Source: Pseudanabaena yagii GIHE-NHR1 (GTDB lineage Bacteria; Cyanobacteriota; Cyanobacteriia; Pseudanabaenales; Pseudanabaenaceae). From it: DNA of 64,000 nucleotides. Positions within the stretch are counted from its first letter, which is position 1; every line of letters starts with the position of its first letter. Under the pieces are notes generated by a model that did not search any database, had not been told where the DNA came from, and worked only from the letters and a program-made list of their open reading frames with translations. This document shows positions 1-64,000 of the stretch, piece after piece. The position numbers and the translations under genes were made by a program. The stretch covers positions 310,001 to 374,000 of the forward strand of contig NZ_JAAVJL010000003.1 in assembly GCF_012863495.1 (NCBI RefSeq), written 5' to 3'.

Positions 1-3000
1 AGTAGTAGCATCTCAGCAGATGTCCAGTAATGGGGTGTCAGTTGGGTTGGGTTAACTCTACCGCGCAAACGCTGCCATTGAGAAAAACTCTTGGGTAACG
101 CTCTATCACTGGGATCATCGCGATCGCTCGCCCAAGTATATAAACCTGATGATGCTTGATTTTGCCAAATCCATTTCAGTGCTTGCCATAGTCGGTCTGG
201 CTGATCGAGCATCACCCATTGATGGGCTTCAGCAATATTAGCTTGCATTGATGGGGTGCTTGGACGAAATGCTCCAGTCTTATCTCGTAAACCTTCCCAA
301 CGTTTTTGAAATACTTGGTTAAGTGCATTGCGATCTCCTTCAGCAATACCACTGGGCCAAAGTCCATCGGTAAAGGCAGAAAATTCAGGTTGGGGAGCTT
401 TTGATTTTGGTTGCTGAGGGGCTGATTGCGTAGATATAGGATTATCTTTTTGCCAAACTGCTTTTAACTTTTCGGCTTGCAATCGCCATAGTTTCGCAGA
501 CTCAGATTGCTTGAGGCGATCAGCTAAAGTAGCTGCATCAAGCAAAGCGCGATAACTAATTACATTAGCTGAAGGATCAATATTAATAGCATTAGGAACG
601 TTTTCCATTTTTCCTGATGAAAGATCAACCCTCACCAATTCAGAGTTTTCGGCGAAGGGGAACTTAGCTGCGCTTAAGATCGGATAACCGGGGCGATTGG
701 TAGCTAACATATCACCGATCAACTTGGCTTTGCGCTGAATATGTGACCATAACCAGCGATCATAGTCAGGCTGCTTGAGGGCGATCGCTACTTCTTCGAG
801 CGCCCAAATCCCTAGTGCAGGAATATCGGCTTCAGGAAGGGTACTATTAATGAAATCATTTTCAGCAAAATAGGGAGATAGTTGCTTAGCTAAATCGAGT
901 TGCCCTGCACGCGCTAGAGCGACCATTTGATAAGCGCCATCACGGAACCGCGATAGGGGATAGCTAACGGGATCGGTTGGGTAGGTGCGGTTTCCAACAA
1001 TTCCCATCGTGAGATGTGCGATCTGAGATTTTAAGCTATCTACAAATTGGGGATCTGGTAAATCTAGGACGAGATTAGATGTGAGTGCGGTCGATGGCGT
1101 TTCTATATCAGCGATCGCCTGATTATCTTCAATGAGCACACTTGCATTGTCACTAGGATTAAGCTCAATGCGAGCATATCCCCAACCATGAGGGTCTTGC
1201 CATTGCGAACGGTTAGATTGCTCACGACTCCATCCTGATGTACTTTCACTACCTAGATATACCTTTGCCTGTTTAGGAATATCTTTAATTACCCAGCGAT
1301 CGCTAATCAGCAGACGATTACCGTTCCAATCAAGGGAGGGAATGGCGGCTCCTGCGGGACCAACACTACGAATTGCGATAACTAGGCGATCGTCAGCACT
1401 AGTTAAGGATTTGAGATTAAGTTGCCAAATTCCTGCTTTGGGTAATGACCAAGATGCTTCGTAGTATTTAGTTTTTGTAAGGATTTTTGGTGCTTTTTGC
1501 GGGGCAAAATCGGTGAATTGCTGTTGAATTTCATTGACGGGAAGGCGATCGCTAGTTGTTTTGATATTTCCTTGGCGATCGACAACCCAAATCGAAACCC
1601 CGAAGCTGCCTGCCTGTGGACTAAAACTGCCACCGATATCATGAAAAGATTTATTGGTCGTAGAGCTGGTGGGACTTGCCAATACGACATGCCCTGCGTT
1701 ACGCAAACCAAAATCGTCAGGACGTAGCTTTATTTGGGCTTCCACTTGCTGCTGGGGCGTGCCATAATTCCAAAGGTTCGCTGCAATAGTAGTAAACTGA
1801 GTGCGGTTATTGATCCCAGCACTGACAATCAGAATCACTGCGAGGATTAGACTGATTATTCGTAGGCGAGTTAGCAGACTAAAAGCAACAACGGTCAGTA
1901 ATAAAGGGATGAAATGCAACGAGTAGATAAATGTTTCATCAGCACCATAGATGCTATGCATTCCAAGCTGAGCTAATAGCGTCAATCCCAGCACAATCCG
2001 TAGCTTGTTATGCTGCTTGATTGTCGCAAATGCCCATAAGCCCAAGCCCAATAAGGCAGTCCAACTGACGATAGCAGCAGTTCCCCACAAACTGCCTGAT
2101 GCTGGAGCCAAAAGATTAGCCTCTATCTTTATCCAGTCAGGACGAATTGCAAAATCCCCAAACTGAGTGGCTGGCATGACCATCGTTTGGTAGAAGAAAG
2201 CACTTAGGAAAGATAAAATACCACCACTAGGCGTAGCAATAAACTTCTTCTCACCAATAAAAGTCCCTGGCTGAAACGGAAATCCAGAATTGGTAAATAC
2301 AATCCGTTGCAAAATCCATAACCCTGTCGCTAGCAGTAAAGAACCGACAAAAATCTGGATTGCTTTTTTCCAGCGATTATTTACCAACGTTGCCAAAATG
2401 CCCACCATTGAGTTAGTAATGGTAATACTCACCGTGATCACATTAATGGCAATATACCAAGCCCCTGTAAACGGACGAAATTGAGCCAGAGTAACAAAAG
2501 CTAAACCTAAAATGAAGGTTAGAGAGGCGAGAGGAAATGACTCAGGAATAATCAGCCAAAAGATCGAAGCCGCACTTACTGCACCAACTAGACTCAGTAA
2601 GGTAGCATCCAGCCGATAGCAACCCATGATTCTAAACAAGGCGTAAAGCGCACCGATCCAAAATGTAGAGACACCAACAGCCACGAGTCTAGCGGCAGCA
2701 AGAGGATCGAGATGAAATAGTTTGCCCGTCAGAAAGACTAGGGGGAAAACGATGAGAGGGAATAGCGGATGTTTGTTATTGCGACCAAAATCACTATTCA
2801 GGCTGGTGAGATTACCAAAAACAGTGGGGATATCTCCACCAAACCAGACATCTTGTGCGTATAAATCAGTAAAAAGAGGTGTAGGAAGCTTATAAGTACC
2901 AATATAGGTTGAAATAGCGATCGCGATCGCTAGTCCTACTATTATGAGAATATCAATTCGATACTGGCGAATAAAGTTTGCTAATGGTGGAGCAAAGTTA

Positions 3001-3026
3001 AAATTAATTGCTTTTAGTTTGTTCAT
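1..3026 (-). CDS. Large membrane protein with C-terminal helical glycosidase-like domain, 3' end missing
   Basis: The frame reads from an ATG at 3026 to the left edge without a stop, so about 1,008 residues are present and the C-terminus is missing. The N-terminal ~430 residues are strongly hydrophobic, with about ten membrane segments in a polytopic GT-C-like layout. The remainder is soluble and contains a stretch (around RFRDGAYQMVALARAG) resembling alpha/alpha-barrel glucoamylase-type domains. The upstream acetyltransferase ends 12 bases before this start, so the two are probably co-transcribed. A role in building or trimming the surface polysaccharide is inferred from context and was not recognised from a named family. 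The fold assignment of the C-terminal part is tentative. Confidence 0.7.
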   Translation of the reverse strand, partial: MNKLKAINFNFAPPLANFIRQYRIDILIIVGLAIAIAISTYIGTYKLPTPLFTDLYAQDVWFGGDIPTVFGNLTSLNSDFGRNNKHPLFPLIVFPLVFLTGKLFHLDPLAAARLVAVGVSTFWIGALYALFRIMGCYRLDATLLSLVGAVSAASIFWLIIPESFPLASLTFILGLAFVTLAQFRPFTGAWYIAINVITVSITITNSMVGILATLVNNRWKKAIQIFVGSLLLATGLWILQRIVFTNSGFPFQPGTFIGEKKFIATPSGGILSFLSAFFYQTMVMPATQFGDFAIRPDWIKIEANLLAPASGSLWGTAAIVSWTALLGLGLWAFATIKQHNKLRIVLGLTLLAQLGMHSIYGADETFIYSLHFIPLLLTVVAFSLLTRLRIISLILAVILIVSAGINNRTQFTTIAANLWNYGTPQQQVEAQIKLRPDDFGLRNAGHVVLASPTSSTTNKSFHDIGGSFSPQAGSFGVSIWVVDRQGNIKTTSDRLPVNEIQQQFTDFAPQKAPKILTKTKYYEASWSLPKAGIWQLNLKSLTSADDRLVIAIRSVGPAGAAIPSLDWNGNRLLISDRWVIKDIPKQAKVYLGSESTSGWSREQSNRSQWQDPHGWGYARIELNPSDNASVLIEDNQAIADIETPSTALTSNLVLDLPDPQFVDSLKSQIAHLTMGIVGNRTYPTDPVSYPLSRFRDGAYQMVALARAGQLDLAKQLSPYFAENDFINSTLPEADIPALGIWALEEVAIALKQPDYDRWLWSHIQRKAKLIGDMLATNRPGYPILSAAKFPFAENSELVRVDLSSGKMENVPNAINIDPSANVISYRALLDAATLADRLKQSESAKLWRLQAEKLKAVWQKDNPISTQSAPQQPKSKAPQPEFSAFTDGLWPSGIAEGDRNALNQVFQKRWEGLRDKTGAFRPSTPSMQANIAEAHQWVMLDQPDRLWQALKWIWQNQASSGLYTWASDRDDPSDRALPKSFSQWQRLRGRVNPTQLTPHYWTSAEMLL

Positions 3027-3038
3027 TTTTACCTGAAG

Positions 3039-3641
3039 TTACTCTCGCATCCTAATCTTTTTAGCAGGTATCCCACCAACAATAGAATAGGGTTCTACAC
3101 TTTTCGTGACAACTGCTCCAGCCCCGATCACCGAGCCTTTACCAATTGTACATCCGTCTAGAATGGTTGCACCTGCTCCAATCCAAACATCATCTTCAAT
3201 GATGATTCCTTTTAAGGTGGGAGTCTGCTGCCTAAATGGAATATTACGATCTTGTAATCCATAGTTAACAGGAACAATAGTTACCTGTGGACCAATCAAG
3301 CAACCATTACCAATAATCAGATCTCCATGTCCATAAAGAACCGTGAATGAGTTTACAAAAGATGAATGTCCAATCTGAATCTTGCCACCATAGGTTCGGA
3401 GGATAGCAAATGAGCTAATTAGAGTATTGTCGCCAATAGTAATTGTGGATTTATCTCCTTCAGATGGATCTGCTTCCAGTGACGCATATTTGCCGACATT
3501 GACATTATTGCCAATAAAAATTTTTTTCTTATTACCACGTATATCTGCCAATATACTTACATCAGCAGATTTACCAATCGCACCTAATCGAGATCTTTGG
3601 TATTGCCAAAAAAGCCACTTCAAAATCAATTTGGGCTTCAT
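3039..3641 (-). CDS. Hexapeptide-repeat (left-handed beta-helix) acyltransferase
   Basis: This 200-residue protein consists largely of imperfect hexapeptide repeats, with isoleucine, valine or leucine every sixth residue from about residue 28 to 190. It ends in the segment GAGAVVTKSVEPYSIVGGIP, typical of WcaF/Maa-type O-acetyltransferases. Such enzymes form trimers and transfer acetyl groups from acetyl-CoA to sugars. The segment DDVWIGAGATILDG precedes the usual end of the helix. It lies in the polysaccharide locus, 12 bases upstream of the large partial membrane protein, and probably acetylates a sugar precursor. Family assignment is firm, substrate unknown. Confidence 0.87.
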   Translation of the reverse strand: MKPKLILKWLFWQYQRSRLGAIGKSADVSILADIRGNKKKIFIGNNVNVGKYASLEADPSEGDKSTITIGDNTLISSFAILRTYGGKIQIGHSSFVNSFTVLYGHGDLIIGNGCLIGPQVTIVPVNYGLQDRNIPFRQQTPTLKGIIIEDDVWIGAGATILDGCTIGKGSVIGAGAVVTKSVEPYSIVGGIPAKKIRMRE

Positions 3642-3755
3642 AAAACCACATCTTTGTTTGTAATTTTCATTAAATACTATATTTTATATTCAGAGCAAGT
3701 TTTTTAGAAAAATCTTAACCTTAAATAGGATTAAAGATATTTGCCTAACAGATTA

Positions 3756-4913
3756 TTATATAAATGTCTTTGACCATTTATATCTTCTAAAAATCCAAGA
3801 CAATAAAACTGATAATCCTAGAATTATCAGAAAGTTTATAATAATTTGTAATAAGAGTATGGAAGTAAAAATAGTATCAAAATTAAATGCCCCTTTAAAT
3901 ATAAAGAAAACATGGAATCCATAAATACCTAGGGAATACTTTGAAATAAATTTAATAAGTCTAGGTGCTTGATACTTTGATAAGATAGCAAGATATAATA
4001 GAAGCCAAGAACCAAAAACAAGAGAAAGTCTCATGTAGTGATCTAAAGGCGATTGATCGACCTGAACAAGAAAATGACTACTTGTAAGAACCCACTCCAA
4101 AACGAAAAATATTAATGATAAGCAAAACAATATAGTTAGTTTGATTTTTAACCATTTGTTGAGCTTATTTAACTTTCCCTCTTGATATTCTTGTGTAGTA
4201 ATTATTGGTGTAAATATATAGGGTAGAAAATTCAAAGGATTATAGTCCCAATGAATAATATTATTAATAACTTTGATATAAGTCCCTTGCAATCCTATAT
4301 AATTGCTAATTGATTCAATCGATGAAAAAACAAATATTAGTGTAGACGAAAGAAATAGTAGAGAGTAATTGATAATTAATTTGGTTGATCTCTTTTCACG
4401 TCTACTAATAAATGAATTTAAAATTGCAGCAAGAGTAGTTAGAAAAATCAAAGAGAAGAAGAAAAAATATGGTGTATTATTACCACTAACTATAAATTCG
4501 CCGAAAAGCTTAACTGATGATGTAGCTCTCTGTATTGCTTCAAGTTTACCTACAAATAGGATGTCGAAAATGGTGATTGCTCCTACCCAAAATGCATAAA
4601 GGGATATCAGCTTAGGTAGACGAGTTTTGATGAAATAGCTAATTCCTAAATTTGTACTTTTGTAATAGAAGAGGAAAAGAGAAATTTGAAGAAATACTGG
4701 AACTGCTAAAGCACCAAACATTCCACTTAATATATATGCACTTAAAGCATAAGTCCAACTATTTGCTATCAGAATTTCTGGGATATGGAAAACTTTTGTT
4801 TTATATGCAACTATAGCGATCGCAAAAATAGCCCGAAGGAAGTCAAATCCTTCAAATTTTTGTAGCTTGTCTGTAGTTGGATTTTCTGCAACTAAGCTTG
4901 ATTGATAGCTCAT
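3756..4913 (-). CDS. Acyltransferase-3 family membrane protein with altered active-site motif
   Basis: This 385-residue polytopic protein has about ten hydrophobic segments and starts the family domain at FDFLRAIFAIAIVAYK. In OafA-type acyltransferases the arginine of this segment is followed eleven residues later by a histidine thought to be catalytic. Here that position is lysine. The protein may therefore be a diverged acyltransferase or may have lost activity. The gene is AT-rich, like its neighbours up to about 11.8 kb, and is separated from GtrA by a repeat-filled gap. In this setting it would modify surface glycan with acyl groups if active. Confidence 0.75.
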   Translation of the reverse strand: MSYQSSLVAENPTTDKLQKFEGFDFLRAIFAIAIVAYKTKVFHIPEILIANSWTYALSAYILSGMFGALAVPVFLQISLFLFYYKSTNLGISYFIKTRLPKLISLYAFWVGAITIFDILFVGKLEAIQRATSSVKLFGEFIVSGNNTPYFFFFSLIFLTTLAAILNSFISRREKRSTKLIINYSLLFLSSTLIFVFSSIESISNYIGLQGTYIKVINNIIHWDYNPLNFLPYIFTPIITTQEYQEGKLNKLNKWLKIKLTILFCLSLIFFVLEWVLTSSHFLVQVDQSPLDHYMRLSLVFGSWLLLYLAILSKYQAPRLIKFISKYSLGIYGFHVFFIFKGAFNFDTIFTSILLLQIIINFLIILGLSVLLSWIFRRYKWSKTFI

Positions 4914-5011
4914 AATAAATATGTTTTGAGTTTACAAAAACAAAAAATACACAAGAAATCTAAAAAATTGACTATCTATTTAGACAAATTAAATAGCTGA
5001 TAAATTAATTA

Positions 5012-5102
5012 TATAGTAATCCTAAATAGTTTGTGGAAGCACAACCCGAAGGGTTGTACTTCCACAAACCCAAAAATCTACAAATGATTTAGGACTGCTA
5101 TA
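5012..5102. repeat. Palindromic TIR element, copy 1 (second copy at 50,692-50,775)
   Basis: The ends are inverted repeats: TATAGTAATCCTAAAT on the left and the near-complement ATTTAGGACTGCTATA on the right (14 of 16 match). Inside is a long hairpin with stem GTGGAAGCACAACCC, loop GAA. The same arrangement in the opposite orientation is found upstream of hisC at about 50.7 kb. It abuts and shares its terminal TATA with the next element. Confidence 0.85.
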
Positions 5103-5214
5103 GCAATGTAAGGTTTACTTAGGACATAAAACCAAAATAAGTGAAGGCGGCACTTCGTGCCGCCTTCACTTATTTTGGTTTTGATTTGTCCTAGCTATCT
5201 CTTACACTGCTATA
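5099..5214. repeat. MITE-like palindromic element with GAA/TTC triloop
   Basis: The whole 116-base element is close to one large inverted repeat bounded by TATAG and CTATA. The perfect inner stem runs through AAGTGAAGGCGGCAC, loop TTC. Its right tail CCTAGCTATCTCTTACA is repeated next to the hairpin at 30.85 kb. With the preceding element it fills the 338-base gap between the GtrA gene and the acyltransferase; no gene is seen there. Confidence 0.8.
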
Positions 5215-5251
5215 TATGTAATTAACTGAAATTCAATAAATTTGTTTCTTG

Positions 5252-5701
5252 CTATTTTTTTGAACTTATTTCTTTGAAAATATAAACTTTACTAATTCCA
5301 TAGGTCACTATAGAAGCAATTAATGACGCAATTATAAAAGCAATAGTATCTCGAAACTGAGCTAGTATAGTTATTGGGAATAGGAGATAACGAATTAATA
5401 GAGAAAACACAATTGTGACTCCCATGCCTAATAGTTGTACAACTGTATAGTAAGAAAATTTATATTTAAATGAACGAGTTTTCTTTTTGTTGTCTTTGAA
5501 TGTAAATCTACTTTGCAAAAAATAACTTAGGATAGTGCCAACTACATACACAATAGCAATAGACATGACATATTCCCAAGCAGAACCATATAAGAACCTG
5601 CCAATAAAATCACGTAGAACAATAGTTACTAAAGTTACAAAACCACCTACTATAAAGTAGATAGGGTATCTAGAAAATATATTAAAAAATTTGCTTTTCA
5701 T
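5252..5701 (-). CDS. GtrA family membrane protein
   Basis: This 149-residue protein has four hydrophobic segments and the GtrA-like layout, with YFIVGGFVTLV in the first segment and a short basic patch (QSRFTFKDNKKKTRSFKYK) near the middle. GtrA proteins are thought to flip polyprenyl-phosphate-linked sugars made by GtrB-type GT2 enzymes. A GtrB-like GT2 is encoded upstream in the same series at 7653-8624. It lies 90 bases after an acyltransferase gene and before the repeat gap. Role in translocating a lipid-linked sugar is inferred. Confidence 0.82.
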   Translation of the reverse strand: MKSKFFNIFSRYPIYFIVGGFVTLVTIVLRDFIGRFLYGSAWEYVMSIAIVYVVGTILSYFLQSRFTFKDNKKKTRSFKYKFSYYTVVQLLGMGVTIVFSLLIRYLLFPITILAQFRDTIAFIIASLIASIVTYGISKVYIFKEISSKK

Positions 5702-5791
5702 TATTTATTGTATTTTGTTATATTGATTTGTGTAACTTCAGTGATTTGTATTAATACCTACTCAAGCAAATAAATATATCTAGTCAATATA

Positions 5792-6898
5792 TTATTTAAC
5801 GAATTTTTGAAGAGATGAGTAGCTTAATAAATGAACAGTCGCCAAAGTAAGAATAATGGTTGGCAATGCATTAAAAACTGCTTGTAAATCAATTGGAAGT
5901 CCCATTATTAATACAGAGTTTGACCATCCTAATATGCTAAATAAATTTACAGTAATGATCGTCAAAATGTATAAGTAGTACTTGTGAATAGCAAAAATAC
6001 CCAAAGAAAACTTCGACAAAAAAATAACAATTTGATTTGATTTTAGAGAATTAATATTGGTACAACTAGTAAAAACTGCTAAAGCTCCACAAACTATTGA
6101 AACTCGAGCATAAAGACCAATATTTACATGATATGACCTCAATAAAACATCTTGGCATCCAAACACAAAAAAGCATAGGTATAGCAATAATACATACTTC
6201 TTTCTGATTCTTTCATTTTGTTGATTAAATAAAAAATAAGCTATTGGAATATAAACAATAAAATTGTCCAATCTCCAATAAGCTATATATGTTCCTGTAA
6301 CATTTAATATTTCAAAATAGACTAGGGATAATACGATTAATGATAAAGCTATATTGTTTTTAATGTTGTGTGATTTAATTTTCAAAAAATAATAGGTCAT
6401 TACTGTTAAAACAATAAGAACAACTATAAAGTAAAACACTGAATCACCAACTATAGGTAATGGTGGAGAAGTTCCAGATAACAATTGGTATATTTGAAGA
6501 TTAGGTATGTACCAAGAAAAAGTTGTATGTGACCATAGCGATTGTATAAATGATATGCAGTAGTAAATAGAAATATGTATAGTTGTCCAAAAAACAAATA
6601 TCTCAAACAAACGCTTACATCTATTTATACAATATTCAATACCTGTAGATTGCAATTTTGCTATTAACAAAAATAAAGATGTTAAAATAAATAAAGGTAC
6701 TGCTAATGGGGTTGATATTAAATATATTTGATCGAGAATAAAATTTGCAATCCCAGAATAACCTAATGTATCTTCACTAATTATACGTACTGGTCTTATA
6801 TGTAAGATCAACACAAGACAAATACTGATTGCTTTTATAAGATCTAATCTAGTGTCTCTATGCTTATTATCTATTTTTTCTGTGTTTGACATATTCAT
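5792..6898 (-). CDS. Acyltransferase-3 family membrane protein
   Basis: This 368-residue polytopic protein has about ten membrane segments. Its N-terminal motif reads RLDLIKAISICLVLILH, keeping the histidine of the OafA-type signature, while the usual first arginine is lysine. It would transfer acetyl or another acyl group to an extracytoplasmic sugar. It follows the methyltransferase gene by 50 bases in the leftward series. It is a different branch from the other acyltransferase at 3756-4913. Substrate unknown. Confidence 0.78.
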   Translation of the reverse strand: MNMSNTEKIDNKHRDTRLDLIKAISICLVLILHIRPVRIISEDTLGYSGIANFILDQIYLISTPLAVPLFILTSLFLLIAKLQSTGIEYCINRCKRLFEIFVFWTTIHISIYYCISFIQSLWSHTTFSWYIPNLQIYQLLSGTSPPLPIVGDSVFYFIVVLIVLTVMTYYFLKIKSHNIKNNIALSLIVLSLVYFEILNVTGTYIAYWRLDNFIVYIPIAYFLFNQQNERIRKKYVLLLYLCFFVFGCQDVLLRSYHVNIGLYARVSIVCGALAVFTSCTNINSLKSNQIVIFLSKFSLGIFAIHKYYLYILTIITVNLFSILGWSNSVLIMGLPIDLQAVFNALPTIILTLATVHLLSYSSLQKFVK

Positions 6899-6948
6899 AT
6901 TTAGGTTGTATTTGGATTATCAAAATGTAATATTAAGCTTTAATTTAA

Positions 6949-7656
6949 TCAAGCAGATTTTTTGCCTATTAGTAAAACTGACTTCCCTAAACTGTAGAAA
7001 ATCAATGGATCAATTTTTCTGGATATAGGAACCATAAAATTATCCCAAAATTGGATCTGTTTTAGTGACGGTGTTCTTTGTTTTAAGAATAATTTGTTAA
7101 CAATATTTGCTATCAATCCAACGCAATCTAAATAAATTAACTTTGTGATTTCAATATTATGTGGCAAGATTTTTCTTATCATTGATTTGTTGTAACGACG
7201 ATAATGACCAATACTAGAATCGAATGAGGAAAAAAGGCATTGATGAGCTGGACTTAAAACAATCAAGCTACCATTAGTATTTAATAACTGAGTAGCTTTA
7301 ATAAGTTCTGAGTTATCTTTGTATATGTGTTCTAATACATCTATGTATAAGATTGAATCAAATAAAATATTTTTCTCAAGATTATTAATAGTTCCATTTA
7401 GAAAATTATGTTTAGTTGACTGAGATAAATTAAAGTTTAATTTTAAAACTTGTAAAAGAGCATCATCTGGTTCTAAACATAACCATTTATAGTATTGGCA
7501 ATTTAAAAACATAGTAGTGTTATTCCCTATGCCTGCACCAACCTCTAATACATAACCATGAATAAACTCGGCTATTAAAAACTTTATATAATTTTTCCAA
7601 TTAGTTGCTTGAGCAAAACCATCTAATTCTTTGCCAATGTATTTAAAGTTAATCAT
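6949..7656 (-). CDS. Class I SAM-dependent methyltransferase
   Basis: This 235-residue soluble protein has SAM-binding motif I at YVLEVGAGIGNNT (about residues 35-47) and an acidic residue after the second strand (CLEPDD). A DSILYIDVLEHI segment corresponds to motif II/post-II. It resembles methyltransferases that sit beside GtrB-like glycosyltransferases. The start codon overlaps the stop of the GT2 gene by 4 bases, so the two are translationally coupled. Substrate may be a lipid-linked sugar or a polysaccharide end group; this is inference. Confidence 0.85.
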   Translation of the reverse strand: MINFKYIGKELDGFAQATNWKNYIKFLIAEFIHGYVLEVGAGIGNNTTMFLNCQYYKWLCLEPDDALLQVLKLNFNLSQSTKHNFLNGTINNLEKNILFDSILYIDVLEHIYKDNSELIKATQLLNTNGSLIVLSPAHQCLFSSFDSSIGHYRRYNKSMIRKILPHNIEITKLIYLDCVGLIANIVNKLFLKQRTPSLKQIQFWDNFMVPISRKIDPLIFYSLGKSVLLIGKKSA

Positions 7657-8624
7657 GATTTTATCGACAAAAAACTATCAATGAAGTATTTATAATCACG
7701 GATAGGAATGAAGTTAGAGCTATTACGTGTAGATAGAATAATCATACTAAAGATAATTCCTGTAAGTACAAGCTGAAATAAAGTTAAAATTATAAAGCCA
7801 AATACGTTAGTAGCCCAACCTGGTATTGCTAAGTTTGTGCCAAATTTAACTACTATAGTGATAAGCAACACTAGCAATGCGATGGCTAATAGGGTAACAA
7901 CAACCATTAAAATTCTCGTCCCTACAACATCACCATACACAGCGATCGAGCTTAGCCCATGTGTTACGAGCGATACAAGATTCATTTTCGGCTGACCAGC
8001 TAATCGCCTTGCTCTAGGTATAGCTACTTCAATATAGGGGATGCGAGAGCGCTGAATACTTGATGAATAGTGATTCCAAATTCCTGAGATAACTACTATA
8101 TTTTTTAATATTGAATAAGGAATTAAACTGAAATTACCAAAACTTATTTCTTTCCCTACAAGTAATCGATAAATCCTCTTGTAAATTGAGTAAAATGTTT
8201 TGAATGTGAAATTTTCAGATCGTTTGCTTCGCTTAGCAAAAATAATTTTATTTTGATCTGTTTTGTCAAAGATATTGAGCAAGTTGTCGATTTCAAAAGG
8301 ATTATCTTCTCCATCTCCATCCATGACAATAACTAAGTCTGTGGATAATTTTTGATATATGTGGCACAGACCGACAGCGATCGCTCTTTGATGACCAAGG
8401 TTGCAGCGTAGTCTAAGAATATTAACAGCTTGAATTTGATGGTACTGCTGATTAGCCAAAGATGTTGGTATTGGAGCTGTTGAATAGTCATCAACAATGA
8501 CTATTTCTAAGTTCACTGCTTGAGTAAACTTTACTTCATCAATCAAAGGAAGCAATATCTCTAAAGCTTCCCAGTCATTGAACGATGGAATAAGTACGAT
8601 TAATTTCTTTATTGTATTACTCAT
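7653..8624 (-). CDS. GtrB-like family 2 glycosyltransferase (polyprenyl-phosphate sugar synthase type)
   Basis: This 323-residue protein has an N-terminal GT-A domain with the nucleotide-binding segment IVIVDDYST and the metal-binding segment VMDGDGEDNP (about residues 99-108). Two C-terminal membrane helices follow (about 235-300), as in GtrB/DPM-like enzymes. Such enzymes load a sugar from an NDP donor onto undecaprenyl phosphate. It lies 5 bases after a GT-C gene and overlaps the next methyltransferase gene. Together with GtrA and two GT-C proteins it suggests a lipid-linked sugar route: synthesis, flipping, then transfer outside. Confidence 0.88.
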   Translation of the reverse strand: MSNTIKKLIVLIPSFNDWEALEILLPLIDEVKFTQAVNLEIVIVDDYSTAPIPTSLANQQYHQIQAVNILRLRCNLGHQRAIAVGLCHIYQKLSTDLVIVMDGDGEDNPFEIDNLLNIFDKTDQNKIIFAKRSKRSENFTFKTFYSIYKRIYRLLVGKEISFGNFSLIPYSILKNIVVISGIWNHYSSSIQRSRIPYIEVAIPRARRLAGQPKMNLVSLVTHGLSSIAVYGDVVGTRILMVVVTLLAIALLVLLITIVVKFGTNLAIPGWATNVFGFIILTLFQLVLTGIIFSMIILSTRNSSNFIPIRDYKYFIDSFLSIKS

Positions 8625-8629
8625 TATCT

Positions 8630-10177
8630 TTATCCTTCTTGCTGTAGTTTATTAGATATATCTGAATCTAGAAGTTTTTTTGACCTTCTAATTTGTTGTA
8701 GGAAGTAATTTTTTATTGAATCTGGATTAGTAAAATATACAATCATGATTATTCCAATTAATCGATGAAAACTAATGGGAAAAATATCAAAAGTAGGTAC
8801 ACAAAAAACTAAGAAAATGCCAATTGCTACTGGTATAGGTTTATCTGATCTTCTCGTTATAATCGCCCATAGTGCTACTGGAATTGCAACAATATAATGA
8901 TGTTCATAAACTGATGGTGAAATTAATAGACCTAATGCAATAGCGTCCATAGAATGCCCGTAGAATCTAAATGCCTCATCCCAACTATCTGGACTTTCCG
9001 CGATCGTATATTGCCCTAATTCTTTATAAATTTTTTCTCTCTGAATAAACCGAATAGTGAACCAAACTAAAATTCCTAATGTAATTAGAGTAACAATAAT
9101 TGGAACAATATCAAAAGAAGTATTGTTTAATTTATTAGGTATCTTAAAGAAGTTATAAATTACGCTGTTAATACTATTGTTTCGGTAAGGAGTTGGCTTG
9201 CTGACATTTTTCATGTAATCCAGAAAATACTTTATTAATGTCCAGTCTCGCCCAAAATTTGTCTGTAATATAGCAATAGCACCTATGCCGATAGATGTTG
9301 CTATAAGAAGTAGCCATCTTCTCATAGCAATCCAAGGAAGAATTAAAATGAATGGATATAGCTTAATGTGAATCCCAAGTGCTACAGCAAATCCACTAAT
9401 GAATGGATAGCTTCTTTGGACAAGAAATGCAACTAGAAAACAGTTTAATATCCACAGATTGGTTTGATGAAAATTTAAAGTTCTAAGAACTGAGTTATTA
9501 AATAAAAATAGTGATGCAACAATTATAGAAGCAGGAATCGAGCCTAAATTCATTCTTCTAGCGAATTCATAGGTTAGGTAATAAGCTAAAATAACTAGTA
9601 GAAACTGACAACATTGAAACAGATAAAAAATTATTTGCCAACCTTGATCGTCATTATCAATAGGTAGGAATGGTATGTGAGTTACTATGGGATGTATGAA
9701 TGCCATTACCTGTCCTACTAAAGGTGGATAGACATAAGGAGTATCCTGATTGATGTATGGATTAATTCCATTAACTATCGCCTTAGCTCCAAGTTCAAAA
9801 GCAATATAATCCGATTTAAATCTCCAATCAAAAGTTGATTCGGAAATATTAAAAAGAAAATTCAAACTTACCAATAGTCCTGCTATCGGTGGAAATATTT
9901 CTTTTAAGCTTTTATATCCTCTTTTTTTGATTTCAAACCAAGTAATCAAGGCAATAGTAAATGAGGCTAGTCCTCCGAATATTTCAAATGGCATTCCATT
10001 TAATCTTGTAAAGTTTAGAAATGGTGCTGCATTTATCTTTCTTAAGTGCCAAAAGAAAAGTGGTAACAAGACAATGATTGCTAACAGTAAAGAATAAATC
10101 AGTAGAGAGGGTATGTAATTTGTGAATCTATGTAATTGAGATGTACTTTTATAATCATCTAATTGTTTGTTTGTCAT
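8630..10177 (-). CDS. GT-C fold membrane glycosyltransferase (DUF2029/GT87-like), copy 1
   Basis: This 515-residue polytopic protein has about twelve hydrophobic segments. Early conserved elements are NPYI and YVYPPL; a first-loop acidic residue (KSDYIAFELG) fits a GT-C active site. Later motifs are GIHIKLYPFILILPW, YRNNSI and YEHHY. The family includes mannosyl- and arabinosyl-transferases using polyprenyl-phosphate sugars. It is clearly paralogous to the next upstream gene (10279-11724), sharing these motifs in the same order. It lies only 5 bases before the GT2 gene. Sugar and acceptor unknown. Confidence 0.83.
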   Translation of the reverse strand: MTNKQLDDYKSTSQLHRFTNYIPSLLIYSLLLAIIVLLPLFFWHLRKINAAPFLNFTRLNGMPFEIFGGLASFTIALITWFEIKKRGYKSLKEIFPPIAGLLVSLNFLFNISESTFDWRFKSDYIAFELGAKAIVNGINPYINQDTPYVYPPLVGQVMAFIHPIVTHIPFLPIDNDDQGWQIIFYLFQCCQFLLVILAYYLTYEFARRMNLGSIPASIIVASLFLFNNSVLRTLNFHQTNLWILNCFLVAFLVQRSYPFISGFAVALGIHIKLYPFILILPWIAMRRWLLLIATSIGIGAIAILQTNFGRDWTLIKYFLDYMKNVSKPTPYRNNSINSVIYNFFKIPNKLNNTSFDIVPIIVTLITLGILVWFTIRFIQREKIYKELGQYTIAESPDSWDEAFRFYGHSMDAIALGLLISPSVYEHHYIVAIPVALWAIITRRSDKPIPVAIGIFLVFCVPTFDIFPISFHRLIGIIMIVYFTNPDSIKNYFLQQIRRSKKLLDSDISNKLQQEG

Positions 10178-10278
10178 TATAGAATTTATATCTAGTAGCT
10201 TTCTAATGGTTTATTGTTGTTGATGTGCGTACAAAAAACAAAATATTTTAAGTTTAAGTTGAAATTATTAATGATTCG

Positions 10279-11724
10279 TTATGTATTAGACTTCAAGACG
10301 AAATAATTTTTCAGAAAATTCGGATTCGTGAAGTAAACAAGTATTGATAAGCCTAGTAATCTATGGAAGCTGAATGGAAATATTTCACTGGTAGGCATAC
10401 AAAAAACTAGAAAGACACCACAGTATACTGCTAGAGAATGTTCAGTCCTATGAGTTATAACTGCCCATAATGCCAATGGTATGGCAATTACATAGTGATG
10501 TTCCCATACAGATGGGGAAATTAGAAGAATAAATGCGATCGCATCAATTGAGTTTCCATAAAGATAAAAAATTTCAGCAATATCATTCTTTATGATTTTA
10601 TCATAAATTTGTTTGCGTTGAATAAATCGAATAATAAACCACACAGAGACTAAAAAAGTCAATATAGTAACAACTATAGGAACAAGCTTAAAAAGTATAT
10701 CTAAATGCAAAACCTTATTAGGTATTTTAACCAAGTTAAATACTAAACTCCATATAGAATTGTTTCTATAATTAGTTGGCTTCTCAGGGTTACTAAGATA
10801 TGAAAAAAATTGAGACCATAGACTCCAATCATTAAACCAATTTGTTTGAACTGAGACAATGGCTATAACTCCTACAAATGTCCCAATGATAGCTTTCCAT
10901 CTTTTGGTCGCAATCCAAGGGAGTAATAGAACTAGGTTATAAAGCTTTATATGCGTACCTAAAGCAATAGCAAGCCCACTCAAAAATGGGTAGCGCCTAA
11001 GTAAAAGAATACCTAGTAGAAATGAGTTAAGAATCCATAAATTTATTTGATCAAATGTTATGGTTCTAACAAGGGGATAATTAAATAAAAAAATGCCTGA
11101 AATCAAAAATGATCCTGTCAGTTTTTTGATTTTTAGATCCTGTACGAATAGAAAGGTCAAATAGTAAGCTAGGGCTATTTGTAAAAACTGAGCGCACTGA
11201 TAAATGTAAGAAACAGCAGTCCAAGCTTTAATATCATCCGCGAAGGCAAATATAGGGTTATAGACTAAAAATTGGTATAGATATGAGAGAATTTGTGCTG
11301 ATAGAGGTGGATATAGGTAGCAGGGAGGAGTTCCAGTATAAGGATTAGCGGCATTAATAATTGCTCTGGCAGCATTTTCATAACACATGAAATCACTGCT
11401 TTTTACATGAACAGTTTCAACCAAAATAAAGAGATTATTTAAAAGAACTAGCACTGGCAAGACAATAGGAACTATTGTGGATATGCTTTTATTCTTTTGC
11501 TGCTTTATTTGTAGCCATGCTATGAATACGAGAATTATTGTAGTAAAGAAACCAAAAATTTCAAAAGGTTGACTATCAATTGTATTAGGAGCGCTTCCGT
11601 CATAGGTGGATTCAATGATTGGCAGCCTCAATTTCCAAATTATCAGTGGTAGTATAATTGTTGCTACTAATACTAGAAAAGAGGACAAGGCAAATTGTAA
11701 TTTTATGATTACACTCTTATTCAT
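10279..11724 (-). CDS. GT-C fold membrane glycosyltransferase (DUF2029/GT87-like), copy 2
   Basis: This 481-residue protein is a paralogue of the gene at 8630-10177, with the same motif order: NPYTG, YLYPPLSAQ, LGTHIKLYNLVLLLPW, YRNNSI and WEHHY. The acidic residue in KSSDFMCYENA occupies the likely GT-C catalytic loop. It is separated from its paralogue by about 100 AT-rich bases. The tandem pair probably arose by duplication and may add two related sugars or build a repeating linkage. Codon use is AT-rich like the surrounding genes. Confidence 0.82.
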   Translation of the reverse strand: MNKSVIIKLQFALSSFLVLVATIILPLIIWKLRLPIIESTYDGSAPNTIDSQPFEIFGFFTTIILVFIAWLQIKQQKNKSISTIVPIVLPVLVLLNNLFILVETVHVKSSDFMCYENAARAIINAANPYTGTPPCYLYPPLSAQILSYLYQFLVYNPIFAFADDIKAWTAVSYIYQCAQFLQIALAYYLTFLFVQDLKIKKLTGSFLISGIFLFNYPLVRTITFDQINLWILNSFLLGILLLRRYPFLSGLAIALGTHIKLYNLVLLLPWIATKRWKAIIGTFVGVIAIVSVQTNWFNDWSLWSQFFSYLSNPEKPTNYRNNSIWSLVFNLVKIPNKVLHLDILFKLVPIVVTILTFLVSVWFIIRFIQRKQIYDKIIKNDIAEIFYLYGNSIDAIAFILLISPSVWEHHYVIAIPLALWAVITHRTEHSLAVYCGVFLVFCMPTSEIFPFSFHRLLGLSILVYFTNPNFLKNYFVLKSNT

Positions 11725-11857
11725 GATTCTTACCTGTTTAGGGAGATATTAATAGTAACATACATAAATCATAAATACATCGGCAAAATAACAGGCAATT
11801 TGCAAATTTATCCGTCCTTTTTAATTTGTCAGGCTAATTTCCAAAGTACTGCCTCTA

Positions 11858-12196
11858 TCAACTAATTTTTCCTAAGGCGATCGCTGAAATTCCACTCAAC
11901 ATTAGTCCAATCCCAAACCATTGAACAGTTGCCACCTTTTCTCCTAATAAAAAAGCTCCTGTCACTGTTGTTGCCAAAACCGTTAAACCAATGATGACTG
12001 GATAAGCGACAGAGAGATTAAACTTACCTAAAACCACAATGTAAAATACTGTACTCAACCCGTAAGCAGTTAACCCTCCTAATAAATAGAAATTCAATGG
12101 ATTTTGACCAGAACCTAACTTAAGCAGTGCTTGGGCTATGGTATTTAGACCTACTGTAATTAAAATAAGTATTGATGAAATAAGAAAACTTTGCAT
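11858..12196 (-). CDS. Small multidrug resistance (SMR)/EamA-like membrane protein
   Basis: This 112-residue protein has four membrane helices. The segments AQALLKLGSG, PVIIGLTVLATTVTGAFLLGE and WFGIGLMLSGISAIAL are SMR-like. SMR-fold proteins include drug exporters and ArnE/ArnF-type flippases for undecaprenyl-phosphate aminoarabinose. It lies 21 bases downstream of the HAD phosphatase and near the UbiA gene, so a flippase for a polyprenyl-linked sugar is a reasonable inference. A general drug/quaternary-amine exporter is the alternative. Confidence 0.8.
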   Translation of the reverse strand: MQSFLISSILILITVGLNTIAQALLKLGSGQNPLNFYLLGGLTAYGLSTVFYIVVLGKFNLSVAYPVIIGLTVLATTVTGAFLLGEKVATVQWFGIGLMLSGISAIALGKIS

Positions 12197-12217
12197 AATT
12201 TACCAAAAAAGGACAGT

Positions 12218-12739
12218 CTATTTTTTATTGTGAATTGATGATTGGAAATCCCAAAGTTCAATTTGTTTGGGATAAGGTGTTTGCACATATTTACCTAATA
12301 GCTTTTCCCACCAGCGAGGTGGATGTGGGAGAGAGGCAACTTGAATGCTTCGACAACCCGATAGCCAAGCACCAAAAACATCTGTATGCCGACTATCGCC
12401 AATTACAACAACTTGTTTTGATGATAGTTGCATATGCTTCATCGCTTTGCGAAAAGCACTAGGAAATGGTTTCTTAGCTGGACTAATTGCAGGTATATTG
12501 AGATGATGCGACCAATATTCCACGCGATAACGCCTTTTGCCATTTGACAAAAAGAAAAATTGAAATTCTAAATCCTTTGCCTGTGCAATCCAATCTTCGG
12601 CATGAGGAGATAGATAGCGATCATCCTCAGAAACGATAGTGTTATCTAGATCGAGGATAACTCCCTTGATTCCCAAAGATACTAAACGATTAAGATCAAT
12701 AGAAGCCAAAGTATCAGCCTTGCTTGGAAAGGAAGTCAT
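12218..12739 (-). CDS. YqeG-type HAD family IIIA phosphatase
   Basis: This 173-residue protein carries HAD motif I as DLDNT (Asp30 nucleophile, Asp32), motif II around FFLSNGKR, and motif III-like residues in AKKP followed by GDSRHTD. The YqeG/GEP4 family includes phosphatidylglycerophosphate phosphatases. Position matters: the gene directly follows the UbiA-type phosphoribosyl-polyprenyl-phosphate synthase, whose product needs dephosphorylation in the mycobacterial pathway. It could therefore act on that lipid, but a housekeeping phosphatidylglycerophosphatase role is equally open. Confidence 0.85.
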   Translation of the reverse strand: MTSFPSKADTLASIDLNRLVSLGIKGVILDLDNTIVSEDDRYLSPHAEDWIAQAKDLEFQFFFLSNGKRRYRVEYWSHHLNIPAISPAKKPFPSAFRKAMKHMQLSSKQVVVIGDSRHTDVFGAWLSGCRSIQVASLPHPPRWWEKLLGKYVQTPYPKQIELWDFQSSIHNKK

Positions 12740-12792
12740 TGTTTAACCTGTTGATTATTTATATTTAAATAAAATTTATATCTCACAAAGTT

Positions 12793-13806
12793 TTAAGTAA
12801 TAAATCCGTATTTTTTCAAAACTAGAATGCCAAATGTTATAGCAACCCAAGTTAATACGGTTAGTAAGATCGGTTGATCATTTAGCAAGACTTCTTCTGG
12901 GCGCTCAGTTTGACCACCTACCTCGTTATCAGAATTGCGTCGAGCAATCTCTTGGGGATCACTTAACAACTGATAGCGAAAAACACCATACATGACAAAG
13001 GGTAATGTGATAAGCATCCATGATGTTGAGGCTCCACGTACAATCGGTCCAGAACTCCAAAGGGCATAGGTAATGATTGTTCCATTAGTTGCTACGGTTT
13101 CCATCCGATTCAATAGTGATAGAGAATAGCGTTGGAGGACAGCACGGGATTTCTTGCCCCTTAGTTCTGATAATCTCAGCTCAGCTTTGCGCTTTTCAAT
13201 GCCTAAAAAAAGAGCAAGCATGGCAGTACAAAGGATGAACCATGAAGATAGGATGATCCCTGTAGCCGCAGCGCCAGCACAGGCTCTTAAAATAAAACCG
13301 ATCGAAATGGCAACGACATCTAGAATGACAGTACGTTTGAGGCGGAGATTATAGGCAACTTGAAGAAGTGCATAACTTAAAATAGCTAAACCTAATCCTG
13401 AGTCCCGCCACCAACTGATAGCTAGAGCCGATAATAGAAAAGTTACTGCCATAGCGATCGCTGTTGGCACAGCAACTAATCCAGAAGCGATCGGACGTTT
13501 TGATTTAACTGGATGTTGGCGATCGGACTTTACGTCAAGAATATCGTTAATCAGGTAAAAACTACTGGACGTAGCACAAAAAAGGCAAAAGGCTAGTAGT
13601 CCACCCCATAAGGACTTGGTGGTAATTTCAAAGGCAAAAAGAGGAGCTGCAAATACAACTAAGTTCTTAGTCCACTGCTTAGGACGCAATGCTTTCAAAT
13701 GGGCAGAAAATAACTTTAAACTTGATGCTTTGGGCATTTTTGGGGGATGACTTACGGTTAAGTCTTCGTCAAATTCTAGATTTTGCTCTTCTTTTTCGAT
13801 TGCCAT
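12793..13806 (-). CDS. UbiA-family decaprenyl-phosphate phosphoribosyltransferase-like protein
   Basis: This 337-residue membrane prenyltransferase-fold protein has the first metal/diphosphate motif NDILDVKSDRQHP (Asn87, Asp88, Asp91, Asp95, His98) followed by KSKRPIASG, and a second region reading ILRACAGAAATG and LFLGIEKRKAELR. These are hallmarks of the DPPR synthase branch (mycobacterial Rv3806c), which moves phosphoribose from PRPP to decaprenyl phosphate, rather than of quinone-forming UbiA. A quinone-type UbiA is separately present at 47.7-48.6 kb. A charged ~35-residue N-terminal extension precedes the first helix. Confidence 0.85.
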   Translation of the reverse strand: MAIEKEEQNLEFDEDLTVSHPPKMPKASSLKLFSAHLKALRPKQWTKNLVVFAAPLFAFEITTKSLWGGLLAFCLFCATSSSFYLINDILDVKSDRQHPVKSKRPIASGLVAVPTAIAMAVTFLLSALAISWWRDSGLGLAILSYALLQVAYNLRLKRTVILDVVAISIGFILRACAGAAATGIILSSWFILCTAMLALFLGIEKRKAELRLSELRGKKSRAVLQRYSLSLLNRMETVATNGTIITYALWSSGPIVRGASTSWMLITLPFVMYGVFRYQLLSDPQEIARRNSDNEVGGQTERPEEVLLNDQPILLTVLTWVAITFGILVLKKYGFIT

Positions 13807-13868
13807 AAGTTTTGAGGAAGGTATGTAATGAGATCTTAAGTAGTTTTGGCGTTCAATACCTTTCGAGC

Positions 13869-15110
13869 TTAACTATTTAAACCTGATATATCTTTGTATA
13901 AAGATAAGTAACGGTGGGCTTGAACCTCAGGAGCAAACTCACGTAGGCTCTTAGCTCTAGCATCATACTGCAATTTCTGATAACGCTCTGCATCTTCTAA
14001 CACCCACATAATTCCATGAGCTAGCTCTTCAATTTCAAATGGAGTCACTAGATAGCCATTGCGTTGATGATCAACAATATCTCTTAATCCAGTGTTGCTA
14101 AAAGCAACTACAGGAGTACCACAGGAAAGGGATTCAGAAGCTGTTTGACCAAATGCTTCTTGAATTGATGGCACGATGGTGACATCTGCGGCTGAATAGG
14201 CTATTGCTAGTGAGATATCATCCTGTAAATAGCCCAAATAATGAGTTCTAAATCCTAAATCAGTTTCTTGATCTGGCTTAGATGCACCAAACACAACTAG
14301 CTCTACCCGATCTTGCCAACCATTTTGAGCGATTTTCTGAAGAGCAGGCTGTAATAATTGAAATCCTTTGCGTGGATCAGAGGTTGGGTTGAGTGCTCCA
14401 AAAAGGATGAGTTGCTTGTCTTGGGGCAGATTGAGTAAGTTACGAGATACGGAGCGATCAATGGGTTTATATCTCTCAGTATCTAGCCCTAGAGGAATTG
14501 TTTCTATCCTTGTATTTTGAAAAATTGAGCTAGCTTTAGCGCATTCCGCCATCCATGAGGACGTTGCGACAATGGTTAGATTGAGATTGCTCCAAGCTTT
14601 AACTTTTCTTTCCCATATCCAATGGGACAGATCATTATGGCGATCACTATTTAATTGGGGACAACCACCACAAGATACCTTGTATTTTTCGCATTCTTGG
14701 GTATAGACGCAGCCTCCTGTAAAAGGCCACATATCATGTAATGTCCAAACTAGGGGCTTTTTAAACTTTGGCAATGTCTCAATTTGCAGATAGCCATTAC
14801 AAACCCAGTGCAGATTAATAACATCTGGATTGATGTGAGCAACCTTTGCCGCAAGGACATCAGGAAACCACTGGGGAGAAAACATATCTGATTTATGTTT
14901 AGGATAGAGCCGCAGTGGTAGCCCAGAAACAGGTGGTCCCAACTTTGTCAGGAGTGATTTTTCAGGAATCACAGTGCGATCTTTACTAAATTTAGCTCGT
15001 ACTAGCATTTGTGAAGAGCATCCTATGGACTGCAATCCCTGACTGAGCCTATATGCAGCTCTTGCGCCTCCATTATCAATATCGGAGGTACTCAGATGTA
15101 AAATTTTCAT
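13869..15110 (-). CDS. Family 4 glycosyltransferase
   Basis: This 413-residue GT-B protein starts with MKILHLSTSDIDNGGARAAY, the N-terminal donor-loop region seen in WcaC-like enzymes. Its C-terminal half has the E-x7-E signature in PSIQEAFGQTASESLSCGTP (Glu residues eight apart) followed by a GLRDIV segment. It uses a nucleotide sugar in the cytoplasm to extend a lipid-linked glycan. A cysteine-rich stretch (CVYTQECEKYKVSCGGCPQ) may bind a metal or form a structural loop. The next gene downstream is the UbiA-type enzyme, 62 bases on. Confidence 0.9.
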   Translation of the reverse strand: MKILHLSTSDIDNGGARAAYRLSQGLQSIGCSSQMLVRAKFSKDRTVIPEKSLLTKLGPPVSGLPLRLYPKHKSDMFSPQWFPDVLAAKVAHINPDVINLHWVCNGYLQIETLPKFKKPLVWTLHDMWPFTGGCVYTQECEKYKVSCGGCPQLNSDRHNDLSHWIWERKVKAWSNLNLTIVATSSWMAECAKASSIFQNTRIETIPLGLDTERYKPIDRSVSRNLLNLPQDKQLILFGALNPTSDPRKGFQLLQPALQKIAQNGWQDRVELVVFGASKPDQETDLGFRTHYLGYLQDDISLAIAYSAADVTIVPSIQEAFGQTASESLSCGTPVVAFSNTGLRDIVDHQRNGYLVTPFEIEELAHGIMWVLEDAERYQKLQYDARAKSLREFAPEVQAHRYLSLYKDISGLNS

Positions 15111-15140
15111 GTTTTAGAGAGTATTTGGAGCAAGAGTATC

Positions 15141-16271
15141 TTAGCTAGGCTTTTTAGTCTGCAATAATCCTTTACGCTCCATCTCTTTCAAAGATGCTTG
15201 CAAAACTTCTGGATTAAGTGGTTCTTGATGAAGATACCAATCTAGATATTGGGATAAACCATCCTTGAGAGATGTAGGTTGCCATTCGCCCAATTGAGTC
15301 TCATAGTGGCTCATATCAGCAACCGCATGGCGAATATCACCCACACGGAAACGTCCTGAGATCTTATACTCTGCTTTCTTATTTAAAAGTTGAGCGATCG
15401 TTTCAACAACATCAATTAACGTCACTGCCTTGCCACTACCGACATTAATCGTGGTGTTCAAAGTCTTTTCGGTAATGATCGATTTCACAACAGCATCAGC
15501 AATATCGCCAACAAATACAAAATCTCGTGTCACTAATCCATCTTCAAACAGTTCCAATGGACTTCCTTGAGAGATCGCATTGGTAAAAATACCAATAATG
15601 CCAGTATAGGGATTCCCTAACTCTTGTTTGGGACCATATACATTCTGAAAGCGCAACGTTACTAAATCGATCGCTTGACTCTCGCAATAAATTTCTAATA
15701 GTTGCTCTTGCCATAGTTTAGTTAATCCATACACAGAGGTAGGTTTGGTGAGATAGGTTTCTCGCATTGGCAAAGGCTGCAAAATCTCCCCTTCAGGACT
15801 ACAAACCTCCCAGATGCCACGTTGTAGATTTTCTAGGAATCTTCCCTTAGGGTAAAGCACTGACTTGCCGTCAGTGTAAGCGCCATCACCATAGACGGCA
15901 CGGCTTGAGGATAAAACTACACGGCGCGGTTTGTGATTAAGAGAGGAGATTAGCTCCAATAGTTTCGCTGTACCATTAGCATTGTCCTGTACATAGCGGC
16001 TAATTTCGTACATTGACTGTCCAGTACCAGTTTGGGCCACTAAATGAACAACGACATCAGTACCTTCAATTATCTCTTTGTAATTAGCAATGTCTTGGAT
16101 ATCTGCTTTAATACATTGAGCACGAGCTTTAATTTCTGGAGCGAAATCCTGTGACTTAGTATGAACCTGAGGATCTAGAGAATCGAGAACTATGACCTCA
16201 AATTCAGGTGGGATCTTTTCAATCAACCACTTGCCAATAAAACCTGCTCCACCAGTAATGAGGATCTTCAT
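15141..16271 (-). CDS. NAD-dependent sugar epimerase/dehydratase (extended SDR)
   Basis: The protein has the Rossmann motif GGAGFIG at its N-terminus and the catalytic YGLTK (Y-x3-K) after PTSV. The long insert with YGDGAY and EGEILQPLPMRETY resembles dTDP-L-rhamnose 4-epimerase-like SDRs. I start it at the second methionine (16271, 376 residues), because AGGAAG lies 7 bases upstream of that ATG but only one base from the ATG at 16277. It lies 30 bases before the GT4 gene. It likely makes an unusual deoxysugar for the polysaccharide; exact reaction uncertain. Confidence 0.87.
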   Translation of the reverse strand: MKILITGGAGFIGKWLIEKIPPEFEVIVLDSLDPQVHTKSQDFAPEIKARAQCIKADIQDIANYKEIIEGTDVVVHLVAQTGTGQSMYEISRYVQDNANGTAKLLELISSLNHKPRRVVLSSSRAVYGDGAYTDGKSVLYPKGRFLENLQRGIWEVCSPEGEILQPLPMRETYLTKPTSVYGLTKLWQEQLLEIYCESQAIDLVTLRFQNVYGPKQELGNPYTGIIGIFTNAISQGSPLELFEDGLVTRDFVFVGDIADAVVKSIITEKTLNTTINVGSGKAVTLIDVVETIAQLLNKKAEYKISGRFRVGDIRHAVADMSHYETQLGEWQPTSLKDGLSQYLDWYLHQEPLNPEVLQASLKEMERKGLLQTKKPS

Positions 16272-16338
16272 AAACATACTTCCTGTGAGTTAATATTTTG
16301 GGGGGACTTTAGATAGGCAGCATCCCTATCTATTTTGG

Positions 16339-17256
16339 TTAGTATTTCTTAAATGTGAAACGACTCATAGCCAGTTCATCTAGCTGTTTATGCTTAATTC
16401 TCAAGAACACTTTTCTAAGAAAGTAATAGGGAAAGAAAATGGAAATCTTGGCTTGTTCAAGTAAAAATGGAATTGTTTTCTCTTGATCTTTGGGCTGCTC
16501 CGCTTTAATAGAATAGTCATCCAAGATGCTACCAGTTGGCACTCTAAAACCTCGACGATAAACATTCATGTAATTTGAACCATGAACAACTTCGATCCAG
16601 ACTGGTTTGCAAAATATCTTTTTAGAAGATTGACATACCTCATACAACTCCTTGTGAGGGCGGCACAAGCAAGTATTAAAGGATTCAGGATTATATTTTT
16701 CAATTAAACTAATGAAGTGATTGGCTAATTCAAAGTCAAAATAAAGCTTGCCTTCAGCTAATTGATAGCCAAAGAAAAAGTTTAACGTCTCTCCATTCTG
16801 TTCCTCGAAGTTGTCTTGAATCAGTTGGACATAGTCCTTATGAATAGCGTCATCATTATCGAGCCAAGTCGTAATTAGATATTCACAGTCGGCTGGAATA
16901 TATTGACGAACGACATTTCTTACTTCGTCAGGGAATTCACCATAGGGTAAAGGACAATCTAAATATACTGGAACAAAGTTTTCCCATTGCTTGTTATAGT
17001 CAGCAATCTTTTGTTTAAAAGGTTCAGGTGTATCAACATCAAAAAAAACTAGCCATTTAAAATTTTGATTTGATTGATTGGAGACAGAGGGAAAACAGAA
17101 TTGGTCAAATAGATTAAATCGTCTTTCTAACCAAGCAGGCTCACATCCTGGTCTAAGTTCTGGAAAACTTCTGACATTAAATTTAGTTAGAAAAAAATGA
17201 TTAAACTGTCCCACTTTATTTTGTTTAGTAATTTTTTCAAGATTATTCTCAATCAT
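16339..17256 (-). CDS. Putative rhamnosyltransferase-type glycosyltransferase
   Basis: This 305-residue protein contains FFLTKFNVRSFPEL, WLERRFNLFDQFCFPSV and NFKWLVFFDVDTP, followed by TTWLDNDDAIHKDY, which carries the likely metal-binding acidic residues. This pattern belongs to the 'putative rhamnosyl transferase' family related to GT-A enzymes. The start codon overlaps the stop of the Gfo/Idh/MocA gene by 4 bases. It probably adds a sugar to the surface glycan in the cytoplasm. Donor specificity is only suggested by the family name and by the nearby rhamnose-like epimerase. Confidence 0.82.
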   Translation of the reverse strand: MIENNLEKITKQNKVGQFNHFFLTKFNVRSFPELRPGCEPAWLERRFNLFDQFCFPSVSNQSNQNFKWLVFFDVDTPEPFKQKIADYNKQWENFVPVYLDCPLPYGEFPDEVRNVVRQYIPADCEYLITTWLDNDDAIHKDYVQLIQDNFEEQNGETLNFFFGYQLAEGKLYFDFELANHFISLIEKYNPESFNTCLCRPHKELYEVCQSSKKIFCKPVWIEVVHGSNYMNVYRRGFRVPTGSILDDYSIKAEQPKDQEKTIPFLLEQAKISIFFPYYFLRKVFLRIKHKQLDELAMSRFTFKKY

Positions 17257-18326
17257 TGGGTGATTCCTGTAATTTCTACTACTTGACCTGTTTTAGCGCT
17301 TTCGTAAGCTGCGTCGACAATCTGCATATTAATTGCTCCCTCAATTCCTCCAGATATAGGTGTAAGTTTAGTCCTAATACATTCAAAAAAATGTGCCATT
17401 TGGCGATCATACATCGATTGTGGGAAGTGAACCTTGCGCGGAAAATTAAAACCTGATTTTACCTCCACTATTTCTTCTTGTTTCTTGAATTTAGATAATA
17501 CACGATTCCAGATGGAACGATCCGCTTCATTTTGTTTTTGGGTACAAGGTAATATTAACCGAGTAGGAAAGATTTGCCCAAATCCATTTGTTCCGTAAAG
17601 TTGAGTGCCTGCAAGAGGACTATCAACATAAGGTTGCCACCATCCTGATTCAATGTAGGAAGTTGTACCATTATCCCAATTAATAATGATTATGCTTGTA
17701 TCATCTACATCGAAATTTTTGTAGTAAGTCCCAATTTTGGCAAACACACTTATAGGTTGTGGGTCATTGAGCAAAAATCTTGCTGTATCAATGGCATGAA
17801 TACCCACATCAGCGATCGCACCGCCTCCTGCAAGTTTTTTGTCAAGAAACCATCCGCCTGGTCCCCAATGGGTATGGACACCACAGCCCTTAGTGCGAAT
17901 AATTTTACCGAGTTTGTGGGTCTGAGAGCGCAACCATAAAACCTCTTCATCGAAACGCCAACAGTGGGCAACTACTAATACTGTGTTTGATCGTAAACTT
18001 GCTTCTATTACCTCCGCACTTTCAACAGCATTCATCGCCATCGGTTTCTCCACCATGACAGGGATTTTGGCGTTTAGAGCCGCGATCGTTTGGGGAGTAT
18101 GCAAGAAATTGGGAGTACCAATGACTAAAGCGTCAAACTTCGCCTCAGAAATGGCTTCTTCGAGTGTGGAATACTGATGGGGTATCGCAAATTTTTGAGT
18201 AAAGGCAGCAGCTTTATCTAAAAATTTTTCAATTACTGCTACTACCTGTCCTCCTTGGTTTTTCACAGCTGAGGCATGAACATTTGCAATATGTCCTGCC
18301 CCAGCAATGGCAATCTTGAGAGTCAT
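17253..18326 (-). CDS. Gfo/Idh/MocA family oxidoreductase
   Basis: This 357-residue protein has an N-terminal Rossmann motif AGAGHIANVHA, the EKPM segment (family consensus EKP) around residue 92, and GGGAIADVGIHAIDTARFLL, where the histidine of the dinucleotide-dependent sugar oxidoreductases lies. It oxidises or reduces a sugar ring, commonly in NDP-sugar or inositol metabolism. A Shine-Dalgarno-like TAGGAAAAG precedes the ATG. The downstream rhamnosyltransferase-type gene overlaps its stop. It likely prepares a modified sugar donor. Confidence 0.9.
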   Translation of the reverse strand: MTLKIAIAGAGHIANVHASAVKNQGGQVVAVIEKFLDKAAAFTQKFAIPHQYSTLEEAISEAKFDALVIGTPNFLHTPQTIAALNAKIPVMVEKPMAMNAVESAEVIEASLRSNTVLVVAHCWRFDEEVLWLRSQTHKLGKIIRTKGCGVHTHWGPGGWFLDKKLAGGGAIADVGIHAIDTARFLLNDPQPISVFAKIGTYYKNFDVDDTSIIIINWDNGTTSYIESGWWQPYVDSPLAGTQLYGTNGFGQIFPTRLILPCTQKQNEADRSIWNRVLSKFKKQEEIVEVKSGFNFPRKVHFPQSMYDRQMAHFFECIRTKLTPISGGIEGAINMQIVDAAYESAKTGQVVEITGITQ

Positions 18327-18372
18327 AATCTTTTCCTAGCTAATGTTGCAAAAAACTAGAGCAAACTCAACC

Positions 18373-18425
18373 AAAAAGTAAGGAGGTTGAGTTTGTCTTT
18401 ACCAAACTCAACCTCCTTACTTTTT
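18373..18425. terminator. Perfect 23-bp inverted repeat with 7-base loop
   Basis: The arms 18373-18395 and 18403-18425 are perfect complements, beginning AAAAAGTAAGGAGG and separated by TCTTTAC. The right arm contains the last codons and stop of the epimerase gene at 18417. An 11-base piece of the right arm (CAAACTCAACC) occurs again just left at 18362-18372. With A/T tracts on both ends it could terminate transcription in either direction. Confidence 0.8.
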
Positions 18426-19520
18426 AAGAAATGCTTGAAATTGCTTTAATTGCGATAACCACTCTATGGAAAGACGACATCCTTCGTCAAAGGAAACAAT
18501 TTGTTGATATCCCAGAATTCTCTCTGCTTTGTCAAAAGGAAGTTTATATTGAGATTGCTGTAGCTCTGCCATCATTTCGTTTACGACAGGCTCTGGTTTT
18601 TTCTCGGTTTTAGTCAACTCTTCAACCTGTGTTACTGAAGGTTTATTCCGTTTAGGAATTATATTCTTCAGGTTTTGTTTGAAATCTTCGGGGACTGATG
18701 CTAGAAATTTCTGTACAAATTGTGAATTTACAACTGAACCAATTAATTCTTGTTTGCGGCTATGTGTAAACTCAGGTACTACAAGATTGGGGATTTGGTT
18801 GGGATCAACTCCGAAAGCTTCAGCAAAGGGGCGGTAAAAATCAAACCATGTTACCTGTTCGCGATCGCCTACAAAAAATGCTTCGCCATCTGCTGCGGGA
18901 GTTGTCATTCCTAACTGAATTCCATGAATGAGGTTGTCAATATAGACGCTATTACAAACACCTTTACCCTCATTGATGAAGTAGGCTGTTCCTTGGCAAA
19001 GCTGATTTGCTAGCTCTGACACCCAACGCGATCGCGGACCAAATACAATTCCAGGTCGGAAAATTACTACCTCTACTGCGCCATTTTGCCTTAATTTCAA
19101 CAATTTTCGTTCTGCATAGATCTTAGCGGGATGGGCAGGAAATTGTTGCTTTTCCACAAGAGGACTTGCTTCAGTAGTGCCAACCGCAGGCGCAGAACGA
19201 TGGACAATCATAGAGCTTAAGTAAATTATGCGACGCACTCCTGCTTTCTGAGCTGCTTTATATGCAGGTTCAACACTGCCACGAATTAACCCAGGACTAC
19301 CTAAGACTGAGTGAATGACTACATCACAACCTTTGAAGGCAGCCGCTAGTTGGGATTGATCAAAAGCACTAGCAATCTGATAATCTAAGTTTTTGGGGGT
19401 TAGGCGCTCAGCACTAGCCTGAGAACGCACAATTGGGCGGATTTCATGCCCTTGCTCATAAAATACTTCGGCGGCACGATTGCCAACAAATCCACTGGCT
19501 CCAACAATCCCAATTTTCAT
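18417..19520 (-). CDS. NAD-dependent epimerase/dehydratase (SDR family)
   Basis: This 367-residue protein opens with the NAD-binding segment GIVGASGFVGN, and the catalytic Y-x3-K is YAERK after LSSMIVHRS. A hydrophilic linker rich in lysine and glutamate (about 285-325) precedes the last helix-like segment, unusual for simple epimerases. It belongs to the leftward polysaccharide series, between the GMC oxidoreductase and the Gfo/Idh/MocA gene. It may act on an NDP-sugar or on a lipid-linked sugar ketone. Its 3' end lies inside a 23-bp hairpin arm. Confidence 0.85.
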   Translation of the reverse strand: MKIGIVGASGFVGNRAAEVFYEQGHEIRPIVRSQASAERLTPKNLDYQIASAFDQSQLAAAFKGCDVVIHSVLGSPGLIRGSVEPAYKAAQKAGVRRIIYLSSMIVHRSAPAVGTTEASPLVEKQQFPAHPAKIYAERKLLKLRQNGAVEVVIFRPGIVFGPRSRWVSELANQLCQGTAYFINEGKGVCNSVYIDNLIHGIQLGMTTPAADGEAFFVGDREQVTWFDFYRPFAEAFGVDPNQIPNLVVPEFTHSRKQELIGSVVNSQFVQKFLASVPEDFKQNLKNIIPKRNKPSVTQVEELTKTEKKPEPVVNEMMAELQQSQYKLPFDKAERILGYQQIVSFDEGCRLSIEWLSQLKQFQAFLKK

Positions 19521-19613
19521 TTTTCACCTTAAACTCGCTAGGGTTCATAAAAGCATAATGCGTCAAATTAGCAGATCAATATATAGATATAGTCAAGTAC
19601 ATGATGGAATCTA

Positions 19614-19681
19614 TATAGTGTTTCTCAGTCTAATGAAGTACTGGTTTGTGGAAACAACCTTCTGTACTGTGCTGTGCTATA
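19614..19681. repeat. Degenerate copy of TATAGxGTTT palindromic element
   Basis: The left end (TATAGTGTTTCTCAGTCTAA) matches the left end of the element at 31263 at most positions, over about 35 bases. The right end is GCTATA, which supplies the stop codon (reverse strand TAG at 19677-19679) of the GMC oxidoreductase gene. The central hairpin is eroded. Confidence 0.6.
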
Positions 19682-21311
19682 TCAAGGTTTTAATATGGTC
19701 TGCTAGTCTTAGGGATAGAGCGATGATGGTGAGAGTTGGGTTAGAGTAACCTGCTGTGGGAAAGACAGAACTACCAGCAACAAACAAGTTAGAAACACCA
19801 TGAACTTTGCAATTAGCATCAACAACGCCTTGTTTAGGATCATTGTTCATACGAGTTGTGCCCATATGGTGATGCATTGCCAAGTTTTCAAATTTCCAGT
19901 TTTCGCGTTTGTTAGCAAACTCTAATTTACCAAGCCCAGCTTTATCGAATTCTTCTGCCCAGATTTCCTGTACCCGAATAGCATTTTGAATATCAATGGG
20001 ATTTAATCGCCACTGAATTTCAACTTTATTTTGTCCTAGGAAATCTTTCTCTGCACTCAAAGTAATGCGGTTATTGGGATCAGGCGCTTGCTCCAGTTGG
20101 TAGAAAATTTCAAATTGTGAAAATCTCATTTTTTCATAGGGCAAATAAGACCAATCACCACGACGTAGAGCAGGAATTTTTCTAATGCCTGCCCAGAACC
20201 CTGCAGCAAGAATATAGTCACTGCCACTTAAAACTGTACTCAAATTTTTGGTGATATCTTGCAAGGGTTTGCGATCCCGTATTGCCAAAATCATAGAGCG
20301 TAATGCTAGGGTTGCTTTCCTCTGACGTTCTTGGGGCCTGGGGAAAAGCTGAGCACCGTTGTTCAAGATATGTTCTTGCCGCATCAGCTCTTCCGAGAGG
20401 CGCACCCTTGCCATTACAGGAATACCTTTGGTGCGGTAGATGTCATAAAGGGCTGTTTGCTCTAAAAGGCGATGGTCATAAGGAATCAATGAACAGCTCA
20501 GAATTGGACGATCCATGAAATATCGCCCCACTACATCATTTTGATTACCTAAGCCTAGTGTTTGTTGTTGGTTAGATGCTAGTAACAGGCGCGCATTCTC
20601 TAAACCTCCAGTTGCTAAAATGAAGATCTTTGCCTTTAACCAAAATTGTTTATCCTTTGATGCAGCAATACGCAGACTTGTCACAGTCTGATTACTTTCA
20701 TCAGTGACGATCTCCACAACAGTGCCATAAATTATTGTGGTGATGTTATCAGTTTGCCTAATCTGCCTAGGGTATTCCTCTGTGAATGGATACCGAGGTG
20801 CATACTGGCTCATAGATGTGCCAATGCGATCGCTTTTAAAAGGTAGACGTACGGCGCGGCGATCTTCCCAATCTTCAGGCTTATAAGCATAGGGTCCTAT
20901 TTGGCAAACTTGATGTGCTCTTTCATAAAAGGGATCAAGATGCTTTTTTGTAAATGGCCAACCACTATAAGGCAGCCAATCCCTTTGTTCAAAGTCGATC
21001 TCATCTAGTGGAAGACAACGAAATCCATATTCTTGATAACCATTTTGCCCTTCCCAAGTATGAGAAGTGCCGCCAAATTGACGCAACCTTGTACTACTGA
21101 CTACGGGATAAGCATCACCAACGGCATTACCATCACTGAGGGATTGAATCTCTGGATCAAATTCAAAACCACCACTTTCTAGGACAGCTACTTGAAAATT
21201 TTGATTAGCAAACTCACGAGCAATGGTAAGCCCTGATGGACCAGAGCCAATAATACAAACATGGGTTTCTAGCGTTTCTTCAGGGGATAGCGATCTTGCA
21301 TCAATAATCAT
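19677..21311 (-). CDS. GMC family FAD-dependent oxidoreductase
   Basis: This 544-residue protein has the FAD-binding motif GSGPSGLTIAREF near its N-terminus and an ESGG segment ending the second strand. The C-terminal GMC signature contains MHHHMGTTRM, with the catalytic-region histidines, and GSSVFPTAGYSNPTLT. GMC enzymes oxidise alcohols or sugars. Similar genes occur in heterocyst-envelope-type polysaccharide clusters of cyanobacteria. It follows the ABC exporter by about 105 bases. It could oxidise a sugar unit, including a lipid-linked one. The stop codon lies in the end of a repeat element. Confidence 0.88.
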   Translation of the reverse strand: MIIDARSLSPEETLETHVCIIGSGPSGLTIAREFANQNFQVAVLESGGFEFDPEIQSLSDGNAVGDAYPVVSSTRLRQFGGTSHTWEGQNGYQEYGFRCLPLDEIDFEQRDWLPYSGWPFTKKHLDPFYERAHQVCQIGPYAYKPEDWEDRRAVRLPFKSDRIGTSMSQYAPRYPFTEEYPRQIRQTDNITTIIYGTVVEIVTDESNQTVTSLRIAASKDKQFWLKAKIFILATGGLENARLLLASNQQQTLGLGNQNDVVGRYFMDRPILSCSLIPYDHRLLEQTALYDIYRTKGIPVMARVRLSEELMRQEHILNNGAQLFPRPQERQRKATLALRSMILAIRDRKPLQDITKNLSTVLSGSDYILAAGFWAGIRKIPALRRGDWSYLPYEKMRFSQFEIFYQLEQAPDPNNRITLSAEKDFLGQNKVEIQWRLNPIDIQNAIRVQEIWAEEFDKAGLGKLEFANKRENWKFENLAMHHHMGTTRMNNDPKQGVVDANCKVHGVSNLFVAGSSVFPTAGYSNPTLTIIALSLRLADHIKTLI

Positions 21312-21416
21312 GAGCGGCTTTTAATGTAGACTTCAAAATCACAAACAGAATCGGTTATGGTTATTTTCGCATTAGCATTTGTTCAACGTAAAAATAACCA
21401 TAATTAGTAAAGAATA

Positions 21417-23210
21417 TTAATCATCATGGCTTTGCCCCTCAATGACAATTTCTTGATAACTACCAGATCGCACAATTTGTCCATTACTCATTTCATAGAC
21501 GCGATCACAATGTTCAACGGTTGTTAATCGATGAGCAATCACGATCATTGTTTTTGTACGTCCCAGTTCTCTAAGCGCTTCACTGATTAAACTTTCAGTT
21601 TCATTATCTAAGGCAGATGTCGCCTCGTCTAAGACTAAAATTTCGCGCTCGTAGTAGAGCGCCCTTGCAATACCAATTCTCTGACGTTGACCTCCAGATA
21701 GACGCACTCCATTCTCGCCAACAAAAGTATGCACACCCTCAGGCAATTGCTCAATTAACTCTGTAAGTTGTGATTTTTTAATTGCAGCGTCTAATTTTTG
21801 TTTGTCAATTTGTTCATCAGGTATGCCAAATGCAATATTCCTTTCAATAGTATCGTCCATTAAGAAAATAGACTGGGGAATATAGCCAATTAGATTTTGC
21901 CAAGATCTCAGGTCTTTGTATATCGACTCACCATCAACTTGAATATCTCCAGATTCAGGTATTAATAAACCTAAGAATATATCGCTGAGAGTTGTTTTAC
22001 CTGCGCCTGATTTGCCAATTAGCGCAATTGACTCTCCTTTGCGAATTGTCAAAGAAACATCTTTTAAGGATTGTCTGGCAGCCCCAGGATATGAATAACT
22101 TAGCTCGTCGATAACAATTTTGTCTGTAAAAGGATGAACTTGAGTTGTTTTTGAGGAATTTACTTTCCTAGACATTCCTAGGTACTTTAATGACTCTGGG
22201 GTTTCTAATTCCTTTAAATCTAAGTAGATTCTATCAAGGGTGGGTTTATTATTCCGTAAGACTCCCATACAGGTTAACAACTGACTAGCTGATGGAATAA
22301 TCCTTACCGATGCGATCGCGAAAATACCCAAGACAGAAACTAAGCTGTCAGAACGTTCGGCAATAACTAGTGATAAAGATACAAAACCAACTACAAATGT
22401 AATCAAAAGCGCTTCGACAACAATTCGAGGAAGTTGTTGGAAGGAGTGAAATAGACTAGCCGCTTTTGAGTACTTATTAGCTTGTGCAAGTAACTGATTT
22501 TCAAAAAAGCTCTCACAACCAATCAGTTTTGTCGTCTTTAACCCTCCAATTGCATGGTTGACAACTCGAATTGTTTCTGTATTAGCTTCTAAACCTTCCT
22601 TGCCCCAAAGCGCAACCCTATGCCTAAAGTAGTGAAATGGTACGATTGCTACTAAAAGTATTCCAAAAATACTAACTGTCGCCAGTAGATCAGTCTTTGC
22701 CATTAACAGCAAAATAACAGCTAGGACAAATGCATTAGCAATTGAGTTGAGAAGTGGCACTGCGATCGAATAAGTAAAGTTAGCAGACTCTGTACCGATA
22801 TTCTGAATTACATGTGCTGAGTTTGTTTTTAAGTAAAATGTGTAAGGTAATGATAGATAAGTACGCAACATCCTGAGTCGAAGCCATACTTGCTGTGTAT
22901 AGCAAAACTTTAATACATAATTCTGGATTCGATAGTAGAGAAATGACTTAAAGTAAAAAAGGATAATAATTGCTAATCCAATTAGTGCAATGAATTGATT
23001 AATACTTTTTAAGTTGAGATATCCATAAAGACTGTATAGCCATGCGCTACGTTCAATCGTCTCTGGCTTTACAGCTAAGCCAATAAATGGACCAATCAAA
23101 CCTATACCTATGGCATCCAGCAAAGATATAACAACGAAGAAAAATACAATTAGCAGAAGATCTATTTTTCTAGTTGATATGACAAACAAAAATTGTGACA
23201 GATACTTCAT
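21417..23210 (-). CDS. ABC exporter, fused permease and ATPase (HepA/MsbA-like)
   Basis: This 597-residue half-transporter has about six membrane helices in residues 15-310, then an ATPase domain with Walker A GKSGAGKTT (about residue 402), signature LSGGQRQRIGIARAL, Walker B ILVLDEATSALD and the H-loop region VIAHRLTT. It would work as a homodimer in the inner membrane. It is the first gene of the leftward series and probably exports a lipid-linked oligosaccharide or glycolipid, as proposed for HepA-type proteins in cyanobacteria. The promoter is expected in the 1.2 kb gap to its right. Confidence 0.92.
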   Translation of the reverse strand: MKYLSQFLFVISTRKIDLLLIVFFFVVISLLDAIGIGLIGPFIGLAVKPETIERSAWLYSLYGYLNLKSINQFIALIGLAIIILFYFKSFLYYRIQNYVLKFCYTQQVWLRLRMLRTYLSLPYTFYLKTNSAHVIQNIGTESANFTYSIAVPLLNSIANAFVLAVILLLMAKTDLLATVSIFGILLVAIVPFHYFRHRVALWGKEGLEANTETIRVVNHAIGGLKTTKLIGCESFFENQLLAQANKYSKAASLFHSFQQLPRIVVEALLITFVVGFVSLSLVIAERSDSLVSVLGIFAIASVRIIPSASQLLTCMGVLRNNKPTLDRIYLDLKELETPESLKYLGMSRKVNSSKTTQVHPFTDKIVIDELSYSYPGAARQSLKDVSLTIRKGESIALIGKSGAGKTTLSDIFLGLLIPESGDIQVDGESIYKDLRSWQNLIGYIPQSIFLMDDTIERNIAFGIPDEQIDKQKLDAAIKKSQLTELIEQLPEGVHTFVGENGVRLSGGQRQRIGIARALYYEREILVLDEATSALDNETESLISEALRELGRTKTMIVIAHRLTTVEHCDRVYEMSNGQIVRSGSYQEIVIEGQSHDD

Positions 23211-24420
23211 TAATCAACGTATCCTTATATAGGATTTGGGGAAATAGTTTTTAAAAAATATTTTAACCTAAAACACAAGAAATTTAAATTTATGAAAAAT
23301 AATTTATATAAATATACCAGTGATTGGACTTAAGTATGCACCCAAATTCCAAATTATTTTATGATTACTGTAAGTTCATAATATTTTAAAGTAAATAATA
23401 ATAATCAAATTATTTTGACTATTCCAGATATACTCTCAAGAAGATGGCAAAGAAATATTTGTGAAGTTCTATCTAGTTTTTAAAAAAGCCCAAATTGTTT
23501 TAACAGGACATATTTGCTGATTTGCTGAACTGCCATATTCATGTTGACTACTGTCAAAAATCAAGTCGAAGGTGCTGAAATCAAAACACTAAAACAAAAC
23601 CTATCAAATCTCAGGCTCTGATCATCTAAAGAATGATTGATGTATTTGCGCGCTTTTCATTGGTAAAAGATGGGTATTTTAGGATCTATTCTCTATTAGA
23701 TAACCAGTGGCAAATCTCACAATCAAGAAAATGAAAGGCAGGAGTTTTGTAATTTAGACTACTTAAACGAATTTGTCTTCAAACGTAATTTAATCTCTTG
23801 TGAGCAACTAGATACTAAAAAGCCTGTTGACTAGCATAATATAGTTATAAAAGAAATGATTTTATCAAATACACCTACTCTGAATATTTCAATATGTTTT
23901 TATAAAAATACTCATTTCAATTTATACATAAATTCCCCAAACTGAGGTTATATAAAAGTTATGAAAAAGTTATAAGGTTATTTTGTCTTGGTTTGCAAAT
24001 ATTTTTAGCTCTTGTTCTCTTTGCCAAGATATGTACCAAGTAAAGAGTTAGGATTAATCTATAATTAAGTGTTTCAACAAGCAGATAAATTAGAAAATAC
24101 CTTAATAAAAAACAATCTTTTTCTGTTTGTAACATCAACTATAAATCTAAAATCGTTTTGTACAAGTAATGCGGTCAAGAAATATGATAAGATTTGTAAA
24201 GTTTTGTTGGCTTTGCTGTTGATGTCAATATTTATAGTTCAGAATAATAGATAAATTTATCTGTTAAAATGATTAATACATCTGTTTTATGGTAGGAATC
24301 AAAAATGTTTTTAAAAGCGTTTATTTGATGGATTTGAACCTGTATACTTGCCTGTTTGATTTCATGATTATTTCCTATCCCTTATAAAAAGCTTACTACG
24401 TTATAATTTAAGAAAGTTCA
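23211..24420. other. 1.2 kb AT-rich intergenic region with possible decayed reading frames
   Basis: No intact gene is supported here. Short frames at about 23633-23735 and 23728-23832 lie in different phases; the second includes DYLNEFVFKRN, faintly like IS1595-type transposase C-termini. These may be remains of a broken insertion element. The region must hold the divergent promoters of the ABC exporter and the WecG-type gene. A 61-codon GTG-started frame at 24069-24254 has no supporting context. Confidence 0.5.
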
Positions 24421-24426
24421 TTGCAT

Positions 24427-25215
24427 ATGCATAAAGATGCTATTCCTAGCCAAAATTTAATAGTTACTCCTGTATCTATATTATCCTTCGACGAGCAAAT
24501 CAATCTGATGATAGACTGGGCGAATAAAAGCTTAAGTAAGATGGTTTGTGTTGCTAATGTTCATATGTTAGTTGAAGCTTGGCAAAATTCTCCTTTTGCA
24601 GATGTACTGAAAGATGCTGATTTAGTTACACCTGATGGTATGCCTTTAGTGTGGATGATGAAGATGCTAGGGCATCAAAAAGCTCAGAGAGTGGCGGGTA
24701 TGGATATCTTTCAAGCAGTTTGTAAACAGGCACAGACAAACCAAATTAGTATCTTTCTGCTGGGATCAGAGACTTATGTACTTGATAAAATTAGCCAAAG
24801 ATTACAAACAGAGTTTCCTGATTTGAAGGTAGCTGGAACCGAATCTCCGCCATTTCGCCCATTGTCTAATACAGCAGATATGGATATGGTACAAATCGTA
24901 AATGCCAGTGGAGCAAAAATTTTATTTGTTGCCCTAGGATGCCCTAAGCAAGAGTTATGGATGGCACAGCATCGTGACAAAATTCAAGCTGTTATGATTG
25001 GAGTAGGCGGAGTTTTTCCTGTTTATGCTGGAGTACTCAAAGAAACTCCAAAGTTTATGCAAGTGTCTGGGTTAGAGTGGGTATTTCGACTTTCTCAAGA
25101 ACCTCGTAGGCTCTGGAAACGTTACGCTACAACTATTCCTATTTTTATATGGCTGATGATTAAACAAGTTGTTTATTCTAGTATTAACCAGCAGAAACGC
25201 AATACACTTAATTAA
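24427..25215 (+). CDS. WecG/TagA/CpsF family glycosyltransferase
   Basis: The protein (262 residues from the ATG at 24427; a TTG two codons upstream is an alternative start) has the family segments VCVANVHMLVEA, DLVTPDGMPLVWMMK, FLLGSE and VALGCPKQELWMAQH, then GVGGVFPVYAG. WecG/TagA enzymes add N-acetylmannosaminuronic acid or N-acetylmannosamine to lipid-linked intermediates. Length is standard. It is the first rightward gene of the locus, followed by a strong hairpin and then a Wzc-like gene. Donor sugar not determinable. Confidence 0.92.
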   Translation: MHKDAIPSQNLIVTPVSILSFDEQINLMIDWANKSLSKMVCVANVHMLVEAWQNSPFADVLKDADLVTPDGMPLVWMMKMLGHQKAQRVAGMDIFQAVCKQAQTNQISIFLLGSETYVLDKISQRLQTEFPDLKVAGTESPPFRPLSNTADMDMVQIVNASGAKILFVALGCPKQELWMAQHRDKIQAVMIGVGGVFPVYAGVLKETPKFMQVSGLEWVFRLSQEPRRLWKRYATTIPIFIWLMIKQVVYSSINQQKRNTLN

Positions 25216-25234
25216 GGCTTTATAGATACTAAAT

Positions 25235-25273
25235 AAATCCCAAAATGCTTTCCTTACAAGCATTTTGGGATTT
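25235..25273. terminator. Perfect 16-bp stem hairpin after the WecG-type gene
   Basis: The arms 25235-25250 and 25258-25273 are complementary (AAATCCCAAAATGCTT and its complement) around a 7-base loop TCCTTAC, 20 bases beyond the stop. Flanking A and T runs suit an intrinsic terminator working in both directions. Confidence 0.75.
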
Positions 25274-25320
25274 ACTAGGTTATGACATCAGGTTAAGATG
25301 CTGTATACAACTACTAAAAA

Positions 25321-25366
25321 ATAAGCCTTAAATAGATAGTAAAAACACTACCTATTTAAGGCTTAT
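25321..25366. repeat. Inverted repeat upstream of the Wzc-like gene
   Basis: ATAAGCCTTAAATAG and its exact complement CTATTTAAGGCTTAT flank a 16-base loop that contains a further TAGT/ACTA pairing. With the previous hairpin it accounts for part of the 371-base gap; the remainder (to 25586) probably holds the promoter for 25587. Confidence 0.65.
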
Positions 25367-25586
25367 ACAAGCTAATAAACATGGCTATAGCTATATTTAC
25401 TTGTAGTGATACAAGGATATATATTGACTCGGTCAAGCTTATTACCGTAAATTAAATCCAAGTTCTAATGGGTTAAGATATATATATTCCTTAAGTGTAT
25501 ACAATGCAAATTAGAGACTAATTTGAGATCATCCTTGACTTAGAGTTAGCACTGATCACTTAATCCTCGTATGTACGGAAATCAAC

Positions 25587-27842
25587 ATGCAAAGTGAACA
25601 ACATTCTCAAATATCACCTCAAAAAAGTGATGTGAAGCGCTTTTGGACAACTAATTTAGCGAATGCACAATCGGTAGATGATGAGGGTGGGTTAAAATTT
25701 GGAAATGTATTGCAATCCTTGCAGAGACGATTACCTGTAATTGCTAGTGTAACTATTGTAGTGACTTCTTTAGCTGTATTTAGGTCTGCTACGAGTAAAC
25801 CAAATTACCAATCTGGATTTGAAATTTTAGCCAAACCGATCACGGAAGAGACTCGTGTTATTTCTGCTGTAACCCTAAATAATAGAGATACAGAAGCTAC
25901 AAAGGATACTAAAGAAGCTATTAGCCCTACGACATTAAAAATATTAAAGAGTTCTAGAATTCTTACTCCGATCGCGGAAAAGCTAAAGGCAAAATACCCA
26001 AATATTGATGATGATAGCCTGGCTGAAGGTCTAACGATAAAGACAGAAAATCAAGTTTTAAGTGTCAGTTATCAGGATAAAGACTCTAAAAAAGTCAAGG
26101 AAATTCTCGATTTAGTTTCTCAGGCATATCTTGCCTATAGTTTGGAAGAGCGTTTATCTGACGTGCAACAAGGACTTGACTTTGTAAATTCTCAATTACC
26201 ACAAGTCCAAGAGAGAGTTAGTAATCTTCAGGATAAACTCCAAACTTTTAGACAACAATATAATCTTATTGATCCAGATTCCAGTAGTAAACAACTAGCG
26301 GCAGAAACTAGTACTATTGCTCAACAGAAGCTAGAAACTAAAGTCAAACTAGATGAAGCACGTTCGCTATACCAAGATCTAAGTCGGCAAGTATCTGAAC
26401 CAGTGGATGAAACTAAGGTATCATCACTGCTCCAAGACAACCCAAGATATCAAGCAATTTTAACGCAGATCCAAGTTGTAGATGGTCAAATTGCCAAGGA
26501 ACTGAGCATATATCAAGAAAATACTGATAAAGTTCAAGCATTAAAGGATCAACGTGCTAATTTGATTCCATTATTACGTCTTGAAGAGGAAAGAGCTAAA
26601 GAGCTAGTTGCAAGTCGCATTAGAGATTTAGAAGCACGTAGCGAAATATTAGCACAAGTAGAAGAGAAGCTAAATCAGGAAGTAAAACAGTTATCTAGCA
26701 TATCTCGACAATATACCGATATTCAGCAAGAAATTAAAATTACTAACGATAATCTCAACCAGTTTTTAACAAAGCGCGAGGCTTTACGTATTGATGCTGG
26801 ACAACGTAAAACACCTTGGCAAATTTTGACTCCAGTAAAAGACCCTGTATCTTCATCCGCTGATGTTAAACGGAATGGAGTCCTAGGAGCAATACTGGGG
26901 CTATTGTTAGGTTCTGGATTGGCTCTACTGCTAGACAAATTGAGTAATTTATTACGTACACCAGATGAAGTTAAAGATGTCGCTAAATTGCCTATTTTAG
27001 GAGTGATTCCATTTAACTCAGACTTAAATCAAGAGGAAATTATAGATGATACTTCGGAAATTATTCCTTTAGAGCGAAACTTGATAGAGAATGAGGCTTT
27101 ACATACCCTTGGGAAACCAACAAAAATTGTGAACTTAAAATATTGGATAAATCGAGCAACTAAGGGGCGAAAGTCTGATTCTAGTTCTATAAAACCTTAT
27201 TATATGACTTCTATCTTTTTAGAAGCTTTCCGAGCACTTTATACCAATATTCGTTTACTTAACCCTGATTTAGAAGTTCGTTCTATCGTTATTAGTTCCT
27301 CTATGCCAAGTGAAGGTAAATCAACATCTTCTGTCTACTTAGCACAGGCAGCAGCAGCATTGGGCAAAAGAGTTCTATTAGTAGATGCAGACTTGCGTCG
27401 CCCCAATATCCATGAACAATTGTTACTCAGCAATACTCTTGGACTTAGTAATCTAATTTCCACGGATCTAACTTTTGACCAGGTATTACAGCGATCGCCT
27501 ATTGAACCAAACTTATCGATTCTTACTTCTGGACAAATACCCCCAGATCCGACGCGGTTACTTTCCTCCCAAAAAATGCAGAATTTGATGCAATTATTTC
27601 AGGAAAGTTTTGACTTAGTAATTTATGATACTCCTCCTTTATTAGGGTTGGTTGACTCAAAATTGATTGCTGCAAAAACAGATGGTATTGTTATTGTGGT
27701 TGGATTGGATAAGGCTAAAGCTTCTAATCTGACACAGGCTCTAGACCTACTAAGCAATTCTCCAATAGGAGTCTTTGGGGTAATTGTGAATGGTTCAAAA
27801 GATTATGATGCTGATCTCAATAAAACCTATAGTCTGTATTAG
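25587..27842 (+). CDS. Wzc-like polysaccharide co-polymerase with tyrosine-kinase domain
   Basis: This 751-residue protein has a Wzz-type N-terminal domain with a first membrane helix near residues 50-70, a long coiled-coil-like periplasmic region (about 180-400) and a second helix near 430-450 (GAILGLLLGSGLALLLD). A cytoplasmic BY-kinase domain follows: Walker A PSEGKST (about 573), Walker A' LLVDADLRRP and Walker B LVIYDTPP. It controls chain length and export of surface polysaccharide. The C-terminus has only three scattered tyrosines rather than a dense cluster, so autophosphorylation may be limited. Confidence 0.92.
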   Translation: MQSEQHSQISPQKSDVKRFWTTNLANAQSVDDEGGLKFGNVLQSLQRRLPVIASVTIVVTSLAVFRSATSKPNYQSGFEILAKPITEETRVISAVTLNNRDTEATKDTKEAISPTTLKILKSSRILTPIAEKLKAKYPNIDDDSLAEGLTIKTENQVLSVSYQDKDSKKVKEILDLVSQAYLAYSLEERLSDVQQGLDFVNSQLPQVQERVSNLQDKLQTFRQQYNLIDPDSSSKQLAAETSTIAQQKLETKVKLDEARSLYQDLSRQVSEPVDETKVSSLLQDNPRYQAILTQIQVVDGQIAKELSIYQENTDKVQALKDQRANLIPLLRLEEERAKELVASRIRDLEARSEILAQVEEKLNQEVKQLSSISRQYTDIQQEIKITNDNLNQFLTKREALRIDAGQRKTPWQILTPVKDPVSSSADVKRNGVLGAILGLLLGSGLALLLDKLSNLLRTPDEVKDVAKLPILGVIPFNSDLNQEEIIDDTSEIIPLERNLIENEALHTLGKPTKIVNLKYWINRATKGRKSDSSSIKPYYMTSIFLEAFRALYTNIRLLNPDLEVRSIVISSSMPSEGKSTSSVYLAQAAAALGKRVLLVDADLRRPNIHEQLLLSNTLGLSNLISTDLTFDQVLQRSPIEPNLSILTSGQIPPDPTRLLSSQKMQNLMQLFQESFDLVIYDTPPLLGLVDSKLIAAKTDGIVIVVGLDKAKASNLTQALDLLSNSPIGVFGVIVNGSKDYDADLNKTYSLY

Positions 27843-27944
27843 ATTAAATAAAATTATTATTACATCTTTGCAAGTTACCCTTATTACTCTAATATTTGCC
27901 TTTAGGTAGATGCTTCCATACGTGAAGATATCTCTTAAGAGATT

Positions 27945-28655
27945 ATGGAACCCTTGATTTTTTTTGCTGTTATTTGGTTATTGTGGTTGATTAGTTCTAG
28001 ATCGTGGAAACGACGATTTGTACTGCCATTAGCTATTATCGGATTGCTTTACCTATTTATAACTTCTCCAATTATGCTTGCTTTGGCAAGCCAAGGGTTG
28101 ACTTTTGCTATTCCTCAAGACTCTGGAGAGAATGCTGATGCTATTGTGATTTTAGGACGAGGTGAATCCTTACGATCGCCACGAGTGGATTTAGGTAATG
28201 AACTCTGGCAACAGAAGCGTGCTCCTAAAATATTTGTTAGTGGAATGCTGGATGCTCAGGAAATTGCTACACATCTAAAACAAAAAGGAGTACCCCATTT
28301 CAAAATTAGTGGAGAAAGTTGCTCGCAGAGTACGGAAGAAAATGCTCAATTTACGACAGCATTACTTTACCCACAAGGTATTCAGAAAATCTTACTGGTA
28401 ACTGATGTTCCACATATGTTGCGATCGCAAATTTTATTTCAAAGCTATGGGTTTAAAGTTATTCCTCGTATGATTCCTTTACCTGTGCAATGGAGTAATA
28501 ATAAGCAACTCAAGGCTGTTTTACGAGAATACGCAGCTTTAATTCATTATCAATGGAATGGGTATTTAAGAAATAGAACTCAAGAAGAAATTGTGAATCC
28601 ATCTGAAAAGGTTAGCGATCGCCTTAAGAATTGGAATTGCCGAATTAACATCTAA
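27945..28655 (+). CDS. YdcF/ElyC family (DUF218) membrane-anchored protein
   Basis: This 236-residue protein has two N-terminal hydrophobic segments (about 1-18 and 25-50) and then the DUF218 domain: DAIVILGRGESL, NELWQQKRAPKIFVSG, ESCSQSTEENA and ILLVTDVPHMLRSQ. DUF218 proteins such as ElyC/SanA act in envelope biogenesis, possibly with lipid carriers. It follows the Wzc-like gene by about 100 bases in the same direction and is probably part of the same transcript. Molecular activity is not established. Confidence 0.85.
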   Translation: MEPLIFFAVIWLLWLISSRSWKRRFVLPLAIIGLLYLFITSPIMLALASQGLTFAIPQDSGENADAIVILGRGESLRSPRVDLGNELWQQKRAPKIFVSGMLDAQEIATHLKQKGVPHFKISGESCSQSTEENAQFTTALLYPQGIQKILLVTDVPHMLRSQILFQSYGFKVIPRMIPLPVQWSNNKQLKAVLREYAALIHYQWNGYLRNRTQEEIVNPSEKVSDRLKNWNCRINI

Positions 28656-28657
28656 AG

Positions 28658-28757
28658 TATAGTCGCATCTAGTTGATAGCTGGAACCAAGAAGAGAGTTG
28701 CGGCGCTTCGCGACACAACTCTCTTCTTGGTTTTATAGCTTAACTTGATTGGCTATA
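28658..28757. repeat. TIR-bounded palindromic element after the YdcF gene
   Basis: Ends are TATAG and CTATA, and the inner stem ACCAAGAAGAGAGTTG pairs with its complement around a CG-rich centre that contains GCTTCGC. The arrangement matches the other elements in the window and may also serve as a terminator. The rest of the 272-base gap to 28928 shows another imperfect repeat near 28810-28850 (ACTCAAAACTAAATTAATTT region). Confidence 0.75.
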
Positions 28758-28927
28758 GCTATAGCTCTGAGTAGTTCGTAGCAAAGAATTTATATTGAGG
28801 TTTTACGGCAATACTCAAAACTAAATTAATTTAGTTTTGAGTATTGCCTGATCGGTAGATGTGATTTTTTCGATAGGGGCTAAAATATACTGAGATTAAA
28901 GTTTCTTAATATTTAGGCAATTGTATC

Positions 28928-30388
28928 GTGCTAATTCAATCAGACTGGCTCAAAAGGCTACGAGGTCACTCGTTTGACCTAGAGTTAGGGGCGATCGCTA
29001 TTATTTATTTTGTCCAAGGCGCAATGGCAATCTCGCAGCTTGCCGTCAGTTTCTTTCTTAAGGATGACTTAGGTCTTAGCCCTGCGGAAGTTGCATCAAT
29101 GGTGGGAATTACAATGATCCCTTGGACAATTAAGCCCCTCTATGGTCTGATTTCCGACGGATTCCCTATATTTGGTTATCGCCGCCGCCCATACCTACTA
29201 ATTTCAAGTGTGCTAGGGATTTTTGCATGGTCAAGTATGGGGCTATGGGTGGCAACTCCGTTTTGGGCGATCGCCATGATTGCCTTCGGTTCTCTTTCAC
29301 TAGCTTGTTCGGATGCAATTACTGATGCCTTGATTGTGCAGCGCGCAAGACTGGAGCCAGAGGGAGATGCAGGATCTTTGCAGTCATTTAGCTGGATTGC
29401 CTCATCCATTGGCGCAATTATGTCTGCCTATTTGAGTGGATATTTGCTAGAGCATTTCGGTGCGAAGTTTGTATTTGAGATTACGGCAATTTTGCCTCTA
29501 TTGGTAGGGATTTCTGCCTTTGCGATCGCTGATCCACCGATGTCCACGGTATATATTGTTGCGCCTGACAAATCGGCAACTAATCTTGAATCGGCGACAC
29601 CTGCGGCTCTATCTCGAAATTCACAGTTATGGATGTCGCTGAAGTTTAACTTTGGTCAGTTACGCCAAGCCTTTACCAACAAAGCCATTTGGCTCCCGAC
29701 ACTTTTCTTGTTTATCTGGCAAGCAACGCCCAGTTCAGATACTGCGTTTTTCTATTTCACTACTAATGAACTGAAGTTTAACCCTGAATTTTTAGGGACA
29801 ATCAAGTTCTTTGCAAGCTGGGCAGGTTTACTCGGCGTATGGCTATTTCAACGCTTTTTTAAAGCAGTACCAACCCGCAAAATTTTCTTTTGGACTACGA
29901 TTATTTCCACAGTTTTAGGACTAACCAGTTTATTACTTGTGACCCATACCAATAGAGCCTTAGGCATTGACGATCGCTGGTTTAGTCTTGGTGATAGTCT
30001 GATTTTGACGGTTGCGGGCAGAATTGCGTTTATGCCTGTTTTGGTTTTGGCAGCAAGGCTTTGCCCTGAAGGGATCGAAGCGACTTTATTTGCGTTGTTG
30101 ATGTCGGTTATTAATATCTCAGCGCTCTGTTCATTTCAATTAGGGGCTGTGCTAACCCATTTTCTAGGGGTTACGGAATCCAATTTCGATAATCTTTGGT
30201 TATTGATTACAATTGCGAATATCAGTAGTCTCTTGCCACTGCCATTCTTAAAATGGTTGCCTGACGAAAAGAATGGTAAGTTTCACCAGTCTAATCAAAC
30301 GACAGCTTTACCTGAGTCGCAATCTTTAGACATCAAAAATCCATTGGCTGGCGAGCAACCTGAAGTGGTTTTACAAGAAAATCCATAG
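28928..30388 (+). CDS. Folate/biopterin transporter (FBT/BT1) family protein
   Basis: This 486-residue protein starts with GTG and has about twelve membrane segments. The segments VQGAMAISQLAVSFFLKDDL, IPWTIKPLYGLISDGFPIFGYRRRPYL and SDAITDALIVQRAR are signature regions of the FBT branch of the major facilitator superfamily, which includes the Synechocystis folate transporter Slr0642. It likely moves folates or pterins across the plasma membrane. The VOC gene begins 8 bases after its stop, suggesting one transcript. Confidence 0.9.
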   Translation: MLIQSDWLKRLRGHSFDLELGAIAIIYFVQGAMAISQLAVSFFLKDDLGLSPAEVASMVGITMIPWTIKPLYGLISDGFPIFGYRRRPYLLISSVLGIFAWSSMGLWVATPFWAIAMIAFGSLSLACSDAITDALIVQRARLEPEGDAGSLQSFSWIASSIGAIMSAYLSGYLLEHFGAKFVFEITAILPLLVGISAFAIADPPMSTVYIVAPDKSATNLESATPAALSRNSQLWMSLKFNFGQLRQAFTNKAIWLPTLFLFIWQATPSSDTAFFYFTTNELKFNPEFLGTIKFFASWAGLLGVWLFQRFFKAVPTRKIFFWTTIISTVLGLTSLLLVTHTNRALGIDDRWFSLGDSLILTVAGRIAFMPVLVLAARLCPEGIEATLFALLMSVINISALCSFQLGAVLTHFLGVTESNFDNLWLLITIANISSLLPLPFLKWLPDEKNGKFHQSNQTTALPESQSLDIKNPLAGEQPEVVLQENP

Positions 30389-30396
30389 ATTAAAAA

Positions 30397-30786
30397 ATGG
30401 AAATCGACTACATTGCTTTATTTGTTTCTGATGTGGGGCGATCTCTAATCTTTTATCGCGATGCGTTAGGATTTCGCTTTGAGAAACCTGCTAAACCTGA
30501 TAGTGCTGAGGGTTATAGTGGCAATCTGAAAATAGGACTTTATGATCGCAGTTGGTTGCCAAAATTATTTGGCGATCGTGGTAAGCAAATTATCAGTGGT
30601 AATCCCTTTTTACTATCAATGACCGTTGATGATCTCGATCTGGTCTACCAAGAATTATGCGATCGGCAGACTCGTCATAATGTGGACATAATTGCACCGC
30701 CACAAGTTATGCCTTGGGGACAAAGAATTCTATTTTTGAGAGATCCTGATGGCAATCTTCTGGAAATTGTACAAGTTGTGAACTAA
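30397..30786 (+). CDS. VOC (glyoxalase/dioxygenase fold) family protein
   Basis: This 129-residue single-unit VOC protein shows the fold's pattern: FVSDVGRSLIFYRDALGF near the start and FLRDPDGNLLEIVQ at the end, with the glutamate of LLEIVQ being the usual metal ligand. No histidine is seen at the first usual ligand position (IALFVSD), so metal binding is doubtful. Substrate is unknown. It lies 8 bases after the FBT transporter gene, with which it is probably co-transcribed. Confidence 0.85.
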   Translation: MEIDYIALFVSDVGRSLIFYRDALGFRFEKPAKPDSAEGYSGNLKIGLYDRSWLPKLFGDRGKQIISGNPFLLSMTVDDLDLVYQELCDRQTRHNVDIIAPPQVMPWGQRILFLRDPDGNLLEIVQVVN

Positions 30787-30827
30787 GGTACTGATTTCGC
30801 TAAACCGCTCAAGTCATGGAATAAATT

Positions 30828-30890
30828 CTAGGAGAGAGTTGCGGCAATTCGTGCCGCAACTCTCTCCTAGCTATCTCTTACATTTCTATA
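30828..30890. repeat. Palindrome with tail shared with the element at 5099-5214
   Basis: A 19-bp stem (CTAGGAGAGAGTTGCGGCA) surrounds ATTCG; one base change would restore a TTC triloop. The following CTAGCTATCTCTTACA is identical to the right tail of the 5.1 kb element. It lies between the converging ends of the VOC gene and the next, leftward gene. Confidence 0.78.
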
Positions 30891-30893
30891 TCA

Positions 30894-31226
30894 TCAATGT
30901 TTTTTTCGCCACAGATGATAGACCATTGCCCCAAGAAATGCTCCCGTTAAAGCTAAGGGAATTAACATTAAAGGTAATAAAACTAGTCCTACACCTTCAG
31001 CCGCAGCAGGAGGGCTGTCTGAAGAACGTTGCAAACCGCCCCGCGATCGTACTGCTAAATCTAGTAAGTATACAAATCCCATCACAGAGACGATACAAAA
31101 TAGTGTAGCCCCTATAAAAACAAAAATCCCTAGTATCATAGATCTCTCATGAAGTCCTGCAATGAAACCGCATACTATCCCCACAAAGGAGCCTATAGCA
31201 AAAGTGTAAGTCAATGTTTCAAGCAT
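30894..31226 (-). CDS. Hypothetical membrane protein
   Basis: This 110-residue protein has three hydrophobic segments (about 5-25, 30-60 and 75-105) with a polar loop rich in serine, proline and arginine (RSRGGLQRSSDSPPAAAEG). I do not recognise the family. The ATG at 31226 is followed by a plausible membrane protein composition. It converges with the VOC gene and is isolated between two palindromic elements. No function is proposed. Confidence 0.65.
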   Translation of the reverse strand: MLETLTYTFAIGSFVGIVCGFIAGLHERSMILGIFVFIGATLFCIVSVMGFVYLLDLAVRSRGGLQRSSDSPPAAAEGVGLVLLPLMLIPLALTGAFLGAMVYHLWRKKH

Positions 31227-31262
31227 TAAGATTTACTCACTAAAAGTAATCCTATTATTTTA

Positions 31263-31357
31263 TATAGCGTTTACCAGTCTAGTGAAGTATAGATTTGTTT
31301 CCCCGCCTTTGGCGGGGAAACAAATCTATGTACCTCGCTTGATTGAAAAACGCTATA
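31263..31357. repeat. TATAGCGTTT-bounded palindromic element
   Basis: The ends TATAGCGTTT and AAACGCTATA are inverted, and the centre is a perfect hairpin with stem TTTGTTTCCCCGCC and loop TTT (AAA on the other strand). A degenerate relative lies at 19614-19681. With flanking sequence it fills most of the gap between the membrane protein and the carboxypeptidase gene. Confidence 0.82.
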
Positions 31358-31521
31358 TCAACAGAAAAGCGATCACTTAGTTATATTGAGATACGAAATG
31401 AGGCTTACCTATTTTGTGTCTTGTTATGAGATTTAGAATTCACACTTTAAGCGAATTCTAATTTTGAGATTTACTGATATATATTTAACTGTGGTTAAAA
31501 CTTTAAAGGTTTGCAACACCT

Positions 31522-32448
31522 ATGCCTACCCAAAACGATATCCCCATTGCCCAGAGGGTCAGCGATCCCCAGCGATCGCCCCAAAAGCAAGTACCAGCCA
31601 ATCCTGTTGTGCGATCGCTACAGGCGGTTCCTTGGTGGGGATATGGTTTAGCAGTATTAGCCTTTCTCTCGCCGATCGTGAGCACCCGCATTTGGTTTGC
31701 GCTAAATGCCAATGCCACCAATGCCCCGCAAGCAAATGTGTCCCCATCGGAAAAAGTTGCTTCAGAGCCAAAATCAGAACCTCAAACCGAGCGTCCTTCA
31801 CCTATTCCGACAGTTGCACCATTTATCAGTACAAATACAGCAACTCCAGCTAATAAAGCCGCCAGTGATAATCCTGACGTAGTTGCCAATGAGCCTGATA
31901 GTCCTCCCGATCTCTTTGGACATCATCCTTACAAAGAAGCTCCTGCCAATCAACTACGCACCATTAGTAGAGCGAGTGACGGCTATGAAATCAAACTGAG
32001 GGAGGCGGCGGCAAAAAGTTATTTGAGTATGGAGGCAGCCGCCAAAGCTGATGGTGTTGATTTTGCGGTGATTTCTGGATTTCGGACGATCGCTGAGCAG
32101 CAGCAACTTTTCTTTGAGATTAGTAAGCAACGCAATCAGACCCCAGCCCAACGCGCTAAGGTCAGTGCGCCCCCCGGGCATAGTGAGCATCATACGGGCT
32201 ATGCGATGGATATTGGTGACGCATCTGTACCAAGTGCCAATCTTTCAACCAGTTTCGAGAAAACTGCCGCTTTTCAATGGCTCCAAAGTAATGCAGCTAA
32301 GTACGGCTTTGAAATGTCATTCCCTCCAAACAATTCTCAGGGTGTGATGTATGAGCCTTGGCATTGGCGCTTTGTCGGTGATGATGACAGTCTGGCTACT
32401 TTCTACAAAAAGCAACCTCGTAGTGGTTCGTTTATTAAAAAGTCATGA
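31522..32448 (+). CDS. VanY-type (M15B) D-alanyl-D-alanine carboxypeptidase
   Basis: This 308-residue protein has a cytoplasmic N-terminus, one membrane anchor (about 35-55, WGYGLAVLAFLSPIVSTRIW) and a proline/serine-rich linker. The M15 domain follows, with SGFRTIAEQQQLF, the zinc-ligand segment SEHHTGYAMDIGD and the final EPWHWRF. It trims the terminal D-alanine of peptidoglycan stem peptides in the periplasm. Its stop overlaps the start of the M41-like gene by 4 bases (ATGA). An out-of-frame open stretch over its 5' part is not a gene. Confidence 0.92.
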   Translation: MPTQNDIPIAQRVSDPQRSPQKQVPANPVVRSLQAVPWWGYGLAVLAFLSPIVSTRIWFALNANATNAPQANVSPSEKVASEPKSEPQTERPSPIPTVAPFISTNTATPANKAASDNPDVVANEPDSPPDLFGHHPYKEAPANQLRTISRASDGYEIKLREAAAKSYLSMEAAAKADGVDFAVISGFRTIAEQQQLFFEISKQRNQTPAQRAKVSAPPGHSEHHTGYAMDIGDASVPSANLSTSFEKTAAFQWLQSNAAKYGFEMSFPPNNSQGVMYEPWHWRFVGDDDSLATFYKKQPRSGSFIKKS

Positions 32449-33128
32449 ACGTTACCACCACTGATTTACTAGCGATCGCCATTTTTACGATCACCATGAT
32501 GTCCCTCGTCGGTACGATGGTGGGTTTATCGCCGATTGTCCCTGCGGTGATCGCAATTGCCTTAATCAGTGCATGGGGTATTGACATTGGCTTTTGGCAA
32601 GGTAAATTTGGTGCATACGCACAAGCATGGCTGAGGGCAAGAGATCCTAAATACCGCGAGCGTGTTTCCTATCACGAAGCAGGGCATTTTTTGGCGGCGC
32701 ATGTCTTGGGCTTTAAAGTGATCAACTATGCGATCGCGGGAATTGTCGGTCAATCTTTGGGGGAAGTCTTAGCTAGCGAAAGTTTTAACGGTATCGAAGG
32801 CGGCGTAGAAATTGAAGTAGATCATTCTGCTAATTCCGTCAATCTCCTAGATCGTTATTGCACCGTCTACATGGCAGGAATCGCTGCCGAGCAACTCATG
32901 TGCGAAGGCGAAACGGAAGGCGGCTTAGATGATATTCAGCGTTTACGTCAAGCTATTTCGAGTTTGCCAAATCCAATGGTGCAAGAACGTTGGGCATTAC
33001 TGAATGCCAAAAATTTACTTGGCGATCGCCGTTCCGTTTTAATTGCCCTTGCGGAACAGATGCAAAATGGAGCTTCCATCGAAGCCTGTTATCAAACAAT
33101 CGAGCAGGCGGCTCTAACTATCAAATAA
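32445..33128 (+). CDS. M41-like zinc metalloprotease without AAA domain
   Basis: This 227-residue protein has one or two N-terminal membrane segments (about 7-48), then SYHEAGHFLAAHVLG carrying the HEAGH zinc motif (His77, Glu78, His81). A segment GETEGGLDDIQRLRQA provides the likely third ligand, as in FtsH. It lacks any AAA ATPase module. Related stand-alone M41-like proteins occur in cyanobacteria. Translational coupling to a VanY carboxypeptidase through an ATGA overlap is notable; a membrane protein processing role is inference. Confidence 0.85.
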   Translation: MNVTTTDLLAIAIFTITMMSLVGTMVGLSPIVPAVIAIALISAWGIDIGFWQGKFGAYAQAWLRARDPKYRERVSYHEAGHFLAAHVLGFKVINYAIAGIVGQSLGEVLASESFNGIEGGVEIEVDHSANSVNLLDRYCTVYMAGIAAEQLMCEGETEGGLDDIQRLRQAISSLPNPMVQERWALLNAKNLLGDRRSVLIALAEQMQNGASIEACYQTIEQAALTIK

Positions 33129-33189
33129 GGTGCTTTGCACCTTTAAAAGATTAGGGTTGCGGCGCTTTGCTCTGCAACCCTAATTCTTT
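33127..33189. terminator. Two hairpins between converging genes
   Basis: AAGGTGC-TTT-GCACCTT (33127-33143) is followed by a larger stem AAAGATTAGGGTTGC with its near-complement (33145-33189) around a degenerate centre. They lie between the ends of the M41-like gene and the leftward methyltransferase gene and probably end transcription from both sides. Confidence 0.7.
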
Positions 33190-33209
33190 AGTGGGAAGGG
33201 AGTATTTGA

Positions 33210-34403
33210 CTAGACAATCTGATTAACTTTACCGACTACAAACTTTAAATAACGCCCTTCAGCAAAGGCGGCAGGGACAGGATGATCGATGGGTTGTCCT
33301 GCTTCATGGATAATTTGGATACGCCGATCGCTCGATTCCGCAGCAGTGGCAAGCATTTCCTTAAAGGCTTCGGGGCTAACTTGGCTAGTGCAACTTGCTG
33401 AAACTAGTAAACCATTGGGCGCGACGCATTTAAGGGCGATCGCATTTAGCTTGGTATAAGCACGAATTGCCGCAAAACGATTTTGCTTACTCTTGGCAAA
33501 AGTGGGTGGATCGAGGATCACAATATCAAAGGTTTGTTGCTCTTGTGCGTAGCGATGCAGCAGATCAAAACAATCCGCAGTTACAAAATTGTGGCGATCG
33601 CGATCGAAATTATTCAACCGCACATTCGTATCGGCAACAGACGCTAAATGTTTGCCAATATCGACATTAGTAACATGACTAGCGCCACCACGCAGGGCAT
33701 AGAGCGAAAATGCCCCCGTATAGGAAAAACAATTCAGTACCGTTTTACCTTGGCTAATTTCCCCGACAAAGCGACGGTTTTCGCGATGGTCGAGAAATAG
33801 CCCCGTCTTTTGTCCAGTTTGCAAATTGACCTGAAACAATAGCCCATGTTCCTTGACCGTGATATCTCCCTTCGGCTCTTTACCCCATAGCAATTGAGTT
33901 TTGCTCTCTTGCGGATTTTCACTTTCAAAATTCTCTAAATGCTTTGTCCGCCATAAAATTCCCTGTAAGGGAACCACCGCTAACAAGGCATTCACTAACC
34001 AATCAAGGAGAACGCTTGCCCCCTCCATATAGGTTTGCACCACCGCATATTCCCCATACAGATCAACGGTAATCCCTGCCAAGCCATCCCCCTCACCAAA
34101 AAGCCATCGATAAGCGGTGCAGTTCTGTTCGCGCAAAGGCGATCGCAGTTCCCATGCCGCTTGTACTCGCGCTTTCAACCAACGCGGATCGGGTAACTGT
34201 CGCTGCGAAAATATCCGAATCGCGATCGGCCCTTTGTTATCCCAGAGTCCAAACCCTGTCCAGCCGCCACACTTGACCCGCACCCATTCCCCCGTCTCAA
34301 AACGTGCTTCTCTAGGCAATCTGTCTCGATAAATCCAAGGATGTCCTTGAGCCAAACGTTCTTTAAGTTGAGTAGAAACAATAATTTCGCGCAGCTTTGC
34401 CAT
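33210..34403 (-). CDS. RlmI-like class I SAM-dependent rRNA methyltransferase
   Basis: This 397-residue protein has an N-terminal PUA-like domain (HPWIYRDRL, GEWVRVKCGG) and a Rossmann methyltransferase domain. Motifs are QKTGLFLDHRENR, VLNCFSYTGAFSLYALRGG (SAM site), NVDIGKH, and the catalytic-region DIVILDPPTFAKSKQN. This layout is that of RlmI/YccW enzymes that make 5-methylcytosine in 23S rRNA. SASCTSQVS supplies the second conserved cysteine region. Exact target site not determinable. Confidence 0.88.
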   Translation of the reverse strand: MAKLREIIVSTQLKERLAQGHPWIYRDRLPREARFETGEWVRVKCGGWTGFGLWDNKGPIAIRIFSQRQLPDPRWLKARVQAAWELRSPLREQNCTAYRWLFGEGDGLAGITVDLYGEYAVVQTYMEGASVLLDWLVNALLAVVPLQGILWRTKHLENFESENPQESKTQLLWGKEPKGDITVKEHGLLFQVNLQTGQKTGLFLDHRENRRFVGEISQGKTVLNCFSYTGAFSLYALRGGASHVTNVDIGKHLASVADTNVRLNNFDRDRHNFVTADCFDLLHRYAQEQQTFDIVILDPPTFAKSKQNRFAAIRAYTKLNAIALKCVAPNGLLVSASCTSQVSPEAFKEMLATAAESSDRRIQIIHEAGQPIDHPVPAAFAEGRYLKFVVGKVNQIV

Positions 34404-34425
34404 TAATTTGTTCTTAATACAGTTA

Positions 34426-36117
34426 CTAGTTGATTTTTATTTGTTGAAGTTTATCGATTAAATCACCACGTCGGAAAGTAGCAGATAGTTGCTGTAGGGA
34501 AGTTTCATTACTACCATACAAAGACTCGAGAGCTTGTTGAATATCCTGTACTGCATGATTAAAATATGCTTCTCCATTTTGTTCAATCAATTTTTGAGCT
34601 TGATGGAAATTGAGATGACTAATATCATTCATTTTAATTTGGAGATCGTGGAGCAGTCTCTTTCCCATTTGCATCGCAATAAAGCATGAAGCATAACGAA
34701 TAAAGTCGGGATCTTGCGGTTCTGGGCGCTTGCGTCGATTTTCGGCAAGTCGATATAGTTGCACAGCTAGAACTACTTGCGCTCCATTGAGATTCTCGGT
34801 AAAGATTGAATCGTATAGCTTACCAAAGTGTTCACGCGAAAAGAATTTAGCTTGGTGCGGTTTTTCTCGCCAAACAGATAGTACTGCCTCTGCCGCCACT
34901 CCTGAACTAATATCTGTAGATCTAGCACCAGTTTCAGAACGCTTACGCCGATAGTTATATCCTAATTGTTGAATACTTATTTCTAATCTTTGTTGCAGAT
35001 CATCATTAGCACGTAAATCCTTAAGATCTACTGGGTTTTGGCTATTAGTAGCATAGGTAATCTTTTGGACGAGATTAAGATTATCACTCGGTAATTCATA
35101 GAGTCTTAATAAGACATAAGCTTGAGTATCTTGGGGTAAGATTTTTTGGAATAAGTTTGGCTCCTGTATGGTTTTAGATATCGTCATACAGGTTTGTCCA
35201 CCATTAATTATTTGGAGATTTTCAACACGTACTTTGTAATTACTGTCTTGCAATCCGTTATAAGAAAATTTATCGCAAATTAATGTGATTCCATTATTAT
35301 AAAAATAAAAATTATCTTTTTCCTCACTATTCAAAGTATCACGAATACCTTCATTAACACGATTACCTTGTAATCCTAAATAACGACGAATATTCCTTTC
35401 AAGTAGCCGTTCTCCATGTCTTTCAATTAAAGATGCGATTTCCGTTACGGAAATCCTGCCCACAAGCACTCGGCTAAAGCTCATATCTTCGACGATCGCT
35501 TTACCACTTAACTGTAAGGTGTCTTTGACGGGTTTCGATGCTTGCAGAATGTTGACAAGGCGATCGTGATTGACATGTTCCCATGTCGCTTGATCCCCAA
35601 AGCCAGCGCGATCAATTGCTTCTTGGGCAGCATTATTCCATTTCAATCCATTATTACAAGCTAAGGCACGAATTTGAGGAATATATCCATCACGAATTAA
35701 ACTACGTGCCTCTTCGACCTTGGCAAGAAGTCTCGGATTAATGTAATCCAGTCGGGCAGTAGGATTGAACAAATACTTAATGGCATTGATCAGACTTTCG
35801 ATCCCATCTTCAGGGAAATTAGAATTTACCTCTAAATTATTCTTATACTTGGCTTGAAATAAACTAACTGTAAACTCTCCATCATGCTCCTCAGAGATAT
35901 GCATAGCATCTACGCCAAAATCTCCCCCACCTTCGGTTAAACAATCAAAGGTTTGCTCGTCTTCTAAATCTAAAATAGTCTTGACACATAAGTACACAAA
36001 TGCCAGTGATTTGAGCTTTGCCTCATCACGAATGCGAAGTTCTTCACTAGCTTGTTGGCGAATATTATCTATTACAGATGCTAAGCGTTGATCAATGATA
36101 GAAGCATTTATATTCAT
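34426..36117 (-). CDS. AIPR family (abortive phage infection) protein with Mrr-like N-terminus
   Basis: This 563-residue protein has the AIPR core segment LQIINGGQTCMTISKTI in its middle, with VQKITYATNSQNPVDLKDLRAND downstream. The N-terminal ~100 residues contain GGGDFGVDAMHI and SLFQAKYKN (Asp66/Asp70, Gln88, Lys90), the D...QxK arrangement of Mrr-type restriction nucleases. AIPR proteins were named for abortive phage resistance; their mechanism is poorly known. A nuclease-based defence role is inferred. The gene ends 22 bases upstream of the rRNA methyltransferase start, in the same direction, and a defence-type pair lies 2.8 kb away. Confidence 0.87.
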   Translation of the reverse strand: MNINASIIDQRLASVIDNIRQQASEELRIRDEAKLKSLAFVYLCVKTILDLEDEQTFDCLTEGGGDFGVDAMHISEEHDGEFTVSLFQAKYKNNLEVNSNFPEDGIESLINAIKYLFNPTARLDYINPRLLAKVEEARSLIRDGYIPQIRALACNNGLKWNNAAQEAIDRAGFGDQATWEHVNHDRLVNILQASKPVKDTLQLSGKAIVEDMSFSRVLVGRISVTEIASLIERHGERLLERNIRRYLGLQGNRVNEGIRDTLNSEEKDNFYFYNNGITLICDKFSYNGLQDSNYKVRVENLQIINGGQTCMTISKTIQEPNLFQKILPQDTQAYVLLRLYELPSDNLNLVQKITYATNSQNPVDLKDLRANDDLQQRLEISIQQLGYNYRRKRSETGARSTDISSGVAAEAVLSVWREKPHQAKFFSREHFGKLYDSIFTENLNGAQVVLAVQLYRLAENRRKRPEPQDPDFIRYASCFIAMQMGKRLLHDLQIKMNDISHLNFHQAQKLIEQNGEAYFNHAVQDIQQALESLYGSNETSLQQLSATFRRGDLIDKLQQIKIN

Positions 36118-36157
36118 GGAATTGAGATGGTCAAGGTGAATCTGCGATTTAATAATG

Positions 36158-36206
36158 AACCAAGTTTGGGATGACGCGAATCCGTCGAGCCATACAAAAC
36201 TTGGTT
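36158..36206. repeat. Inverted repeat in the divergent gap AIPR / U32 peptidase
   Basis: AACCAAGTTT and AAACTTGGTT pair across a 29-base loop. It sits in the 184-base divergent promoter region and could be an eroded palindromic element or an operator. Confidence 0.45.
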
Positions 36207-36301
36207 TACTGCAAAGCCCCTACTTGAGCATCTACAAATAGCATCGCCACTTGCAGACTTGTGTATTAGCCTAGAATAGAATAGCACTCCACATTTTCCC
36301 T

Positions 36302-38821
36302 ATGACTGTCAATCCTACAATATCCCTAGAGACTGAGCTTACAAGTCCCATAATTAAAGCTCCTGAACTCCTTGCGCCTGCGGGGACTTGGGAATGTGCA
36401 AAGGCAGCAGTAGAAAATGGGGCGGATGCTATTTATTTTGGCTTGGAAAAATTTAATGCGCGGATGCGGGCGCACAACTTTACAGAAGCGGATTTGCCTG
36501 ATTTGATGGCATTTCTGCACCGTCGCGGCGTGAAGGGATATGTGACCCTCAATACCTTGATTTTTACGTCAGAATTAGGCTCGGTGGAATCCTATTTGCG
36601 ATCGATTATTGCGGCGGGAGTGGATGCAGCGATCGTGCAGGATGTGGGCTTGTGCCGCTTAATTCGCCATTTGTCGCCCGATTTCCCGATTCATGGCTCA
36701 ACCCAGATGACGGTGACTAGTGGTGCAGGTGTTGAGTTTGCCAAGTCTTTGGGATGCGATTTGGTGGTGTTGGCGCGAGAATGCTCGATCGCCGAAATCC
36801 GTAAAATCCAAAAACAGATCGGTGATCGCCAAATTTCGCTACCCCTAGAAGTGTTTGTGCATGGGGCTTTGTGTGTCGCCTATTCGGGACAGTGTTTGAC
36901 CAGTGAATCCTTGGGCGGGCGATCGGCAAATCGTGGCGAATGCGCCCAAGCCTGTCGGATGCCCTACGAAATGATTGTCGATGGTCAGCCGATAGATTTA
37001 GGCGATCGGCGCTATCTGCTCAGTCCTCAAGATTTGGCAGGGCTGGCAGTTCTGCCAGAGTTGATCGAGGCGGGAGTGGTATCCCTGAAAATTGAAGGAC
37101 GTTTGAAGCATCCTGAATATGTGGCAAGTGTGACGCAGGTATATCGCCAAGCCATTGATCGCGTGGTGCAAGGTTTAGAAAATCAGGTTAGTGCAGGCGA
37201 TCGCTACCAATTAGAAATGGCATTTTCGCGAGGTCTATACACAGGTTGGCTAGATGGTATCGACAATCAAGCCCTTGTCCATGCCCGATTTGGCAAAAAG
37301 CGCGGCGTATATTTGGGCGAAATTACCGAGATTCGCGATGGGCGCGATAAACAGGTGGTGCTACGGTTACAAGCTCCACTTAAAGCAGGAGATGGTGTCG
37401 TTTTCGATGCGGGTAAACCTGCCGATCGCGAAGAAGGTGGACGTATCTATGCAGTGAATTGCAGTGAATTGCGAGGAAAAGATACCATTGTCACCTTTGG
37501 GCGGCGCGATGTGGATTTGCGGCGTGTGCGCGTAGGCGATCTCCTCTGGAAAACCAACGATCCTGAACTCGATAAACAATTGCGCCAAACCTACACCAGC
37601 GAAAAGATTCTCTTTCAGCGTCCCATTGACATCGAAATTCATGGCGAAATTGGGCAGGCTCTAACTGTGATCGCCCGTGATGCTCAAGGAAATATCGCTC
37701 AAGTGGATTCTACAATGTCGTTAGAGGAAGCGAATAATAAACCCTTAACAACAGAACGTTTAACAGATCAGTTGGGAAGATTGGGAAATACGCCTTTCTG
37801 TTTGGGAACTCTGCACAATCATTTGCAAGGTGCGGTGATGCTTCCCGTCAGTGAGCTAAATCGTATCCGTCGCGAACTGGTCGAGCAGTTAGATATCCTT
37901 CGCAGCAGTCCGAAGCGTTGGCAATTAAATTCTCATTCCTATACTGATTTGTTACCCAAGACTGAATCTAGTCCTGAGATTGCTCCCCAAGCTATTGTTT
38001 TAGTGCGGAATTTAGAACAATTACAAGCAGTTCTCACTACCGATATTTCCACTATTTATTGCGAATTTGAAGACCCTACATCCTATCGGACTGCGATGGA
38101 AATGGCAAGACAAGCTACCCATGCACCGAGTATTTGGGTTGCTCCACCACGCATTACCAAGCCCAATGAGAACTATATTCTCAAGCAAGTTCTCTCTAGT
38201 AATGCCGATGGCTATCTGATTCGCAATTACGACCATTTACAATTTTTTGCCGAATCAAGAATCATCGCTGACTTCTCTTTTAATATCGCCAATCCTTTAA
38301 CCGCCAATTATTTCAAGCAATCTTTTCCCCTAGAACGCCTCACTGCTTCCTACGATCTCAGCATCCATCAATTAGAATCCTTACTCAAAAAATGTCCTCC
38401 CCAATGGTTTGAAATCACCATCCATCAACATATGCCGATGTTCCACATGGAGCATTGTGTATTTTGTGCCTTTCTCTCGGAGGGAACTGATTACACTAAT
38501 TGCGGTCGTCCCTGTGATAAGCATGAGGTAAAATTGCGCGATCGCACAGGAGCCGAACATGTCTTATTAGCGGATGCAGGCTGTCGAAATACTGTATTTA
38601 ATAGCACTGCTCAAACGGGTGCAGAATTCGTGCAACGCTTTCTAGAAATAGGTGTGCGACATTTCCGTTTAGAGTTTGTTAATGAGTCGCCTTCGCAAGT
38701 ATTAGAAACAATTAACCGCTATCAACAACTTTTAGCTGGCAAAATTTCTGGCTCTAAGCTTTGGAAAGATTTAAAGTTACAAAATCAACTCGGTGTAACT
38801 CGTGGTTCTTTAGAGGAGTAA
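36302..38821 (+). CDS. Peptidase U32 family protein (RlhA-like, with DUF3656)
   Basis: This 839-residue protein has the U32 domain: PELLAPAGTWECAKAAVENGADAIYFG near the N-terminus and the family signature EVFVHGALCVAYSGQC (around residue 183), then ANRGECAQACRMPYE. A long C-terminal region follows with a further cysteine set (EHCVFCAFLS, TNCGRPCDKHEV). Some U32 proteins (RlhA, TrhP) hydroxylate RNA bases rather than cut proteins, and bind an iron-sulfur cluster through such cysteines. The length matches the larger cyanobacterial members. It is probably RNA modification, by analogy. Confidence 0.88.
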   Translation: MTVNPTISLETELTSPIIKAPELLAPAGTWECAKAAVENGADAIYFGLEKFNARMRAHNFTEADLPDLMAFLHRRGVKGYVTLNTLIFTSELGSVESYLRSIIAAGVDAAIVQDVGLCRLIRHLSPDFPIHGSTQMTVTSGAGVEFAKSLGCDLVVLARECSIAEIRKIQKQIGDRQISLPLEVFVHGALCVAYSGQCLTSESLGGRSANRGECAQACRMPYEMIVDGQPIDLGDRRYLLSPQDLAGLAVLPELIEAGVVSLKIEGRLKHPEYVASVTQVYRQAIDRVVQGLENQVSAGDRYQLEMAFSRGLYTGWLDGIDNQALVHARFGKKRGVYLGEITEIRDGRDKQVVLRLQAPLKAGDGVVFDAGKPADREEGGRIYAVNCSELRGKDTIVTFGRRDVDLRRVRVGDLLWKTNDPELDKQLRQTYTSEKILFQRPIDIEIHGEIGQALTVIARDAQGNIAQVDSTMSLEEANNKPLTTERLTDQLGRLGNTPFCLGTLHNHLQGAVMLPVSELNRIRRELVEQLDILRSSPKRWQLNSHSYTDLLPKTESSPEIAPQAIVLVRNLEQLQAVLTTDISTIYCEFEDPTSYRTAMEMARQATHAPSIWVAPPRITKPNENYILKQVLSSNADGYLIRNYDHLQFFAESRIIADFSFNIANPLTANYFKQSFPLERLTASYDLSIHQLESLLKKCPPQWFEITIHQHMPMFHMEHCVFCAFLSEGTDYTNCGRPCDKHEVKLRDRTGAEHVLLADAGCRNTVFNSTAQTGAEFVQRFLEIGVRHFRLEFVNESPSQVLETINRYQQLLAGKISGSKLWKDLKLQNQLGVTRGSLEE

Positions 38822-38904
38822 ACGTTTTGACGATTTTAAAACTGACTTAACATCTTTTATAGTAAGTATATATAGATAATTAATCTGCAATAAAAATATT
38901 CAAA

Positions 38905-40221
38905 ATGCACATTCAACAAGTTAAAATCAAAAACTTTCGATGTTTTGAAGATCTGACGGTCAACTTAAATCCAGATGTAAATATATTTGTTGGCAATAAT
39001 GGCTCTGGTAAAAGTGCAGTATTAGATGCGATCGCGGCGGCTATGTATCCTTATACAAATCAGTTTAAACAAATAGTAGGAAAAGAGTCCAATTCTCTAG
39101 ACAAACCTTTTGTCTTTCAACAAGATTTGCCGATTAGATCTGATGACAAAACAAATAACAAGATAGAACTTACTGTTTTAACTACAGAGTTTCCAAGTTG
39201 GACAATTAATTACTATAAAAAAATTACTGATGATACTGCACGTTTAAGTGTAAGTAATGGAGATCCTTGGTTTCAAACAATTCGTCAGGGTATTAACAGC
39301 TATTTGAACGTTCTTAATAATGACATAGAATCCTATCTCTTTACCATTGCTTACTACAGAGGAAATCGAAACCTAACAAACATTACTGATATTGAAAATA
39401 TTTCAAATAAATCTTTTGATAGATTTGATATTTTAAAAAATGCTTTTGATGCAACAGCTAATTTTACAGATTTAGCTAACTGGCTTTTTGTCCGTGAATT
39501 TCAAGAGCTAAGAGAAGGCAAAAAAAAGGGAGACATTAATTTTGAACTTTCTGATTTGAAGCAGGTACGTAAAGCGATTTCTACTATTATTGCTCCTCAT
39601 GCCCGTGTATATTTTTCGCAGACAACTTCAGCCAAACTAATGGTTGAATGGGAAAATGAGGTAGGCGAAAAAATAGAACTATCACTAAGTCAACTAAGTA
39701 CAGGCTATCGCAATATGTTAGCCCTTGTGATGGATTTTGCACGACGATTGGCACAAGCAAACCCAGAGATGGAAAATCCACTGGAAGCCAAAGCCGTATT
39801 AATGATTGACGAGATAGATTTACACCTACATCCCACTTGGCAACAAAAAATTATTCCCGACCTCCGCAAAGTATTTCCTAATACTCAAATCATCGCCACC
39901 ACCCATAGCCCCGAAATTGTCACTACTGTAAAACGCCATCAGGTCAAAATTTTAGAAGATTATCAAATCAAAGAATGTCCCTCACCGACTAGAGGCATGA
40001 AAAGCTCTGATGTTGTGCGCTATGTTTTAGGGCTAGATAATTTACGACCAGATACCGAAGAATCAAGGACATTAACAGCACTTTTTGACGCGATCGATAA
40101 TGGTAATTTAGAAGAAGCAAAACGATTGCGAGATAAATTACAAGACTGGAAATCATTTGATCCAGATATTACTAGAGCCGACATGCAAATCCGTCGATTG
40201 GAGCGTGAAATGACCGCATGA
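38905..40221 (+). CDS. ptuA: PtuA-like AAA/ABC-type ATPase (Septu-type defence)
   Basis: This 438-residue protein has an N-terminal Walker A GNNGSGKS (residues 30-37) after IKNFRCFEDL. It has an ABC-like signature LSTGYRNM, Walker B VLMIDEIDLHLHP (about residue 300) and the H-loop ATTHSPEI. This is the RecF/SMC-like ATPase class found in Septu (PtuA), retron-Ec78 and related systems. The downstream HNH-type gene overlaps its stop by 4 bases (ATGA), matching the ptuA-ptuB order. No reverse transcriptase is present. In the known systems the ATPase controls the nuclease; that is assumed here. Confidence 0.82.
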   Translation: MHIQQVKIKNFRCFEDLTVNLNPDVNIFVGNNGSGKSAVLDAIAAAMYPYTNQFKQIVGKESNSLDKPFVFQQDLPIRSDDKTNNKIELTVLTTEFPSWTINYYKKITDDTARLSVSNGDPWFQTIRQGINSYLNVLNNDIESYLFTIAYYRGNRNLTNITDIENISNKSFDRFDILKNAFDATANFTDLANWLFVREFQELREGKKKGDINFELSDLKQVRKAISTIIAPHARVYFSQTTSAKLMVEWENEVGEKIELSLSQLSTGYRNMLALVMDFARRLAQANPEMENPLEAKAVLMIDEIDLHLHPTWQQKIIPDLRKVFPNTQIIATTHSPEIVTTVKRHQVKILEDYQIKECPSPTRGMKSSDVVRYVLGLDNLRPDTEESRTLTALFDAIDNGNLEEAKRLRDKLQDWKSFDPDITRADMQIRRLEREMTA

Positions 40222-40982
40222 AAAATGTGCTTAAATCTTCAGAACCTGATGAGTTTCAGAAATACAAAAAGAAAAATAATTCTCAATCTAAAACATGGAA
40301 AAGTTTCAAACGAACTAGTGCTTATAATTCTGTCCGTGAAACACTTGTAATTGATCAAAAAGGACTTTGTGCTTATTGTGAAATCGATCTTCATCCCAAT
40401 GATCGTTGTGTCGAGCATTTTATTCCGCGAAATCAATCCACTCCAGAAAACAACTACGATCTAGATTGGCAGAATATGTTAGCCAATTGTAGAGGAGGTA
40501 TGGAAACTATTGATATTTCCGAAGAAGAAAATGAACGTAGAATCTCACAACCACCCAACAGAGTTGCCTGTTGTAGTGCTGCTAAAGCTGATTTTATTCC
40601 CGATGGCAAATTATTAAATCCCCTTGAATTACCAATATTAAGACTATTTCGTTTTAGCAGTTTAGATGGTGAAATCAGACCTGACGAAAATGCTTGTAAA
40701 AATGCTGGTATTCCCATTGAATATGTGCAATTCACCATTCAAAAATTGGGACTCAATGTTCAACGATTAAAAAATGAAAGAGTAGCTATAATTAGCGAAA
40801 TAACCCAAGAGCTTGATGATCGAGATGATGGGTTAATTAATCCAATTTTACTAAAAAAGCAAATTGCCGCAGAACGTTTCGGTGATGGCAAACATGACTG
40901 GCCAGCATTCTTCACAACTATTCGTTGGATTCTAGGAGAAGGTGCAGAAAAGCATTTAACCACTATTTCTTATTTGGGGTAG
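40218..40982 (+). CDS. ptuB: PtuB-like HNH endonuclease (TIGR02646-type)
   Basis: This 254-residue protein carries CAYCE (Cys51, Cys54), VEHFIPR (His67) and the DLDWQNMLANCRGG segment, the HNH pattern of the TIGR02646 family that includes PtuB of Septu and the HNH effector of retron-Ec78. A second cysteine region (RVACCSAAKAD) follows. It starts inside the stop of the ATPase gene. It is expected to cut nucleic acid upon phage infection with its ATPase partner. Spacer residues between the motifs are normal for the family; target unknown. Confidence 0.82.
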   Translation: MKNVLKSSEPDEFQKYKKKNNSQSKTWKSFKRTSAYNSVRETLVIDQKGLCAYCEIDLHPNDRCVEHFIPRNQSTPENNYDLDWQNMLANCRGGMETIDISEEENERRISQPPNRVACCSAAKADFIPDGKLLNPLELPILRLFRFSSLDGEIRPDENACKNAGIPIEYVQFTIQKLGLNVQRLKNERVAIISEITQELDDRDDGLINPILLKKQIAAERFGDGKHDWPAFFTTIRWILGEGAEKHLTTISYLG

Positions 40983-41079
40983 CTGGGGTCAAAACTTGTT
41001 CAGCAGTTAAGTTCAAATTTGGAAATGTGGGCAAAACGATCGCATCATTACCGCGAAACAAATTAAAATTTTAGCTCTA

Positions 41080-41118
41080 GATCAAGGAAGGACATGTGAA
41101 GCGCCTCATTCCTTGATC
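41080..41118. terminator. Hairpin between ptuB-like and FAD oxidoreductase genes
   Basis: GATCAAGGAA and TTCCTTGATC form a 10-bp stem around a 19-base loop, between converging genes. It lacks a clear T tract. Confidence 0.5.
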
Positions 41119-41124
41119 TGGGAC

Positions 41125-42291
41125 TTATAAAAAGCGATTGGGAGAAAGTAGTTGGATAATCTCATCGGGCTTACCTGTGACATGGGCAGCAAACCTTTGC
41201 GCTAAGGGCAAAGCATAGACAGTGGGACTAGTAAATCCTGAGAATAAGTGGAGATTTTCATATTCCTTGACTGCACCAATGAGAGGTAAGCTGTCATTAC
41301 TGAAGGCAACTAAACAATGTCGCCATTTACCTTTTAGTTCTCCTACTTTTGGCAAAATCTGACTCACAGAAGCACGAATATTTGCTTCGCTTTCAACAGG
41401 ATCGATCACTGCGTAGGGATCTGTCAAAACGCGGCTCAATTGCCCAAATCTGACATGGCGATCACGAAATTGAATTGCGCCCGCATCAATTGAAGGTGGC
41501 AAAAGTTCCTGTCCTTTTATATCCCACAGTCGATCCTTTTCCGCGTCAGTTGTAGCTGCTTCTAGGGAATAACGCTTTGTCGAAGCAGGCATAACCATAG
41601 CGCGTAATTCCAGATCTACAGGTTCCGTCTCGATCGCTTCGGCATGGGTAAAATAAATTCTGGCGTTAATCCCTGATGCTTTGAGTAAAGTGCGTGACAT
41701 TCCACCTGCACAGACACATACCTGAGCAGCCTGAAAATTTCCCTCCGTAGTGCTTACCCCAGTAATGCGATCGCCTGAAATTAACAAGTTTTCAACTTTG
41801 GCATAGATAACTTTGCCACCTAATCTTTGAAAAGCTATGGTACAAGCCTCAACAAAACAATCGAGATTGAGATGGGCATGGGGAAATTGTAATGCGCCAC
41901 TAATTCCTTGAGTATTGAGTAAGGGTTCGCGTTCGTGAGCTTCTTTGGCATCAAGTAAGGTCGGCGCGATCGCACAGTGGGTATATTGAGCAAAAATTGC
42001 TTGGGAATCAGCTTCAGGTTCCAGCGTTAATAGGAGGTCTAACTCGCGAAACTCTGTATCCATTCCCAATTCATTAGATAAATTGCGTTGTCGGGTAATT
42101 CCTTCTTCACTGAGAATACGGGTAATCGCTGTGGTTGCACCCCAATAGGAAATACCGCCATAGCCAAGACTGCTAGAGCCTTGAAGTTGCTGATGCTGCT
42201 CAATGAGTAATACTGAGCATCCTGCTTTTTGCAGTTCATAACTCAGAGCTAGCCCTGTAATTCCACCACCAATGACAATCCAATCAGGCAT
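41125..42291 (-). CDS. DAO-type FAD-dependent oxidoreductase
   Basis: This 388-residue protein starts with the FAD-binding motif VIGGGITGLALSYELQKAG and EQ at the end of the second strand. It has the DAO-fold segment QVCVCAGGMSRTLLKASG and a C-terminal LHLFSGFTSPTVYALPLAQ region near the flavin. The family includes glycine oxidase and D-amino-acid dehydrogenases. Its start lies 8 bases inside the end of the upstream glycosyltransferase gene, so the two are coupled. The substrate is unknown; the pairing with a glycosyltransferase does not identify it. Confidence 0.85.
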   Translation of the reverse strand: MPDWIVIGGGITGLALSYELQKAGCSVLLIEQHQQLQGSSSLGYGGISYWGATTAITRILSEEGITRQRNLSNELGMDTEFRELDLLLTLEPEADSQAIFAQYTHCAIAPTLLDAKEAHEREPLLNTQGISGALQFPHAHLNLDCFVEACTIAFQRLGGKVIYAKVENLLISGDRITGVSTTEGNFQAAQVCVCAGGMSRTLLKASGINARIYFTHAEAIETEPVDLELRAMVMPASTKRYSLEAATTDAEKDRLWDIKGQELLPPSIDAGAIQFRDRHVRFGQLSRVLTDPYAVIDPVESEANIRASVSQILPKVGELKGKWRHCLVAFSNDSLPLIGAVKEYENLHLFSGFTSPTVYALPLAQRFAAHVTGKPDEIIQLLSPNRFL

Positions 42292-43645
42292 TATTATTTA
42301 CCTCTTGCAGTTCGATGTCTTCTAATAAATTATCGCCAGCACCTTGATGTTGAGTCTTTACCCATTTGAGAAGCTTCGGCTGGACGCACATCCGCAAAGT
42401 GACACAGGCGATCACAGGAATCCAATGCAACATATAGATCATTGCCGAAGCCGTTTGCCCGATCGCTTGACTCCATGAAACTTGATAGGAACGACGTAAT
42501 GCCACAGCCATTGTCACAGCCGTGAGGGCAAGTGAGAATCCTGCAATTGGGGGTAACATCGGATTATGCTTGAGAGCGATCGCAGCGATGGTATCGGGAA
42601 TGAAGGCAACAGTCAGTAAATATTGATTGATATAAAATAGGCAACCGTCAAATGTTTTCCAGAATCCCATTTTGCCACTAAGCAATAGTTTCCCATAGTC
42701 AAGATAGCGCTGAAATCCCCCTTCTGCCCAACGGTTGCGCTGATGCCAGAGTTGTTTAAATGTTAAGACCCCTTCTTCTTGTACCGCAGGGAAATTTAAA
42801 CAGGCGATGTCCCATTGGCATAGATGTAGACGAATGGTGAGATCAAGATCATCGGTAATAGTCTGCTCATTCCAACCGCCACAATCATCGAGGGCAATAC
42901 GGCGTACAAATTGACCATTCCCGCGCAACTCGCCGACACCGCCAACACGCACACGCAAATCCTGTAAGCACAAATCTAGCGCCATTTCCGCCGATTGTCC
43001 TGCTGTCCACCAGTTATCCGTCGCATTAGCGATCGCCTTTCGCAACTGCACTGCCCCAATTTTCGACTGTTGAAATACTGGTACTAGTGATCGCAACACA
43101 TCCGCAGGCACTTGAGCATCAGCATCAAACACCCCGATAATATCGCCCTTAGTTAAAGCTAGAACTTGGTTTAATGCTCCTGACTTGCCACCCTGAGCCT
43201 CATCACCTCGACGCAAAGTTTTCAGTTGTGGATATTTTTGCTTAAGGAGATTGAGTACATCGGACGTGCGATCGCTACTATTGTCATCAACGATCCACAC
43301 TTCAAAGCGATCGCTGGGATAGTCGATTTGACAGAGATTCTTCACCAAATTTCCAATTACCGCTTCCTCATTTTTTGCCGAAGCTAATAGAGAGAAAAAT
43401 GGAAATTCTGAGGATCGCTCATTTTGATGATTAATTTCAGGATTTGCAGCGATCGCAGATAGAGGGGGCGCAAAAATTAACCGTAATGCATGAATACCAA
43501 ATAATCCCAGTAGCACCCAACGCCACCAAGGGGCAAAATGCAAACCAATTGTCAATCCATAAACAATAATTAGAACAAGGATTGTCTTGATTCTACGGTA
43601 ATTGCCTCCTGACTGAAGGCTGCTACGAAAGTCAGTCTCGTGCAT
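42284..43645 (-). CDS. Family 2 processive-type membrane glycosyltransferase
   Basis: This 453-residue protein has two N-terminal helices, a GT-A domain with VWIVDDNSSDRTSDVL and VFDADAQVP (the DxD), a TDDLDLTIRLH segment, and QRNRWAEGG matching the Q-x-x-R-W acceptor motif. Three or four C-terminal helices follow. This is the cellulose-synthase-like layout. In cyanobacteria similar proteins include the carotenoid glycosyltransferase CruG, which is one possible identity; an oligosaccharide synthase is another. It overlaps the FAD oxidoreductase gene by 8 bases. Confidence 0.85.
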   Translation of the reverse strand: MHETDFRSSLQSGGNYRRIKTILVLIIVYGLTIGLHFAPWWRWVLLGLFGIHALRLIFAPPLSAIAANPEINHQNERSSEFPFFSLLASAKNEEAVIGNLVKNLCQIDYPSDRFEVWIVDDNSSDRTSDVLNLLKQKYPQLKTLRRGDEAQGGKSGALNQVLALTKGDIIGVFDADAQVPADVLRSLVPVFQQSKIGAVQLRKAIANATDNWWTAGQSAEMALDLCLQDLRVRVGGVGELRGNGQFVRRIALDDCGGWNEQTITDDLDLTIRLHLCQWDIACLNFPAVQEEGVLTFKQLWHQRNRWAEGGFQRYLDYGKLLLSGKMGFWKTFDGCLFYINQYLLTVAFIPDTIAAIALKHNPMLPPIAGFSLALTAVTMAVALRRSYQVSWSQAIGQTASAMIYMLHWIPVIACVTLRMCVQPKLLKWVKTQHQGAGDNLLEDIELQEVNNNA

Positions 43646-43824
43646 TTGCGGTTTATATGTTACGAAATATTTAGATGAATATACTCAGGATACCGCTTTA
43701 TCATCAAAGGTTTTCACAATTATCAAAACCTGAACATCCCAAAAAAGAATAATTTTGTAGCTTCAGCTACATTTAATGACTGAAATCAAGAGTAATCAAC
43801 CATTTGCGTTAAATCGCTAATATA

Positions 43825-43861
43825 GTGTGAAGGGGTAATGCTTGGCATTGTCCCTTCACAC
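43825..43861. repeat. Hairpin upstream of sppA
   Basis: GTGTGAAGGG pairs with CCCTTCACAC, with an inner AATGC-TTG-GCATT stem, giving a long two-part hairpin ending 28 bases before the sppA start. It sits right after a TATAG sequence, as do several other elements here, and would be within the leader if transcription starts upstream. Confidence 0.65.
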
Positions 43862-43888
43862 AAACAGTAATTTAAGACCTATAACTGA

Positions 43889-44695
43889 ATGTTCGGCTTT
43901 CTAAAACGCAAATTTCGCAAAAAAATCGCACGCATTGAAATTACAGGGGCGATCGGGGCAAGTACCAGAACCCGCGTTCTTGAAGCCCTTGAATTTGTTG
44001 AAGAAAACAAATTTCCTGCCCTCCTACTTCGCATCGATAGTCCTGGGGGAACCGTTGGCGATTCTCAAGAAATCTATGCAGCCCTCAAGCGTCTCAGAGA
44101 AAAGTCTAAGGTCAAAATAGTTGCCAGTTTTGGCAATATTTCCGCCAGTGGTGGCGTATATATCGGTGTTGGTGCAGATTACATTGTGTCTAATCCCGGA
44201 ACGATTACAGGTAGCATTGGCGTAATTTTACGTGGTAACAACATTGAAAAGTTACTCGATAAAATTGGCGTTTCCTTTAAAGTAATCAAATCAGGAACTT
44301 ACAAAGATATTCTCTCTTTTGATCGAGATATCACTGAAGAAGAGAGAGAAATCCTCCAATCACTAATTGATTCTAGCTATCACCAATTTGTGGAAACCGT
44401 TGCTGAAGGTCGCAAACTTAGCCCCGCCACTGTGCGTTCCTTTGCGGATGGACGAGTGTTTACAGGTGAGCAGGCTCTTACCCTCGGCTTAGTCGATCGC
44501 CTTGGTACCGAGGAAGATGCCAGAATTTGGGCATCGGAATTAGTAGGACTCGATCCTAAAAACACTAAGGTATTTACAATCAAGCCTCCCAAAACCTTTG
44601 CAAGTAAGTTTCTACCTAACGGATCAGAAAGTGCGATCGCCCGCTTGCAATTTGAAACGGAAACAAGTGGAATGCCGCTCTGGATGTGGCAATAA
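43889..44695 (+). CDS. sppA: Signal peptide peptidase SppA
   Basis: This 268-residue protein is the short SppA form (one domain). Key parts are LLLRIDSPGGTVGDSQEIY, the serine nucleophile segment GNISASGGVYIGVGAD, NPGTITGSIGVI, and SGTYKDILSFDRD with the catalytic lysine. The N-terminus FGFLKRKFRKK is basic without a clear long membrane helix, so it may be peripheral. It degrades cleaved signal peptides at the membrane; in cyanobacteria an SppA has also been linked to light-harvesting antenna turnover. It is a single-gene unit closed by a hairpin terminator. Confidence 0.92.
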   Translation: MFGFLKRKFRKKIARIEITGAIGASTRTRVLEALEFVEENKFPALLLRIDSPGGTVGDSQEIYAALKRLREKSKVKIVASFGNISASGGVYIGVGADYIVSNPGTITGSIGVILRGNNIEKLLDKIGVSFKVIKSGTYKDILSFDRDITEEEREILQSLIDSSYHQFVETVAEGRKLSPATVRSFADGRVFTGEQALTLGLVDRLGTEEDARIWASELVGLDPKNTKVFTIKPPKTFASKFLPNGSESAIARLQFETETSGMPLWMWQ

Positions 44696-44728
44696 ATTAA
44701 AAGGAGTGCAAAGCACTCCTTTTAATTT
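44694..44728. terminator. Perfect hairpin terminator of sppA, AAA triloop
   Basis: A 16-bp perfect stem (AAATTAAAAGGAGTGC) surrounds AAA and overlaps the stop codon region of sppA. T-rich ends on both sides fit intrinsic termination. Confidence 0.82.
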
Positions 44729-44880
44729 GAGTTTTAGTTGTGACCTAGATAACAGGTATTCGTGATTAGGATCGCTAGTTTAGTGAGATAGGGATCGCTA
44801 ATTATAAGCTTTTCAAGTCACAAGAAGAATTGGGAACTAGATGCACAATATATGAGTCGGTTTAAGGGAGGGTAAACCTT

Positions 44881-45099
44881 ATGACTCCTGTGCAACTAGA
44901 GAGAACTCAAAAGATGTTAACTGAACCCCAGTTTCGATTATTTTTTAGGCTTAGCAAAATGCGTGATTGGTTAGGAGAGCTATATTTAGAATTTATTTTG
45001 TCACAAGATGAAATTGAATATATCTACCATTCAGAGACGAATATTTGTAATCAAACAAATAAAGACCAAGATAAGCGATCGCCTTACTTAATGAGGTAA
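44881..45099 (+). CDS. Small hypothetical protein
   Basis: This 72-residue frame starts with ATG eight bases after a good Shine-Dalgarno-like GGGAGGG. It encodes MTPVQLERTQKMLTEPQFRL, mainly helical and mixed charge, with no membrane segment or known motif. No convincing frame competes on the other strand. It converges with the 566-residue gene. The ribosome-binding site is the main argument for it being real; function unknown. Confidence 0.55.
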   Translation: MTPVQLERTQKMLTEPQFRLFFRLSKMRDWLGELYLEFILSQDEIEYIYHSETNICNQTNKDQDKRSPYLMR

Positions 45100-45149
45100 T
45101 GATTATGTAGTCTTTAATTGCTGAAAATCCCCATTTATCAAATACTCTC

Positions 45150-46850
45150 TTAAAAACCGAGAGACTCTAAATCATCCAAAGTTACTAGGGAAGGATCGGG
45201 CACACTCACATCATTGAGAGCGATAGTATCCATATTGCCCAAGATTCGCTCTATCGTGATTGCGCCTAAATCTAAATTTGTTGAGTTCTCAGACAAAGAT
45301 TTTTTTTCTGAATCTAGTTGTTTCGCTGACTCATTCTTTTCATTATCTGAAGATTTGGCATCATCATTGAGAGCTTCTTCATCCATTAATAGTAGTAATT
45401 TATCTAGATTCTGTTTAGGAATTCTAGATTTAATGGCATTGATATCACTCTCCAACTCTGTAATATCTGATTTCAAAACCTGTGAATTATCTACTTTAAT
45501 AGATCGATCATCAAACCCAAAGTTATTAAATAAATCATCATCTAAATCTGTCGGCACAGTTTCATCATTCACCTGCTGAAGTATAGTCGGTTGCACAGCC
45601 GAAAATTCTTCACCTAAATCATCACCAAGATTCCCAATCTCAAATTCTTGATTACTACTAGTTGAGCGAGTACCCATAAACTCATCAAATAGTGAGTCGG
45701 AACCTTGAGAATCTGTATTTACTTCTGGAACAGTAGATGAAGATACTGGAGACGAGACTATTGGTGTCGAGTCTGGAAAATCATCAAATAGTGCATTGGC
45801 TGTAGTTGCCTCTAAGCTCGAACCCGATGCTGAAATTGGAGAAGTAGGTTCTGGAAAATCATCAAATAATGCATCTAATATGTCTGATTCTTTGCTAGAT
45901 GTTAGTTGTGAATCCTCTTGAGCCTTTAACGGAGATTCGACAATTTCAGAATTACTGGTCGAGTTAGCTTCAGGTGTGGATGTCTCTAAAACAGGATAAA
46001 TAATCGCTTGTGGTATAGAGGGTGACTCTGGTTGACGGGACTCTATAACAGGATAAGCATTAGACTGAGGTGGAGCTTCTTGTAAGTCTAGGGTAATGCC
46101 TTGGTGTTTAGTTTCTGGACTATCCTGATCTTGAGCAGGTTCTAAAAAGATTTTGGTAACAAGTCTAATTTTGGCTTTTTGCCATTGCTGCCCCGGTTGT
46201 AATATCGATAGATTGGTAATTACCTGATCGCCATGCTCATCAGTCTTGCTAGATTCGGCGATCGTATCTAGTAAACTCCGTAAATTGGGGTTGGAGGCAA
46301 CTGCGGCAAACAAAAAGCTAGGTTTACTAATTACTTGGATTAATTCCGTGAGTGTAGTTAAGCATCGGACAGTGCCAACATGCTCATCGGTAAATCGCAC
46401 AATAATGTCTTGATATTCTTGCAAGTTTTGCTGAATTTGCGACAACTTCTGTACTAGGATAACCCCTTTTGGATTACTGACAAGATTCATATTTTGATCT
46501 TGTACTAAATTTGCTGAGTTGGTAATTTGTGAATTTGTTAATGGTTTGCTGGGAGAGGGATCTAAGGAAAGTTCATGTTGCCAAGCTAAGTAATTATTAT
46601 CAGAGCGGTAGGTTAAGATTTTGACACGTTTGATTTGCTCAACTTGCAAAATCATCATGCCCCTTTGAATAATTGTAATTACCGCTTTTTGATTCGGTAT
46701 CTGTAGTGCTTGCAAAGAAATTTTGAGGCATTCCCCTTCCAGCTCAGCTTGAGCATGGATGCCTTTAGATTCTAGCGATCGATTTATCAAAGTAGCGATC
46801 GCTTGGGGATCACCTTTCTTTGCCAACTCCATAACGCTCAGTTGTGTCAT
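45150..46850 (-). CDS. Cyanobacterial protein with acidic low-complexity LFDDF repeats
   Basis: This 566-residue protein has an N-terminal region (about 1-95) of a kind found in cyanobacterial proteins (ELAKKGDPQAIATLINRSLE and a KRVKILTYR segment). A middle domain follows (about 125-230), then an acidic, serine-rich disordered tail. The tail repeats a short motif: ALFDDFPEP, ALFDDFPDS, SLFDEFMG and DLFNNFGFDD, and the protein ends SLVTLDDLESLGF. Such spaced hydrophobic-acidic motifs suggest multivalent binding. An antisense 121-codon open stretch at 45214-45579 is a shadow. Function unknown. Confidence 0.82.
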   Translation of the reverse strand: MTQLSVMELAKKGDPQAIATLINRSLESKGIHAQAELEGECLKISLQALQIPNQKAVITIIQRGMMILQVEQIKRVKILTYRSDNNYLAWQHELSLDPSPSKPLTNSQITNSANLVQDQNMNLVSNPKGVILVQKLSQIQQNLQEYQDIIVRFTDEHVGTVRCLTTLTELIQVISKPSFLFAAVASNPNLRSLLDTIAESSKTDEHGDQVITNLSILQPGQQWQKAKIRLVTKIFLEPAQDQDSPETKHQGITLDLQEAPPQSNAYPVIESRQPESPSIPQAIIYPVLETSTPEANSTSNSEIVESPLKAQEDSQLTSSKESDILDALFDDFPEPTSPISASGSSLEATTANALFDDFPDSTPIVSSPVSSSTVPEVNTDSQGSDSLFDEFMGTRSTSSNQEFEIGNLGDDLGEEFSAVQPTILQQVNDETVPTDLDDDLFNNFGFDDRSIKVDNSQVLKSDITELESDINAIKSRIPKQNLDKLLLLMDEEALNDDAKSSDNEKNESAKQLDSEKKSLSENSTNLDLGAITIERILGNMDTIALNDVSVPDPSLVTLDDLESLGF

Positions 46851-47079
46851 ACCCTATTCCCAATTGGCTACAAATTTCCCTAATGACTATCAGTTGAATA
46901 TCATCGTCTTGCAATTATTATGATTTTCTCATTGATATGGAGAATATTAAACCGCAAATTAACTCAACTATTAGGCTTTCCAATTTTCACAATGTAACTG
47001 ACAAATTTACAAATTTACGAATTTAGAGACAAATTTTAGCGTAATCTCGCAATGTAAGTTTGAAAACCTCAAATAGTGG

Positions 47080-47103
47080 CGTTGCTTTGCGCCACCACTA
47101 TTT
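47080..47103. repeat. Short hairpin adjacent to the 118-bp repeat
   Basis: AAATAGTGGCG-type stem: AATAGTGGCG and CGCCACCACTATT pair imperfectly around TTGCTTTG. It abuts the next repeat with 3 bases between. Confidence 0.5.
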
Positions 47104-47106
47104 AAT

Positions 47107-47224
47107 TAACGTCAGTTCGGGTTAAGCTGGCAAATTTTAAAAGCCTAAAAGTAAAAGCCTTGCGTAGCAAGGCTTTTACTTTTAGGCTTTGAGAGAGGGT
47201 TGGCTACGCCAACCCTCTCTCAAA
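47107..47224 (+). repeat. 118-bp double-hairpin repeat, copy 1
   Basis: The element starts TAACGTCAGTTCGGGTTAAG, then has two hairpins: AAAAGCCTTGC-GTA-GCAAGGCTTTT and GAGGGTTGGC-TAC-GCCAACCCTC. The second copy, at 52850-52967 in reverse orientation, has the same length and by my alignment differs at 7 positions. Both loops are GTA triloops when read on one strand. It lies between CP12 and the start of the 566-residue gene; with the neighbouring hairpins it accounts for most of the 502-base gap. Confidence 0.92.
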
Positions 47225-47261
47225 ATGCAAAGCACTGTATAAATAAATGACTGTGCCTCAA

Positions 47262-47298
47262 CAAAAGAGAGGCAACGCTTGGCGCTGCCTCTCTTTTG
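47262..47298. terminator. Hairpin downstream of CP12
   Basis: CAAAAGAGAGGCA pairs with TGCCTCTCTTTTG around an 11-base centre, about 55 bases after the CP12 stop. It may terminate CP12 transcription. Confidence 0.6.
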
Positions 47299-47352
47299 CG
47301 AATTTTGACAGAACATGCCTTGGGCATATCTTTTTTGGAGATGTTTGGATGA

Positions 47353-47574
47353 TTAATCTTCGTACAAACGGCATTCAGCAGCGTCAGGATTGTCATCGCA
47401 ATAAATTTCAAGGGAGTTTTTAGGCTTATCTTGCTTTTGGTGCGATGCTTCAGCTTGCAACTCTTCTACTGCATCCCATGCAGCAGCACATTCTTTAGAA
47501 TCAGTACCGCTAACTTCGCAGGTTTCTCTGGCTTGTTGGACTTCTTCTAGAATCTTTTCTTTAATATTGCTCAT
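47353..47574 (-). CDS. cp12: CP12, Calvin cycle regulatory protein
   Basis: This 73-residue protein has all CP12 hallmarks: an N-terminal cysteine pair (Cys19, Cys29), the core AAWDAVEELQAE, and the C-terminal pair in CDDNPDAAECRLYED (Cys59, Cys68). CP12 scaffolds GAPDH and phosphoribulokinase into an inactive complex in the dark, controlled by disulfide state. Length is standard. It is a single-gene unit about 120 bases from the quinone prenyltransferase gene. Identification is secure. Confidence 0.97.
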   Translation of the reverse strand: MSNIKEKILEEVQQARETCEVSGTDSKECAAAWDAVEELQAEASHQKQDKPKNSLEIYCDDNPDAAECRLYED

Positions 47575-47691
47575 GTATTTTTTTACTTTTACTATCTTTA
47601 ATCTAGATCCTAACAGACTTAAGGCTTGCTAGCCATCATACGTCAGGAGTAGGAAACTCACATTGCAATAGCGTTGCAATAGTTCAGAGAG

Positions 47692-48591
47692 TTAGCCAAT
47701 AATCCCTAGAGTGGATGGAATCATTCCCGCCAATATGATAAAGCCGATCCATACATTTTGACCAAACGCTTTTTGGTATAACTCGGTAGGAATTTCTGCT
47801 TGGCTTAGTCTGTTACATTGCCATATCCATATTACTCCTGCCGTCAAGCAAGCAAAGTAGTGTGTGTAACCGAGTTGCACCTCCCATCCTAGCCAAAGCA
47901 AGCTTCCGAGGGTAATCGCTAAAAATATTGCGATCGCAAATGTTACATATCTTCCAAAAAAGAGAGCACTAGAGTTAACTCCAACCTTGAGATCATCTTC
48001 GCGATCGCTCATAGCGTAAATTGTGTCAAATCCCATCGTCCAAGCAATTACCGCTAGCCATAATCCCCAAGCATAGCGATCCAGTCCACCTGTAACAGCA
48101 CTCCAAGGGATTAATACCGTAAATCCCCATGCAATTGACAGAACTAGTTGCGGTACTGGGAAAAAGCGCTTACAGGCAGGATAAATCGCAATCACAGGTA
48201 CAGCCGCAAAACAAAGTCCAAAACTGAGGGGATTTAAGTAGGTTGATAGTAAGAATGCACAGAGTCCTGAGACTAACAGAACAGCGATCCCCACTTGAAT
48301 CGATAGCGATCGCTCGGCGAGGGGACGATTTTTAGTGCGATCGACTTGTGGATCGATATCACGATCCCAGAGGTCATTGATGACACAACCTGCGGCGCTA
48401 GTTGCCAAGCTACCAAGGATGACTACGCCTAATAAATCTAAGGGAGGTAGTTGATGAATTGATTTGGCGGCCGCCACCGTTGCCCACAGCGCAGGCAACA
48501 TCAAAATCAGTCTGCCTGCGGGTTTATGCCAGCGCAAGAGCCGCACGATTTTCTGAAATGTTGATTCATTATTGGTGATGCCTGAGTTCAT
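47692..48591 (-). CDS. 4-hydroxybenzoate polyprenyltransferase (plastoquinone pathway)
   Basis: This 299-residue membrane protein has the first UbiA motif NDLWDRDIDPQVDRTKNRP and the second motif YAMSDREDDLKVGVNS, both typical of the quinone-type UbiA family, with about eight or nine helices. In cyanobacteria the homologue (Slr0926) attaches the polyprenyl tail to 4-hydroxybenzoate for plastoquinone. It differs clearly from the phosphoribosyl-type paralogue at 12.8-13.8 kb in both motifs. It stands alone, leftward, toward CP12. Confidence 0.93.
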   Translation of the reverse strand: MNSGITNNESTFQKIVRLLRWHKPAGRLILMLPALWATVAAAKSIHQLPPLDLLGVVILGSLATSAAGCVINDLWDRDIDPQVDRTKNRPLAERSLSIQVGIAVLLVSGLCAFLLSTYLNPLSFGLCFAAVPVIAIYPACKRFFPVPQLVLSIAWGFTVLIPWSAVTGGLDRYAWGLWLAVIAWTMGFDTIYAMSDREDDLKVGVNSSALFFGRYVTFAIAIFLAITLGSLLWLGWEVQLGYTHYFACLTAGVIWIWQCNRLSQAEIPTELYQKAFGQNVWIGFIILAGMIPSTLGIIG

Positions 48592-48630
48592 AGTAAATGC
48601 TTGCCAAGTTGGCTAAATGATAATTTTAGT

Positions 48631-48659
48631 GGTTGGTCGGCGCGAAGCATTGACCAACC
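48631..48659. repeat. Hairpin containing GCGAAGC centre
   Basis: GGTTGGTC pairs with GACCAACC around GGCGCGAAGCATT, which contains the GCGAAGC mini-hairpin core. It lies in the 221-base divergent gap upstream of the quinone prenyltransferase gene. Confidence 0.55.
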
Positions 48660-48812
48660 CAATCTCAATAGCGTGAGCTATTTCATATTTTAGGCAAAGT
48701 TGCTGATTACAAAACTTTTCATCATTGTTACGCTCATTTTGGGACTACGAGCATCTCTGTAGATAGCTAAAAGCAGAAACAGAAACAATTAGCAAAATCA
48801 CGAGGTTTTGAG

Positions 48813-49331
48813 ATGCAAGCAATTAATCAACATATTTCTGAATTTACTAAGAAGCCTATTTCTCCAAAGCCTTTGACTTCTTTATTGTTAGGGTTTTCGC
48901 TCTTTCTGCTTACTGGTATATGTGGGGGCAGAGCTACAGCCGAAACCTTAGTCACTGGATTGACCGATGAGTTAACTAATGACAAAACCTGTGAGGGGAC
49001 AGGTGGAACTATTGCCTATGCAGAAACCAAGGACTACTCCTTGTATATTTGTGCTGACATTAAGAATCCTTCACAGCCAAAACATTATCGCAGTGTGAAT
49101 AAAAATGGTACTCCGGGGATAAAACTTACTGCTAAGACCTATAACCCAAATCAAGGTACTTACTTTGAGTTTCACAATGGTGATTATGTCTATATGCTGC
49201 AAATTCCCTCCGAGACGATTAAAAAGCCTGTGCTAATGGTTGAGTTTCCTGATGGTTCGGGATATGAGCAGCAAATAACCCGTTTTTTAATGCGTAGTGA
49301 GTCGCGATCGCCTGTTTCTGTCAGTAAATAA
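48813..49331 (+). CDS. Secreted/periplasmic protein of unknown function
   Basis: This 172-residue protein has a signal peptide-like N-terminus: a charged start, a hydrophobic segment LTSLLLGFSLFLLTGICGG, and a likely cut near RATAE (about residue 43). The mature part is small, with two cysteines (TCEG, YICAD) that could form a disulfide, and a beta-rich look. I do not recognise the family. It is a single gene, ended by a hairpin, before a tRNA gene. Confidence 0.75.
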   Translation: MQAINQHISEFTKKPISPKPLTSLLLGFSLFLLTGICGGRATAETLVTGLTDELTNDKTCEGTGGTIAYAETKDYSLYICADIKNPSQPKHYRSVNKNGTPGIKLTAKTYNPNQGTYFEFHNGDYVYMLQIPSETIKKPVLMVEFPDGSGYEQQITRFLMRSESRSPVSVSK

Positions 49332-49360
49332 CAAGGCGGCACTGAGTACTGCCTTGTTAT
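49328..49360. terminator. Hairpin terminator after the secreted protein gene
   Basis: ATAACAAGGC pairs with GCCTTGTTAT around a 13-base loop, overlapping the stop region. The T tract is short, so strength is uncertain. Confidence 0.65.
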
Positions 49361-49389
49361 TTAAAATATGCTAGTATATATAGCCTATT

Positions 49390-49462
49390 GGGGAATTAGC
49401 TCAGTTGGTAGAGTGCTGCGATCGCACCGCAGAGGTCAGGGGTTCGAGCCTCCTATTCTCCA
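49390..49462 (+). tRNA. tRNA-Ala, anticodon CGC
   Basis: The acceptor stem GGGGAAT pairs with ATTCTCC (one G-U). The D arm is GCTC-AGTTGGTA-GAGT, the anticodon stem CTGCG/CGCAG with loop ATCGCAC (anticodon CGC, reading GCG alanine codons), and the T arm AGGGG-TTCGAGC-CTCCT. The discriminator is A and the CCA end is not encoded. The D stem ends in a G-U and the T stem has one G-U, so it is slightly weaker than usual. Anticodon stem and loop contain a HIP1 octamer. Confidence 0.93.
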
Positions 49463-49543
49463 TTTTTTCCCAACTATTTATAGTTAGTTATCCAAGCGTA
49501 GATTCAGATGATTAGTGTAAACACAATCATGCTTACAGTTAAT

Positions 49544-50593
49544 CTATCCAATTAAAGTCAATTGATCGTATAGAGCTTGGTTTTGTTCGTCAGTGCCAAC
49601 AGTAATTCGCAATTTATCAGCCAGTCCTGCTTGATTGAAATAGCGCACTAAAATACCAGATTCTTTGAGCTTTAAATAAATCTCTTCAGCATTGCCCTTG
49701 GGAGGAGTAGCGAGGACAAAATTACCGTAAGACCTTGGGACTGTATAGCCAATATTCTTTAGATCGTGGATGAGACGAGATCGCGAAGTTTTAACTTTAT
49801 TGGCATTAGCATTTTTATATTCTTGATCTCGCATTGCAGCAGTACCCACAGCGATCGCAACAGCATCAATGTTATAGCTATCTTTAACCTTAAATAGCCC
49901 TGACAAGAGCTTGGGATTAGCAATACCAAAGCCTAAGCGCAAACCTGCCAAGGAATAGCCCTTCGATAAAGTGCGTAATACGATCACATTGTCAAATTCC
50001 TGCACCAAGGGCAAAGCTGAATATTCAGCAAAATCCACATAGGCTTCATCGATCGCCACAATACCTGAGACTTGTTGCGCCAATTTGCGTAAATCTTCGA
50101 GAGATACAGAGTGACCTGATGGACTATTGGGCGAAGCAATAAAAGTTACAGCACCATTGGCGGCGACGAGTTGCTCAATGGGTAATTCAAAATTTTCCCC
50201 ATAAGGGACTTCTACGGTCTCCGATGGTTGCATTGCTGCTAGGGTGCGGTAAAGCACGTAAGTTGGCATCGGATAAACCACCTTGCGATCGCGTCCTTCA
50301 GCACAAGCCCTGATCAAAATATTTAAAACATCATCGCTGCCATTGCCAACAATTACCCAATCCTTAGGCACACCAATAGCTTCACTCACCGCTTGACAAA
50401 ATTCATGAGCAAAGGGATCGGGATAGCGTCGTAAAGAGTCACTATCAATAGTTTGCAAAGCAGCGATCGCTTTGGGTGAAGGGGGATAGGGATTTTCGTT
50501 AGTATTCAGTTTAATAACTTTGATCCCCGACTTGGGTTGTTCCCCAGGAACATAGCCAGTCATTGCATCAATAGCAGGGCGGAAGTAGCTCAT
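49544..50593 (-). CDS. hisC: Histidinol-phosphate aminotransferase
   Basis: This fold-type I PLP enzyme has NTNENPYPPSP near its N-terminus, GNGSDDVLNIL, the pyridine-binding DEAYVDF and the Schiff-base lysine in RTLSKGYSLAGLR. It converts imidazole acetol phosphate to histidinol phosphate in histidine synthesis. I choose the ATG at 50593 (MSYFRPAI, 349 residues); the open frame continues 15 codons upstream to a TTG, but that stretch lacks family similarity. It is preceded by a TIR element and the RbcR gene. Confidence 0.93.
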   Translation of the reverse strand: MSYFRPAIDAMTGYVPGEQPKSGIKVIKLNTNENPYPPSPKAIAALQTIDSDSLRRYPDPFAHEFCQAVSEAIGVPKDWVIVGNGSDDVLNILIRACAEGRDRKVVYPMPTYVLYRTLAAMQPSETVEVPYGENFELPIEQLVAANGAVTFIASPNSPSGHSVSLEDLRKLAQQVSGIVAIDEAYVDFAEYSALPLVQEFDNVIVLRTLSKGYSLAGLRLGFGIANPKLLSGLFKVKDSYNIDAVAIAVGTAAMRDQEYKNANANKVKTSRSRLIHDLKNIGYTVPRSYGNFVLATPPKGNAEEIYLKLKESGILVRYFNQAGLADKLRITVGTDEQNQALYDQLTLIG

Positions 50594-50691
50594 AGCAAGA
50601 AGGTGAAAACTTAAGTCAGGTCTACCATTGTATCGCAATTGCCATAACGCTTATCACGCTTTGCCCCCATCGAAAAGTAATAAGTAGCTAG

Positions 50692-50775
50692 GCGTAAATC
50701 ATTTGTAGATTTTTGGGTTTGTGGAAGCACACCCCTTCGGGGTGTGCTTCCACAAACCATTTTAGGATTTCTATA
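50692..50775 (-). repeat. Palindromic TIR element, copy 2
   Basis: Read on the minus strand this matches the element at 5012-5102: TATAG-AATCCTAAA, then GTTTGTGGAAGCACA, a GAA triloop, the complementary arm, and CCCAAAAATCTACAAATGAT. The match stops just after ATTTA, so this copy lacks the terminal CTATA end. It lies between hisC and the end of rbcR. Confidence 0.88.
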
Positions 50776-50820
50776 TTCAGAATTATGTGGCGCGGTTTCA
50801 CCGCGCCACATAATTCTGAA
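50776..50820. terminator. Perfect 21-bp hairpin with TTC triloop, downstream of rbcR
   Basis: Arms 50776-50796 and 50800-50820 are exact complements (TTCAGAATTATGTGGCGCGG and on) around TTC. It starts 6 bases after the rbcR stop and directly abuts the preceding repeat. Confidence 0.85.
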
Positions 50821-50825
50821 AACCC

Positions 50826-51752
50826 TTATGGCTTGTCTCGAAAAATTGGCAAGACCTCGTTACAAAAGGCTTCCGTTGCCTTGGAGCGATAACGATTTGG
50901 ATTCCGAATTTGTAAGAGCATTCGCTTGATGACCACCCCATCAATCCTCATTTGCTTTAAAGCCCCCATTTGCAACTCTTTTTCGATCGCAGTTACCGAC
51001 AAAAATGCTGCTCCCAACCCTGCCTGCACCGCATTTTTAATCGCCTCAATCGAATTTAGCTCCATCGCGATCTCTAACTGTCTTGGATCTACCCCACTAT
51101 CCAATAAGACGCGATCAATTGCCTTACGAATGGTTGATTGTGAATCAAGGGTAATAAATTGCATCTTGTATAGCTCATCAATAGGCAAGGCTTCCACCTG
51201 TGCCAACGCATGAGAAGTTGGTAGAATTAGCGCTAGCTCATCTTCAGCGTAGGGTGTAATCTCTAAAGAATCCAGCAAATCCGCAGGAATTTCACCTCCA
51301 ATAATTGCCAAGTCTACCTGTCCATTCGCAACACTCCATGCCGTTCGCCTTGTAGAATGAACATGGAGTTGCACCGAGACTTCAGGGTATTTCTTACGAA
51401 ATAAGCCAATCATCTGCGGCATTAGATAGGTTCCAGTCGTCTGACTAGCACCTATAATGAGAGTCCCACCATTGAGATTTTGTAAATCATCAATGGCGCG
51501 GCAAGTTTCCTGACAAAGGCTTAAAATGCGATCGCCATAGGAAAGTAGCAACTGTCCTGCCTCCGTCAACTGTGCTCTTCGGCCCCCGCGATCGAACAAA
51601 GGTACATCTAGCTGTCGTTCTAGATGTTGGACTTGCAAGCTAACGGCGGGTTGGGATACATAAAGGCTATCGGCGGCGCGTTTAAAGCTACCTTCAGCAG
51701 CGATCGCCTTGAGAATGCGTAATTGGTCTAGGGTGAACGGTATGTCGATCAT
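50826..51752 (-). CDS. rbcR: LysR family regulator, RbcR/Ycf30-like
   Basis: This 308-residue LysR protein has an N-terminal HTH ([20 protein letters not shown], and [16 protein letters not shown]) and a substrate-binding domain starting [21 protein letters not shown]. The sequence resembles the cyanobacterial/plastid RbcR (Ycf30) group that controls Rubisco operon genes. Other LysR paralogues (NdhR, CmpR) are possible, but the N-terminus [11 protein letters not shown] fits RbcR best. The next gene is divergent with only 19 bases between start codons, so their promoters must lie inside the opposing coding regions or overlap. Confidence 0.85.
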
Positions 51753-51771
51753 AGAAGCAGCGTGAGAAAAG

Positions 51772-52836
51772 ATGAGTCGGGAGGTTATTCAAGATTTTTT
51801 GAATTTGGCAGGAGTTGTGGGAATTGCTCTCACAAACCGCCGTATGCGCCCATATTTCTACGGATTAGACTCCGTATTAGATAGGACAAAGCAAGCATTA
51901 GGTCAAGGAGTGCTGCAAGTTGTCGAAAACGTACCAGAAGGATTTGAGTCTTTTGAGTTTCACTTCACTGGTCATGTTGTGTTTATTTATAAGCTGACTC
52001 ATGGGCTAGTGTTACTAGTACTTACAGATAGCGCTCTAGAATTAGTTGACTATAGACGGGGTATCACCAAAATCAAGTATTTGATCGAGACAGATACATA
52101 CAACACAGTTGCATACTTTAAGCTTCTATTGGGTTCAGTGACCCAGCATTCTTTGCCCAATACGGACTGGGATGCCAATAGCGCCAAAGCAACAGCTCCA
52201 GTAACAGATCAATCCAAAAACCGCAGTTTCACTAATCCTATTGCAAATCCTCAGCCAGAAAAATTTGCGAATTTATCTAGTAATTCAGCGCCTAATCCTA
52301 GAAACTCAAGTCGGCAACAAACCAATACAATATCCAATTCAACTTCAAGCACAAATGCACAAGCTCAGGCAAATGTAATTAAGCCGAGCATAACTAAGCC
52401 CCAAACACCTCCTACTCCGTCTGTATCATTACCAAATAACGCAACTGCTACCAACAACCATACAAAAGCTACTGATAACCATACTAAGCAAGTATCAGCG
52501 AAAACTGACACACAAGAGTATAAGTTAGATGAACTTTTATCAGCCTTAAACAAACTCAGTCACTTCACTACCCAATATCTAGGCAAGGTGGTTGTGACCA
52601 ATTATTGGAAATCAAGTCGTCCAGAGTCAACTTGGCTTAAGGAATTTGAAGTCGATCGCAATGGACAAATATCCCATCCAAAACAAAATGCGATCGCCTG
52701 TACCCCCGAACAGATTGCTCAGATTCAGGAATGGGTGCAGGCCTATATCAAACGATGCAAACAAGTAATTCGTAACTTTGATCAAATGTTGGAGCAAGAC
52801 TGTTTAGACAGTCGCCAAAAAGCAATACTGCTATAA
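51772..52836 (+). CDS. Cyanobacterial protein of unknown function
   Basis: This 354-residue protein has an ordered N-terminal part (about 1-125; [33 protein letters not shown]), weakly like a Roadblock/LC7 fold. A low-complexity linker rich in asparagine, threonine, serine and proline follows (about 135-250). The C-terminal helical domain (about 255-354) includes [20 protein letters not shown] and [20 protein letters not shown] do not recognise a named family. Divergent from rbcR at 19 bases. Confidence 0.75.
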
Positions 52837-52849
52837 GTATCTGGTCGGC

Positions 52850-52967
52850 TTTGAGAGAGGGTTGGCGTAGTCAACCCTCTCTCAAAGCCCAAAAGTAAAA
52901 GCCTTGCTACGCAAGGCTTTTACTTTTGGGCTTATAAAATTTGCAATCTTAACTCGAACTGACGTTA
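52850..52967 (-). repeat. 118-bp double-hairpin repeat, copy 2
   Basis: Reverse orientation copy of the repeat at 47107-47224, with the same two hairpins and a GACGTTA end. One hairpin loop pair is now GC-GTA-GT rather than a perfect complement, showing drift. It fills much of the 306-base gap upstream of the PAP-like operon; the promoter of that operon should lie at about 52970-53140. Confidence 0.92.
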
Positions 52968-53142
52968 CTTAGGATTCCTGTTGGTTATTTAGAGAACAAA
53001 ATATTTAGCAAACCTAAAAAACAAACTTAACTCTGCTTAACAATTCTAAGCAATTTGGCGGTAAGTACTCTACGTATACACCTCAAATGGGTTAAACTAA
53101 ATTTTATTATTAAGGGGAACCATCGCAGAGGCAAGCTAAAAA

Positions 53143-53637
53143 ATGGCTAAGCGTGTAAGAATTGAGCCTATTGCTCAGACAGCAGATATTGCAACAAATG
53201 GTGCATTGCTATCTGGATTAATGGGGGACGAGTTAAATATTTTAAAAGAATGCGGTGGACGTGGCATGTGTGCGACCTGTCACGTTTATATCCAAGAGGG
53301 TATGTCTTCACTTAGCCCGATGGGTAAACGCGAGCAACGTACTTTAGAAGTTATTACTACCTGTAAACCGAACTCACGACTTGCTTGCCAAGCAAAGGTC
53401 ATGGGTGAAGGAATTGTCGTTGAACTGCCTGTGGGTATGTATGTTCAATCGATTCAAGACATTGAAGCGCTGATTGGACGACGCTGTGAAAAACCATTAC
53501 TTAGTCCGATCACAGGTCAGACTCTGGTGGAAGTTGGACAGCTAATTACAAGATCTGTTGTACGTCAATTAGAAAATACTAACTTTAGTGTTGGCGAACA
53601 ATTGGCAAACACTAAACGTGCTGATATTTTTGAGTAA
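53143..53637 (+). CDS. 2Fe-2S ferredoxin-like protein (Slr0148-like, PAP operon)
   Basis: This 164-residue protein has a ferredoxin fold with cysteines in CGGRGMCATC (C-x5-C-x2-C) and a fourth in RLACQAKV, the adrenodoxin-like spacing. A C-terminal extension of about 60 residues follows. The spacing and the neighbouring V4R genes match the Slr0148 type of the Synechocystis slr0144-slr0152 cluster, linked to photosystem II assembly. It probably carries electrons to a partner in thylakoid biogenesis; partner unknown. First gene of the operon here. Confidence 0.87.
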   Translation: MAKRVRIEPIAQTADIATNGALLSGLMGDELNILKECGGRGMCATCHVYIQEGMSSLSPMGKREQRTLEVITTCKPNSRLACQAKVMGEGIVVELPVGMYVQSIQDIEALIGRRCEKPLLSPITGQTLVEVGQLITRSVVRQLENTNFSVGEQLANTKRADIFE

Positions 53638-53729
53638 AAATAGTCGCAGCGCTTAAGCAATTTCCCAAACTTCCCCCCATTAGCTACTACTTAAGCTACT
53701 AAAATTTTTTGGATTAGGAGTATTAAATT

Positions 53730-54413
53730 ATGACTGTTGCTGTAGATCGTCCCAATAGTGCTGCATCCAAACATAAAAGAAAAAATAATCATTACAGTTT
53801 GCAAGACTTCTTTCAGCCTAATCTGGAAAAAGGCATCATTGAGGATTGGAATGGACTCAGAAATATTTTCACGAGTGAAGATTTTATCATTGGGCTTCAA
53901 GAAGGATTAGAAGATGAGGTGGGCGATGCCTCAGCAGCAGTTATGTACTCGATTGGCTGTGAATGGGGCTTGCAAGATGCACTATTTTTTACAAAATGGT
54001 TTGAAAAGGATTTTGGTCGCAGCATTCGCCAAACAAATCTACCTTTCTTGTTAGAAACATGGTGGTGGCCCTTCACCTCTCAGGGCTGGGGACGATGGCA
54101 AGTAGATATGAGCGATCGCAAGCAGGGATTCATGTTTATTAGTGTATTTGACTCCGCCGTAGCCCGTAGCCTTGGTGATGTCGGTAAACCTGTCTGCCAC
54201 TTGTATGCAGGTTTGTTTTCAGGATTTTTTACGCATCTAGTCAACAAAGAACTAGAGTGCATTGAGATTCAATGCTATTCGATGGGTGAAAACTATTGCA
54301 AATTCCTCCTTGGTGGTAAAAACCGCATTGATGCTGCATCATTCTGGCTCAATGAAGGTGCTACCACTCGTGACATCGAAGGTCGTTTACGCAATGGAGA
54401 ATTCCTCAAATGA
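53730..54413 (+). CDS. V4R (4-vinyl reductase) domain protein 1, PAP-like operon
   Basis: This 227-residue protein has a V4R-like domain in its middle and C-terminal half: YAGLFSGFFTHLVNKELECIEIQCYSMGENYCKFLLG is typical, with the conserved cysteine in NYCKF and another in IQCYS. It resembles Slr0144/Slr0147 of the PAP operon. V4R domains may bind tetrapyrrole-like or other small hydrophobic ligands. A leading ~30 residues are basic. The next gene overlaps it by 4 bases (ATGA). Probably helps photosystem II assembly or repair. Confidence 0.83.
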   Translation: MTVAVDRPNSAASKHKRKNNHYSLQDFFQPNLEKGIIEDWNGLRNIFTSEDFIIGLQEGLEDEVGDASAAVMYSIGCEWGLQDALFFTKWFEKDFGRSIRQTNLPFLLETWWWPFTSQGWGRWQVDMSDRKQGFMFISVFDSAVARSLGDVGKPVCHLYAGLFSGFFTHLVNKELECIEIQCYSMGENYCKFLLGGKNRIDAASFWLNEGATTRDIEGRLRNGEFLK

Positions 54414-54688
54414 GCACTTCAGATTGGCGCTTACAACCATTACGCAGTTTTTGGCAGGGTGTAAATTGGGAAAATCAAGCGATCGCTCCAGTGGTTGTCA
54501 ATGCTCCTAATGGCAGCTATCCGACCTTGAGCTTCTTAATGCCTGTACGACAATATTTCCGAGCGATCGCTTGGAATGGTGTGCCTGAAATTGCGGCAAC
54601 AGTCAATCAACCTGAAGCTAACAACGCTATTGATGAGAATAGCGAAACCCTTGAAAATTTTCTGGACGATATTTCCAAATTCTTTTAA
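54410..54688 (+). CDS. Small protein of the PAP-like operon (Slr0145-like position)
   Basis: This 92-residue protein starts in the stop codon of the V4R gene. It begins MSTSDWRLQPLRSFWQGVNW, has a middle VRQYFRAIAWNGVPEI and an acidic tail (ENSETLENFLDDISKFF). No known domain. By position it corresponds to Slr0145 in the Synechocystis cluster, a small protein of unknown activity. Translational coupling to the V4R protein suggests the two form a complex. Confidence 0.78.
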   Translation: MSTSDWRLQPLRSFWQGVNWENQAIAPVVVNAPNGSYPTLSFLMPVRQYFRAIAWNGVPEIAATVNQPEANNAIDENSETLENFLDDISKFF

Positions 54689-54885
54689 AAATGAAGATTG
54701 GGAAAATCAAGGCAATTTAAGGCAGTTAATTTAGATAAATAGTGACAAACTAATGGCAAGCTAAACAGTTCAAATGTATAAGTTGAAATACTTGCCAATA
54801 GTCACTATCTAGATAGGGCTTAACATCTACCTATAGCTACTTTGTTGAAGAAACTAAAATCTCAATAATTCTCATTGTAAGAAAT

Positions 54886-55344
54886 ATGATTCCGAAGATT
54901 CAAGAACTAATTAACCAAGCGCAGGATCGGTATCTTGCATCGGATGAGCTGGGACTCATGGAAAGCTATGTGAGTTCATTACCCGATCGCCTCAAGCTCT
55001 ATAAACTCATCCGCGATCGCGAAATTGATATTTTGCAAAGCGTTGCCGATCAAGTACCATCGGAACTACCTAACGTAACCGTAGAAGATCTAGAACTAGG
55101 TATTAAAAATCTTGTCCTCGTTCTGCGATACAGCTCAATGGCGATGTTGTTGAATGATGAAAACTTTTTAAAGGAAAGGCTGCTCAGTTGGTTGGAAGGA
55201 ATTATGTCCATGCGAGATCTCCGTCGGCTCAACGATACTCTCTATAAATTACTAAATCAAACATTGAGACAACAGTTCAGCCCCTCACAACTTGCTTTAC
55301 TTCAACCTTTGATTACTGCTGCCCAAGTCACACTAATTTACTAG
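54886..55344 (+). CDS. Helical protein of the PAP-like operon (Slr0146-like position)
   Basis: This 152-residue protein is almost wholly helical, rich in leucine and charged residues (MIPKIQELINQAQDRYLA, LKLYKLIRDREIDILQSVAD). It has no recognised motif. It lies between the small protein and the second V4R gene, 10 bases before the latter, in the position of Slr0146 in Synechocystis. An assembly-factor role is inferred from context only. Confidence 0.78.
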   Translation: MIPKIQELINQAQDRYLASDELGLMESYVSSLPDRLKLYKLIRDREIDILQSVADQVPSELPNVTVEDLELGIKNLVLVLRYSSMAMLLNDENFLKERLLSWLEGIMSMRDLRRLNDTLYKLLNQTLRQQFSPSQLALLQPLITAAQVTLIY

Positions 55345-55354
55345 GAGACTAACT

Positions 55355-56011
55355 ATGATTTCTGTTGCCGATCTCATCAAAGAAAATCGCATACCTGCTA
55401 ACTTTTTTGACTATAACGCCTATGTCAAAGGTGATCTAGAAATAGGTATCCTAGAAAACCGTCGTGGCGATCGCCTATTAGCAGTTCCTGACACCTTAAT
55501 TGCTTCATTATATTCAGGGCTAGCGAAAGAAACAGGACAAGCATCTAGACTAGTTCTATTTAATTGCGGTAAATGGTGGGGTAAGAATTTTTATACAAGG
55601 TTTACTGAATCCCTTGAAGAATACTACTGTCAGACATTAGCTGAAATGGATATGATCACCTTCATTCAAAGTTTAAAAGAATGTTGGAAAACTCACGGGT
55701 GGGGAATCTTTGAGTTCGATCCTCAATATCAGGCTCAAGGATTCATTTTTGTTAAAACCTACAATTCTCCCTATGTCCGTAAAATTGAAGGAAATAAGTT
55801 GCCAACAGGATATTTAGAAGCAGGTATTCTTACTTCATTCTTTAGCCGTTTAACAGGTCGCGAACTATTGGCAGTCCAAACAACCTGTGAATCTCTAGGG
55901 GCTAGCAACAATACCTACATCATTGGTTTACCTGAAAGACTCCAAATTGTTGACTCTTTCCTTTCCGACGGGTTAGATCACGAGACAATCCTACAAAAGC
56001 TTCTTAAATAA
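55355..56011 (+). CDS. V4R domain protein 2, PAP-like operon
   Basis: This 218-residue protein shares the layout of the first V4R gene: FTESLEEYYCQTLAEMDMI, CWKTHGWGIFEFDPQYQAQGF and LEAGILTSFFSRLTGRELLAVQTTCESLGASNNTYI. The cysteine of TTCESLG aligns with IQCYSMG in the paralogue, while NYCKF is replaced by NNTYI. This matches Slr0147-like proteins. Probably a partner in photosystem II biogenesis. A hairpin and a strong terminator follow and separate it from the PAM68-like gene. Confidence 0.83.
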   Translation: MISVADLIKENRIPANFFDYNAYVKGDLEIGILENRRGDRLLAVPDTLIASLYSGLAKETGQASRLVLFNCGKWWGKNFYTRFTESLEEYYCQTLAEMDMITFIQSLKECWKTHGWGIFEFDPQYQAQGFIFVKTYNSPYVRKIEGNKLPTGYLEAGILTSFFSRLTGRELLAVQTTCESLGASNNTYIIGLPERLQIVDSFLSDGLDHETILQKLLK

Positions 56012-56021
56012 ATTAATCAAA

Positions 56022-56054
56022 TGGATATGGCGTTGCGAAGCAACGCCATATCCA
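56022..56054. repeat. Perfect hairpin with GAA triloop after the PAP-like operon
   Basis: TGGATATGGCGTTGC and its exact complement surround GAA, giving the GCGAAGC core. It begins 11 bases after the last V4R gene. Confidence 0.85.
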
Positions 56055-56072
56055 CTGGAAACTGCCTAAGTC

Positions 56073-56106
56073 AAACAAAAAGCCGCCTCAGGCGGTTTTT
56101 TGTTTA
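56073..56106. terminator. Bidirectional intrinsic terminator
   Basis: AAACAAAAAGCCGCC-TCA-GGCGGTTTTTTGTTT forms a GC-rich stem with U tracts on both strands. It ends the PAP-like operon and, on the other strand, the PAM68-like gene, whose stop codon overlaps it. Confidence 0.88.
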
Positions 56107-56613
56107 TTTATTGTTAGACTGCTGAGGAGTTTGCTTTTGAGACTTCCAAGCCTCTCGTAAATAGCCAAAGTTTTTCTTGAATTCTTCGCCGCCCCACCAG
56201 CTACCAACACGACCTTCATCCCAAGAAGCCGAAATAGCGCCGTAGCTTAGACCGACTACTCCCAATCCTAAAAACAACATACTTAGCAGCACTACTACCG
56301 AAGTTGGTAGCTCAAATATGTGTTTGCTCACAACAATGTAGCTCACAACAAAAGTAGTAAGACCTAGACTTGTCGGGATACCACAGAATAAAGCTGCCCG
56401 TCTAACGATACGACGATTGACTTCATCAGGGATTCCTAAAGGATCATTTCGTTTAGGGGACGGTTTTGTACTTGTGTTGTTACTTATGTTGGGTTTCGAG
56501 CCACTTATATTTTTAGTAACAGGTGCAATAGGTGGCTTTTTAGTTTCCTTGCCTTTTGCTTTCTTACTACGATTATTTGGCTCGAAAGGGATACGTTCAG
56601 TTGGCTTGCTCAC
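56104..56613 (-). CDS. PAM68-like photosystem II assembly protein
   Basis: The protein has a basic, low-complexity N-terminus (KKAKGKETKKPP), then DPLGIPDEVNRRIVRRAALFCGIPTSLG, two membrane helices and VGLSYGAISASWDEGRVGS. This is the PAM68 pattern. PAM68 helps assemble CP47 and early photosystem II complexes in thylakoids. I choose GTG at 56613 (169 residues) because GAGGAA lies 7 bases upstream; the frame extends 16 codons further to a TTG without a good site. Its position beside the PAP-like operon is functionally consistent. Confidence 0.9.
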   Translation of the reverse strand: MSKPTERIPFEPNNRSKKAKGKETKKPPIAPVTKNISGSKPNISNNTSTKPSPKRNDPLGIPDEVNRRIVRRAALFCGIPTSLGLTTFVVSYIVVSKHIFELPTSVVVLLSMLFLGLGVVGLSYGAISASWDEGRVGSWWGGEEFKKNFGYLREAWKSQKQTPQQSNNK

Positions 56614-56691
56614 TTGATGTTCCTCACTAGCGCTAAAGAAGTTGTAATAGTATTCATGCAATTCATACGAAACACAAATACTATTTAAAAA

Positions 56692-56961
56692 CTAGCCTCT
56701 TACACCCAAGCTTTGGATGAGTTGTTTGTAATGAGCGCGATCTTGGCTACGAACATAAGCTAGTAAACGCTTACGTTGACCAATGATCTTGAGCAAACTG
56801 CGGCGAGATGAGAAATCTTTAGGATGTAGCTTAAGGTGAGTGGTCAATTGGTTTACACGCTCGGTGAGCAATGCAACCTGAACATCAGATGAACCAGTAT
56901 CGGTAGGATGCTTTTGGTATTCAGCGAAAATTTCGAGCTTGCGTTCTTGCAAAAGTGCCAT
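56692..56961 (-). CDS. rpsO: 30S ribosomal protein S15
   Basis: The 89-residue protein is a normal-length S15 with DTGSSDVQVALLTERVNQLT, HLKLHPKDFSSRRSLL and GQRKRLLAYVRSQD. It binds 16S rRNA helices 20-22 in the small subunit platform. I start at the ATG 56961 (MALLQERK) and reject a 16-codon upstream extension of the open frame, which lacks similarity. An untranslated leader of up to about 300 bases with stem-forming stretches precedes it. Confidence 0.97.
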   Translation of the reverse strand: MALLQERKLEIFAEYQKHPTDTGSSDVQVALLTERVNQLTTHLKLHPKDFSSRRSLLKIIGQRKRLLAYVRSQDRAHYKQLIQSLGVRG

Positions 56962-57293
56962 GATAAAAACTTGAACGTGTTTTGAGGTGGACGTGACTAA
57001 ACCCGACAATCAACGCACTTAGGAGTTAGAGAGCGAGTTCCCAACCTCACGATTGGGCTTTCCTAGTTATTCCCATCTCTGGGTTTGCGCCACTTATCGA
57101 GAGCAATGTGTTTGCTAACTCGACAGATCGACTGCATAGGCGGTTTCCGTTTCTCAGTAGTCTCTGAGTAGGATGTATGGAGATCGCCAATTCTTTAAAG
57201 ATATTAGCTTTCAGACAGACTAGCTTAACATGTTGACCACATATTTTTGTACGCTATTAAAAAATAAAGCGGTGCAAAGCACCGCTTTATTTT
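56962..57293 (-). promoter_or_regulatory. rpsO upstream region, possible structured leader
   Basis: No gene is seen in this 332-base gap. On the minus strand it holds several potential stems, including CCCAATCGTGAGGTTGGG, CCCAGAGATGGG and CTCAGAGACTACTGAG. In many bacteria S15 represses its own mRNA through a folded leader, so an autoregulatory structure is possible here. This is an inference from hand-seen stems only. Confidence 0.35.
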
Positions 57294-57297
57294 TTAA
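57258..57297. terminator. Perfect hairpin, AAA triloop
   Basis: TTAAAAAATAAAGCGGTGC and its exact complement surround AAA, a 19-bp-arm palindrome. It contains the stop codon of the 41-residue gene at its right edge and probably terminates it. Confidence 0.85.
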
Positions 57298-57419
57298 TGG
57301 GCAGAACCATTGCCGTGATATTTATCGGTGTCGTAAAAGCCGTTACGAGTGCCGAAAAATAGACAGCTAATGGTAAAGACAATAGTTAGGACAGGCAAAA
57401 TAACTTTGAGATCGAGCAT
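57294..57419 (-). CDS. 41-residue single-helix membrane protein, possibly NdhP-like
   Basis: The frame from ATG 57419 to TAA encodes 41 residues: MLDLKVILPVLTIVFTISC starts a single membrane helix (about 6-22), followed by FGTRNGFYDTDKYHGNGSAH. Such short hydrophobic proteins with a conserved polar tail are typical subunits of thylakoid complexes. The tail reminds me of the NDH-1 subunit NdhP, but I cannot confirm that. The tight fit between the start and a hairpin terminator and the non-random composition support a real gene. It lies in a photosynthesis-related neighbourhood. Confidence 0.7.
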   Translation of the reverse strand: MLDLKVILPVLTIVFTISCLFFGTRNGFYDTDKYHGNGSAH

Positions 57420-57532
57420 GGTTTCAATATCTGAAAGAATGATGACCTATATATTTTAGTCTGAACCCAAGAAGTAGAAAGTAGCTTATAGGTGCTTTCT
57501 TAACAATTACAGGTTTTTGCTCTATCTTGACA

Positions 57533-57587
57533 CCCAGATAAATTGCCAAAAAGATTGCTTCGCAATCTTTTTGGCAATTTATCTGGG
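57533..57587. repeat. Perfect 26-bp inverted repeat with TTC triloop
   Basis: CCCAGATAAATTGCCAAAAA... with exact complement around TTC (GAA on the other strand), 57533-57558 and 57562-57587. It is the longest perfect arm in this part of the window and lies between the small membrane protein start and the FHA-regulator end. Confidence 0.88.
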
Positions 57588-57592
57588 TTATA

Positions 57593-57625
57593 AAAAAAGG
57601 AGAGTGCATTGCACTCTCCTTTTTT
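57593..57625. terminator. Terminator hairpin of the FHA-LuxR gene, ATT loop
   Basis: AAAAAAAGGAGAGTGC pairs with its complement around ATT, with an A/T tract on each side, immediately at the 3' end of the regulator gene. Confidence 0.82.
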
Positions 57626-58341
57626 TAATTGTTTAAATCTGTATTATCAGCGGCGCTATCTGCATTAGGACGATAGCTTTGCTCAAAGGCATAGCGCACA
57701 ATCTGGGAACGATTTTCCAAATTCAGCTTAGTCATGATGCTGCTGAGGTGAGTTTGGACTGTGCGTGGACTAATTTGCAGACGTTTACCAATTTCTTTGT
57801 TAGTAAAGCCTTGGACTACTTGCCAGAACACGCGCTCTTCAGAAGGCGTAAGTGTAGTGCGGGAAACAGGAGCAGTGGGCTGATGGAATAACCGCATATG
57901 CTCACTAGGTGTGCGGTGAGGCTCACGTTTGTGAGGTGAGAAGAAATCAATATCAGTTTTGCCAATGGTCATGCGATCGCCGCTCTTTAGCAAAATTGGG
58001 AAGGTAATTCTCTGTCCACGCATGAATGAGCCATTACGACTACCAAAATCTACTAGATAAAAGCTACCTGACTCATTGTTAGTATTGCGAGGTTTAGCTT
58101 CGCTCCTCATCGACGAGTCAAAACCATCATTTTTGGACGCTCCAACGATCTGCAATGTGGCGTGATAGCGCGATACCCATTTATCTGTTAATACAATTGA
58201 GTTATCATAGCCCCTCCCAATTGTCCAAAAATCTGCGTTGATAAGTGGGATCATCTGTTGCCCCTCATCTGCATGAACGATCAGATAGGGGTGTGGGTGT
58301 AGAAGAGTCACTGAACTGTTAGACAACTTTGTTGTGTGCAT
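57625..58341 (-). CDS. FHA domain - LuxR-type HTH transcription regulator
   Basis: From ATG 58341 the protein has 238 residues (an upstream in-frame TTG at 58350 is less likely). The N-terminal FHA domain shows FWTIGRGYDNSIVL, VSRYHATLQI and DFGSRNGSFMRG, which bind phosphothreonine. The C-terminal HTH has LTPSEERVFWQVVQGFTNKE, IGKRLQISPRTVQTHLSSIM. No receiver domain is present. A Ser/Thr kinase signal is thus probably passed to DNA directly. This FHA-LuxR combination is known in cyanobacteria. Target genes unknown. Confidence 0.9.
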   Translation of the reverse strand: MHTTKLSNSSVTLLHPHPYLIVHADEGQQMIPLINADFWTIGRGYDNSIVLTDKWVSRYHATLQIVGASKNDGFDSSMRSEAKPRNTNNESGSFYLVDFGSRNGSFMRGQRITFPILLKSGDRMTIGKTDIDFFSPHKREPHRTPSEHMRLFHQPTAPVSRTTLTPSEERVFWQVVQGFTNKEIGKRLQISPRTVQTHLSSIMTKLNLENRSQIVRYAFEQSYRPNADSAADNTDLNN

Positions 58342-58760
58342 CTCAATCAATTGCCAATATAACCTATTTATATATTGTGAGACGTGTTTAATAAATTTTG
58401 AGTTCCTTTTTCAGATTCATGGCTTTTGCTGACATATTCTGTCACTTGCTGAAACTGAATTTAGATTAGGCAAAATCTACTAATATTCTACCCTTTTTAT
58501 CGCAATTAGATAACATCGGGATCGCTAGCAGGTTGGAGGTATAAAGACTTATTAGTCTCTATTTGGTCTCTGTGATAGGTAGATCAACGATCGCCACTTC
58601 GATAGGATTACTATATACTCCTCATAGAATTAAAAATTGTTATAAATAAAACCAGTCAAAAAATCACTAAAAACAAATCAAGTTGAAAAAATTTAACCTG
58701 TTGCACTTTTTTCTCTACATTACAAATCTTAAAAATTCTATGGGTTCTTGTTAAAAAACA
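58342..58760. other. Intergenic gap with no gene recognised
   Basis: The 419-base AT-rich gap separates the divergent FHA-LuxR gene and the DUF948-like trio. I see no open frame, hairpin or operator that I can support, beyond its necessary role as a divergent promoter region. Confidence 0.6.
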
Positions 58761-59159
58761 ATGATTTGGATTGCGATCGCCATACAGTTAACACTTAGTG
58801 CAGGATTGCTATGGGCAGCATGGCAGGTCTGGATGTTAAAAAAAGCACTCACTGCTACAGTCAAAACTGTAGATGGTTGGACAGAAGCTTGCCAAAATGG
58901 GTTGCAGGTATCTTCGCCAAGTCTTGAGATTGCCCGTGGTGGCGTAGGATCTTTGCGGGAGCAGTATCAGAAGCTGCAAATGCAGTTGGAAAGAATTCGG
59001 AAGTTATTGTCTGTGCTTGGACGTGGTGTATCCTTTTTAGGGAGTCGTTGGCAAAAGTCTAGCAAAGGTTCGTCAAACTCCTTAAACAACAAATCAAGTA
59101 ATAGGTCGTCAGGCAGCAGATCGTCAGGGAGTAAGCATAATGTCAAACGGCGCAGGTAA
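58761..59159 (+). CDS. Small membrane-anchored protein of the YtxH/DUF948 trio
   Basis: This 132-residue protein has one N-terminal membrane helix (about 2-26, IWIAIAIQLTLSAGLLWAAWQVWML), a helical region and a serine/arginine/lysine-rich tail (SSNSLNNKSSNRSSG, KHNVKRRR). The family is not certain. Its last 20 bases overlap the start of the YtxH gene. It may form a membrane scaffold with the two following proteins; that is inferred from arrangement. Confidence 0.72.
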   Translation: MIWIAIAIQLTLSAGLLWAAWQVWMLKKALTATVKTVDGWTEACQNGLQVSSPSLEIARGGVGSLREQYQKLQMQLERIRKLLSVLGRGVSFLGSRWQKSSKGSSNSLNNKSSNRSSGSRSSGSKHNVKRRR

Positions 59160-59502
59160 ATTTTTTGGTGGAGTAATCGTGGGTACTGTAATCGGTGCGG
59201 CAGTAGGTATTTTATTTGCACCCCGCTCAGGTAAAGAAACTCGTCAGGTTCTAAAGCGATCAGCTAAAGACCTACCCAAACTAGCTGAGGAAGTCAGTGC
59301 TAATGTGCAATATCAAGCCGATCGCTTGACTGTGCAGGCTCAACGTACTATTGATGAGGCTCTGATAAGATTGCAAGAGGCGATCGCGACTGGGCAGGAG
59401 GCTAGCCGCAAACTCCAAGATGAATTAATTCTCTCGATGGCAAATACATCTAATAACTCATCCATCGAAATAGACGATATTCCAGTTGAAGATGAAGATT
59501 AG
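59140..59502 (+). CDS. YtxH domain protein
   Basis: This 120-residue protein has a glycine-rich N-terminal helix (KFFGGVIVGTVIGAAVGILFAPRSGKETRQVLK), the YtxH signature, followed by a long amphipathic helix and an acidic end. YtxH proteins are small membrane-linked proteins of general stress or envelope context. It begins inside the preceding gene, and the DUF948 gene follows 43 bases later, so all three are likely one operon. Biochemical role unknown. Confidence 0.85.
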   Translation: MSNGAGKFFGGVIVGTVIGAAVGILFAPRSGKETRQVLKRSAKDLPKLAEEVSANVQYQADRLTVQAQRTIDEALIRLQEAIATGQEASRKLQDELILSMANTSNNSSIEIDDIPVEDED

Positions 59503-59545
59503 ACAATTAAAGAGCAAGTACTTAGTCAAGCACTTATAAGAAATT

Positions 59546-60085
59546 ATGTCAGAAGCTATCTTCCTACTAGGTTTATCATTTTTATTAGTGGTCGTTTGCC
59601 TGACAATTCTTCTGCTCACGGCAATTCCTACATTCCAAGAGTTAGGGAAAGCTGCTAATAGCGTAGTTCGCTTAGCTGATACCTTGACTAGAGAACTACC
59701 TGCCACCCTTGAAGCCATTCGTATGACTGGTTTAGAGCTAAGTGAGCTAAGTGATGAACTAAATCAAGGTGCAAAAAGTGCAGGTGAGGCAGTTAAGCAG
59801 GTTAATGATGGGATCAAAGGTGTACGCCAGAGTGCATCTAGTGCCACGATCGCTACTAAGAGTGCATTTGCTGGTATTAAGGCTGGTTTAAAATCTTTGG
59901 GTCGTCCGCGTCGTCAAAGGCGCTCAGATCCCTATCAAGAAAAAATCCGCAGCAATAATCAATCGATTCGTGATTTAGAAAGCTTTAGCGATGATGAAGA
60001 TGATGCTTCTAATCAAGGAAGATTAATTACACCCGATGACATCCGTTCTGAGGGGTTTATGGGTGATTTAAATTCAGAAGATTAA
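59546..60085 (+). CDS. DUF948 domain protein
   Basis: This 179-residue protein has one N-terminal helix (about 4-28, LLGLSFLLVVVCLTILLLTAIP) and a coiled-coil-like region with a repeating pattern (RLADTLTRELPATLEAIRMT, LSELSDELNQGAKSAGEAVKQ). An arginine-rich then acidic tail follows. It is a DUF948-type membrane protein, paired with YtxH in other bacteria too. It is the last gene of the trio and ends at a strong terminator. Confidence 0.82.
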   Translation: MSEAIFLLGLSFLLVVVCLTILLLTAIPTFQELGKAANSVVRLADTLTRELPATLEAIRMTGLELSELSDELNQGAKSAGEAVKQVNDGIKGVRQSASSATIATKSAFAGIKAGLKSLGRPRRQRRSDPYQEKIRSNNQSIRDLESFSDDEDDASNQGRLITPDDIRSEGFMGDLNSED

Positions 60086-60118
60086 AAAAATGAGGGCGTT
60101 ACGCCCTCATTTTTTTAA
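60082..60118. terminator. Bidirectional hairpin terminator, TTA triloop
   Basis: TTAAAAAAATGAGGGCG and its complement CGCCCTCATTTTTTTAA surround TTA. It ends both the DUF948 gene and, from the other side, the perR-like gene. Confidence 0.88.
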
Positions 60119-60123
60119 TGAAA

Positions 60124-60543
60124 TCATTGGTTGCAGCGATCGCAGATACCGCTGACGGTCACTTCATAATTATCAACTTTTAGTCCTGACCGAATTTGCT
60201 GGAAGCCTAGTCCTTCAAAGGCATTCCACGCAATATCTTCGATTTCACCACAGCATTTGCATCGGAAGTGGTGATGTGGCTCCACATTGGCATCATAGCG
60301 ACATACGCCTTGTTCTAATAAGACTTCGCGGACGAGTCCTGCATCTCGCAAAGTTTGCAACGACAGATAAACCGTTGCCTGTGATGAGGTGGGGGCATTT
60401 TGGTTGAGATCGTTCAAAATTTGCTCAGCAGTAGGGTGATCTTGGCGATCGAGTAAGTTTGCATAAACGGCAAAGCGTTGTGGCGTGACCCGCAACCCCT
60501 TAGATTTCAAAATTTGTACTACCCGATCCGCTTGCTTTTGCAT
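60124..60543 (-). CDS. perR: Fur family regulator, PerR-type
   Basis: This 139-residue protein has the winged-helix segment QATVYLSLQTLRDAGL, the metal site PHHHFRCKCC (His90-92, Cys95/Cys98) and the second cysteine pair ICDRC (Cys134, Cys137). PerR senses peroxide through metal-bound histidine oxidation and represses defence genes. A strong GGAGGAGG site lies before the ATG. The divergent peroxiredoxin gene with a 7-1-7 palindrome supports PerR over Fur or Zur, but this is context-based. Confidence 0.85.
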   Translation of the reverse strand: MQKQADRVVQILKSKGLRVTPQRFAVYANLLDRQDHPTAEQILNDLNQNAPTSSQATVYLSLQTLRDAGLVREVLLEQGVCRYDANVEPHHHFRCKCCGEIEDIAWNAFEGLGFQQIRSGLKVDNYEVTVSGICDRCNQ

Positions 60544-60797
60544 ATAAACCTCCTCCTGAGTTTCGCGAAATCCTCTAACTAAGCTCCTACTGACTCAACT
60601 TGTCATCTTGAAACTTAGGAAAATTTAGCGATCAATCTTCAAAAATGTCCCAAATAATAGCAATTTAAAATTGATTCAAAAAATAGCTACTCTTGTAATT
60701 ACTTGTCTAGGTAATATATCACCTCTATCTAGGAATCACAAATTTATTAATATTTTTCAAATAATTAACTAATTATGGCTATTGACTAATTTCTAAA

Positions 60798-60812
60798 TAA
60801 GAATTATTCTTA
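60798..60812. promoter_or_regulatory. Candidate PerR/Fur box upstream of peroxiredoxin
   Basis: TAAGAAT-T-ATTCTTA is a perfect 7-1-7 inverted repeat, the exact architecture of Fur-family operators (for example TTATAAT-n-ATTATAA of PerR). It ends 36 bases before the peroxiredoxin start codon, and the divergent gene encodes a Fur-family protein. The rest of the 305-base gap shows no gene. Confidence 0.65.
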
Positions 60813-60848
60813 GTTTGTTCAGATAAAGCATTAACTTTAGAGAAAAAT

Positions 60849-61421
60849 ATGGCAGTTATCGAAACCGTACCAAGCGTTGTATTTAAGACTCGTGTACGTG
60901 ATGAGTCCGTAGGTGGGCCTAATCCTTATCGTTGGGAAGACAAAACCACTGGAGATCTTTTTGCTGGTAAAAAAGTAGTAGTTTTCTCTCTCCCTGGTGC
61001 ATTTACTCCTACCTGCTCCTCCAACCACTTACCTCGCTATGAAGAGCTTTATGATGAATTCAAAGCGCTAGGTGTTGATGCAGTTATTTGTGTATCTGTT
61101 AACGATGCTTTCGTAATGTTCAAGTGGGGCAAAGAAATCGGAGCTAAGAATGTATTCTTGCTACCCGATGGTGCTGGCGAATTTACCCGCAAGATGGGTA
61201 TGTTGGTTGACAAGTCCAACATTGGTTTCGGTCTTCGCTCTTGGCGCTATTCCATGTTCGTAAACGATAGCAAGATTGAGAAGATCTTCGTTGAGCCTGG
61301 TTTCTCTGATAACTGCCCAACCGATCCTTTTGAAGTCTCTGACGCTGACACCATGTTGGCTTACTTGAAGGGTGCTGCACCTGCTGGTGTTTCTGCTCCT
61401 CGCTTAGCATTTGAAGGTTAA
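60849..61421 (+). CDS. Peroxiredoxin (type II/Prx5-like)
   Basis: This 190-residue thioredoxin-fold protein has the peroxidatic cysteine in [14 protein letters not shown] (Cys56, P-x3-T-x2-C) and the segments [20 protein letters not shown] and [16 protein letters not shown] of the Prx5 group. It reduces hydrogen peroxide and alkyl peroxides with thioredoxin or glutaredoxin. No fused glutaredoxin domain is present. A Fur-box-like palindrome lies in its promoter. Probably controlled by the divergent PerR-type regulator. Confidence 0.94.
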
Positions 61422-61452
61422 ATTAAAGTGTGCGAAGCACACTTTAATTTAA
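61418..61452. terminator. Perfect hairpin after peroxiredoxin, GAA triloop
   Basis: TTAAATTAAAGTGTGC and its exact complement surround GAA; the left arm starts at the stop codon. It is followed closely by a second hairpin. Confidence 0.85.
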
Positions 61453-61459
61453 CAACACA

Positions 61460-61486
61460 AGAGAAGTGTGCGTTGCACACTTCTCT
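61460..61486. repeat. Perfect hairpin with GTT triloop
   Basis: AGAGAAGTGTGC and GCACACTTCTCT flank GTT. Its core GTGTGC/GCACAC is also the core of the neighbouring hairpin, so the two may derive from one another. Confidence 0.78.
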
Positions 61487-61517
61487 ATCGTTGATGTAAT
61501 TTAAAAATGGGGTGGCT

Positions 61518-62525
61518 ATGAAACTCTCTAGCAAAAATCTAAACGAGCGCCTTGATACTGTCTACGATGCGATCGTGGTTGGTGGTGGCATGGGTGGACT
61601 ATCGGCGGCAATCTATTTGGCTCGCTATGGTCTGAAGTGCCTAATTGTCGAAAAAGGCAAGGGGCGATCGCTATGGATGCAAGATTTACGTAATTATGTC
61701 GGACTTGACCCCACCACCCCAGGGCGCGACATTTTAAATCATGGTACAAAGACGGCTGTGGATTGGGGAGCCGATCATTTGCGTGGCTATGTCGAAGAAG
61801 TCGTCGATGAAGGCGAAACCTTTGCCGTGAAAGTAAAAGTTGGCAAAACTAACAGTATTTATCCTATATTTCGTAGCAAGTATTTAATTGCCGCTTCAGG
61901 AATTATCGACAATTTGCCCCAATTAGAAGATATGCAAAATGTCTATGATTATGCAGGCTATACGCTTCATGTCTGCATGATCTGCGATGGTTTTGATATG
62001 TGGGATCAGAAAGCTGTGTTAATCGCGAATACAGAAGGACAAATTGGTGCTGCCTTTGTCTTAAACTGGTTCACTCCCTATATTTCTGTCTTGACTCACG
62101 GATTATGTGAAGTTAGCGATAAAACAAAACAGAAGCTTGCAGAGCATGGCTATCCCTTGTACGAAGCCCCGATCGCTAAATTCCACGGTGAAAATCATCA
62201 ACTCAGTGGTGTAGAACTTACCGACGGCACAATTGTGGAAGCAACCACTGGCTTAGTGGGTATGGGTTCGATTTACCACAATCAATACCTCAAGGGCATT
62301 GAAGGGTTGGAATATGATGGGCAGAATCTTGTGACTAATGATATGTGCAAGACTAGCCACGATCGCATTTTTGCCCTTGGCGATTTGAAGAGAGGCTTGA
62401 ATCAAGTTTCGATCGCTGTAGCGGATGGAACTTTAGCCGCAACTCAAATTTGGCGAAATATCCGCCGTGCTAGTCCTCCTCGCAAATGGGAAGAAAATAT
62501 CAAAGTTCCTGCTACTTTGACCTAA
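61518..62525 (+). CDS. Thioredoxin reductase-like flavoprotein lacking a typical NADPH motif
   Basis: The protein (335 residues from ATG 61518; a GTG two codons upstream is possible) has the FAD motif VVGGGMGGLSAAIYLARYG, a redox-active-type CMICDG (about residue 152) at the place of the TrxR CATCDG, and the C-terminal FALGDLKRGLNQVSIAVADG. In TrxR the redox cysteines are followed by a GxGxxA NADPH loop; here that region reads VLIANTEGQIGAAF. It may use another donor, as the cyanobacterial TrxR-like proteins DDOR and FFTR do. It follows the peroxiredoxin gene, a plausible functional link. Confidence 0.85.
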   Translation: MKLSSKNLNERLDTVYDAIVVGGGMGGLSAAIYLARYGLKCLIVEKGKGRSLWMQDLRNYVGLDPTTPGRDILNHGTKTAVDWGADHLRGYVEEVVDEGETFAVKVKVGKTNSIYPIFRSKYLIAASGIIDNLPQLEDMQNVYDYAGYTLHVCMICDGFDMWDQKAVLIANTEGQIGAAFVLNWFTPYISVLTHGLCEVSDKTKQKLAEHGYPLYEAPIAKFHGENHQLSGVELTDGTIVEATTGLVGMGSIYHNQYLKGIEGLEYDGQNLVTNDMCKTSHDRIFALGDLKRGLNQVSIAVADGTLAATQIWRNIRRASPPRKWEENIKVPATLT

Positions 62526-62557
62526 TGGAATGCGGCGCAAAGCGCCGCATTCCATTT
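62524..62557. terminator. Perfect hairpin terminator, AAA triloop
   Basis: AATGGAATGCGGCGC and its complement surround AAA, followed by a T tract. It separates the converging TrxR-like and dnaX genes and can serve both. Confidence 0.87.
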
Positions 62558-62558
62558 T

Positions 62559-64000
62559 TTAATTAATTTGTTCTGAACTCACTTGGTCGTTTGCTTCTTC
62601 ATCAAGATCGATAATCTGTCCATTAAAGAATTCTGCCATATTCCTCACAATCCTCTCTTCTTCCGATAAAACAGCAAATCCTCTGGGTTGTGTCGGCGCA
62701 GGAGGTTCGGGTTGATTTGTAGATGAGTTTATCGACGGCATTGGTGGAGCGATCGCTGTAGCAGGCTGAATGACTGGATTGGGGGATGGTACTTGTGAAT
62801 TTTGGCTTGGTGGGGGAGGTGAGATCGCTGGCGAGTGGGGTAAAGGTGCAGGAACTTGTACCTGTGTTTGTTCTGATGGAGAAGGAGATGCAATAAACTT
62901 AAACATCACCTTAATTGGGCGTTTCAGCAATTGAGAGCAAGCATTTTCTAGCTCAGGACGCTTTTGAACAGCAATATTTTTAGTGGTTTCATCACGCTTA
63001 CCGCCTAAACCGATTTTGACGCTATTGGTATCAACTTCTAAGAAGCGAGCTTCCATTTGCACAAAGATTGCTCTCGTTGGTGATGGCAACATTGGCAAAA
63101 GGTTTTGCCATAGTTGATCAAGGTCATATCCCACTGAAGCAAAATCATTTAGATCGTCATTTCGAGAAGAAATTGGAGCTTCGACATTTGGCAAAGAGAT
63201 AGAAGCAGGGATAGATGTTTCAGGGCTATTTTTTGTAACAGGCTGTTCAATAGGAAGATGGGAAATCGTCTCTGGAGCAACAGATGGTAAATCTTGTTTT
63301 GGGTTGGATGATGCCTGTGGAATGGGATTCTGTTTAGTCAGTTGAGAGATAGGTTGTGGGCTAATATTGCGTGGAGGAGTAGCCTGAGATGTAAATGTGT
63401 TTGATGATTGCGGATGAGATAGCGCGATCGCGCCTTGTGCAGAAGGTAATAAACCCATCAAGGTCACTTCTAACCACAAACGTGGTTGGGTGGAGTTACG
63501 AATTTGTAATTCTGCCGATCGCAAATGCTGCTGACCAAGCAAGATATTGGGAGTTGGCAAGGTCTGAGCTAGCTGTACTAGGCGTTCCCAGCCTGAACTG
63601 GTCATTGCTACGAGATCACTGCGATCGCTGGCGGTTTTCGCAATTAATAAATCCCGATACACATTCGCCAAGTTCTGCAACACGATCAAGGGTTCACGTC
63701 CCCGATCCATAATCCGCCGCACATAGTCAATTAATTGCGTGGAATGATCTGTGGCGATCGCTTCAATTAATGACAGCAAATCCTGTTCTGGTACAGAGCC
63801 AACTAAATCCCAAACTGCCTCAACCGTAATCTCTCCATCTAATAAACTCAACTGGTCAAGTAGAGATTCGGCATCACGTAGTCCTCCCTGTGCAATTTGG
63901 GCAACGAGAGTGAGGGCTTCAATATGAATATTAATGTTCTCATTGGCGGCGATCTTCCCTAAATGCTTGACCATCGAATCAAGGGGAATTCGCCGAAAGT
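62559..64000 (-). CDS. dnaX: DNA polymerase III gamma/tau subunit, C-terminal part
   Basis: The frame is open to the right edge, reading FRRIPLDSMVKHLGKIA at its start in the window, a typical DnaX segment after the ATPase core. AQGGLRDAESLLDQLSLLDG and VYRDLLIAKTA follow (sensor-2 and domain III), then a proline/serine/glutamine-rich linker. A conserved C-terminal domain (LWQNLLPMLPSPTRAIFVQM) and a variable tail with RGFAVLSEEERIVRNMAEFFNG come last. About 480 residues are present; the ATPase part lies outside. It loads the replicative polymerase clamp. Whether an intein interrupts the missing part cannot be seen. Confidence 0.95.
   Translation of the reverse strand, partial: FRRIPLDSMVKHLGKIAANENINIHIEALTLVAQIAQGGLRDAESLLDQLSLLDGEITVEAVWDLVGSVPEQDLLSLIEAIATDHSTQLIDYVRRIMDRGREPLIVLQNLANVYRDLLIAKTASDRSDLVAMTSSGWERLVQLAQTLPTPNILLGQQHLRSAELQIRNSTQPRLWLEVTLMGLLPSAQGAIALSHPQSSNTFTSQATPPRNISPQPISQLTKQNPIPQASSNPKQDLPSVAPETISHLPIEQPVTKNSPETSIPASISLPNVEAPISSRNDDLNDFASVGYDLDQLWQNLLPMLPSPTRAIFVQMEARFLEVDTNSVKIGLGGKRDETTKNIAVQKRPELENACSQLLKRPIKVMFKFIASPSPSEQTQVQVPAPLPHSPAISPPPPSQNSQVPSPNPVIQPATAIAPPMPSINSSTNQPEPPAPTQPRGFAVLSEEERIVRNMAEFFNGQIIDLDEEANDQVSSEQIN

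What the first reader, a model, noticed from the sequence alone, without database searches (positions are those of the whole stretch)
8630..13806. Possible cyanobacterial polyprenyl-phosphate pentose (DPR/DPA-like) module
A UbiA homologue of the phosphoribosyl-polyprenyl-phosphate branch (NDILDVKSDRQHP, then KSKRPIASG) is followed within 21-133 bases by a HAD phosphatase, an SMR-type transporter and two GT-C glycosyltransferases. In mycobacteria the analogous steps are phosphoribosyl transfer, dephosphorylation, flipping and use by GT-C arabinosyltransferases. The gene order here gives synthase, candidate phosphatase, candidate flippase and candidate users. The mycobacterial epimerising pair DprE1/DprE2 is not recognised; the SDR at 18417 and the GMC oxidoreductase at 19677 are possible but unproven replacements, or ribose itself could be the sugar used. 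I know of no characterised cyanobacterial pathway of this kind.
Basis: partly seen in the sequence, partly recalled or inferred. Interest (0 to 1): 0.62.

Follow-up and report, generated by a model that had tools for sequence, protein, structure and literature searches.

The report
Cyanobacterial lipid-linked ribose donor module
Three neighbouring genes in this cyanobacterium probably make a ribose bound to a membrane lipid and carry it across the membrane, to be hung on surface sugars; similar but differently built sets are known from other bacteria.

Summary
The genes are real and correctly placed. UbiA (12793-13806) is a polyprenyl-phosphate phosphoribosyltransferase homologue, not a quinone or chlorophyll synthase. 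The HAD is not the sole phosphatidylglycerophosphatase candidate but a second, specialised YqeG-family copy. UbiA, HAD and SMR recur as a module: of 388 genomes of the class, 39 carry this HAD, 37 of them also the close UbiA, 36 side by side. In 21 genomes DprE1 lies on a UbiA contig instead (G060 at a second locus); no UbiA place has both. The window's genome has no DprE1, so the likeliest product is polyprenyl-phosphate-ribofuranose, not arabinose. This is a new variant of the Citrobacter three-component pentofuranose systems (PMC11127046), with a separate YqeG-type phosphatase and an SMR-like protein instead of MATE. D-ribofuranose side groups are reported for Nostoc polysaccharide (PMC5635763, passage). 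A better candidate user is a GT-C-like protein at 1-3026, whose family recurs at 20 of 46 other HAD loci. Reactions are inferred.

The parts
12793..13806 (-). UbiA-family polyprenyl-phosphate phosphoribosyltransferase (DPPR/PPPR synthase homologue), 337 aa
   Evidence: NF008978 260 bits over cut-off 207; phmmer to PDB 8j8j E 3.3e-43, residues 32-324; N87 D88 D91 D95 H98 R104 K205 R206 identical in 75 of 75 rows including the 8j8j row and two duplicate loci, E209 in 73 of 75
12218..12739 (-). YqeG-family HAD phosphatase paralogue, 173 aa; candidate 5'-phosphatase of the UbiA product
   Evidence: TIGR01668 167 bits, cut-off 89; D30, D32, N66, K90, D115, D120 in 49 of 49 rows, the own core copy among them; model pLDDT 85, VIA-align Z up to 12.8 to HAD-family structures
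11858..12196 (-). SMR-like membrane protein with four predicted helices, 112 aa; candidate flippase
   Evidence: PF00893 over cut-off; best NCBIfam model ArnE but under its cut-off, 34.6 of 92 bits; N18, Q22, K26, E86 in 45 of 45 rows and no Asp/Glu at residues 5-28 of any row; in 35 of 41 other UbiA-HAD loci
1..3026 (-). GT-C-like protein with a soluble C-terminal part of about 650 residues (W3), 1105 aa; begins at 3026, its last 291 bases lie beyond the window edge (L193:7710-11027); candidate user of the lipid-linked pentose
   Evidence: full length; 10 predicted helices in the 1008 residues inside the window; no Pfam match; family members at 20 of 46 other YqeG-HAD loci, 2 of 4 SMR-only loci and 1 of 15 DprE1 loci
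3039..3641 (-). hexapeptide acyltransferase (HexAT), next to the GT-C-like gene; role in the module inferred from neighbourhood only
   Evidence: PF00132; beside W3 in L135, L136, L137, L139, L140 and L184
3756..11724 (-). low-GC insert, probably a separate hexose cassette between SMR and HexAT, not part of the pentose module: acyltransferase 3756-4913, GtrA-like 5252-5701, acyltransferase 5792-6898, methyltransferase 6949-7656, GtrB/ArnC-like GT2 7653-8624, GT87 8630-10177, GT87 10279-11724
   Evidence: GC 27.3-34.3% per gene against 39.7, 41.9 and 44.6% for HAD, UbiA and W3; L135-L137 have one acyltransferase in its place; GT87b found at E 1e-30 in 1 of 38 relatives, the genome itself; PF04138, PF00535, PF09594, PF01757, PF08242

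Best explanation
A three-step donor module for adding a pentofuranose outside the cytoplasm. UbiA transfers 5-phosphoribose from PRPP to a polyprenyl phosphate in the inner leaflet (homology and active-site residues shown; activity inferred). The YqeG-type HAD removes the 5'-phosphate to give polyprenyl-phosphate-ribofuranose (catalytic residues and near-constant adjacency shown; substrate inferred). The SMR-like protein flips the lipid-linked ribose to the outer leaflet (adjacency and absence of a first-helix acidic residue shown; transport inferred). A GT-C enzyme, most likely the protein at 1-3026, adds the ribofuranose to a surface polysaccharide made by the surrounding cluster (family recurrence shown; GT-C nature and reaction inferred). 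With no DprE1 in the genome, ribofuranose is the likeliest final sugar.
For: UbiA: NF008978 over cut-off while chlorophyll, quinone and haem O synthase models score 15.6-25.3 bits; PDB 8j8j over residues 32-324, which PMC11127046 names as the M. tuberculosis enzyme; the loop II residues tested in that paper (N, D, D, D) identical in 75 of 75 rows; the three other own UbiA-family rows that entered the tree sit on very long branches. HAD: the own genome has another YqeG copy at C1:14239-14544, 31% identical, and 239 of 244 genomes of the phylum sample have a YqeG-type match; the special copies are one side of a branch (98) against only 4 core rows. Module: 37 of 39 genomes with the HAD have the close UbiA, 36 adjacent on one strand with gaps of 11-913 bases; SMR in 35 of 41 other UbiA-HAD loci; no DprE1 in any of those 41 and no YqeG-type HAD at the 10 close-UbiA loci with DprE1; own genome without a DprE1 match at E 1e-20. 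Replacement: 7 of the 10 close-UbiA DprE1 loci carry a HAD of another type, in 6 of them fused to an LPG_synthase_TM membrane domain, the seventh cut by the end of the stretch; others carry a HAD-UbiA fusion. So a phosphatase, often with a membrane protein that could flip, recurs in unrelated forms. Precedent: a HAD-UbiA fusion makes farnesyl-phosphate-ribofuranose in vitro (PMC11127046 section 7). Product: D-ribofuranose pendant groups are stated for released polysaccharide of Nostoc commune and other Nostoc (PMC5635763, passage citing earlier work); a Nostoc spongiaeforme genome carries UbiA-HAD-SMR and the GT-C-like gene in a row (L079).
Against: No biochemistry. Two genomes have HAD and SMR without a UbiA hit (G254, G426; 87-88% complete), and 10 of 41 genomes with the SMR have no UbiA match listed. 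In 6 of 41 UbiA-HAD loci no SMR lies in the fetched stretch, though G342 has one on another contig. At several close-UbiA loci (G377, G387, G454, G482 and a second one of G326) neither this HAD nor another HAD motif was found in the fetched stretch; 3 of the 10 DprE1 loci also show none. 26 of 46 HAD loci have no member of the W3 family in the fetched stretch, and the 46 are not independent (G439 alone gives three). A GalE-like epimerase gene lies two genes upstream. B. subtilis YqeG hydrolysed GMP and G6P only at high concentration (PMC5080769 section 6), which says little about a lipid substrate.
Confidence: 0.68

Rival explanations
1. The lipid-linked ribose is epimerised before flipping, by the GalE-like SDR EpiA at 15141-16277 (to xylofuranose, as ORF13 does in Citrobacter O2) or by the GMC oxidoreductase with the SDR at 18417 (to arabinofuranose), so the donor is not ribose.
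For: EpiA is two genes upstream of UbiA and has TGxxGxxG and YxxxK motifs, the marks that PMC11127046 gives for ORF13 (section 11); the order GMC, SDR, GfoIdh, Rha305, EpiA, GT4, UbiA is kept in three sister loci. The GMC protein resembles pyranose oxidase, far under that model's cut-off.
Against: Among 41 UbiA-HAD loci GMC occurs in 4 (one a 191-aa fragment), SDR in 4 (one at 24% identity) and EpiA in 4 (one at 23%), the three sisters each time among them. EpiA stays under every equivalog cut-off, with the best scores to GalE and dTDP-glucose dehydratase, so a nucleotide-sugar substrate is as likely.
Confidence: 0.16
2. The HAD is a lipid phosphatase unrelated to UbiA, for instance a second phosphatidylglycerophosphatase, kept near UbiA by chance or co-regulation.
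For: The HAD matches PF09419, mitochondrial PGP phosphatase, and the genes for PGP phosphatase in cyanobacteria are called not fully revealed (PMC8124801 introduction, passage).
Against: A separate core copy exists, and in the class sample the special copy goes with the close UbiA in 37 of 39 genomes; at several loci without it an unrelated HAD type is present.
Confidence: 0.07
3. SMR and the GT87 genes serve a polyprenyl-phosphate hexose made by the neighbouring GtrB/ArnC-like GT2, and UbiA with HAD act in another pathway.
For: GT2, GtrA-like and two GT87 genes stand together downstream; GT87b matches a mannosyltransferase structure, 9dm5, at E 2.3e-4.
Against: SMR stays with UbiA-HAD in 35 of 41 other loci, whereas GT87-like genes were labelled at only three of the mapped HAD loci (L062, L169, L184); the insert has its own GtrA-like gene.
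Confidence: 0.08

Closest known systems
Three-component pentofuranose systems of Citrobacter youngae O1/O2 (PMC11127046; seen: outline with abstract, passages, sections 7 and 11, first of two parts of section 12)
   Same: UbiA-type phosphoribosyltransferase, HAD phosphatase, candidate flippase and GT-C enzyme in one cluster; no DprE1/DprE2 needed for ribose
   Different: There the HAD (PRP) is the N-terminal domain of the UbiA protein, the flippase is MATE-family and the GT-C is GT136; here the HAD is a separate YqeG-family protein, the transporter-like protein is SMR-like, and the GT-C-like candidate matches no Pfam family
Mycobacterial decaprenyl-phosphoryl-arabinose pathway (Rv3806c, Rv3807c, DprE1/DprE2, Rv3789; as told in PMC11127046)
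   Same: UbiA enzyme homologous to PDB 8j8j with the same active-site residues; dephosphorylation and flipping expected next
   Different: Phosphatase Rv3807c is unrelated to HAD-family PRPs, DprE1 has no match in this genome, and Rv3789, called SMR in the paper, is recalled as GtrA-like
YqeG family, HAD-IIIA (TIGR01668), with the core cyanobacterial copy
   Same: Over the family's cut-off, HAD catalytic residues kept
   Different: A second copy, 31% identical to the genome's core copy, tied to UbiA
ArnE/ArnF flippase and GtrA-GtrB-GT-C systems (biology recalled; models)
   Same: Small multi-helix protein proposed to move a polyprenyl-phosphate sugar; lipid-linked donor used outside the cytoplasm
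   Different: ArnE model far under its cut-off; the donor synthase is UbiA-type, not GT2-type

Membership tests
Polyprenyl-phosphate phosphoribosyltransferase (DPPR/PPPR synthase) | Score over a curated equivalog cut-off, and better than quinone, chlorophyll and haem O synthase models | tested here: met
   NF008978 260 bits, cut-off 207 (two sister models NF008977 and NF008976 stay under their cut-offs); ChlG 24.7, haem O 25.3, UbiA 23.9 bits
Polyprenyl-phosphate phosphoribosyltransferase (DPPR/PPPR synthase) | Active-site residues N, D, D, D of loop II and R, E of loop IV (PMC11127046 section 7) | tested here: met
   N87 D88 D91 D95 and R206 in 75 of 75 rows, E209 in 73 of 75
Polyprenyl-phosphate phosphoribosyltransferase (DPPR/PPPR synthase) | Transfer of phosphoribose from PRPP to polyprenyl phosphate | not testable with these tools
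   needs an enzyme assay
Three-component pentofuranose system (Citrobacter type) | HAD phosphatase fused to the UbiA protein | tested here: not met
   separate genes 53 bases apart; HAD is TIGR01668 YqeG
Three-component pentofuranose system (Citrobacter type) | MATE-family flippase in the module | tested here: not met
   the adjacent transporter-like protein is SMR-like; no Pfam scan of the genes from 1 to 30388 listed a MATE family; the rest of the genome was not scanned for MATE
Three-component pentofuranose system (Citrobacter type) | GT-C enzyme of family GT136 | tested here: inconclusive
   W3 has no Pfam match, its family no PDB sequence match and no meaningful NCBIfam match; no GT136 sequence was compared
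Mycobacterial DPA pathway | DprE1 oxidase in the genome | tested here: not met
   no match to a cyanobacterial DprE1-like protein at E 1e-20 in the own genome, while 23 of 388 genomes have one
YqeG / PGP-phosphatase-like HAD | Over the TIGR01668 cut-off with HAD catalytic residues | tested here: met
   167 bits, cut-off 89; residues
YqeG / PGP-phosphatase-like HAD | Being the genome's only YqeG-type gene, as expected of a housekeeping PGP phosphatase | tested here: not met
   second copy at G000:C1:14239-14544
SMR drug exporter | Conserved glutamate in the first helix (E14 of EmrE, recalled) | tested here: not met
   no Asp or Glu at residues 5-28 in any of 45 rows
ArnE flippase subunit | NCBIfam NF011625 cut-off | tested here: not met
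   34.6 bits, cut-off 92, though the best-scoring NCBIfam model
GT87 | PF09594 cut-off for the proteins at 10279-11724 and 8630-10177 | tested here: met
   70.5 and 72 bits, cut-off 25

The most novel reading that the evidence does not exclude
Cyanobacteria carry an independently assembled polyprenyl-phosphate-ribofuranose pathway: a phosphatidylglycerophosphatase-like HAD was recruited as the phosphoribose phosphatase, a glutamate-less SMR-like protein became the pentose-lipid flippase, and an undescribed GT-C family (W3/GTCx, some members with a large soluble tail) places ribofuranose on exopolysaccharide, for instance the ribofuranose side groups of Nostoc polysaccharide. The same UbiA enzymes are combined in other strains with DprE1/DprE2 and a HAD-membrane-protein fusion, so the pentose of the coat is switched by module exchange.
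Probability: 0.5. Interest if true: 0.63.

Novelty: new variant of a known kind. Interest (0 to 1): 0.54.

Why it matters
Cyanobacterial exopolysaccharides contain ribose, arabinose and xylose (PMC4390846, passage), and released Nostoc polysaccharide is described with D-ribofuranose pendant groups (PMC5635763, passage). My searches of the held open-access library showed no paper on how such a residue is made in cyanobacteria. This module gives a specific, testable route, a likely substrate for an orphan YqeG-family HAD, a candidate SMR-type lipid flippase, and a GT-C-like family without a Pfam name. The contrast between DprE1-type and YqeG-HAD-type loci offers a genomic marker to predict arabinose or ribose in a strain's coat.

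Tried and rejected
Sole PGP phosphatase: rejected, core copy elsewhere. UbiA as quinone or chlorophyll synthase: rejected. GMC/SDR as a general DprE replacement: not supported outside three sisters. GT87 pair as the main users: weakened. Structure of the GT-C-like protein: AlphaFold2 with three rows gave pLDDT 40, not used. The profile of its family found no PDB sequence, no meaningful NCBIfam model and no real alignment with GT87b. The HAD model matches very many HAD structures about equally (Z 11.8-12.8 in the 50 rows shown), so it says nothing on substrate. SMR had no PDB sequence match at E 10. Plasmids: no match to the HAD at 1e-15.

Weak points of my own counts. The UbiA tree is a quick tree with long branches: the place of the 8j8j row among DprE1-type rows is not trusted, and one own paralogue (L195) fell out because my script picked no usable frame. 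In the HAD tree 20 of 23 loci with core-type copies were dropped because my script did not find the DLDNT motif at the locus centre; the 4 core rows are the other 3 plus the own copy. The gene caller missed UbiA in L068; the caller mended this. L078 and L084 come from one MAG.

Papers: searches, all of the held open-access library. 'DprE1' with 'cyanobacteri' gave 4 papers, by title on drug discovery or sulfatases, not opened. One search was too loose (5,073 papers, 15 listed) and not used. Subscription papers could not be searched; the original Nostoc polysaccharide paper is not held, and I know it only through the passage.

Full report
OBSERVATION. The window is from a 5.57 Mb genome (G000, contig 3). 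All genes named in the finding are open and lie where stated on the minus strand. One search assigns UbiA to NF008978 (decaprenyl-phosphate phosphoribosyltransferase, 260 bits, cut-off 207) and HAD to TIGR01668 (YqeG family, 167 bits, cut-off 89). One search assigns the small membrane protein to PF00893 (SMR, 31.7 bits, cut-off 23.7) and both large membrane proteins to PF09594 (GT87).

WHAT THE UbiA PROTEIN IS. It aligns over residues 32-324 with PDB 8j8j at E 3.3e-43, the M. tuberculosis enzyme according to PMC11127046. The four loop II residues that the Citrobacter study tested (N, D, D, D) are identical in all 75 aligned rows, the loop IV R in 75 and the E in 73. Models for chlorophyll, quinone and haem O synthases score 15.6-25.3 bits. 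The genome has five UbiA-family places, this one included; the three paralogues that entered the tree stand on very long branches.

WHAT THE HAD PROTEIN IS. It is not the only one of its family. In 244 genomes of the phylum 239 have a YqeG-type match; the own genome has two, the window copy and one at C1:14239-14544 with 31% identity. Only 7 of the 244 have a copy at least 53% identical to the window's, and in all 7 it lies beside the close UbiA. In 388 genomes of the class 39 carry it; 37 of these carry the close UbiA, 36 of them side by side on one strand with 11-913 bases between. The exceptions are G444 (different contigs) and G254 and G426 (no UbiA hit, 87-88% complete genomes). The catalytic residues are intact in 49 of 49 rows, the own core copy among them. 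The AlphaFold2 model (pLDDT 85) is an ordinary HAD fold.

THE SMR-LIKE PROTEIN. The genome has one copy. Of 60 distinct fetched loci with a close UbiA (the window not counted), 41 have the HAD, and 35 of these 41 also the SMR. In 45 rows there is no acidic residue at residues 5-28, where drug-exporting SMR proteins have their essential glutamate (recalled), while N18, Q22, K26 and E86 never vary. In a 291-genome sample 41 genomes have it; 10 of them have no UbiA match listed, so it is not exclusive to the module.

TWO TYPES OF LOCUS. Some relatives of the same UbiA lie beside an oxidase and a reductase that resemble DprE1 and DprE2. The pair of L067 scores 448 bits with the NCBIfam DprE1 model (cut-off 500, best match) and 184 bits with DprE2 (cut-off 250; a general SDR model scores higher, 308), so both stay under those cut-offs. 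In the class sample a DprE1 match of 44% identity or more occurs in 22 of 388 genomes (a 23rd, G185, matches at 33% over part); 21 of the 22 have a UbiA homologue on the same contig, and G143 has none. No UbiA place has both the YqeG-type HAD and DprE1 on its contig. None of the 41 HAD loci has DprE1, and none of the 10 close-UbiA DprE1 loci has the YqeG-type HAD. The single genome with both, G060, keeps DprE1 and DprE2 at a second locus beside another, longer UbiA protein (L187, 507 aa). Of 15 fetched DprE1 loci 14 hold a DprE2-like gene (44-100% identical in nine, 34-35% in five; L167 has none). Seven of the 10 close-UbiA DprE1 loci carry a HAD of another type; in six it is fused to an LPG_synthase_TM membrane domain and in L175 the stretch ends within the gene. 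L075 has a HAD-UbiA-type protein over the cut-off of NF006088. L173 and L174 have a stand-alone HAD of PF12710 type (L083 is the same locus as L174). Thus phosphatase and putative flippase recur in unrelated forms, which supports the two roles and suggests that YqeG-HAD loci stop at ribose. Exceptions without any recognised HAD in the fetched stretch are given under evidence against.

THE USERS. They sit in a stretch (3756-11724) whose seven genes have 27.3-34.3% GC against 39.7-44.6% for HAD, UbiA and W3. In three sister loci (L135, L136, L137) one acyltransferase stands in its place. GT87b has no homologue at E 1e-30 in 37 other relatives. The stretch also holds a GT2 protein nearest to the PgfS and ArnC models (both under cut-off) and a GtrA-like protein, so it may be a complete hexose cassette of its own. 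It is not without parallels: a GT87a relative (60%) stands next to W3 in G439 (L184), and weaker ones lie near the module in L062 and L169. A better candidate user is the protein at the left window edge (W3, 1105 aa, completed in L193): about ten helices, then a long soluble part, no Pfam match. Its family occurs at 20 of 46 other YqeG-HAD loci, 2 of 4 SMR-only loci, 1 of 15 DprE1 loci and 1 of 12 remaining loci; many stretches are cut by contig ends. Other loci have other multi-helix proteins in that place, and some none. That W3 is a GT-C enzyme rests on helix number and on conserved Asp and His residues near the start (D58, D64, H85 in L079 numbering), not on a family or fold match.

MECHANISM. 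PRPP + polyprenyl phosphate to polyprenyl-phosphate-5-phosphoribose (UbiA), to polyprenyl-phosphate-ribofuranose (HAD), flipping (SMR), transfer to surface glycan (GT-C). Shown: homology, residues, co-occurrence. Inferred: every reaction, the lipid, the sugar, the acceptor. A close precedent is the Citrobacter system, where a HAD-UbiA fusion makes farnesyl-phosphate-ribofuranose in vitro (PMC11127046 section 7). Side groups are what a three-component system adds, and a Nostoc spongiaeforme genome has the module with a W3-family gene behind it (L079). Because of this fact I raised the confidence from 0.66 to 0.68 and the interest from 0.52 to 0.54, and lowered the epimerase rival from 0.17 to 0.16. 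The strain whose polysaccharide was analysed was not shown to carry the module.

DISTRIBUTION. The module is patchy: within the own genus 4 genomes have a UbiA match and 20 listed ones have none, the list being cut there. That fits an accessory coat decoration, not a housekeeping pathway. The HAD was not found on plasmids of PLSDB.

VERDICT. New variant of a known kind. The module is well supported, its chemistry is untested.

Noticed in passing
window 3756-11724: Low-GC insert with two GT87, a GtrB/ArnC-like GT2, a methyltransferase, a GtrA-like and two acyltransferase genes, absent from three sister loci; looks like a separate lipid-linked hexose cassette.
   Followed up: partly
window 5128-5182: Perfect 26-base inverted repeat with a 3-base loop between the GtrA-like gene and the next acyltransferase gene, possibly a terminator or a mobile-element remnant.
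   Followed up: no
L175-L179 (five genomes of family f20, 2.1-3.0 Mb): DprE1-like and DprE2-like genes with UbiA and a HAD protein, in four of the five shown to be fused to an LPG_synthase_TM domain; an arabinose-type lipid-linked pathway in small-genome cyanobacteria.
   Followed up: partly
L078, L081, L083: A gene of 211-233 aa that reads like a class I methyltransferase (not scanned) sits between or just after UbiA and the HAD, and no SMR is recognised there; a methylated pentose is possible.
   Followed up: no
G439 contigs C44, C49, C153 (L183, L184, L163): One genome has three copies of the special HAD, each with the SMR-like gene.
   Followed up: no
window 24421-25215: WecG/TagA/CpsF glycosyltransferase on the plus strand; homologues stand a short way upstream of UbiA in L138, L141, L143, L144 and L145.
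   Followed up: partly
L193:2573-4300 (left of the window): An open frame of 575 aa whose first residues read like the FAD-binding start of the GMC oxidoreductase at 19677-21311; not scanned.
   Followed up: no
G249, G251, G254, G268, G354, G359, G382, G399, G426, G449: 10 of 41 genomes with the SMR-like protein have no UbiA match listed; unexplained, may serve another lipid-linked sugar.
   Followed up: no
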